Below are positions 1-22,181 of a stretch of 22,181 nucleotides of DNA, piece after piece. Positions within the stretch are counted from its first letter, which is position 1; the number at the start of each line of letters is the position of its first letter. Where the stretch lies: positions 1 through 22,181 of the IMG/VR virus record IMGVR_UViG_3300003789_000021; one strand, 5' to 3'. Position numbers and translations under genes: made by a program. This DNA is from a virus. The notes beneath the pieces were generated by a model. That model was not told the origin of the DNA, ran no database searches, and worked only from the letters and a program-made list of their open reading frames with translations.

Positions 1-602
1 GTGTCAGTTTAGTAAATCAATTACTACCATATCGAGAGCAGGGTTATATTAGCCTCGGCTTACCAGGAAATCCCATTACCTTAGACGAAGAATTTGCAGA
101 TGAGCAGGGCATTCGGGATGAATACGGTAACCTGGGAGTGGATGAACGTTTTGTAAGTAAAACAATCCTTAATGACATTTTTAGTATAGGGTCTAAAGAA
201 ATTTGGAGTAAAAGTTTTTTATGTCTGGTAACAGAAACAGAATTTAGCAATGCCAACCCCAACAATTTCTTTACCAGTGAAAAAACATTTAAACCTATTA
301 TAGGTATGCGTCCTTTCTTTGTCTACGGCCAAGCACCACTACGACAATACTTAAAAGATTCTGGGTTTGATATCTTTGAAGATATATTTGACTATAGTAT
401 AGTAAATGAAACGGCAGGTGATCCAACTAAGCAGGCTCAGTATGCACAGGTGGCTATTGATGCCATTAACAAAATAAGTAATCCCTATAGCGAATATCAA
501 AAGTACTTTGGCCGCTGTCAAAATAACAAACGTCGTTTCCGCCAGTATGCTTATGAGCAATGGAATCGTTTGAATAATTTGGATCTAACACAATATGTTT
601 AA
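1..602 (+). CDS. Glycosyltransferase-like protein, 5' end outside window
   Basis: The frame is open from base 3, so the gene starts left of the window; 199 residues are visible. I do not recognise a specific enzyme. The segment FFTSEKTFKPIIGMRPFFVYG followed by L-x2-L-x3-GF-x2-F resembles the C-terminal acceptor/nucleotide-sugar region of GT10/exostosin-like glycosyltransferases, which carry an F/Y-x-TEK motif followed by a hydrophobic G-x-P-hydrophobic stretch. The same block occurs in the gene at 1335-2291, so the two are paralogues. The end overlaps the following SGNH hydrolase gene by 8 bp, which suggests one operon. A role in modifying a surface glycan or virion sugar is inference from the neighbours. 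Confidence 0.6.
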   Translation, partial: VSLVNQLLPYREQGYISLGLPGNPITLDEEFADEQGIRDEYGNLGVDERFVSKTILNDIFSIGSKEIWSKSFLCLVTETEFSNANPNNFFTSEKTFKPIIGMRPFFVYGQAPLRQYLKDSGFDIFEDIFDYSIVNETAGDPTKQAQYAQVAIDAINKISNPYSEYQKYFGRCQNNKRRFRQYAYEQWNRLNNLDLTQYV

Positions 603-1338
603 CGTACCTGCTTGGTCAATGATCAACAATCCTTACTATTACAAATCACGTGATAGTGATCAGTTAATAATTACAGTAGGAGATTCGTGGACCTACGGTG
701 ATAGTTTAGGTAAGACTAAAGTACGCAATGGCATAGACGATACAGAATATAGACTCGATCATGTATACGGTAACTTACTCACAGAGCAGATAGGTGCAGA
801 CTGGATGAACTTGGCCTTGCCTGGTGCCAGTAATTTTTGTATGTTAAATTGGCTAGGACAACTGCTGAGTCATAGATACAAGTATGCCAACGTTACTTGT
901 ATTATTACCCTAACAGAATCTGGCCGTCACGAAGAAATAAACTGGGCACAGGGAGATCTATTGCAACCAGCATTGGAAAATATAGTACTTAAAACCTATG
1001 CAATGGTTAAAGAAATACAACTACGCTATCCAAAAATAACATTTAAAATAGCACACAATTTTACAGATAGCATACCCGAACACGGCGTTATAGAACAGTC
1101 TTGGTTAGAAGTATTAACTAAACAACAATTACAGACTGATACGTACATTGTTATTAGTGATCACATCAAACAGTTAAACTACAATCGAACATATCCAGAT
1201 TCTATAGAAGTAATAGATCGAGCCCTATCTCGTATTGACATATTAGATTCGTGTGAGTTTTGTAACAAAGAAGACAGCCGTCACCCTACAGAACAAGGTC
1301 ACAGACTATGGGCCAATTATTTAATAACTCAATTATGA
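595..1338 (+). CDS. SGNH/GDSL-family hydrolase
   Basis: This 247-residue protein has the SGNH hydrolase blocks. Block I is G29-D30-S31 in VGDSWTYGDSLG and supplies the nucleophilic Ser31. Block II is Gly77 in NLALPGASN. Block V is D227-S-R-H230-P, a DxxHP motif with the catalytic Asp and His. The block III Asn (usual GxND) is not obvious; the equivalent stretch reads TLTESGR, so the oxyanion hole may be altered. Family members are esterases, lipases or carbohydrate O-acetylesterases. Lying between two glycosyltransferase-like genes, deacetylation or acetylation of a glycan is a reasonable guess. The ATG overlaps the upstream gene by 8 bp and the stop overlaps the next ATG (ATGA), so translation is probably coupled. 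No signal peptide is visible. Confidence 0.75.
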   Translation: MFNVPAWSMINNPYYYKSRDSDQLIITVGDSWTYGDSLGKTKVRNGIDDTEYRLDHVYGNLLTEQIGADWMNLALPGASNFCMLNWLGQLLSHRYKYANVTCIITLTESGRHEEINWAQGDLLQPALENIVLKTYAMVKEIQLRYPKITFKIAHNFTDSIPEHGVIEQSWLEVLTKQQLQTDTYIVISDHIKQLNYNRTYPDSIEVIDRALSRIDILDSCEFCNKEDSRHPTEQGHRLWANYLITQL

Positions 1339-2291
1339 TAGAGCAAGCAGTCACAGTTACCCCAAATGAAATAGTTATACTAGGACAGTTCTTTATACAC
1401 AAAGACTACAGCGTCACACGTAAAGATATCCTGCTGGACATCCTGGCAAAACAATATTCTGGTCAGCAGATTACAATCCGTTTGCTAGATGGAGAGAACA
1501 CAGGCTTTAGCGGGTTCGAATCGTTTATGACGTATGCGTGTGATACACTTAATATTCCATACAGTAACGTAACATTTGAATCACACTCCGCTGACATAAA
1601 AAACTTTAATCTAACACAATTAAAACTTGGTATCTTTATCAGTGTTGCACAGTATTTGCCCCGGGAGTTCAATCGAGATTTAACCAATGCACGTTTTGTT
1701 GGTTGCTTGTTGGGTCGCTATAACCTAAGTCGATTTCGTTTAGCGTATGAACTAGATCAAACATTTGCCAATGATACATATATTACATTTCAACCTGATG
1801 TAAAATTTATCAATGATCAACTACGACATTTTGGCGTCGAATACCAACAAGAGCTGGCTTGGATAGCAACTAAACAATTTGATCGCGACTTAGTCAGTAC
1901 ACATCATATGGGTATGATCAATTGGTATGATGCTTGCCGTAGCTACGGAAATGTCTGGAACCGTTATCAAATTGAAGTTGTAAGTGAAACGGATAGTATG
2001 GATAACTTTTGGTTTACCGAAAAAACTGCCAATTGTCTAGCTACAGGTAAGCCTTTTGTCTTAGTCAGCGGTCAGGGGAGTCTGGCTCGTTTACGTGATA
2101 TGGGATTTCGAACATTTGATTCTGTACTAGATGAAACCTACGATCGAGAATCAAATCCATATGATCGTATTAAACACTTGACAGCTAGTCTACAAACCTT
2201 GTATACCAATCCAAGTAAAGCAGAGAAGCTACAAGAGCTGTATCGATTAGCTGGCCAGAATGTTGAGATCTATCAGCAATACTCTAAATAA
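1335..2291 (+). CDS. Glycosyltransferase-like protein, paralogue of the gene at the left edge
   Basis: The chosen start is the ATG at 1335, which overlaps the preceding TGA as ATGA; an in-frame ATG nine codons upstream (1308) is the alternative. The product is 318 residues. Its C-terminal third has WFTEKTANCLATGKPFVLVSG, then L-x2-LRDMGF-x-TFDSVLDE-x-YD. The left-edge protein has the same order of motifs (SEKTFKPIIGMRPFFVYG, then LKDSGFDIF). The F-x-TEK block resembles the donor-binding end of GT10/exostosin-like glycosyltransferases. The N-terminal half has no motif I recognise. It converges tail to tail with the oxygenase gene on the other strand, overlapping it by 8 bp. Function is inferred from weak motif resemblance. 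Confidence 0.55.
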   Translation: MIEQAVTVTPNEIVILGQFFIHKDYSVTRKDILLDILAKQYSGQQITIRLLDGENTGFSGFESFMTYACDTLNIPYSNVTFESHSADIKNFNLTQLKLGIFISVAQYLPREFNRDLTNARFVGCLLGRYNLSRFRLAYELDQTFANDTYITFQPDVKFINDQLRHFGVEYQQELAWIATKQFDRDLVSTHHMGMINWYDACRSYGNVWNRYQIEVVSETDSMDNFWFTEKTANCLATGKPFVLVSGQGSLARLRDMGFRTFDSVLDETYDRESNPYDRIKHLTASLQTLYTNPSKAEKLQELYRLAGQNVEIYQQYSK

Positions 2292-3066
2292 TTTTTTGTG
2301 CTCTAAAGACAATTTTGATGCTTGGGGTATTGAGATCACTGGCAGCTGGTGTAGTTGAGTGTAAGCACCGTCCGTCGTAAATAACCAATCTTCCTGGTAC
2401 TGGACTTACTATTTGTCCTTGATCTAACCATCCTAACTTGTAATTTCGTTGTTGTTGATATGTGCCAGTGTTAAATTGTTGATGATCTTTAGTTACTCCC
2501 TCGGGGTCTTCAGGATAAAATTTTAATTCTCCAGCCCATGACGGATACCACTCAGTGTTTGCTACATATACCATAGTAACTGTTTTGTCATTATTCGATT
2601 CTAACGGTGTGTCTCGATGTGCATACCCTTCGTTGCCATGACCGGTATGTGAATTATAATTGGCATTTACATAAACACGCCAACCTAATTTCAACCCAGG
2701 GTCAGAGACCGGAGGTAAGTCAATTTCAGACCGCATACCCTCAGGAGTTCCAGTTATTTCAAATTGATTATTGAGTTGACTATTTAATTTTTTCCATAAC
2801 AAGTATATGGGCAGATGATTAGATTTTAAACTAAGTTCGTCAGTGGCAAGGGGAGCTCTTGATAATTTGGTTCTCCTACCAAAGGATTGATAAACCATCC
2901 AATCATTGGGATTTTTTGGACTATCGAGTGTAAAATTAAAATTTACCTGTTCTTCCCGTTCCCATGTTCCAAAGAATTGAAGGGTTTTTACATACTCCCA
3001 AATTTTGTTATGGTCTTCAACGGACAATAAATTGTCATAAATTTCAATGTTGTACGGGATATTCAT
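2284..3066 (-). CDS. 2-oxoglutarate/Fe(II)-dependent oxygenase
   Basis: This 260-residue protein has the double-stranded beta-helix iron ligands. H150-R-D152 in YAHRDTPLE forms the HxD motif, H236 in GRCLHSTTP is the distal histidine, and R255 in KIVFRAQ is the expected 2-oxoglutarate-binding arginine. It resembles prolyl-4-hydroxylase-type enzymes, which hydroxylate a protein side chain or small molecule. The start at 3066 is preferred over the in-frame ATG at 3120 because a late-promoter motif AATAAATA (3072-3079, minus strand) sits five bases upstream of it. It is alone on the minus strand between the glycan-type genes and gene 32. The substrate is unknown. Confidence 0.75.
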   Translation of the reverse strand: MNIPYNIEIYDNLLSVEDHNKIWEYVKTLQFFGTWEREEQVNFNFTLDSPKNPNDWMVYQSFGRRTKLSRAPLATDELSLKSNHLPIYLLWKKLNSQLNNQFEITGTPEGMRSEIDLPPVSDPGLKLGWRVYVNANYNSHTGHGNEGYAHRDTPLESNNDKTVTMVYVANTEWYPSWAGELKFYPEDPEGVTKDHQQFNTGTYQQQRNYKLGWLDQGQIVSPVPGRLVIYDGRCLHSTTPAASDLNTPSIKIVFRAQKII

Positions 3067-3071
3067 ACAGA

Positions 3072-3079
3072 TATTTATT
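3072..3079 (-). promoter_or_regulatory. T4-type late promoter motif for the oxygenase gene
   Basis: On the minus strand this reads AATAAATA, one base from the T4 late box TATAAATA, and lies five bases before the ATG at 3066. With T4 late spacing, transcription would start at the A of the ATG. Confidence 0.45.
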
Positions 3080-3102
3080 GGGCAAAATAATTTAAAAAAT
3101 AT

Positions 3103-3130
3103 TTGACAAGCTAAATACATTTGTTATACA
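3103..3130 (+). promoter_or_regulatory. Sigma-70-like promoter of gene 32
   Basis: TTGACA (3103-3108) and TATACA (3125-3130) are separated by 16 bases. A CTAAATA late-like motif (3111-3117) lies inside the spacer, so the site may serve both early and late transcription. The leader to the gene 32 ATG is about 60 bases. Confidence 0.65.
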
Positions 3131-3197
3131 CTAGCAGGGTGCTAGAGTATATCTAGGCAAGTAGTACATTAAGACCATCTTATAAAGGAAATTAATC

Positions 3198-4190
3198 ATG
3201 GCAACAACATTAGCAGAAATTCGTGCAAAGTTACAAGCATCAGAAGGCAACAAAGGCGGTAACAACAAACAATCAGGTGGCGACAACGCTATCTATCCAC
3301 ACTGGAACATCGCAGAAGGTTCCACAGCAAGAGTAAGATTCCTCCCAGACGCAAACACTAAGAACTCATTCTTTTGGGCTGAGCGTGCAATGATCAAATT
3401 GCCATTTGCTGGAGTTAAAGGACAATCAGATTCAAAACCAGTAGTAGTACAAGTTCCATGTATGGAAATGTATGGCGAAGCGTGCCCAGTATTAGCAGAA
3501 GTTCGTCCATGGTTTAAGGATCCAAGTCTAGAGGAAATGGGTCGTAAGTATTGGAAGAAGAAGTCATATGTATTCCAAGGCTTTGTGCGTGAAAATGCAT
3601 TAAGTGACGACAAGGCTCCAGCAAATCCAATCCGTCGCTTTACTATTAGCCCACAGATTTTTAATATTATCAAAGCGGCACTAATGGATCCAGAAATGGA
3701 AGAATTACCAACAGATTTCCAACGTGGCTTGGATTTCCAAATCATTAAAACAAGCAAGGGTGGTTACGCTGACTATTCAACATCAAAGTGGGCTCGTAAA
3801 GAATCTGCACTAACAGCAGAAGAACAAGCTGCAATTGATGAGCATGGCCTGTTTAATTTAAGCGATTTCCTTCCAAAGAAACCTAGCGAAACAGATCTTA
3901 AAGTAATCAAAGAAATGTTTGAAGCTAGTGTTGATGGTCAACCATACGATGCTGACAAATGGGGTGCCTACTACAAACCATATGGTTTGGACACTCCCAA
4001 TGCTGCCCCTAAAGCAGATGCCGCTGATGCACCAGCCCCAGTAGCAAGTGCTCCAGCAACAGCTAGTCCATTTGTTGCAGATGACGAACCAGACGAAGTA
4101 CCAGCACCAACTGCTCCAGTGACAGCTGAACCAGTTAAACAAAATGCTCAAGACATTTTGGCAATGATTCGCAATCGTCAAAAGCAGTAA
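3198..4190 (+). CDS. 32: Single-stranded DNA-binding protein, gp32-like
   Basis: The 330-residue product resembles phage T4-type gp32, which coats single-stranded DNA during replication, recombination and repair. Visible features are a short basic N-terminal segment (MATTLAEIRAKLQASEG) like the gp32 self-assembly domain, a flexible Gly/Asn-rich linker (residues 19-29), a core with the aromatic/basic stretch RKYWKKKSYVFQGFVR, and a low-complexity Pro/Ala/acidic C-terminal tail that ends in a short helix. Cys88 and Cys96 lie where T4 gp32 has its zinc site, but the full His-Cys3 set is not evident. AAAGGA lies just before the ATG. The gene has its own promoter (3103-3130) and is followed by a hairpin. 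uvsX downstream supports the assignment. Confidence 0.85.
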   Translation: MATTLAEIRAKLQASEGNKGGNNKQSGGDNAIYPHWNIAEGSTARVRFLPDANTKNSFFWAERAMIKLPFAGVKGQSDSKPVVVQVPCMEMYGEACPVLAEVRPWFKDPSLEEMGRKYWKKKSYVFQGFVRENALSDDKAPANPIRRFTISPQIFNIIKAALMDPEMEELPTDFQRGLDFQIIKTSKGGYADYSTSKWARKESALTAEEQAAIDEHGLFNLSDFLPKKPSETDLKVIKEMFEASVDGQPYDADKWGAYYKPYGLDTPNAAPKADAADAPAPVASAPATASPFVADDEPDEVPAPTAPVTAEPVKQNAQDILAMIRNRQKQ

Positions 4191-4212
4191 TTAAAATAGC
4201 TTGTGTCTAAAA

Positions 4213-4238
4213 TAGTGGGGGAAGACGATCCCCCACTA
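4213..4238 (+). terminator. Hairpin after gene 32
   Basis: A perfect 10-bp stem, TAGTGGGGGA with TCCCCCACTA, closes a six-base loop. The 3' flank is only weakly T-rich (ACCTGTTTA), so it may attenuate transcription or protect the mRNA 3' end rather than act as a classical intrinsic terminator. Confidence 0.6.
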
Positions 4239-4245
4239 CCTGTTT

Positions 4246-4860
4246 ATGCTATCTTATCTAGATCCGATCCTTTTCCCTGATGAAATTCTGGTAGTTGAAC
4301 TCGAACCGGGACGTTTTGTCTATCCTATCTATAAAAATGGTAGCAGTGGCTTGTTTGAAAAATCTCGTTCTGTAACGGGCTCAGAAGTCATTAAACATTT
4401 AAAAACTGTAGAAGTATTTGTTCGTGAACCATTTGAACGTTATGTTAGTGGAGTACAAACGTACTTACGATATAACCCACATCTTGATCGTGCAACAGCA
4501 TTGTCGATGATTGACGAATACTTATTTTTAAACAGACATTTTGCATTACAATTCCACTGGTTGGTAAATCTACAACGCTTTAATAGTAATATATGGATGA
4601 CATTCAAACCAATGACAGAACTTGATAATGACCTAGGTGAAATTTGGAATAGTTTGACACGTGACCAAACACTTGTGGACTATTTTAAAGACAACAGTAA
4701 ATTGCATTTTTATCTACGGTTAGATAAAGTCTTATACTACGAGTTCATGGGTCAGACTGTAACATTTAAAATGATATTAGCATATATCAAAAATACCTAT
4801 CCCGAACTGTATAAAGAAGTGATTGAAAGGAGTCAAGAACTATGCGCTGTCCTAGACTAG
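4246..4860 (+). CDS. Sulfotransferase-like protein
   Basis: The product has 204 residues. Near the N-terminus YPIYKNGSSGLFEKS matches the 5'-phosphosulfate loop of PAPS-dependent sulfotransferases (K-N-G-S-S/T). Further on FVREPFERYVSGV matches the 3'-phosphate-binding block, where R-x-P-x-x-R-x-x-S is typical. This suggests transfer of sulfate from PAPS to a hydroxyl of a glycan or other acceptor. It is shorter than many cellular sulfotransferases (about 250-350 residues), so it may be a minimal or divergent version. It is the first gene of the cassette and overlaps the following radical SAM gene by 19 bp, so the two are likely co-translated. The acceptor cannot be told from sequence. Confidence 0.65.
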   Translation: MLSYLDPILFPDEILVVELEPGRFVYPIYKNGSSGLFEKSRSVTGSEVIKHLKTVEVFVREPFERYVSGVQTYLRYNPHLDRATALSMIDEYLFLNRHFALQFHWLVNLQRFNSNIWMTFKPMTELDNDLGEIWNSLTRDQTLVDYFKDNSKLHFYLRLDKVLYYEFMGQTVTFKMILAYIKNTYPELYKEVIERSQELCAVLD

Positions 4861-5720
4861 ATCACTTTGTTCGATTTAATTCAAATGGAACTGTAAGTCG
4901 CTGTGGCCACATGGTCAATCCAGCACAGTTTGATACTCTGGAGCAAATGGATTCCAGTGTGTGGTTGCGTAAAATTAAAGAACAATTTGCTCAAGACCTT
5001 TGGCCAAGCGAATGCCGTCGTTGTGAAGAAGCCGAAGCAGACTCGCGAGACAGTATAAGAACATACGCATTGAAATTGGATCGAGCTGAGACAGGGAATT
5101 ATCTTCAGGTGGGCGGGGTATTAGATAATGTATGTAATGCTGCTTGTATGACATGTAGTCCTGAATGTAGCACGAGAATTGGTGCACTACACAGTCGGAC
5201 GTTTCCTATTGTAAACAATACCAATCGTTTTTGGGACTTGCCCCAAGAACGAATACTACATTTAGATATCAATGGTGGCGAACCCAGCTACAGTAAAAAC
5301 TACAAACAGTTGTTGGCCAATTTACCGCCCAACCTTAAAACACTTAGACTTAATACTAATTGTAACGTGGTATTGGAAGAATTAGTCAATATAGCTGAAC
5401 GAGGGATTGAAGTTACAGTCACCGTAAGTTGCGATGGTATTGGCCCAGTACATGAGTTTATGCGTTGGCCTATTACTTGGGATACCTTTTATAAAAATTT
5501 AATGCAATATAAAATTATGCCAGTTAAGTTAAACTTATGGACCACAGTCAGCATACTTAATGTCAACGACTTATCTAACATACAGGCATTTGCTCAAGAA
5601 CATGGAATTGAGCACAGCTTTGCATATCTCAGTGAACCGGCGGTATTGAATATCAATAATAAAGACACCGTCGCTGTTGATGCATATATACAACAACAAA
5701 AACAATTAAGAAGCATATGA
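4842..5720 (+). CDS. Radical SAM protein with N-terminal twitch domain (first of two)
   Basis: The radical SAM cluster motif CX3CX2C is C98-NAA-C102-MT-C105, and the SAM-contact motif GGEP is at 135-138. In front of this lies a half SPASM (twitch) iron-sulfur domain, with C3-x17-C21 and C58-x2-C61. The second radical SAM gene has the same Cys spacing, so both belong to the family with the twitch domain at the N-terminus. Such enzymes use a 5'-deoxyadenosyl radical to modify peptides, sugars or small molecules; the substrate here is unknown. At 292 residues it is about 100 shorter than its partner. AAAGGAG (4826-4832) precedes the ATG. The gene overlaps its upstream neighbour and shares ATGA with the next one. 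Confidence 0.85.
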   Translation: MRCPRLDHFVRFNSNGTVSRCGHMVNPAQFDTLEQMDSSVWLRKIKEQFAQDLWPSECRRCEEAEADSRDSIRTYALKLDRAETGNYLQVGGVLDNVCNAACMTCSPECSTRIGALHSRTFPIVNNTNRFWDLPQERILHLDINGGEPSYSKNYKQLLANLPPNLKTLRLNTNCNVVLEELVNIAERGIEVTVTVSCDGIGPVHEFMRWPITWDTFYKNLMQYKIMPVKLNLWTTVSILNVNDLSNIQAFAQEHGIEHSFAYLSEPAVLNINNKDTVAVDAYIQQQKQLRSI

Positions 5721-6190
5721 AACCATTTATTGAATTAGATTGTGAAAGTTTAAGTGTAATTTCGCAGGAAATACACAATTTTCTAAAAGAAAAAACTGAT
5801 ATTTTAGATACACTGATTCCTGGATGGCATTTTGTTGATAAAAATTTATTATTAGAACAAGCACCAGAACTATTAACATGGTTTAAACAACTAAAACTAA
5901 TTCCTCGGCACGCAGCTGTAACAGTAGTTATTGACAATAAAAGCCTTCCCTTGCACATTGACGAATTGCCTGTAATAGCAAAAGTCAACATACCAGTTAT
6001 AAATACCGCAGGCTGGGCAAATAGATGGTACGAAAATGATGTAATGATTGGGGAAGTGGTTGGTATGGAAAAACCAATTGTACTAAACTCTCAAATTCCC
6101 CATAGTGTTGTGCAAGTCAATGACATTGCGTTGCCACGTATCGTTGCCAGTTTTACCTTTCACAATGAACCCCTGGATCTATTAAAATGA
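5717..6190 (+). CDS. Small 2OG-Fe(II) oxygenase-like protein
   Basis: This 157-residue protein has a plausible facial triad and co-substrate residue: H80-I-D82 in LPLHIDELP, H129 in SQIPHSVV and R141 in PRIVASFTF. The order and spacing fit a short double-stranded beta-helix fold, as in aspartyl/asparaginyl beta-hydroxylase-like or phytanoyl-type enzymes. A non-enzymatic cupin is the alternative. Its start overlaps the radical SAM stop and its stop overlaps the dehydrogenase start, both as ATGA, so it is expressed in step with them. It probably acts on the same intermediate as its neighbours; this is inference. It shares little beyond the triad with the larger oxygenase at 2284-3066. Confidence 0.55.
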   Translation: MKPFIELDCESLSVISQEIHNFLKEKTDILDTLIPGWHFVDKNLLLEQAPELLTWFKQLKLIPRHAAVTVVIDNKSLPLHIDELPVIAKVNIPVINTAGWANRWYENDVMIGEVVGMEKPIVLNSQIPHSVVQVNDIALPRIVASFTFHNEPLDLLK

Positions 6191-6732
6191 AAATAGCTAT
6201 AACAGGACATACGGCCGGTATTGGTCAAGCACTTGCTAGAGAATATGAAAATCTTGGACACGAAATTGTCGGTTTGAGTAAACGAGATGGCTATAACATT
6301 CGTAGCATACCAAAAATTGCATCACTGATAGAACCTTGCGATCGTTTTGTTAACAATGCCCAAGCAGGCTTTGCTCAGACAGAATTGCTGTTTGAAATGG
6401 CTCGCCGATGGTCTGGAACAAACAAACATATCATGATTATCAGTACTATGATGACACAGGCTCCCTCATCACCCTTGCCTGGTTTAGATATGGACGAATA
6501 TCGTGTACAAAAAGTAGCACTCGAAGAAGCAGTTCGACAAATTCGTGCAAAATATATTGGTGTCAAACTTACTGTAGTACGTCCGGGTAATATAGCAACA
6601 AGTCCGGATAAAACGGTACCTCCGGCCGCTGACGTAACAGTCTGGGCCAATACACTGGTTAACATATTCAACATGGCCGCAACTAACAATTTGGTGATAC
6701 CAGACATATCCCTTGGACCAAAACACCAATGA
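6187..6732 (+). CDS. Short-chain dehydrogenase/reductase
   Basis: The 181-residue product starts with the Rossmann nucleotide-binding motif T6-G-H-T-A-G-I-G13, followed by N56-N57-A58 (the NNAG-type motif), Ser86 in MIISTMM, and the catalytic Y105-x3-K109. A PGN block (VVRPGNIATS) after the active site is also typical. It is shorter than classical SDRs (about 250 residues), with little left of the substrate-binding C-terminus. An NAD(P)-dependent oxidation or reduction of a hydroxyl/keto group is expected, probably as one step of the cassette pathway. ATGA overlaps join it to both neighbours. Confidence 0.8.
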   Translation: MKIAITGHTAGIGQALAREYENLGHEIVGLSKRDGYNIRSIPKIASLIEPCDRFVNNAQAGFAQTELLFEMARRWSGTNKHIMIISTMMTQAPSSPLPGLDMDEYRVQKVALEEAVRQIRAKYIGVKLTVVRPGNIATSPDKTVPPAADVTVWANTLVNIFNMAATNNLVIPDISLGPKHQ

Positions 6733-7901
6733 CACCTAAAGATATTTTAACTAATCCGTATTTTTGTCCCATGCCATGGACTGGAATGATGTACAACTTT
6801 GATGGATCAGTAAAAAATTGTATACGTAGCAATGATGCTATGCCAATCGGTAATCTACAAAACAACAACATACAAGAAATATTGGGCGGAGTAGAAAATA
6901 GAAATAGACAGATTGCTATACAGCAACGTCAGCCAGTCAAATCCTGTACTGGCTGTTACGATTTAGAAAAAGATCGACGCGGATTTGATGGTATTAGTGA
7001 TCGCGTTTTTTACATACGTGAACTCAAAGAAAACGACCCATCAATATACTCTAGTGTAGGACGTCCAGGCCTACAAGCAATTGATATACGTTGGACCAAT
7101 CTGTGTAATTTTGCCTGTGTCTATTGTGGACCAGATTTTAGCAGTCGATGGGCCGATGAACTACAGATGCATTTAGCAACACCCACTAAAGAACAAATTG
7201 ATAGTCTCAAGTGGTATATTACTAGTCAAGCTAACACACTAAAACACGTGTATCTTGCTGGTGGCGAGCCCTTGCTAATGAAAGAAAATTTAGAACTATT
7301 GGATATTTTAAAAACTGTAAACCCCAATGTAAATCTAAGAATTAACACAAATTTAAGCAAGGTCGATACTCGAGTATTTGATAAAATTTGCGAGTTTAAA
7401 AATGTTCATTGGACCATTAGTGCAGAAACCACTGGAGATGAATTTGAATACATTAGATATGGCGGAAAATGGACAGACTTCCTGGATAATTTAAATACAA
7501 TTCGAAAACTAAATCATAAAATATCATTCAACATGCTTTGGTTTATACTAAATTTTAATTCCATTTTTGACTGTGTGGACTATTTAACTGGTATAGGATT
7601 CCATAACAACAGTTTTATTATTGGAGCATTAGCAATGCCAGACTACCTAAACATTAGACATTTACCAGAAAGTGTGTTATACTCACTAGAAGAAAAATTG
7701 AATAATCGTATTGCAAAAAAACCAGGATTTTTGCTTGAAGAAAGCTATAAAAATATGTTAAACTATATCAAACAACCAATTGAAAAGAATTTTCTAAGGT
7801 CAATGACACAGTTAAACGAGTTAGACCAACGACGCAATTTAGACAGCAGTAAAATTTTTAAAGAGTTATATAATATCAAGGAAAACTATCATGGCAAATA
7901 A
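6729..7901 (+). CDS. Radical SAM protein with N-terminal twitch domain (second of two)
   Basis: This 390-residue protein carries an N-terminal twitch domain (C13-x17-C31 in FCPMPWTGMMYN...NCIRS, then C73-x2-C76) followed by the radical SAM core with C126-NFA-C130-VY-C133 and the GGEPLL motif at 168-173. It matches the known type of twitch domain-containing radical SAM proteins that place the auxiliary cluster before the barrel. It is a divergent paralogue of the protein at 4842-5720 and has a longer C-terminal helical part. The substrate is unknown. Its start overlaps the dehydrogenase as ATGA and its end overlaps uvsX by 11 bp, so the cassette feeds directly into the recombination operon. 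Confidence 0.85.
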   Translation: MTPKDILTNPYFCPMPWTGMMYNFDGSVKNCIRSNDAMPIGNLQNNNIQEILGGVENRNRQIAIQQRQPVKSCTGCYDLEKDRRGFDGISDRVFYIRELKENDPSIYSSVGRPGLQAIDIRWTNLCNFACVYCGPDFSSRWADELQMHLATPTKEQIDSLKWYITSQANTLKHVYLAGGEPLLMKENLELLDILKTVNPNVNLRINTNLSKVDTRVFDKICEFKNVHWTISAETTGDEFEYIRYGGKWTDFLDNLNTIRKLNHKISFNMLWFILNFNSIFDCVDYLTGIGFHNNSFIIGALAMPDYLNIRHLPESVLYSLEEKLNNRIAKKPGFLLEESYKNMLNYIKQPIEKNFLRSMTQLNELDQRRNLDSSKIFKELYNIKENYHGK

Positions 7902-8964
7902 ACCATTCGACGTATCAAAATTTCGCAAGAGCATTACTAAAAGCATTGACGGTATCTCTGTAGGATTTCGTGATCCTGACACATGGATCTCAACTAACAA
8001 CTATGCACTAAACTATCTTATCTCTGGTGACTTCCATAAAGGAATCCCGATGGGTAAAGTTACTGTGTTTGCTGGCGAATCTGGTGCAGGTAAATCGTTT
8101 ATCTGTTCGGGTAATATTGTTAAGAATGCACAAGAGCAAGGCATTTATGTTATTCTAGTTGATACAGAAAACGCACTCGATGAAGCATGGTTGCACGCAC
8201 TAGGTGTAGATACTAGTGAAGACAAGTTGCTTAAACTTAACGTAGCTATGATTGATGATGTAGCAAAATTGATCAATGACTTTGTTAAAGAATATAAAAC
8301 ACTACCAGAAGATCAACGTCCTAAGGTCTTATTTGTACTCGACTCCCTAGGTATGATGTTGACCCCAACAGACGTTAATCAGTTTGAAGCAGGTGACCTC
8401 AAAGGTGATATGGGTCGTAAGCCCAAAGCACTGACAGCACTAGTTCGTAACTGTGTAAACATGTTTGGCGACCTAAACATTGGACTAGTATGTACAAATC
8501 ATACCTACGCTAGCCAAGACATGTTTGATCCAGATGATAAAATCTCAGGCGGCCAAGGCTTCATCTATGCTAGCTCTATTGTAGTTGCTATGCGTAAGTT
8601 AAAGTTAAAAGAAGACGAAGATGGTAATAAGATTTCAGAAGTTAAAGGTATTCGTGCTGCATGTAAGATTATGAAGACTCGTTATGCTAAACCATTTGAA
8701 TCAGTACAGGTTAAGATTCCGTATGAACAAGGGATGAATCCTTACTCTGGATTAGTAGATCTAATGGAAGGCAAAGGTTTATTAACCAAAGACGGTAATA
8801 GTCTTAAATACACTCTAGCTGATGGTACTATTATTAAACAGTTCCGTAAGGCATGGGAACGCAACGAAGACGGCACATTAGATAAAGTTATGGTTGACTT
8901 TGCTGCGAACCCACATAGAACTGCTACACCTGTAGCAGAACCAGAAGAGGAAGTTACAGAATGA
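7891..8964 (+). CDS. uvsX: UvsX, RecA-like recombinase
   Basis: The 357-residue product is a RecA/RAD51-fold strand-exchange protein. Walker A is G62-E-S-G-A-G-K68-S69, Walker B is VLFVLD (146-151), and DTENALDE (91-98) holds a candidate catalytic Glu. The loop region FDPDDKISGGQG and an acidic C-terminal tail (EPEEEVTE) fit phage UvsX. It forms filaments on single-stranded DNA and drives recombination-dependent replication and repair with gp32 and UvsY. AAGGAA lies a few bases before the ATG. It is followed by an ATGA-overlapping small acidic gene and then a UvsY-like candidate. Confidence 0.92.
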   Translation: MANKPFDVSKFRKSITKSIDGISVGFRDPDTWISTNNYALNYLISGDFHKGIPMGKVTVFAGESGAGKSFICSGNIVKNAQEQGIYVILVDTENALDEAWLHALGVDTSEDKLLKLNVAMIDDVAKLINDFVKEYKTLPEDQRPKVLFVLDSLGMMLTPTDVNQFEAGDLKGDMGRKPKALTALVRNCVNMFGDLNIGLVCTNHTYASQDMFDPDDKISGGQGFIYASSIVVAMRKLKLKEDEDGNKISEVKGIRAACKIMKTRYAKPFESVQVKIPYEQGMNPYSGLVDLMEGKGLLTKDGNSLKYTLADGTIIKQFRKAWERNEDGTLDKVMVDFAANPHRTATPVAEPEEEVTE

Positions 8965-9191
8965 CAATCGATGTAGAAGTTCTAAGCGAACTATATACCA
9001 TTATGAAACAGTACGTTCCTAGCAAGGATCGTCAAGAGTGTGCAGATAACCTAATGAGTGTTATGGTTGATATGTTAGGCGACCAAGAACTTAAAGAGTT
9101 TGGCACTACTGATGCTACCCTTAAACGTGCTCTTAAAGAGTACACAGCAGATGACGAAGCTGAAGACGAGGACGAGGATTCAGAGTGGTAA
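8961..9191 (+). CDS. Small acidic protein downstream of uvsX
   Basis: This 76-residue protein of unknown function has a helical N-terminal part (residues about 3-65) and a strongly acidic tail (DDEAEDEDEDSEW). The ATG overlaps the uvsX stop as ATGA. An acidic tail is common in proteins that contact DNA-binding partners, so a regulator or partner of UvsX is possible. That is inference only. Confidence 0.7.
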   Translation: MTIDVEVLSELYTIMKQYVPSKDRQECADNLMSVMVDMLGDQELKEFGTTDATLKRALKEYTADDEAEDEDEDSEW

Positions 9192-9194
9192 ACT

Positions 9195-9650
9195 GTGTTC
9201 TATAATAAAATAGTTAGAGACCTAGGAGAAATTCCTGCTTTTATAGATTACTATGAGCAGGAACTTATCTCTGCACGTGCCAATGTTAAAATCCACGGTA
9301 AGGTTGAACGTGAACTCAGTAACTTGCCCGGTGAAACAGAGCAGAGATTTAATCAGCTACAAGAAATTGAAGCGGTATTAGAATTTCTAAATATTCAACT
9401 GCGTAAGATACGTCAACGGCATTATAAAAAATATCTAGAAGCATACAATCGTGCGCTAACAAGTCGTGATGCTGAAAAGTATGCTGAAGCAGAAGATGAA
9501 GTAATTGACATGGAAACAATCATTAATGAAGTGGCACTACTTCGTAATAAATGGTTGGGGCTCATGAAAGGAATCGAATCAAAGAACTTTATGTTGGGGC
9601 ATGTGGTTCGACTACGCACAGCAGGAATGGAAGACATTACAATAGCATGA
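9195..9650 (+). CDS. Possible UvsY-like recombination mediator
   Basis: The 151-residue product, read from a GTG start, is almost entirely helical and rich in Lys, Arg and Glu, with coiled-coil-like stretches around residues 45-110. T4 UvsY is 137 residues, helical, and ends in a segment of the type A-IKSRGFAIKHI-x-MR. Here the C-terminal segment GIESKNFMLGHVVRLRTAGMED has a similar pattern. Its position two genes after uvsX fits. UvsY loads UvsX on gp32-coated DNA. The similarity is weak and the call rests partly on position; a different small DNA-metabolism protein is possible. No clear ribosome-binding site is visible, and the GTG lies three bases after the upstream stop. Confidence 0.45.
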   Translation: MFYNKIVRDLGEIPAFIDYYEQELISARANVKIHGKVERELSNLPGETEQRFNQLQEIEAVLEFLNIQLRKIRQRHYKKYLEAYNRALTSRDAEKYAEAEDEVIDMETIINEVALLRNKWLGLMKGIESKNFMLGHVVRLRTAGMEDITIA

Positions 9651-10576
9651 AAATTTTATGTACACGAAGCAATGAAGACGGAACAGATCATCTAAGCGAT
9701 TTATTAGTGCATGGTTTTACTGATTTAGGTTGTGAGGTTGTTGATGCCCCAAAACTTTGGTATATCTACGGTGATAGTGAATCAGGACCCAATGGAGAAA
9801 ACCGTATCAATCTACACGGTAGAGGATTTAGCTTATCTAACACTATCGAACGAGACACAGTAGATCGTACAGATATTGAAGGTAAAATACGTAGTCAGTA
9901 TTTTGATTTAATTGTACTGACTCGTGCAGACTTTAAAAGCATCTATGAAGATTTGATCCTAGAAACTTACCCTAAAAATAAAATAATCATCATTGACGGC
10001 AAAGATCAAGGTGACCTAACACACTACCGTGATCACCGACACTTAGTTGATGCTGGCACATATTTTAAACGTGAACTTTATTTTGATGATCCTAAGATTC
10101 ATCCCATCAGTTTTAGTTTCCCCAAACAAAAAATTATTGATCGTACCGGTATTGTGAAAGATACTGTTATATCAGGATCTCGACCTGTATTTAAAGATGC
10201 TAATGGTGTTGCACACTATAAGTTTGACAACGAAGTTGACTACTTTAAGGACTATGCTCGCAGTTACTTTGGGGAAACACAAATGAAGGGTGGGTGGGAT
10301 TGCCAACGTCACTACGAAATCATGGCTTCGGGTTCTGTACCAATCTTTCACGGTATTGAGCAATGCCCTCCACTTATTTGCACAACCTTACCCAAAGAAG
10401 AATTATTAGCGGTCAATGGATTGATTGCTGAGTACGGTGTTGATTGGTTCGCTGATGCTGGACTAGCAGTATATGAAGAATTGCAGGCTAGTGTATTTGA
10501 TCATTTTGTTAAAAACTGTACCAGTGAAGCAACAGCTAAGTATGTATTAGATACTCATCAAAAAAACTGTAAATGA
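9647..10576 (+). CDS. CgeB-like glycosyltransferase
   Basis: The ATG at 9647 overlaps the upstream TGA as ATGA; a longer in-frame reading from 9551 would run inside the previous gene and is rejected. The protein has 309 residues. Its C-terminal part has KGGWDCQRHYEIMASGSVPIFHG, typical of CgeB/DUF3880-type glycosyltransferases, where a Glu followed by A-S/C-G and a hydrophobic P-x-F marks the nucleotide-sugar site. The N-terminal part begins MKILCTRSNEDG and looks Rossmann-like. It may glycosylate phage DNA, virion proteins or a cell-surface glycan. It is followed by an ATGA-coupled small gene. Confidence 0.65.
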   Translation: MKILCTRSNEDGTDHLSDLLVHGFTDLGCEVVDAPKLWYIYGDSESGPNGENRINLHGRGFSLSNTIERDTVDRTDIEGKIRSQYFDLIVLTRADFKSIYEDLILETYPKNKIIIIDGKDQGDLTHYRDHRHLVDAGTYFKRELYFDDPKIHPISFSFPKQKIIDRTGIVKDTVISGSRPVFKDANGVAHYKFDNEVDYFKDYARSYFGETQMKGGWDCQRHYEIMASGSVPIFHGIEQCPPLICTTLPKEELLAVNGLIAEYGVDWFADAGLAVYEELQASVFDHFVKNCTSEATAKYVLDTHQKNCK

Positions 10577-10827
10577 CCGACTGGAAAACACATGCCAACA
10601 ATTTACTAGCAGAATTTGATCTTTGCTGTCGAGCAAAGCCCAAACACGATGCGGTAAATATACAATTAGAAAAAGATGCGGTAGCCAAATTTGCTTACCA
10701 TTTATCTACCCAACTTGGTTGGGGTGATGAAAATGAAATAGCAGAAGCCTGCCATCAACTAGCACCTCGACTACAACGATTAAAAGAAAAATTAGTAATG
10801 GAAATATTGACCAATGGGCCTGTTTAA
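10573..10827 (+). CDS. Small protein of unknown function
   Basis: This 84-residue protein is predicted to be mostly helical, with two Cys at 18-19 (DLCCRAK) and His residues but no motif I recognise. It is coupled to the glycosyltransferase (ATGA) and overlaps the methyltransferase start by 14 bp. The overlaps on both sides argue for a real gene. Confidence 0.65.
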   Translation: MTDWKTHANNLLAEFDLCCRAKPKHDAVNIQLEKDAVAKFAYHLSTQLGWGDENEIAEACHQLAPRLQRLKEKLVMEILTNGPV

Positions 10828-11572
10828 AAATCCCGACGAAAGTCACGAGCACAGTCGAAAAACTTTAGATCTAATCTACAAGTATGATGATTATTTAGAT
10901 AGTTTAACTGTAGTAGCAGACATGGGTTGCGGTGCCGGATTTGACGCTAAATGGTGGGCTACACTACAAACTAGAGATGATCCTCCGGAATTCCACAATT
11001 ACATTGTTTATGCAGTTGATCAAAATATTCAACAGATTGATCCAAGCATACTAGCACTACCTAATGTACACCCAATTGAGGGAAATTTTGAGGAACGAGT
11101 TATCCCTAGACAAGTTGATCTATTATGGGCACATGATTCATTTCAATATGCTCGAAATCCTTTAAAATGTCTGGCCACATGGAAATCAACTATGACGGTC
11201 AACGGTATGTTAGTGCTAACTATACCACAGACTACTTATTGGGACCATAGACGCAGTCAAATGATCATTAGTAATCATAGTCACCAATACTACAGTTATA
11301 ACCTTTTGAATCTTATCTATATGTTGGCCATCAGCGGATTTGACTGTAGAGATGCGTATTTTTATCGTGAACCAGGGACTCCTTGGCTACAAGCAGCGGT
11401 ATACGCTACAGAACATGAGCCCTTGCCCGAACACGCTAGTTGGCACGACATAATTGACCGCAATTTAGTCAATGATAGTATTGTTAGTAGCGTAACTAAG
11501 TATGGATATGCACGTTTAGAAGATACAGTAGTTGCTTGGCTGGACAAAGACTTTTATCAAATTACAGACTAA
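10814..11572 (+). CDS. Class I SAM-dependent methyltransferase
   Basis: The 252-residue product has motif I VADMGCGAGFDAKWWA (residues about 33-48), an acidic motif II residue in YAVDQNIQQ and a motif IV-like segment QVDLLWAHDSFQYARNP. After LKCLATWKSTMTVNGMLVLTIP comes a large insertion with HRRSQMIISNHSHQYYSY, a layout seen in small-molecule and sugar O- or N-methyltransferases of the UbiE/type-11 group. The acceptor is unknown. It is the last gene of the operon, overlapping the preceding small gene by 14 bp. A late-promoter motif for the next gene lies in its final codons. Confidence 0.8.
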   Translation: MGLFKNPDESHEHSRKTLDLIYKYDDYLDSLTVVADMGCGAGFDAKWWATLQTRDDPPEFHNYIVYAVDQNIQQIDPSILALPNVHPIEGNFEERVIPRQVDLLWAHDSFQYARNPLKCLATWKSTMTVNGMLVLTIPQTTYWDHRRSQMIISNHSHQYYSYNLLNLIYMLAISGFDCRDAYFYREPGTPWLQAAVYATEHEPLPEHASWHDIIDRNLVNDSIVSSVTKYGYARLEDTVVAWLDKDFYQITD

Positions 11573-11575
11573 ATA
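11568..11575 (+). promoter_or_regulatory. Late promoter motif before the packaged-protein gene
   Basis: ACTAAATA lies seven bases before the ATG at 11583, inside the methyltransferase stop region. The same box precedes the gene at 18549. With T4 late spacing the transcript would start about two bases before the ATG. Confidence 0.5.
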
Positions 11576-11582
11576 CTGTATT

Positions 11583-12764
11583 ATGAAAATGCGCGAATTA
11601 ATTAATATCCTTGACGAAGCTGTCAAAGCACCAGCAAAACCATCTGTCCAACCCCTAATTGATCGTACAGGCGTTCTTGAGTTATTAAAAAAGGCCGGCT
11701 ACGATAACGTAAAAGTAAATGGTAACAAACTACAGCCACTAGTTCAAATACCCGATGGTCAATTAAAAAACAAGTATCGTCAAAGTATCTTGGCAAATAT
11801 TCTACAGATCCTAAAAAAAGTTGCACCAAAAGCTAACCCACGTATCGCAAATATTCCAAATATTAGCTCTGCTGGCGTCATTATTTTTGACAACAGTCCT
11901 GTTAATATTTCTGTCAAAGACGTGGGTCAGCAAGCAGATAAATCTGCTGGTAAAGAAAATGAATTTGTCTTGGACGCAATGATGGCCAGTATGATTGAAA
12001 AATACGGCTCAATAAATGTAACCTTTGTTGATACTCGCGGCAAAAGCATTACTATTCATGATGCTGTAGAAGTCGAGTCAACTGGAGGAACTCCTGGAAG
12101 ACATGCTACCGGCGGTATTAAAAAAGCTGACGTTGTACTACGCAGTAAAACAAAAAATTTACCAATCAGCATCAAAGAATTAAGTGCCGCCAGTTGGGAA
12201 AGTGCTGAAGGTTCCTTTGGAGCTAAAGCTAGAAAGATTATTGACGATCTATTATCTCAAGGTGCTATAAAATTAGACAAGTTGACAGATGATCTTGGAC
12301 GTGAATACTACAGACTCAACAAAGAGATTGTAGTAGAACCAACTGAAGAAGAATCTATGCGAGCTATCTTTGGTACAGACATTAATCCTGAAGGTGGTAT
12401 TGTTATTCAAGATTTTAAACCACACCACTTTAAGCAAGAAGGTAAGAATATTACTGTTGAATGCCACACAGTTATCAAAACCAAAGCTGATATTCCAGAA
12501 AGCCATTTAATGGTTTGGCGCATTGGTAATAGTGCAAGCCGTCCTGGTAAAGCTATTGGATATCGTGGCTTACGTCCACAGGCACTGACACTAAAACGTG
12601 CCCTTGGTACACGTGGTACCAAGGATGTTGTACTAGTTGATAAAAATGGTAATCTTCTTCGCGGAGGCCTAAATCAAACTGGTGATCAACCTGCAAAAGC
12701 CAACGCAACTGCACCAAGAGCACGCAGATCTTCGACAAAAGAGCCGGTACGTCAACGTCGTTGA
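11583..12764 (+). CDS. Predicted internal head protein with nuclease-like core
   Basis: The start at 11583 follows a late box. This 393-residue protein begins MKMRELINILDEAVKAP, like the capsid-targeting peptides of T4 internal proteins, and L10-D-E12|A13 fits the T4 gp21 prohead protease rule (L/I-x-E, cut before A/G/S). The middle has a helix E127-FVLDAMMASMIEKYG, then GGIKKAD183-VVL and PISIK198-EL followed by SWESAEG. This order (Glu in a helix, Asp on a strand, x-x-Lys on the next) resembles PD-(D/E)xK nucleases, but Ser196 stands where D/E is usual. The tail is basic (ARRSSTKEPVRQRR), which fits DNA contact. I infer a packaged, possibly injected, nuclease-like protein; neither part is certain. 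Confidence 0.6.
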   Translation: MKMRELINILDEAVKAPAKPSVQPLIDRTGVLELLKKAGYDNVKVNGNKLQPLVQIPDGQLKNKYRQSILANILQILKKVAPKANPRIANIPNISSAGVIIFDNSPVNISVKDVGQQADKSAGKENEFVLDAMMASMIEKYGSINVTFVDTRGKSITIHDAVEVESTGGTPGRHATGGIKKADVVLRSKTKNLPISIKELSAASWESAEGSFGAKARKIIDDLLSQGAIKLDKLTDDLGREYYRLNKEIVVEPTEEESMRAIFGTDINPEGGIVIQDFKPHHFKQEGKNITVECHTVIKTKADIPESHLMVWRIGNSASRPGKAIGYRGLRPQALTLKRALGTRGTKDVVLVDKNGNLLRGGLNQTGDQPAKANATAPRARRSSTKEPVRQRR

Positions 12765-12789
12765 CCTTTAATCGCAAATAGTATATAAT
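12761..12789 (+). promoter_or_regulatory. Sigma-70-like promoter for the first tRNA block
   Basis: TTGACC (12761-12766) and TATAAT (12784-12789) are exactly 17 bases apart. Transcription would begin near 12796 and cover two tRNAs and the PP-loop gene. Confidence 0.75.
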
Positions 12790-12801
12790 AGTTGCTTAGT
12801 T

Positions 12802-12889
12802 GGGCCGGACGCCGTATTGGTTGCAGGCAGTCGACTCATAATCGACCAGCGAAAGCTCATTGTGGGTTCAAGTCCCTCCCGGCCCACCA
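12802..12889 (+). tRNA. tRNA with anticodon CAT and a long variable arm
   Basis: Acceptor GGGCCGG/CCGGCCC, anticodon stem GTCGA/TCGAC with loop CTCATAA, T-loop TTCAAGT, discriminator A and encoded CCA. The 15-base variable region forms AGC-GAAA-GCT, a class II arm. Bacterial class II tRNAs are Leu, Ser and Tyr, while CAT normally belongs to Met or Ile2, so the amino acid is uncertain. Confidence 0.85.
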
Positions 12890-12913
12890 AATTTGTAGTA
12901 TAAGTAAAGTATT

Positions 12914-12998
12914 GCCCCGATGGTGGAATTGGTAGACACGCTGGTCTTAGAAGCCAGTATCGTAAGGTGTGCGAGTTCGAGTCTCGCTTGGGGCACCA
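12914..12998 (+). tRNA. tRNA-Leu (TAG)
   Basis: GCCCCGA acceptor with TTGGGGC, anticodon loop CTTAGAA, class II variable arm, T-loop TTCGAGT, discriminator A and encoded CCA. Confidence 0.95.
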
Positions 12999-13016
12999 AA
13001 TTTAGAAACTCTTCTC

Positions 13017-14150
13017 ATGATAATCCAAAACAATAATAACTATGGTCATTACGAGGTAGGTGGCACAGTCTATACCAACAAACTTGAAGCACTTCAATTT
13101 GCATCTAAGACTGGTAATCCCGTAGTTTTTAATTTTTATGATGAAGTATTTTCTACCTGTAATTGGACTAAACGTCCCGCAGGAACTTTGCAAGAATTAT
13201 ATAAATTAAGAGCACAGCAACTTCGAGACACCTACGATTATATTGTGATAAACTTTAGTGGCGGCAGTGATTCCTGGACTACTCTTTATAGTTTTTTATC
13301 AAATGGCATTCATGTAGATGAAGTATACACACGTTGGCCTTTAGCACAGAAAAAATATACTCCGGCTAACCCAACTGATTTTAGCAATATAAATCACAGC
13401 AGTGAGTACGACTATGCAGTACTACCGGTCTTAGAAGACGTTGCCAAAAGATTTCCCAATACACGTATTTGTATTGATGATTATTCTGAAGAATACGAAC
13501 ATGATTTTAACGAAGAAAAGTTAAAAAAGGGCGGACACTATCTAAGCATGGGATCCTTTTTTAGATACAGTAGAAAAAGTGAATGGGAGTGTGAAGCAGT
13601 AAGGCAAGGAAAATCTGTAGGCGTCATCTATGGTTTTGAAAAAACTATGTGCCACATCAAAGACGGTAATTTTTATTCGTACTTTGTTGATAGAATTGGA
13701 CCTGCAGATCCTGATCCAGAACGTATTAGCGAAGCTTTCTTTTGGTCTCCACAGATGCCCGAGCTTGCTATAGCCCAAGCACACGAACTAAAGCACTACT
13801 ACGAAACAACAGCCAACGCAGATGAAATGGCTTTGATAACTCAAGAAATAACTAGGGGTCATAGCGTTCCTCGTGATACATATATTCGAGTTTGTTACCC
13901 GGAGTATAACATACACACTTTTCAAACAGATAAGTTTTCGGGTTCGATCATGCAAGAAGTTGACTTCTGGGTTGTACGCTACAATAGAAGATTCTTCGAC
14001 GGCTGGCGCTGGCATATTAAACAAAGTTTAACGTCGGTTGATCGAAGCTTGTTAGACTACAAACATGGGGTAATGGTAGGGCTAAGCCCTTTAAACACTA
14101 GACTCTACTGTTTGGGCAAATTTAACAAAAAAGATATCTATATTGGTTGA
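13017..14150 (+). CDS. PP-loop ATP pyrophosphatase-like protein (copy 1)
   Basis: The start is the ATG 18 bases after tRNA-Leu; a longer frame into the tRNA is rejected. The 377-residue product has the PP-loop S81-GGSD-S86 (family SGGxDS), in YDYIVINFSGGSDSWTTLY. Members adenylate or thiolate substrates: tRNA-modifying TilS, TtcA and MnmA, DndC, QueC, or asparagine and NAD synthetases. The partner at 20813-22096 shares LYKLRAQQLRD-x-YDY before the loop, GKSVGVIYGFEK, and F-WSP-x-x-x-ELA-x-QAH. I cannot assign the substrate. Its position inside a tRNA transcription unit suggests a tRNA-related role. There is no ribosome-binding site that I can see. Confidence 0.8.
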   Translation: MIIQNNNNYGHYEVGGTVYTNKLEALQFASKTGNPVVFNFYDEVFSTCNWTKRPAGTLQELYKLRAQQLRDTYDYIVINFSGGSDSWTTLYSFLSNGIHVDEVYTRWPLAQKKYTPANPTDFSNINHSSEYDYAVLPVLEDVAKRFPNTRICIDDYSEEYEHDFNEEKLKKGGHYLSMGSFFRYSRKSEWECEAVRQGKSVGVIYGFEKTMCHIKDGNFYSYFVDRIGPADPDPERISEAFFWSPQMPELAIAQAHELKHYYETTANADEMALITQEITRGHSVPRDTYIRVCYPEYNIHTFQTDKFSGSIMQEVDFWVVRYNRRFFDGWRWHIKQSLTSVDRSLLDYKHGVMVGLSPLNTRLYCLGKFNKKDIYIG

Positions 14151-14175
14151 CATAAAAAGATAAATAAACTATAAT
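14147..14175 (+). promoter_or_regulatory. Consensus sigma-70 promoter with embedded late box
   Basis: TTGACA (14147-14152) and TATAAT (14170-14175) are separated by exactly 17 bases, a perfect consensus. GATAAATA (14159-14166), a late-type box, lies in the spacer. It starts a short unit that ends at the terminator 14341-14374. Confidence 0.85.
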
Positions 14176-14184
14176 ACTTAAATT

Positions 14185-14307
14185 ATGAGAACGAACACTT
14201 TTAATCATTCCGCAAAATTACAGCCAACATTAGGCGGGTTAGCCTATTGGTCAGCAGTATGCCCAATGATTAATAGCGAACGCGATTACGTTGAGGGTTT
14301 TAATTAG
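14185..14307 (+). CDS. 40-residue ORF or small RNA in a self-contained unit
   Basis: An ATG at 14185 opens a 40-codon frame (MRTNTFNHSAKLQPTLGG... ending RDYVEGFN). It has no ribosome-binding site, and the expected transcription start (about 14182) is three bases before the ATG, so it would be almost leaderless. Alternatively the 190-base transcript is a small regulatory RNA and the frame is incidental. The consensus promoter in front and intrinsic terminator behind show that this unit is expressed separately. I do not recognise the peptide. Confidence 0.4.
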   Translation: MRTNTFNHSAKLQPTLGGLAYWSAVCPMINSERDYVEGFN

Positions 14308-14340
14308 AGTATATATTTTTACACCATATTTTAATTAAAG

Positions 14341-14374
14341 CCCTGGAATTAAACACTCCGGGGTTTTTTATTTT
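14341..14374 (+). terminator. Intrinsic terminator of the short unit
   Basis: CCCTGGA (14341-14347) pairs with TCCGGGG (14357-14363) with one G-T pair, followed by TTTTTTATTTT. The preceding AAA could pair with the T run for use from the other side. Confidence 0.8.
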
Positions 14375-14387
14375 TAGGAGAAGGAAA

Positions 14388-14558
14388 ATGGAACATAAGA
14401 ACGAAAAACGAAACGTATCACACTTTGTCCTCTCACACGAAGAAAAAGTTGCACTAATGGAAGCAAAGGTAGCAAGAGCAGAAGCTCAAGTCAAAGCATT
14501 AGCAGAAGCCGCGAAGTTACAGGAGTCTGCAAGGGGGTCGAAATACTCCTCACGCTGA
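14388..14558 (+). CDS. Small helical protein, 56 residues
   Basis: A strong AGGAG/AAGGA sequence precedes the ATG at 14388. The frame gives 56 residues, MEHKNEKRNVSHFVLSHEEK... followed by an Ala/Glu/Lys-rich amphipathic helix (residues 18-46) and a basic end. No family is recognised. It lies directly after the terminator at 14341-14374, so it needs readthrough or its own promoter. The good ribosome-binding site is the main reason to accept it. Confidence 0.6.
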   Translation: MEHKNEKRNVSHFVLSHEEKVALMEAKVARAEAQVKALAEAAKLQESARGSKYSSR

Positions 14559-14816
14559 TAAGTGGATTGAGGTTATGAAGATGACTGGTACGTTTTTTGG
14601 CCAGACTATCTTTGATCGGCAGTAAAGTGGTATAGGGAACGAGATCCTTGCTACACTATAAACAGCTAAATGGGCGGACTGTGGGATGGAGCACCTTGTG
14701 TGGTGTAAAAAATTACAGGCTGGGGTATAGCCCTAGCATATCCTTTCGAAAGAGAGGGTATTCTAAAGTATACTAGATGACGAGCGGGTAAACGTCCATT
14801 CGGGTTACCACCCCAC
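14559..14816 (+). other. Gene-free, strongly structured region
   Basis: I see no convincing frame here. A 10-bp hairpin with a GAAA tetraloop spans 14738-14761 (ATATCCTTTC/GAGAGGGTAT). GGTAA/TTACC closes a hairpin near 14785-14810, and CACC-TTGTGT-GGTG is nearby. The stretch may be part of a non-coding RNA or a long leader for the tRNA-Tyr block. Confidence 0.45.
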
Positions 14817-14845
14817 TTGACACGGGGCATATATACTAGTATACT
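14817..14845 (+). promoter_or_regulatory. Sigma-70-like promoter for the tRNA-Tyr block
   Basis: TTGACA (14817-14822) and TATACT (14840-14845) are 17 bases apart. The start point would be near 14852, a few bases before tRNA-Tyr. Confidence 0.8.
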
Positions 14846-14857
14846 TTACAATACACA

Positions 14858-14941
14858 GGAGCAGAAGCATCAACGGTGATGCAGTGGACTGTAAATCCGC
14901 CGTCTTTGACATGCCTGGTTCGATCCCAGGATGCTCCACCA
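14858..14941 (+). tRNA. tRNA-Tyr (GTA)
   Basis: GGAGCA pairs with TGCTCC (position 7-66 is G-A), anticodon loop CTGTAAA, class II variable arm, T-loop TTCGATC, discriminator A, encoded CCA. Confidence 0.92.
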
Positions 14942-14950
14942 AGTTTCAAA

Positions 14951-15026
14951 GCGGGAATAGCTCAGCTGGTAGAGCGATACCTTGCCAAGGTATAGGTCGG
15001 GAGTTCGAACCTCCTTTCCCGCTCCA
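14951..15026 (+). tRNA. tRNA-Gly (GCC)
   Basis: GCGGGAA/TTCCCGC acceptor, anticodon loop TTGCCAA, T-loop TTCGAAC, discriminator T, encoded CCA. Confidence 0.96.
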
Positions 15027-15031
15027 CGTAT

Positions 15032-15105
15032 GACTCTCTGGTATAATGGCATTACATCGGTCTCCAAAACCGCAGATCGGGGTTCGATTCCCTGGAGGGT
15101 CGCCA
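15032..15105 (+). tRNA. tRNA-Trp (CCA)
   Basis: GACTCTC/GAGGGTC acceptor, anticodon loop CTCCAAA, T-loop TTCGATT, discriminator G, encoded CCA. The AACAAT spacer follows. Confidence 0.93.
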
Positions 15106-15111
15106 AACAAT

Positions 15112-15185
15112 GCGGGATTCGTATAATGGTATTACTCCAGCCTTCCAAGCTGAGAACGAGGGTTCGATTCCCTTATCCCGCTCCA
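15112..15185 (+). tRNA. tRNA-Gly (TCC)
   Basis: GCGGGAT/ATCCCGC acceptor, anticodon loop CTTCCAA, T-loop TTCGATT, discriminator T, encoded CCA. Confidence 0.95.
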
Positions 15186-15197
15186 TGTTTATTATGG

Positions 15198-15226
15198 TTG
15201 TCCTTTAATTGCCAAAATGCTATACT
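15198..15226 (+). promoter_or_regulatory. Promoter of the large structured RNA
   Basis: TTGTCC (15198-15203) and TATACT (15221-15226) are 17 bases apart. No reading frame follows; the expected start near 15233 opens directly into the hairpin-rich stretch. Confidence 0.6.
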
Positions 15227-15232
15227 ATTGTT

Positions 15233-15741
15233 TTAGTAGTTAAAGTTCATTAACAATTTAAGTAGAATATTAGCACCCCGGGAGGGGTTACTATATTGAA
15301 GCATACTTAGGCCGGAGTTGATCAAAGGTTCCACGGGTGGGCTACGCCGTATGGTGCGTAGGTAGTGTGTTTCAATATGGTTTGAGAGTAGATCGGGAGG
15401 GAGGTTATGTCTAGTCAACATGTACCCCAAACAGAATCGCTTGAGTCTGACAATATATGAAATGCGTGTGCTATTGACGATAGCGGGCATGAAAAAGACG
15501 ATAAGACACCATACACATAAACATTCCAACAACAAACGGTAAGAGCAAATTAAAATTCCGTTGAGTTGCTGAGAGGTCAATGTATTTGCTCTCCGATACC
15601 TCCGAGTGTTTAGTTGTATGGTAAGTTATTACCATTTTGTTTACGGGCGTTGTTAAAATTGGCTTACGGTAAGACCTGTTAAGGCTTCATAATTGACTAC
15701 TTAGTCAAGCCGTCTTGGTTCAACTCCAAGAGCGTCCACCA
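15233..15741 (+). ncRNA. Candidate large structured RNA
   Basis: More than 500 bases without a credible gene carry many independent hairpins. CCCC-GGGA-GGGG, a GNRA-capped stem, lies near 15275-15287. CTACGC pairs with GCGTAG near 15342-15361, and GCTAT-TGACG-ATAGC lies near 15471-15485. A perfect 9-bp long-range stem AGAGCAAAT/ATTTGCTCT spans about 15542-15594. ATGGTAA-GTTA-TTACCAT occupies 15618-15635. The unit starts at a promoter and ends in a tRNA-like domain with CCA. Large phage RNAs such as GOLLD and ROOL are known beside phage tRNA genes, so membership or analogy is plausible. I could not run a covariance model. Confidence 0.55.
15645..15741 (+). other. tRNA-like domain at the 3' end of the structured RNA
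   Basis: GGGCGTT (15645-15651) pairs over seven positions with AGCGTCC (15731-15737), followed by A and CCA. A normal T arm CTTGG-TTCAACT-CCAAG precedes the acceptor 3' strand. No standard D arm or anticodon arm can be drawn. Instead there is a TTGAC-TACTTA-GTCAA hairpin, and GGCTT pairs with AAGCC. A degenerate tRNA or a tmRNA-like fold are alternatives. Confidence 0.5.
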
Positions 15742-15752
15742 AACTCGGTTAC

Positions 15753-15890
15753 AGTGGCGACTGTATTGAATAGTGTGTAAGCACTAGCCGCGTCGAGCAT
15801 TCTCGATCTGCTGAGAAGTAAGTGGGAATCAAGTCCGGAAGGCAACCGCGGACCTAGGCACTAAAAACGCCCTAGGCAACAGGTTCCCAT
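15753..15890 (+). ncRNA. Second structured element with a three-way junction
   Basis: There is no reading frame. ACAGT-GGCG-ACTGT and TCGAG-CATT-CTCGA form small hairpins. TGGGAA pairs with TTCCCA to enclose two hairpins, GTCCG...CGGAC and CCTAGG...CCTAGG, near 15821-15890. It may be the 3' part of the preceding RNA or a separate one. Confidence 0.45.
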
Positions 15891-15894
15891 AAAT

Positions 15895-15922
15895 TATAAA
15901 TAACAGGTTAGAATGATAAATA
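15895..15922 (+). promoter_or_regulatory. Two late promoter boxes before the HNH gene
   Basis: TATAAATA (15895-15902) is the exact T4 late box; GATAAATA (15915-15922) is a second. Both lead toward the HNH endonuclease ATG at 15943. Confidence 0.6.
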
Positions 15923-15942
15923 GATATAAGGAGAACTAACCT

Positions 15943-16377
15943 ATGCCTATTGCAACCTGTTTATGCTGTAAAAATGATTTTAGATGGATGCCATCACAAA
16001 AATCTGGAAAATATTGTAGTATTGCTTGCCAAAAAAAACATTCTCTAAATGAAAAAATAGAGAGTGGTGTATATACAAGAGCAAATGCTTATACGTATTT
16101 TAAGAAAAATACAGAATATAAGTGTGTTGAATGTGATAATAACGGAACTCATAAAGGAAAACCTTTAAGTTTGCAGATTGATCACATTGATGGCAACAAT
16201 ACTAACAATGTAGTTGAGAATTTAAGATATCTTTGTCCTAACTGTCATTCCCAAACAGATACTTGGGGTGTAAAAAATGTTAGTGAGGAAGGTAGAAAAA
16301 GATTAAAGGCCGCGGCAAAGTTGGGTAATGCTATACGCACTGGTCGTATGCCTAAAGGTAGTAAATTGGTCCTATAG
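15943..16377 (+). CDS. HNH endonuclease with N-terminal zinc finger
   Basis: The 144-residue protein has an N-terminal zinc-binding segment (C6-x2-C9, C25-x3-C29) and then an HNH nuclease domain. The latter has C61-x2-C64, D80-H81 in LQIDHIDGNNTNN, N93 in ENLRYL, and C98-x2-C101-H102. The four Cys of the HNH part probably bind structural zinc and the His/Asn residues bind the catalytic metal. Free-standing HNH proteins of this kind in T4-like phages are usually homing endonucleases. AAGGAG lies about ten bases before the ATG, behind two late boxes. The 3' end runs into tRNA-Asp by ten bases. It has no RuvC part, so it is not IscB or Cas9-like. Confidence 0.85.
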   Translation: MPIATCLCCKNDFRWMPSQKSGKYCSIACQKKHSLNEKIESGVYTRANAYTYFKKNTEYKCVECDNNGTHKGKPLSLQIDHIDGNNTNNVVENLRYLCPNCHSQTDTWGVKNVSEEGRKRLKAAAKLGNAIRTGRMPKGSKLVL

Positions 16378-16442
16378 TATATCGGTTAGTATTCCTCACT
16401 GTCACTGAGGAGAGACCGGTTCGATTCCGGTTGGGACCGCCA
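16368..16442 (+). tRNA. tRNA-Asp (GTC)
   Basis: GGTCCTA/TGGGACC acceptor, anticodon loop CTGTCAC, T-loop TTCGATT, discriminator G, encoded CCA. Its first ten bases are also the last codons of the HNH gene. Confidence 0.95.
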
Positions 16443-16446
16443 ATTT

Positions 16447-16522
16447 GCTCTGTTCGTCTAGAGGCCTAGGACACCGCCCTTTCACGGCGGGTACACGAGT
16501 TCGAATCTCGTACAGAGCGCCA
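16447..16522 (+). tRNA. tRNA-Glu (TTC)
   Basis: GCTCTGT/ACAGAGC acceptor, anticodon loop CTTTCAC, T-loop TTCGAAT, discriminator G, encoded CCA. Confidence 0.95.
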
Positions 16523-16529
16523 ATACAAT

Positions 16530-16605
16530 TCCCTGATAGCTCAGTTGGTAGAGCACGTGACTGTTAATCACGGTGTCGCTGGTTCGAGCCCAGCTCGGGG
16601 AGCCA
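16530..16605 (+). tRNA. tRNA-Asn (GTT)
   Basis: TCCCTGA/TCGGGGA acceptor, anticodon loop CTGTTAA, T-loop TTCGAGC, discriminator G, encoded CCA. Confidence 0.95.
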
Positions 16606-16625
16606 AAACAAAAAAAGGAGGCATT

Positions 16626-17084
16626 ATGCCGTGGATTGAAAATGTAGCGGCTAGTGATGTTTCAACAAAGTTTCATCATGATGCTGGCGAGAATAGTATG
16701 CTGATCAGTATTGTTGATCCAGCAAGTTGGCGTCCTACTCCTGTACACAAATTCAAAGAAATACATAACTTTGAATTTTTAGATGTAGAAGAAAAGGACG
16801 AAGTTTTAGATGAAGCAATGAAGTGTAGTCATGAAGATGCGGCACGACTTGTGGCTCTATTACAACATGCGTTAGACAATCGTATGAACGTAGTTGTACA
16901 TTGTTTTGCAGGTATTTGTCGTAGCGGTGCAGTTTGTGAAGTTGGAGTTATGATGGGCTTTGATGATACAGAACGTTTTCGTAGCCCTAATCTTTTAGTA
17001 AAGCACCGTATGATGAAGGCGTTGGGTTGGACTTATGATGAAAATGAAAAGCCCAACATTGACGATTGGCGTAATTTTAAATAA
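16626..17084 (+). CDS. Protein tyrosine / dual-specificity phosphatase-like protein
   Basis: The start at 16626 is fixed by AAAGGAGG a few bases upstream. The 152-residue product has the phosphatase signature H92-C93-F-A-G-I-C-R99-S100 (HCx5RS), with Cys93 as nucleophile and Arg99 binding phosphate. The size fits a minimal dual-specificity phosphatase. It may dephosphorylate a host protein or a small phosphorylated compound; the sequence does not say which. It sits between tRNA-Asn and a phosphoesterase gene that has the same type of strong ribosome-binding site 14 bases downstream, so the two form a small operon. Confidence 0.8.
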   Translation: MPWIENVAASDVSTKFHHDAGENSMLISIVDPASWRPTPVHKFKEIHNFEFLDVEEKDEVLDEAMKCSHEDAARLVALLQHALDNRMNVVVHCFAGICRSGAVCEVGVMMGFDDTERFRSPNLLVKHRMMKALGWTYDENEKPNIDDWRNFK

Positions 17085-17098
17085 GAAAGGAGGCGAGT

Positions 17099-17686
17099 AT
17101 GCCAGCAGTATTTTTAGTATCAGACACGCATTTTGGACACGCAGGTGTATGTCGCTTCACTCGCAACGATGGTGTTACACCGCTTCGTCCCTGGGATGAT
17201 GCCGCAGAGATGGATGAAGCCATGGTTCGAGCATGGAACGAACGAGTTCGACCAAATGATAAAGTTTATCACCTAGGTGATGTGGTTATCAATCGCAGGG
17301 CACTACCTATCTTGAATAGACTTAACGGTGACAAAGTTCTTATCCGCGGTAATCACGATATCTTTAAAGATGAGGACTATACGCCTTACTTTAGAAGTTT
17401 ACGAGGATATCATGTCATGAATGGACTTATCCTGTCGCACATTCCAGTCCATCCAGAAAGTCTTGGAAGATTTGGCACGAATGTCCATGGCCACCTCCAT
17501 GCTAATCGTGTTATGCGACCATTAGCAACAAGCGGACGCACAGATGTAATCGATGTTCGCTATCATTGCGTATGCGTAGAGCAGACACCAGACTTCGCTC
17601 CGATCCTCTTCGAAGATGTATTAAAGAGGATTAAAGATGAGGGAGGAACGATTGGGTTTAGGAATGGGAATGGGCCGGCCATGTAG
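17099..17686 (+). CDS. Calcineurin-like metallophosphoesterase
   Basis: The 195-residue protein has all metal-binding motifs of the family: D9-x-H11 in SDTHFGH, G60-D61, G84-N85-H86-D87, H114 in SHIPVHPE, and H130-G-H132-L-H134. Such enzymes hydrolyse phosphodiesters or phosphomonoesters with two metal ions; the substrate is unknown. AAAGGAGG precedes the ATG. The last 29 bp overlap, tail to tail, with the homing endonuclease gene on the other strand. Its C-terminus EGGTIGFRNGNGPAM recurs almost unchanged as a fossil at 19002-19049. Confidence 0.9.
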   Translation: MPAVFLVSDTHFGHAGVCRFTRNDGVTPLRPWDDAAEMDEAMVRAWNERVRPNDKVYHLGDVVINRRALPILNRLNGDKVLIRGNHDIFKDEDYTPYFRSLRGYHVMNGLILSHIPVHPESLGRFGTNVHGHLHANRVMRPLATSGRTDVIDVRYHCVCVEQTPDFAPILFEDVLKRIKDEGGTIGFRNGNGPAM

Positions 17687-18407
17687 TTCGGCCGCGACGC
17701 CATTCTGGGCCAGGGCAATCTTCGGACATTTTAGTTGTAGTTCCGTCGGTCCACCAGTGCGTTCCGCGAGCGTGATTTGTTTTACCTTTTAATACTGACT
17801 CTATTCTTCCTGGAGCATATCCAGCAGGGATAAGGTCGGTCTTAAAGATCATCTCTTCGTTAGTGCCGTCGGTAATCCAGTATTTTTGACTATTGACCTT
17901 GGCTCCTATTTTGGCTCCGCGGTTATTAAATGGCAGTCGTCCTCGTTTGTAATCTGGGCCGGGAGGAACTTCGCTAAATGCTTGTTCCGTGCCGTTGTTC
18001 CACCAGCGTAGATTTTTATGAGTATCTACTTGGTGTTGGCGTTGCTCTTCGGTAAATGTCCAACGCTTACCATAGTTTTGATGTTCGGCTCCGTATTTGA
18101 TGCGGAATCCTTTTTTGCCGCCAGCGTGTTCGTTTAACCAGTTAGGTTTTTGGACAGCGTTGATTCGTGTTAGAACCCTATGTTCCCAGGCACGGGCAAT
18201 ATCGTGATGCTTAAATGTTTTACGGACTTCGATAATATCGGGCTCGCCGTAAAGTTCGCGGCATTCTTGGATACGGTCGGAAGAAGTAAAGTATCGAGTC
18301 CATAAGTCTTCGGGTTTACAGCCGCGGGCATAACGGACACCATAATAGTTAATGTCGTGTTTAGACCATCTTATTAGGTAGGTAAACGGAATAGTAGTAA
18401 ATATCAT
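17658..18407 (-). CDS. GIY-YIG-like homing endonuclease with three C-terminal repeats
   Basis: The start at 18407 is supported by AAAGGAG nine bases upstream; a longer frame from 18479 overlaps the late box. The 249-residue protein begins with YLIRWS...YYGVRYARG, a variant of the GIY...YIG core, then an Arg-containing strand (VRKTF), Glu in AWEHRVLTR and Asn in NWLNEHAG. The C-terminal half has three repeats of about 35-55 residues, each with W-x-x-N/D-G-T followed by a P-G-x4-GR ending (WWNNGT...RGR, YWITDGT...PGR, WWTDGT...RGR). Such repeats are typical of DNA-binding tails in phage homing endonucleases. It converges on the phosphoesterase gene. Confidence 0.7.
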   Translation of the reverse strand: MIFTTIPFTYLIRWSKHDINYYGVRYARGCKPEDLWTRYFTSSDRIQECRELYGEPDIIEVRKTFKHHDIARAWEHRVLTRINAVQKPNWLNEHAGGKKGFRIKYGAEHQNYGKRWTFTEEQRQHQVDTHKNLRWWNNGTEQAFSEVPPGPDYKRGRLPFNNRGAKIGAKVNSQKYWITDGTNEEMIFKTDLIPAGYAPGRIESVLKGKTNHARGTHWWTDGTTTKMSEDCPGPEWRRGRTTWPAHSHS

Positions 18408-18469
18408 TGCTGATCGCTCCTTTGTTGCGTTAGAGTAGTTGGGTGTTCCACCACCGCGAACTACACTTT

Positions 18470-18477
18470 TATTTATC
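18470..18477 (-). promoter_or_regulatory. Late promoter box for the homing endonuclease
   Basis: On the minus strand this reads GATAAATA, giving a leader of about 60 bases with a good ribosome-binding site before the ATG at 18407. Confidence 0.5.
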
Positions 18478-18509
18478 ATCTATCCACGGACACACGCACT
18501 TTTTAGGAC

Positions 18510-18543
18510 TTGACAAATAGAATATCTTATGTTAAACTAAATA
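18510..18543 (+). promoter_or_regulatory. Sigma-70-like promoter plus late box before gene 18549
   Basis: TTGACA (18510-18515) and TAAACT (18533-18538) are 17 bases apart, and the late box ACTAAATA (18536-18543) overlaps the -10. The ATG follows five bases after the late box. Confidence 0.5.
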
Positions 18544-18548
18544 TTATT

Positions 18549-18923
18549 ATGAAAACACTTAGAGAATACATTGACTTAGTAGATGGCAAGATCCACGAGG
18601 GTATCTTTGACCGCTTTAAGAAAGACAGAACATTGCCGCACGACCCTCGGTTAGAACCAGCGTTAGCACAAGCAAAAAGTGAAAACAAATGGATTGATCC
18701 GTTTACTTGGCATCAGGCCTGGTTCTACGCAAGAGTGTTGACTGATATGAATGCCGAACAAGCAATGGCTGAATACAATCGTAATCATCAAGGAAACATG
18801 AGTGCTACCAATCCTGATCCTAAAACCTGGAAAATAGCATTTGATACCCAGCGGCAAGAAGGACTCGATGAAGAAGCAACACCCGAATCAATCGCTCGCA
18901 TCGAGCAACTCAGTTCAAAATAA
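18549..18923 (+). CDS. Predicted internal head (packaged) protein
   Basis: The start at 18549 is chosen because the reading frame before it lies upstream of a late box. The 124-residue product begins MKTLREYIDLVDGKIHEG, closely similar in layout to T4 internal-protein targeting peptides (MKT-x-x-E-F/Y-I). I15-H-E17|G18 is a matching gp21-type cleavage site. The rest is charged and helical with no known motif, ending ESIARIEQLSSK. The N-terminus is shared in style with the protein at 11583-12764, and the promoter box is identical. I infer packaging with the DNA and delivery into the host; function after injection is unknown. Confidence 0.65.
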   Translation: MKTLREYIDLVDGKIHEGIFDRFKKDRTLPHDPRLEPALAQAKSENKWIDPFTWHQAWFYARVLTDMNAEQAMAEYNRNHQGNMSATNPDPKTWKIAFDTQRQEGLDEEATPESIARIEQLSSK

Positions 18924-19001
18924 TCACCATCTAACAGCGTCATCCAAACTCAACCACTTTGGAGACTTCTTCTGGCAGGATAGAACAGCGTCAGACAGGC
19001 C

Positions 19002-19049
19002 GAAGGTGGTGTAGTGGGATTCAGGAACGGCAACGGTCCTGCAATGTAA
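19002..19049 (+). pseudogene. Fossil 3' end of a second phosphoesterase gene
   Basis: These codons read EGGVVGFRNGNGPAM and stop, against EGGTIGFRNGNGPAM and stop in the intact gene (17639-17686). Most synonymous positions differ. In frame upstream there is a stop near 18982, so only the tail survives. Confidence 0.75.
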
Positions 19050-19056
19050 CAGGCTT

Positions 19057-19085
19057 TGCCGGCTTGAGCCAATCAACCGGCACCA
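19057..19085 (+). other. CCA-ended minihelix, possible tRNA remnant
   Basis: TGCCGG pairs with CCGGCA around a 14-base loop and runs into CCA. It sits just before tRNA-Ile and may be a tRNA that lost its inner arms, or a chance hairpin. Confidence 0.35.
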
Positions 19086-19089
19086 ATCA

Positions 19090-19166
19090 GCCTCGATAGC
19101 TCAGTTGGTTAGAGCACCGTGTTGATAACGCGGGGGTCCCAAGTTCGAGTCTTGGTCGAGGCACCA
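19090..19166 (+). tRNA. tRNA-Ile (GAT)
   Basis: GCCTCGA/TCGAGGC acceptor, anticodon loop TTGATAA, T-loop TTCGAGT, discriminator A, encoded CCA. Confidence 0.95.
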
Positions 19167-19172
19167 AACAAT

Positions 19173-19250
19173 GCAACGGTGGCAGAGTGGCCCAATGCAC
19201 GGGACTGCAAATCCTGAAAGCCGTAGGTTCAAATCCTACCCGTTGCTCCA
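19173..19250 (+). tRNA. tRNA-Cys (GCA)
   Basis: GCAACGG/CCGTTGC acceptor, anticodon loop CTGCAAA, T-loop TTCAAAT, discriminator T as expected for Cys, encoded CCA. Confidence 0.94.
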
Positions 19251-19253
19251 AAT

Positions 19254-19330
19254 CGGCCCTTAGCTCAATGGATTAGAGTTCTAGTCTTCGAAACTAGCGG
19301 TTGGCGGTTCGAATCCGTCAGGGCCGGCCA
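19254..19330 (+). tRNA. tRNA-Arg (TCG)
   Basis: CGGCCCT/AGGGCCG acceptor (starts with C), anticodon loop CTTCGAA, T-loop TTCGAAT, discriminator G, encoded CCA. Confidence 0.93.
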
Positions 19331-19340
19331 AATGAATTAT

Positions 19341-19416
19341 GCAAGGTTAGCTCAGCTGGTAGAGCGGCGGCCTTACAAGCCGTAGGTCAAAGGTTCGATC
19401 CCTTTACCTTGTACCA
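19341..19416 (+). tRNA. tRNA-Val (TAC)
   Basis: GCAAGGT/ACCTTGT acceptor (first pair G-T), anticodon loop CTTACAA, T-loop TTCGATC, discriminator A, encoded CCA. Confidence 0.94.
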
Positions 19417-19420
19417 AATT

Positions 19421-19494
19421 GGGGGATTAGTTAAATGGGATAACATCGGCTTTGCAAGCCGAGATTGAGAGTTCGATTCTCTCATCCTCCACCA
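19421..19494 (+). tRNA. tRNA-Ala (TGC)
   Basis: GGGGGAT/ATCCTCC acceptor, anticodon loop TTTGCAA, T-loop TTCGATT, discriminator A, encoded CCA. Confidence 0.94.
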
Positions 19495-19499
19495 TACAT

Positions 19500-19576
19500 C
19501 GGAGTGTAGGTCAGCCCGGTAGACCGCTGCGTTTGGGACGCAGATGTCGCGAGTTCAAATCTTGCCACTCCGACCA
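19500..19576 (+). tRNA. tRNA-Pro (TGG)
   Basis: CGGAGTG/CACTCCG acceptor, anticodon loop TTTGGGA, T-loop TTCAAAT, discriminator A, encoded CCA. Confidence 0.95.
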
Positions 19577-19600
19577 TAATAACTTAAAGAAAGAATCAGT

Positions 19601-20008
19601 ATGATTGAATACCCAACCCGTACGTTAGTCAAAACAATAACTTGGCGCACTTATACAACACTTGTCGGTGTTATAACTGCATACTTGCTGACTAAAAATT
19701 TTGTTATATCTGGTTCGATAGCATTGAGTCAATTGATTATTAATACTATTTTATATGCCCTACATGAAAGAGCATGGCTTAGAGTCAACTGGGGTATTAG
19801 TGACTTACACGAAAGTCACGCAAGAACAATAGTTAAAACTATAGTATGGCGAATAATTATGTTTGCCACTGCCACAGGAATTACTTATTATTTTACTGGT
19901 AACTTAACTACATCGGGAAGTTTTGCTACGATACAGCTGGTTGTAAATACTAGCTTAAACATAGTACATGAAAGAATCTGGAATAGAATTAAATGGCAGA
20001 GGAATTAA
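19601..20008 (+). CDS. DUF2061-type membrane protein, two tandem repeats
   Basis: The 135-residue protein consists of two copies of one unit (about residues 7-64 and 75-132). Each begins RT-L/I-VKTI-x-WR, continues with hydrophobic helices and ends with HER-x-W-x-R-x-x-W. This is the pattern of DUF2061 predicted membrane proteins, whose biochemical function is not known. About four membrane-spanning segments are expected. The gene is embedded between tRNA-Pro and tRNA-Gln, with only a weak AAAGAAAG-like ribosome-binding site. A role in changing the host membrane during infection is inference. Confidence 0.8.
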   Translation: MIEYPTRTLVKTITWRTYTTLVGVITAYLLTKNFVISGSIALSQLIINTILYALHERAWLRVNWGISDLHESHARTIVKTIVWRIIMFATATGITYYFTGNLTTSGSFATIQLVVNTSLNIVHERIWNRIKWQRN

Positions 20009-20019
20009 AATTCTACAAT

Positions 20020-20093
20020 TGAGGTATGGTGTAATGGCAACACTACGGATTTTGATTCCGTCATTCAAGGTTCGAGTCCTTGTACCTCTACCA
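20020..20093 (+). tRNA. tRNA-Gln (TTG)
   Basis: TGAGGTA with TACCTCT (first pair T-T, the open end typical of Gln), anticodon loop TTTTGAT, T-loop TTCGAGT, discriminator A, encoded CCA. Confidence 0.9.
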
Positions 20094-20095
20094 AT

Positions 20096-20171
20096 GCCTC
20101 TTAAGCTAATCTAGTGAAAGCGCCAGTCTGAAGAGCTGGATAGCCTGGCGCGAAACCAGGAGGAGGCACCA
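20096..20171 (+). tRNA. tRNA-Phe-like (GAA), abnormal D- and T-loops
   Basis: GCCTCTT/AGGAGGC acceptor, anticodon stem CCAGT/GCTGG with loop CTGAAGA, T stem CCTGG/CCAGG and encoded CCA are all sound. The T-loop is CGCGAAA instead of TTCRANN, and the D-loop lacks the GG pair. Confidence 0.75.
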
Positions 20172-20177
20172 AACAAT

Positions 20178-20253
20178 GGTAACTGTAGTTCAGCGGTAGA
20201 ATCCTGGATTGTGATTCCAGTTGTCGTGGGTTCGAATCCCATCAGTTACCCCA
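20178..20253 (+). tRNA. tRNA-His (GTG)
   Basis: The extra 5' G (position -1) faces C73, then GTAACTG/CAGTTAC. Anticodon loop TTGTGAT, T-loop TTCGAAT, encoded CCA. Confidence 0.95.
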
Positions 20254-20254
20254 C

Positions 20255-20329
20255 CTGGCGTTAGTATAATGGATAATACTGGAGACTTCTAATCTCTCAA
20301 TAGAGGTTCGATTCCTCTACGCCGGACCA
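20255..20329 (+). tRNA. tRNA-Arg (TCT)
   Basis: CTGGCGT/ACGCCGG acceptor, anticodon loop CTTCTAA, T-loop TTCGATT, discriminator A, encoded CCA. Confidence 0.93.
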
Positions 20330-20349
20330 ATTTAAAAAGGAGAAGTAAA

Positions 20350-20541
20350 ATGAAACAAAGAAACATTTATGCTGTACTAGCTAGTAAACGGAAGGCGGGC
20401 TCGCACCGCAAGAGCAATAAAGCTCTACGTAAGCTAACGAAACAGAGGGATCGTAGCTCAAAGGCAGAGCAAGAGGCTTTTAACTTCGAGGTTGTCAGTT
20501 CAAGTCTGACCGGTCCTACCATATTAAAGTACATTTATTAA
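20350..20541 (+). CDS. Tiny basic protein whose frame runs through tRNA-Lys
   Basis: AAAAGGAGAAG before the ATG is a strong ribosome-binding site. The 63-residue product starts MKQRNIYAVLASKRKAGSHR and is very basic over its first 35 residues. The rest of the frame is the tRNA-Lys gene read as codons, and the stop comes after it. Short basic proteins with an RKAGSH-like stretch occur in several phages, so the N-terminal part is probably genuine and the C-terminal part a by-product of the overlap. Function unknown; nucleic-acid binding is likely from charge. Confidence 0.55.
   Translation: MKQRNIYAVLASKRKAGSHRKSNKALRKLTKQRDRSSKAEQEAFNFEVVSSSLTGPTILKYIY
20447..20521 (+). tRNA. tRNA-Lys (TTT)
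   Basis: GGGATCG/CGGTCCT acceptor (with G-T pairs), D arm GCTC/GAGC, anticodon loop CTTTTAA with an imperfect stem, T-loop TTCAAGT, discriminator A, encoded CCA. It lies inside the preceding frame. Confidence 0.88.
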
Positions 20542-20555
20542 GTGTGTTTCAATAT

Positions 20556-20630
20556 GGTAATATAGCACAGCGGTAGTGCATCGCCTTCATACGGCGCAGG
20601 TCGTTAGTTCGAATCTAACTATTACCACCA
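20556..20630 (+). tRNA. tRNA-Met (CAT)
   Basis: GGTAATA/TATTACC acceptor, anticodon loop TTCATAC, T-loop TTCGAAT, discriminator A, encoded CCA. Class I variable loop. Elongator type seems likely; Ile2 is the alternative. Confidence 0.9.
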
Positions 20631-20632
20631 AC

Positions 20633-20714
20633 ACCCCAGTGGCGCAAAATACTAGGTAGACGCAACTGTTCAAGAGACAGTACTGTGCGGGTTCGAGTCC
20701 CGTCTGGGGTACCA
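20633..20714 (+). tRNA. tRNA, probably Leu, with irregular anticodon arm
   Basis: ACCCCAG/CTGGGGT acceptor, T-loop TTCGAGT, discriminator A, encoded CCA. The anticodon stem ACTGT/ACAGT closes TCAAGAG, giving AAG with C at position 33; shifting by one gives CAA. Both read as Leu, but the variable loop is only five bases. Confidence 0.7.
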
Positions 20715-20720
20715 AACAAT

Positions 20721-20810
20721 GGAAGCGTGGCAGAGCCCGGTTGATTGCAACAGTCTTGAAAACTGTCGACTGTAAAAGGTCCGTGAGTTCGAATCTCACC
20801 GCTTCCGCCA
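20721..20810 (+). tRNA. tRNA-Ser (TGA)
   Basis: GGAAGCG/CGCTTCC acceptor, anticodon loop CTTGAAA, class II variable arm, T-loop TTCGAAT, discriminator G, encoded CCA. Confidence 0.95.
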
Positions 20811-20812
20811 AA

Positions 20813-22096
20813 TTAATATATTTCTAAACGACCACGTATATAATGTATGTGCCGAGATTGCTGTATCTGTTGTTTTGTGGGCTGAAACGGTTTAGAATTT
20901 TTAATAGTACTATCACCAATGTAATAAAATGGCGATTGGTACTGTTTAATATCCATAATTGTATTTTGAAAAGACTTAAAATATCTTTCATTGAGATTTT
21001 TTTCTAAATAATCTATGCCTGCTGTCCAGGTTGCATATAAATCGGTATCTCGAAAATTAGTAAAAAACCAACTATCCATTTCTGCGTAGAGTGATGTAGT
21101 ACTTTTAGCAGTTTGGAATGTACTAAAATCGTAATCAGGATAAATGATAGGTTTAAGTATTTGTTCTCGAAAGGTCCGCGTGCTGTAATCTTGATTGGGC
21201 CATTGCAAAACATGACTCATATTATGATGTGCTGGCATACTAAACCAGGTCTTAATCACATGTGCCTGTTTGGCCAACAGTTCGCAAGCATCAGGAGACC
21301 AGTAGAAAAATTCGTTGGTAATATTAGTATAATCACCCACTTCGGGATGATTGTTACTGGCCTGTGTATCTACAAAGTATATAAAAAACTTACCATCTTT
21401 GACACAGATCTTAGGCTTATCAATACCGTAGACTACACCAATACGTTTACCAGTATCTGCTAAGGTTTTATCTATAGTGTGTTTGTGTACATGACCAGGA
21501 TGTATGTAATGCCGTGTTTTATAAATCCAGTTTTCGTCGTTGGCCTGTTCTTTAACAATCTCGTCAACAAAATCGTGTACAGTTATTTTAACTTTAGGAT
21601 AATTAGTGGCAATCCATTCTAACAAGGGTCGGGCCGCAAATTCCCATTCGCTTAGATGATTTCGACTTTCGGTATCCCACGGATCACCTGAAAAATTCTT
21701 AGAACCGGACTTAGGATAACGAAACACAACTTCGTCTAAGTGTATACCATTTAATAAAAATGCATAGGCTACGGTCGTGCTATCAGCTCCACCACTGAGT
21801 TCTAAGCGTATGTAATCGTACTGGTCTCTAAGCTGTTGAGCACGAATACGGTATAGTTCGTTGAGGGGAACTTGAGGTTCTATGTGCCAGGGAAACTTTA
21901 AAAAAGTATCTTCATTGAACATCCAACGTACCGGATCATTGTTTAACCCGCCAACATCAATTGGATATTTAGATCCAGCTAGCATGGCCTGATTTTTATT
22001 GTAATAAATTTCATTATTAACAATGTAATAACCTAATTTTTTATTTGGTTCAAAGCGGATTCCGCCAGCGGAAGTATGTTCTATTTTATTTGACAT
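20813..22096 (-). CDS. PP-loop ATP pyrophosphatase-like protein (copy 2)
   Basis: The ATG at 22096 is preferred; an in-frame TTG at 22120 is an alternative. The 427-residue protein carries S101-GGAD-S106 in YDYIRLELSGGADSTTVAY, the PP-loop of ATP pyrophosphatases. It shares long blocks with the protein at 13017-14150: LYRIRAQQLRDQYDY, GKRIGVVYGIDKPK, KDGKFFIYFVD and FFYWSPDACELLAKQAH. It differs by a longer N-terminus and C-terminus. Reaction and substrate are unknown; adenylation of a nucleotide or carboxyl group is expected from the family. It ends two bases after tRNA-Ser, converging on the array. Confidence 0.8.
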   Translation of the reverse strand: MSNKIEHTSAGGIRFEPNKKLGYYIVNNEIYYNKNQAMLAGSKYPIDVGGLNNDPVRWMFNEDTFLKFPWHIEPQVPLNELYRIRAQQLRDQYDYIRLELSGGADSTTVAYAFLLNGIHLDEVVFRYPKSGSKNFSGDPWDTESRNHLSEWEFAARPLLEWIATNYPKVKITVHDFVDEIVKEQANDENWIYKTRHYIHPGHVHKHTIDKTLADTGKRIGVVYGIDKPKICVKDGKFFIYFVDTQASNNHPEVGDYTNITNEFFYWSPDACELLAKQAHVIKTWFSMPAHHNMSHVLQWPNQDYSTRTFREQILKPIIYPDYDFSTFQTAKSTTSLYAEMDSWFFTNFRDTDLYATWTAGIDYLEKNLNERYFKSFQNTIMDIKQYQSPFYYIGDSTIKNSKPFQPTKQQIQQSRHIHYIRGRLEIY

Positions 22097-22121
22097 TGAT
22101 TGATTACTACTAAGATACAAC

Positions 22122-22129
22122 TATTTATT
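22122..22129 (-). promoter_or_regulatory. Late promoter box for PP-loop gene 2
   Basis: On the minus strand this reads AATAAATA, about 25 bases before the ATG at 22096. Confidence 0.45.
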
Positions 22130-22155
22130 GTTGAGTTTTGATTGAAAGTTGTTTA

Positions 22156-22179
22156 TTGACATAAATAATACTATATAAT
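22156..22179 (+). promoter_or_regulatory. Promoter elements at the right edge, for a gene beyond the window
   Basis: TTGACA (22156-22161), the late box CATAAATA (22160-22167) and TATAAT (22174-22179) are clustered. The spacing of TTGACA to TATAAT is only 12 bases, so the late box is the more credible element on this strand. Confidence 0.4.
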
Positions 22180-22181
22180 CT

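Follow-up and report, generated by a model that had tools for sequence, protein, structure and literature searches.

The window analyzed here is the whole stretch of 22,181 nucleotides of the viral record IMGVR_UViG_3300003789_000021. Open reading frame calls in the window placed five overlapping genes, all on the plus strand, between gp32 and uvsX in the order ST-rS1-P3-SDR-rS2. The features of the locus are as follows:

3198..4190, plus strand: gp32-like single-strand DNA-binding protein (phrog_1192, 2.2e-67); upstream flank, outside the cassette
4213..4238, plus strand: hairpin AGTGGGGG...CCCCCACT, with an RNA fold of −18.3 kcal/mol, directly 3′ of gp32 and 5′ of the cassette
4246..4860, plus strand: ST, PAPS-sulfotransferase-like protein of 204 aa, module 1 (weak PF03567 match, predicted fold and residues)
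4842..5720, plus strand: rS1, putative N-terminal-twitch radical SAM enzyme, module 1 (NF033640 below cut-off, conserved Cys)
5717..6190, plus strand: P3, predicted 2OG/Fe(II) oxygenase-fold protein, optional, module 2 (AF2 model and structural matches)
6187..6732, plus strand: SDR, NAD(P)-dependent short-chain dehydrogenase of 181 aa, module 2 (PF01370, above cut-off)
6729..7901, plus strand: rS2, N-terminal-twitch radical SAM enzyme, module 2 (NF033640 above cut-off, Radical_SAM and SPASM)
7891..8964, plus strand: uvsX recombinase (phrog_97, UvsX-like, 1.2e-68); downstream flank, outside the cassette

These coordinates confirmed the claim of the earlier note that five coupled genes with mostly ATGA overlaps lie between gene 32 and uvsX. 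Of the four internal junctions three are ATGA overlaps; ST shares 19 nt with rS1, and rS2 runs 11 nt into uvsX. The enzyme types named there for the five genes were also essentially right, as judged from profile matches and structure models. The hairpin 3′ of gp32 was not specific to the cassette, as comparable ones were observed in many relatives both with and without it.

Next to be considered is whether the genes form one unit, as had been proposed. Instead of scattered and independent genes, the relatives showed ST-rS1-[P3]-SDR-rS2 in order, with the overlaps recurring, in 85 of 87 distinct viral gp32..uvsX loci, and presence of the cassette was near all-or-none. P3 was recognised in only 41 of the 87 loci. 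The coupling of the set therefore held, but its number did not: four genes are constant and fall into two modules, ST-rS1 and [P3]-SDR-rS2, with P3 optional. Single-module loci were also observed, such that L142 and L153 keep only ST-rS1 and L021 keeps only SDR-rS2. Most cassette loci were recovered with cassette queries. A scan with uvsX only, independent of these queries and limited to the best 80 of at least 600 matches, gave 71 complete intervals, in which the whole cassette was present in 8, no part of it in 62, and an ST-like gene only in 1. At least 13 on/off switches of the cassette were counted on the uvsX tree. Among 374 families, only ST and SDR were found in all nine cassette-positive and in none of the four cassette-negative records. 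In these 13 compared records nothing else of at least 45 aa, whether gene family, partner or precursor peptide, tracked the cassette, which fits a substrate encoded outside it. The unit, its modularity and its repeated gain and loss were all computed from the loci, as were the predicted folds and the conserved catalytic residues described below, the latter being essentially invariant.

A second T4-like lineage (G010-G012) carried orthologues of the cassette genes in the swapped module order P3-SDR-rS2-ST-rS1. There the cassette lies 25-45 kb from gp32 and uvsX, which adjoin directly with the site empty, and its rS1 and rS2 fall in the orthologous clades. Hitchhiking beside gp32 and uvsX was thus ruled out, since the genes occur elsewhere in another order. 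The gp32-uvsX interval is itself a variable site into which unrelated tailoring-type genes insert too; its alternative fillings, and tailoring islands, contained other radical SAM proteins, a carbamoyltransferase and, as identified by eye, SDR and glycosyltransferase-like proteins, a setting that favors a glycan. Against a glycan, no glycosyltransferase was strictly co-inherited with the cassette. Because of these unrelated insertions and the distant position in the second lineage, the location is uninformative on the substrate, and the suggestion that placement among DNA-metabolism genes is a substrate clue had to be dropped.

The variable site would also suit a reading in which unrelated auxiliary genes, sharing no pathway, gathered at an insertion site and travel via flanking homology. 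In a co-divergence test the distance matrices of the cassette genes correlate weakly (0.09-0.48), indicating recombination within the cassette and giving no sign of joint descent. However, the same orthologues are clustered in another order and place in the second lineage, and the slots stay filled despite recombination, with near all-or-none presence. This reading is therefore largely refuted already, and we consider it very improbable. The cassette is well supported as a two-module unit.

Modification of a nucleic acid or nucleotide, such as phage DNA hypermodification or tRNA modification, was also weighed. In this lineage the cassette sits among replication and recombination genes, the predicted fold of P3 is common to AlkB and the hydroxylase of a nucleoside antibiotic pathway, and MoaA, a twitch enzyme, acts on GTP (PMC9012708). 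The insertion-site evidence nevertheless weakened any link to DNA metabolism drawn from location, given the many unrelated insertions between gp32 and uvsX and the remote cassette of G010-G012. Furthermore, we know of no sulfated phage base. A nucleic acid target is thus quite improbable.

ST matched PF03567 with 14.6 bits (E 0.036), below the Pfam gathering score of 22 bits, and only one of 55 ST relatives matched this family at E <= 0.01. A profile search of the PDB returned no sequence match for ST. The 27 best VIA structural matches of the AF2 model (pLDDT 89.9) were PAPS sulfotransferases with Z at most 6.5, the best being heparan-sulfate sulfotransferases with 3-OST-5 at the top (Z 6.5), which is a modest fold match (Foldseek E 0.34). 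The residues K30, R60, R65, H98 and Q102 had a frequency of 1.00 in 101 sequences; K30, R60 and R65 belong to the PAPS motifs, as does S68, kept in at least 90%. ST thus resembles the heparan-sulfate 3-O-sulfotransferases and Sulfotransfer_2 (PF03567) in its predicted P-loop fold and PAPS-motif residues, but differs in its length of only 204 aa and its score below the Pfam cut-off. The motifs and the predicted fold support a sulfotransferase-like protein that would use PAPS. For phage-encoded PAPS supply, an APS kinase model matched just 3 of 12 cassette-positive records, all partially, so host PAPS was assumed.

Of the two radical SAM proteins, rS2 scored 244 bits (2.5e-72) against NF033640 (N_Twi_rSAM), above the curated cut-off of 170 bits, and is a member; it also matched Pfam Radical_SAM and SPASM. 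rS1 scored 131 bits (7e-38), below that cut-off, and all 40 of its relatives matched the model at E <= 1e-3. From its sequence, rS1 was therefore treated as a shorter, more divergent relative of NF033640 and was not counted as a member. To our knowledge, no member of this family has a proven reaction. The CxxxCxxC cysteines were at 1.00 in 106 sequences, both in rS1 (C98/C102/C105) and in rS2 (C126/C130/C133). The twitch cysteines were similarly conserved, with C3/C21/C58/C61 of rS1 at 1.00 in 106 sequences and C13/C31/C73/C76 of rS2 at 0.98-1.00. The second lineage keeps both cysteine sets of rS1 and the CxxxCxxC motif of rS2. These four conserved N-terminal cysteines in each protein would fit a fully ligated auxiliary cluster. 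The two proteins form two separate clades, both distinct from the further twitch radical SAM proteins of phages in the sample. Four-Cys auxiliary clusters are known in peptide-modifying enzymes too.

A comparable cluster is found in BtrN, the twitch radical SAM dehydrogenase of the butirosin pathway, which oxidises an aminocyclitol alcohol and, unlike MoaA, has an auxiliary cluster with four Cys (PMC9012708). rS1 and rS2 are like BtrN in their one twitch domain and four conserved Cys, but their twitch is N-terminal and that of BtrN is C-terminal, and the sequence similarity is generic. A further parallel may be AprD4/AprD3 of the apramycin pathway, a radical SAM dehydratase with an NADPH-dependent reductase acting on a pseudodisaccharide (PMC5461906), as rS2 likewise adjoins a putative partner reductase, SDR. 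Nearly every locus has SDR next to rS2, and among the cassette genes this pair shows the highest distance correlation. SDR was above the PF01370 (Epimerase) cut-off (2.2e-8). Its motifs TGxxxGIG, NNA and Y105xxxK109 were at 0.96-1.00, so that both TGxxxGxG and YxxxK of short-chain dehydrogenases/reductases were found.

P3 gave no convincing sequence family in profile searches. Its AF2 model (pLDDT 97.2) matched PHD2 (1.5e-4) and AspH in Foldseek, and 7v4m (Z 11.6) and AlkB (Z 11.3) in VIA, and the iron and 2OG-binding Arg motif H80xD82...H129...R141 was at 0.98-1.00. The modeled fold with HxD...H and the Arg supports a 2OG/Fe(II) double-stranded beta-helix oxygenase fold. These structural matches, a nucleoside hydroxylase, AlkB, PHD2 and AspH, do not discriminate between substrates.

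Taken together, it is very probable that the cassette specifies a chemical tailoring pathway not yet described. Our tentative reading is a horizontally exchanged, virus-specific cassette whose enzymes act on one shared substrate, most likely a sugar or glycan produced in the course of infection. What each enzyme catalyzes, the sequence of the steps, the substrate and the advantage for the phage are what we infer. The substrate may be a glycan of the virion or the cell surface, or a sugar nucleotide. One twitch radical SAM enzyme, its auxiliary cluster ligated entirely by cysteines, would abstract H from a substrate carbinol in a BtrN-like two-electron oxidation. SDR would then reduce the resulting ketone, leaving the center inverted or deoxygenated (cf. 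AprD4/AprD3); P3, where present, would add a hydroxyl; and ST would sulfate a hydroxyl with host PAPS as the donor. Of the sugar, peptide or nucleoside proposed in the earlier note, the sugar is the best supported, a ranking that we infer.

Alternatively, the target of the twitch enzymes might be a ribosomal peptide, or a protein of the phage or its host, modified in a RiPP-like manner, with P3 hydroxylating and ST sulfating it (e.g. at Tyr). Peptide maturation is the role of many SPASM/twitch radical SAM enzymes, the sactipeptide maturase SkfB is among the solved radical SAM sequences nearest to rS1 and rS2, and P3 matches the peptide hydroxylases PHD2 and AspH. However, a search covering peptides of at least 45 aa found no dedicated precursor, as no family beyond the cassette was in 9/9 positive and 0 negative records. 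The 76-aa o8961 was in 99/99 positive but also in 48/65 negative loci, and a conserved protein of 55-68 aa beside a third radical SAM gene occurred only in the second lineage. The structural alignment of ST with glycan sulfotransferases (Z 6.5) was also somewhat closer than that with tyrosylprotein sulfotransferases (Z 3.7). A peptide or protein substrate thus seems unlikely. The product might instead be a small diffusible metabolite or a compound for host takeover, derived from a host precursor and free of the virion. Such a product would suit a toolkit resembling secondary-metabolite tailoring and the lack of a co-inherited macromolecular acceptor, but no co-inherited transporter, carrier protein or activating ligase was found, and we regard it as improbable.

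If the product is indeed a sulfated, radical-modified glycan, it would add a new chemistry to viral surfaces. The analysis picks out a fixed set of cooperating enzymes from the many unexplained radical SAM and sulfotransferase genes of aquatic phages. The set occurs naturally in two arrangements and also as single modules, some close relatives have the cassette while others lack it, and a pathway of four or five genes is small enough to reconstitute. The earlier statement that no described phage pathway is known to have this gene set agreed with the searchable papers, in which none was found and nothing dealt directly with the combination. The function of phage sulfotransferases has been termed unclear (PMC10580990). 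The T4-like environmental phage TARA_ERS488813_N000010 has 12 radical SAM genes (PMC5332604); the cassette phages are likewise T4-like, aquatic and radical SAM-rich, but the accessible part of that report counts genes and does not describe the conserved ST-rS1-SDR-rS2 unit.

As for its distribution, the cassette was not found in 50,697 phage records, nor in cellular genomes with the sole exception of L238, a 10 kb MAG contig that is phage-like in appearance and probably phage. A genome scan with rS2 found no cellular homologue and one with rS1 found only L238; the rS1 profile gave nothing further across 369 genomes of the class of L238. Strong NF033640 matches occurred in 3 of 398 Pseudomonadota genomes, one of them that of L238. 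A broader reading, which we hold with less confidence than the glycan one, is that the pathway is of virus origin with no cellular counterpart seen so far, that its two dedicated twitch radical SAM enzymes, SDR and sulfotransferase make a sulfated, radical-modified moiety as a new modification of a sugar or peptide, and that it is repeatedly gained and lost by T4-like aquatic phages, perhaps in surface or immunity conflicts. The carriers are many uncultured aquatic phages with two gene orders. Among cultured phages there was no match to ST or rS1; two Vibrio phages matched rS2 at only 26% over 45%, and one Pantoea phage matched SDR only partially, at 33%.

In the window, all five ORFs that the earlier note had placed between gp32 and uvsX were found on the + strand at 4246-7901, tightly packed in the order ST (PAPS-sulfotransferase-like), rS1 (radical SAM 1), P3 (2OG-oxygenase-fold), SDR (short-chain dehydrogenase) and rS2 (radical SAM 2). 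The overlapping ATGA starts it described were likewise observed at the rS1/P3, P3/SDR and SDR/rS2 junctions; ST/rS1 and rS2/uvsX overlap by 19 and 11 nt, respectively. The contig is viral (IMG/VR), and its uvsX shares 61-70% identity with the uvsX of jumbo phages, for example Pectobacterium CBB, Cronobacter GAP32 and Agrobacterium Atu_ph07. Relative to CBB, Atu_ph07 and Vibrio 2.275.O, where the gene at the gp32 position adjoins uvsX (gap ~75 nt at most), the cassette is an inserted segment. A strong hairpin 3' of gp32 (4213-4238), without a T-run, stops right before the ST start codon; it is common to many relatives with or without the cassette.

rS2 scores above the curated cut-off of NF033640, the model for N-terminal-twitch radical SAM proteins, which places it in that family; rS1 also matches this model, below the cut-off. 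Their radical SAM and twitch cysteines are conserved at 0.98-1.00 in this first lineage, and are invariant among the orthologues checked from a second lineage, T4-like phages carrying the cassette away from gp32-uvsX. In SDR, TGxxxGIG and YxxxK are both intact. P3 showed no convincing match in sequence-family searches; its AlphaFold model is a confident double-stranded beta-helix (pLDDT 97) that matches 2OG/Fe(II) oxygenases, with VIA Z scores reaching 11.6 at an rmsd of 2.9 across 138 residues, and its HxD...H...R residues are conserved at 0.98-1.00 (43 sequences). The least certain of the five is ST, a putative sulfotransferase: its PF03567 match is weak, but the best 27 structural matches of its model are all PAPS sulfotransferases. 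The closest are heparan-sulfate 3-O-sulfotransferases, at Z 6.5 and an rmsd of 4.7 across 147 residues; the putative PAPS residues of ST are near-invariant.

The synteny search proposed earlier was conducted by scanning viral contigs with rS2, P3 and ST, yielding 87 distinct loci spanning gp32-uvsX. ST, rS1, SDR and rS2 occurred together in that order in 85 of them, not scattered, and 41 additionally had a recognisable P3. Since such scans select for the cassette, a separate scan used uvsX alone; among 71 complete intervals from the best 80 of at least 600 matches, the cassette was complete in eight and entirely missing from 62; the remaining one, L172, had just an ST-like gene. In a 110-row uvsX tree, whose rows include loci selected via the cassette, parsimony gave 19 presence changes, at least 13 of them forced by supported branches. 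Thus, the cassette was repeatedly gained and lost, almost always entire.

The cassette consists of two modules, ST-rS1 and SDR-rS2, the latter with P3 as an optional member, and the exceptions are module-sized. Loci L142 and L153 retain ST-rS1 but no full SDR and rS2. In L021, SDR-rS2 is present, rS1 is replaced by a different radical SAM protein, and ST is not recognisable. Pairwise distances between cassette genes correlated poorly (highest for SDR-rS2, 0.48), and therefore the genes recombine while the slots remain filled. Compared with the window, L137 is a mosaic (gp32 and ST 100% identical, rS1 86%, SDR 53%, rS2 51%), which indicates recombination inside the cassette.

A single cellular-genome match, L238, led to further viral contigs with cassette orthologues. 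In this second lineage, the order is P3-SDR-rS2-ST-rS1, with both modules exchanged in position; in some variants, P3 is on the opposite strand or rS2 is missing. A quick-method tree grouped its rS1 and rS2 with the respective jumbo-phage proteins (support 100 and 98), separate from other sampled phage twitch proteins. Plain hitchhiking with gp32 and uvsX, another explanation for the conserved linkage, was excluded because in G010, G011 and G012 the gp32-uvsX gap is empty (62-175 nt), the cassette being located at a distance of 25-45 kb. L238 itself (NZJL01000003.1, 10 kb) was assigned to a Porticoccaceae MAG but is apparently phage DNA; it carries the swapped cassette and three more radical SAM genes. 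Shortly upstream of a third radical SAM gene, this lineage encodes a conserved basic protein (MGIHYDYK..., C-terminal LTLDMITDP), possibly a leader or regulator:

L239:6110-6286, basic protein of 55-68 aa, with equivalents in L238, L241, L245-L247 and L250-L255

Across 13 phage records (374 reciprocal-best-hit families), exactly two families, SDR and ST, occurred in 9/9 cassette-positive and 0/4 negative records, although the positives were picked for the cassette and its presence there is by construction; rS1 was likewise in 9/9, its family also taking in one paralogue from the negatives. Profile searches of 18 records agreed. What is informative here is the absence of any further family, among the 374, that tracked the cassette, and so no co-encoded partner or precursor of at least 45 aa was detected in the 13 records.

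The rS1 and rS2 twitch domains each hold four conserved cysteines. These would resemble BtrN, whose fully ligated auxiliary cluster serves two-electron alcohol oxidation of an aminocyclitol, unlike MoaA, whose cluster has an open site (PMC9012708). A radical SAM gene beside a reductase gene is also reminiscent of the AprD4/AprD3 pair, responsible for deoxygenating a pseudodisaccharide (PMC5461906). Given these likenesses, the glycan O-sulfotransferases nearest to ST and the surrounding tailoring genes, a sugar or glycan is tentatively predicted as substrate, the likeliest reading at slightly under even odds. A peptide or protein, ranked second, seems unlikely; a small metabolite, third, and nucleic acid, fourth, are both improbable. 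For every step, reactions past enzyme class are proposed only.

We call this a phage tailoring cassette. Its components are of known superfamilies; the fixed assembly was absent from 50,697 cultured-phage records, from any clearly cellular locus in cellular-genome searches and from the literature searched, whose scope excluded most subscription journals and preprints. That it is a truly new viral pathway is possible but rather doubtful.

In cassette-free phages, gp32-uvsX holds nothing or other genes, an insertion site with many fillings, often tailoring-type enzymes: other radical SAM proteins, SDR with glycosyltransferase-like proteins and one amidinotransferase-like protein (the latter two by eye), and proteins without known family, including recurring ones of ~270-300 aa without assigned function.

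L162, L175, L176, L194-L196, L197, L224 and others, alternative gp32-uvsX fillings

Cassette-bearing records >140 kb have 9-16 twitch radical SAM (NF033640) matches each. This richness is not specific to the cassette because cassette-free G013 has 13; strong matches occurred in only 3/398 sampled Pseudomonadota genomes. Tandem twitch arrays lie 3' of tail-fibre-like genes, with a carbamoyltransferase close by in one record. Arrays at L275, L277 (G001, G002) and L278 (G013) accompany glycosyltransferase-like, SGNH-like and carbamoyltransferase genes; those of G001/G002 are downstream of likely tail-fibre genes.

Other features of the window were as follows:

2284-3120, - strand, separate 2OG-Fe(II) oxygenase just 5' of gp32, present in few relatives
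12802-20810, 21 tRNA genes with interspersed protein genes
12969-14150, + strand, protein with PP-loop-like motif
20813-22120, - strand, protein with PP-loop-like motif

The last two, large and similar-looking, flank the tRNA region; they carry SGGSDS/SGGADS and had no Pfam match. Among the tRNA genes are an HNH endonuclease, a dual-specificity-phosphatase-like protein, a metallophosphoesterase and a DUF2061 membrane protein.

Follow-up and report, generated by a model that had tools for sequence, protein, structure and literature searches.

We propose that a gene of a giant T4-like phage encodes a PD-(D/E)xK-type nuclease that has been converted into head cargo. The 393-amino-acid (393-aa) product is probably a nuclease and, with slightly less confidence, probably packaged in the head; that both hold together is fairly likely, and the full pathway set out below has a somewhat better than even chance of being right.

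The gene and its relatives

The window, i.e., the whole stretch of DNA that was analyzed, comprises all 22,181 bases of IMG/VR virus record IMGVR_UViG_3300003789_000021. On sequence grounds, it derives from the genome of a T4-like phage: it encodes a gp32-type SSB, UvsX, and UvsY (PHROG profile matches) and carries 21 tRNAs by ARAGORN and 22 by Rfam, and the best matches listed for its UvsX are from jumbo phages such as Atu_ph07, Phosso, XbC2, CBB, and GAP32 (66 to 70%). The window has no head genes, so the protease evidence given below is limited to a related contig. The features discussed are as follows.

10814..11572, plus strand: class I methyltransferase gene, context only (weak Pfam matches)
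11570..11577, plus strand: T4-late-type box TAAATACT (from sequence; TAAATA is frequent upstream in near relatives)
11583..12764, plus strand: 393-aa open reading frame (ORF) with ATG start and relatives, candidate head-packaged nuclease
11583..11618, plus strand: capsid-targeting-like tag MKMRELINILDE, predicted cut after Glu12 (motif conserved in near relatives)
11658..11933, plus strand: N-domain, residues 26 to 117, nucleotidyltransferase-like fold (VIA-align)
11934..12668, plus strand: nuclease-like core, residues 118 to 362 (AlphaFold2 model; restriction-fold neighbors)
11961..11963, plus strand: Glu127, predicted catalytic (invariant in 43/43 rows)
12123..12131, plus strand: Lys181-x-Asp183, predicted catalytic (both invariant in 43/43 rows)
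12168..12176, plus strand: Ser196-Ile-Lys198, predicted catalytic (Ser196 and Lys198 invariant in 43/43 rows)

A TTG at 11532, taken from the mechanical ORF, is an alternative start. No credible family was found for the 393-aa protein in Pfam, NCBIfam, or PADLOC, and a PDB sequence search matched no solved structure credibly. The family phrog_12709 matches residues 117 to 334 (E = 1.8e-25) and is of the same sequence family as the core, although it is annotated as function unknown and its match begins past the tag. Homology to the T4 head-completion nuclease gp4 was rejected (BLASTP E = 0.46 over 42 residues).

Viral contigs yielded 121 relatives, 80 of which were taken further; 76 of these were read, the other four contigs having a match identical to another's. 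Alignment and structure models used 42 relatives picked for diversity plus the window (43 rows), box counts used 31 near relatives from this selection plus the window (32), and tag counts used 75 of the 76 relatives (63 near and 12 distant), one with a cut 5' end being dropped. Start codons of the relatives were set by script and by hand (seven manual settings). Among phage records, 69 matched by tblastn (Vibrio, 50; Stenotrophomonas, 16; Synechococcus, 2; Xanthomonas, 1), none reaching 60% identity and only one covering 80% or more of the protein; no match was listed for Atu_ph07. A plasmid search found no homologue, and scans of species-genome contigs gave 76 and 141 candidate stretches with no relative among them, using patterns so narrow that distant cellular relatives may be missed.

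Tag and late-type box

The preliminary description, made from this sequence alone, had proposed a head-targeting N terminus with a gp21-type cut site, and the relatives lend this support. The N terminus, MKMRELINILDE followed by Ala, is organized like the capsid-targeting peptides of T4 (in the T4 record, MKTYQEFIAEA for ipII and ipIII and MKTFKEF...TITEA for ipI), with the cut motif LDE/A (the slash marking the cut). According to PMC9026906, gp21 cleaves on the C-terminal side of L/I-X-E, and IPIII needs its first 10 residues for targeting. AlphaFold2 modeled the tag as a helix (residues 2 to 14) with a moderate pLDDT (58 to 68 by blocks of 10). An MK or MR start occurs in 62 of the 63 near loci, the lone exception (L060) having a script-set start too far in. 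Within residues 5 to 20, [LI]xE was found in 59 of the 63 near loci, and [LIV]xEA was found in 46, versus 11.2% and 0.25%, respectively, of 16-residue control windows drawn from the bodies of 32 selected near proteins. L/I-x-E is present in 41 of 44 distinct near N termini and in 6 of the 12 distant relatives. The first 20 residues differ among near relatives with the L/I-x-E cut motif retained, as exemplified by MRYQEFLTEA, MRELINILTEA, MRYTEFTRTLVEA, and MKIRDIVESTVIQEA. The 49-row tree has a 35-member clade (support, 96/98) with 33 tagged members; several branches outside this clade are long and unsure, and the tag label needs 3 changes on the tree versus a shuffled mean of 11.6. Because 33 of the 35 members are tagged and the label changes only three times, the tag is, on this phylogeny, old within the clade.

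Upstream of the gene, TAAATA lies at 11570 to 11575, 7 nt before the ATG; the chance expectation of TAAATA-N7-ATG in the window is 0.66, and a single box therefore proves nothing alone. Among selected near relatives with the window included, however, TAAATA lies within 50 nt upstream in 19/32 and within 120 nt upstream in 29/32; for the remaining ORFs of these loci, the corresponding counts are 22/164 and 25/158. This is in agreement with the late box originally proposed. In near relatives, the box often stands either 13 nt ahead of the ATG or near -56, in the latter case separated from the gene by a short palindrome, and T4 genes 22 and 24 have TATAAATA upstream (T4 record). We infer from these upstream sequences that the gene is expressed late from a TAAATA promoter. 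If TAAATA is a late promoter with T4-type spacing, the message would be nearly leaderless in the window (11570 to 11585) and in near relatives whose box likewise lies 13 nt from the ATG. Six loci (L027, L030, L044, L051, L053, and L070) share a conserved GATAAATAC box near -56, after which the palindrome GTGCTATAATTAGCAC or GTGATATAATTATCAC follows.

None of six isolated-phage homologues is tagged. Untagged homologues occur in isolated Vibrio, Stenotrophomonas, Xanthomonas, and Synechococcus phages, several among replication and recombination genes, with helicase, primase, UvsX, or DUF6267 genes as neighbors; DUF6267 adjoins the homologue in S-8S55 and EniLVp02 and is close by in 8 loci, all within the 12 distant ones. 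Since untagged homologues lie among replication genes, the enzyme was probably an intracellular nuclease at first and was recruited as head cargo later. The same neighborhoods would also suit an enzyme that was never packaged, i.e., a recombination or replication nuclease (e.g., junction or flap cutting) whose N-terminal helix is a protein-binding or folding element. Such a role is favored by matches to UvsX and UvsY in 37 and 45 of 88 relative loci, respectively (some contigs counted twice), and by fold matches of the core that include Hjc and RecU. REase-fold resolvase candidates are also described in jumbo phages, in a study whose REase-fold proteins include AUZ94847.1 and APU01428.1 (PMC7824862). 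However, a tag that varies in sequence but keeps L/I-x-E, and a conserved late-type box, are unexpected for an early replication enzyme, and we regard a never-packaged nuclease as rather unlikely.

Nuclease-like core

Elements resembling those of PD-(D/E)xK nucleases (a Glu helix, an Asp, and SIK) had been pointed out in the middle of the protein, and both the alignment and the structure model support them. Only 21 columns of the 43-row alignment are invariant, including Glu127, Lys181, Asp183, Ser196, and Lys198; Asp183 and Lys198 had been singled out beforehand. Glu127, Asp183, Ser196, and Lys198 are likewise kept in all 11 rows of a set including five isolated-phage homologues (about 26% identity). 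Glu127, Asp183, and Ser196-x-Lys198 follow the PD-(D/E)xK active-site order (Glu, Asp, x-x-Lys), and AlphaFold2 placed Glu127 within a helix (122 to 141) and Ser196-Ile-Lys198 on a strand (192 to 198).

The whole protein was modeled with a mean pLDDT of 85.2. With the whole model, the VIA-align rows fall mostly within residues 6 to 117; the core (residues 118 to 362) was therefore also folded alone (pLDDT, 89.5; pTM, 0.82). Foldseek against the PDB gave no match at an E value of ≤0.001 for either model. VIA-align, run on Foldseek's candidates, listed 50 rows for the core, 39 of which we class, by title and general knowledge, as restriction-fold enzymes; all Z scores are below 8, a range that according to the tool possibly reflects a common arrangement. 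HinP1I came first (Z, 5.3; 167 residues aligned; rmsd, 4.6), followed by I-Ssp6803I (4.8), Hjc (4.4), and then RecU, SwaI, EcoRV, HincII, McrBC, and others. HinP1I, other PD-(D/E)xK restriction enzymes, and resolvases resemble the core in topology and in E...KxD...SxK spacing, although HinP1I has only 8% identity to it. Given that a single family fills several rows and that every Z is low, it is the agreement among neighbors and no single score that supports a restriction fold in the model. The proposed fold comparison yielded a confident core model with mostly restriction-fold neighbors, all at low Z. In a viral library, the best named non-phage fold matches of the whole model were chlorovirus proteins, one named Endonuclease (E = 1.2e-8 to 1.5e-4). 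The accessions are A7J8A5, M1HX89, M1I108, and M1IJF5; we take the unnamed rows M1HX89 and M1I108 to be chlorovirus proteins from their accession series. Residues 25 to 117 were modeled as a domain separate from the core that resembles nucleotidyltransferase cores (GLD-2: Z, 9.4; rmsd, 2.3; 77 residues aligned).

A packaged internal protein devoid of nuclease activity, such as a DNA-binding filler or an inhibitor, would be in keeping with the basic character of the 393-aa protein and with the diversity of T4 internal proteins, which are described as having only the CTS in common (PMC3012670). All motif residues, however, fall within the 21 invariant columns, which makes such a protein very improbable.

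The methyltransferase gene ends 10 bp upstream of the nuclease ORF and has BLAST matches in 28 of 88 relative loci (some contigs counted twice), an arrangement that could suggest the restriction half of a restriction-modification pair. The methyltransferase nevertheless lacks a DNA-methylase motif of the [DNS]PP[YFW] or PC[QN] type that was searched, and its Pfam matches (Methyltransf_31/11) are weak, below the cutoff, and to general methyltransferase families. We therefore reject the pair, which appears extremely improbable.

Proposed head cargo and its possible use

The preliminary reading of the gene as a packaged nuclease stands in part: the tag, late box, and core are supported by the relatives and the model, whereas packaging, cleavage at Glu12, DNA cutting, and the target are what we infer. 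In the proposed pathway, the protein would be synthesized late from the TAAATA promoter, and its N-terminal helix would direct it to the prohead core, as for T4 internal proteins. A phage gp21-type protease would cut after Glu12 at maturation, and the basic mature protein (computed pI, 9.8) would be loaded along with the DNA and ejected into the cell infected next. In that cell, it would make metal-dependent cuts, most likely in host or resident foreign DNA, with phage DNA being spared via site specificity or modification.

Contig G001, which has a tagged homologue, carries genes for a gp21-like protease (49% to S-8S55 gp21 over 150 aa and 35% to T4 gp21) and a gp55-like late sigma factor, and LLAE/S in its capsid protein fits as a cut site. 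Applied to four sequences, a stricter tag pattern matched 8 ATGs close to ORF starts (2 of them being the window gene counted at two ATGs) versus 1 internal control match. Three ORFs of contig G004 fit the strict pattern: the nuclease homologue, one whose product is a superoxide dismutase by Pfam (Sod_Fe_C, E = 1.3e-22), and one assigned to DUF6267 by likeness to an S-8S55 protein. A CTP_transf-like 783-aa protein of G004 has the N terminus MYSFELFEAP. Dismutases and DUF6267 proteins of the related contigs are as follows.

G004, 49878-50429, minus strand: Fe/Mn superoxide dismutase (L110); tag-like MRDYINLVEAK, TAAATA upstream
G001, 221434-221988, minus strand: Fe/Mn superoxide dismutase (L128); tag-like MRDIIQLLEDK, TAAATA upstream
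G004, 125478-126746: DUF6267 protein (L114); KWDG motif, tag-like start
G002, 82636-84576: DUF6267 protein (L101); KWDG motif, extra N-terminal part with GDMDLAVD motif
G001, 345837-347000: DUF6267 protein; KWDG motif

We take the KWDG motif to resemble ligase motif I; a literature search on DUF6267 found no paper. One of the 8 strict-pattern matches, in G001 at 32513, is without known function, as is one in G002 at 183756. In the window, a 124-aa ORF at 18549 to 18923 starts with MKTLREYIDLVDGKIHEG, has TAAATA shortly upstream, and has no confident family; its sequence makes a second head-cargo protein possible. As a genome-wide cargo finder, a looser tag pattern was rejected, ORF starts being no richer in it than internal methionines.

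A dismutase homologue of Pseudomonas phage PA5oct has the N terminus MNDSIKKYISIAEAA and a record note of ESI-MS/MS, a note that leaves the virion unspecified and stands on 93 genes, some of them metabolic. By analogy only, this flagged dismutase supports the head-cargo reading. Scanning PA5oct with a strict tag pattern picked out 5 ORFs, of which 2 are MS flagged, and this is no proof of a tag code there; a search for the nuclease homologue (best tblastn E = 0.039) indicated that PA5oct lacks the gene.

As to the target, chlorovirus particles are described as containing a superoxide dismutase as well as restriction endonucleases, whose presumed role is the early breakdown of host DNA (PMC7019647). 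Because of this precedent, an attack on host or foreign DNA would be the likeliest use of a nuclease cargo. Since untagged homologues lie among replication genes, the packaged enzyme could instead act on the phage's own DNA at entry, in end processing, repair, or recombination; its kinship to enzymes encoded among replication genes and the tag on the G004 DUF6267 protein, with its ligase-like KWDG motif, are consistent with this. The fold list, however, mixes resolvases with site-specific restriction enzymes, and we consider action on the phage's own DNA a serious alternative, albeit one of low probability.

Compared with T4 IPI, IPII, IPIII, and Alt, the 393-aa protein is alike in its M-K/R tag with L/I-x-E, late-type box, and basic character, T4 internal proteins being described as basic (PMC9026906). 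The payload differs, as it is nuclease-like here, whereas IPI is a restriction-enzyme inhibitor and Alt is an ADP-ribosyltransferase; T4 is also reported to package and deliver CTS fusions of EcoRI and staphylococcal nuclease (PMC9026906). The packaged endonucleases of chloroviruses offer a likeness in that a viral nuclease is thought to enter with the genome, although these are eukaryotic viruses, and our chlorovirus fold matches may be proteins other than the packaged enzymes. To our knowledge, chlorovirus packaged endonucleases have no T4-type tag. No natural phage head-packaged nuclease appeared among the papers listed in literature searches, whose coverage includes few subscription journals.

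We tentatively suggest, as a possibility less likely than not to hold in full, that a lineage of large T4-like phages uses a common targeting peptide to stock its heads with a kit for takeover and protection, consisting of the nuclease, superoxide dismutase, the KWDG (DUF6267) protein, and a nucleotidyltransferase-like protein. If so, the kit would be an independently evolved phage counterpart of the nucleases and dismutase of chlorovirus particles, and host DNA would be attacked ahead of any phage gene expression; the roles described for T4 internal proteins are host RNA polymerase modification or a restriction block. A natural nuclease cargo would show T4-type heads to be capable of bringing in a DNA-cutting enzyme at time zero, which has so far been reported for engineered fusions. 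Tagged and untagged homologues constitute a natural experiment, and the aligned tags offer a way to test the predictability of head cargo in uncultured phages.
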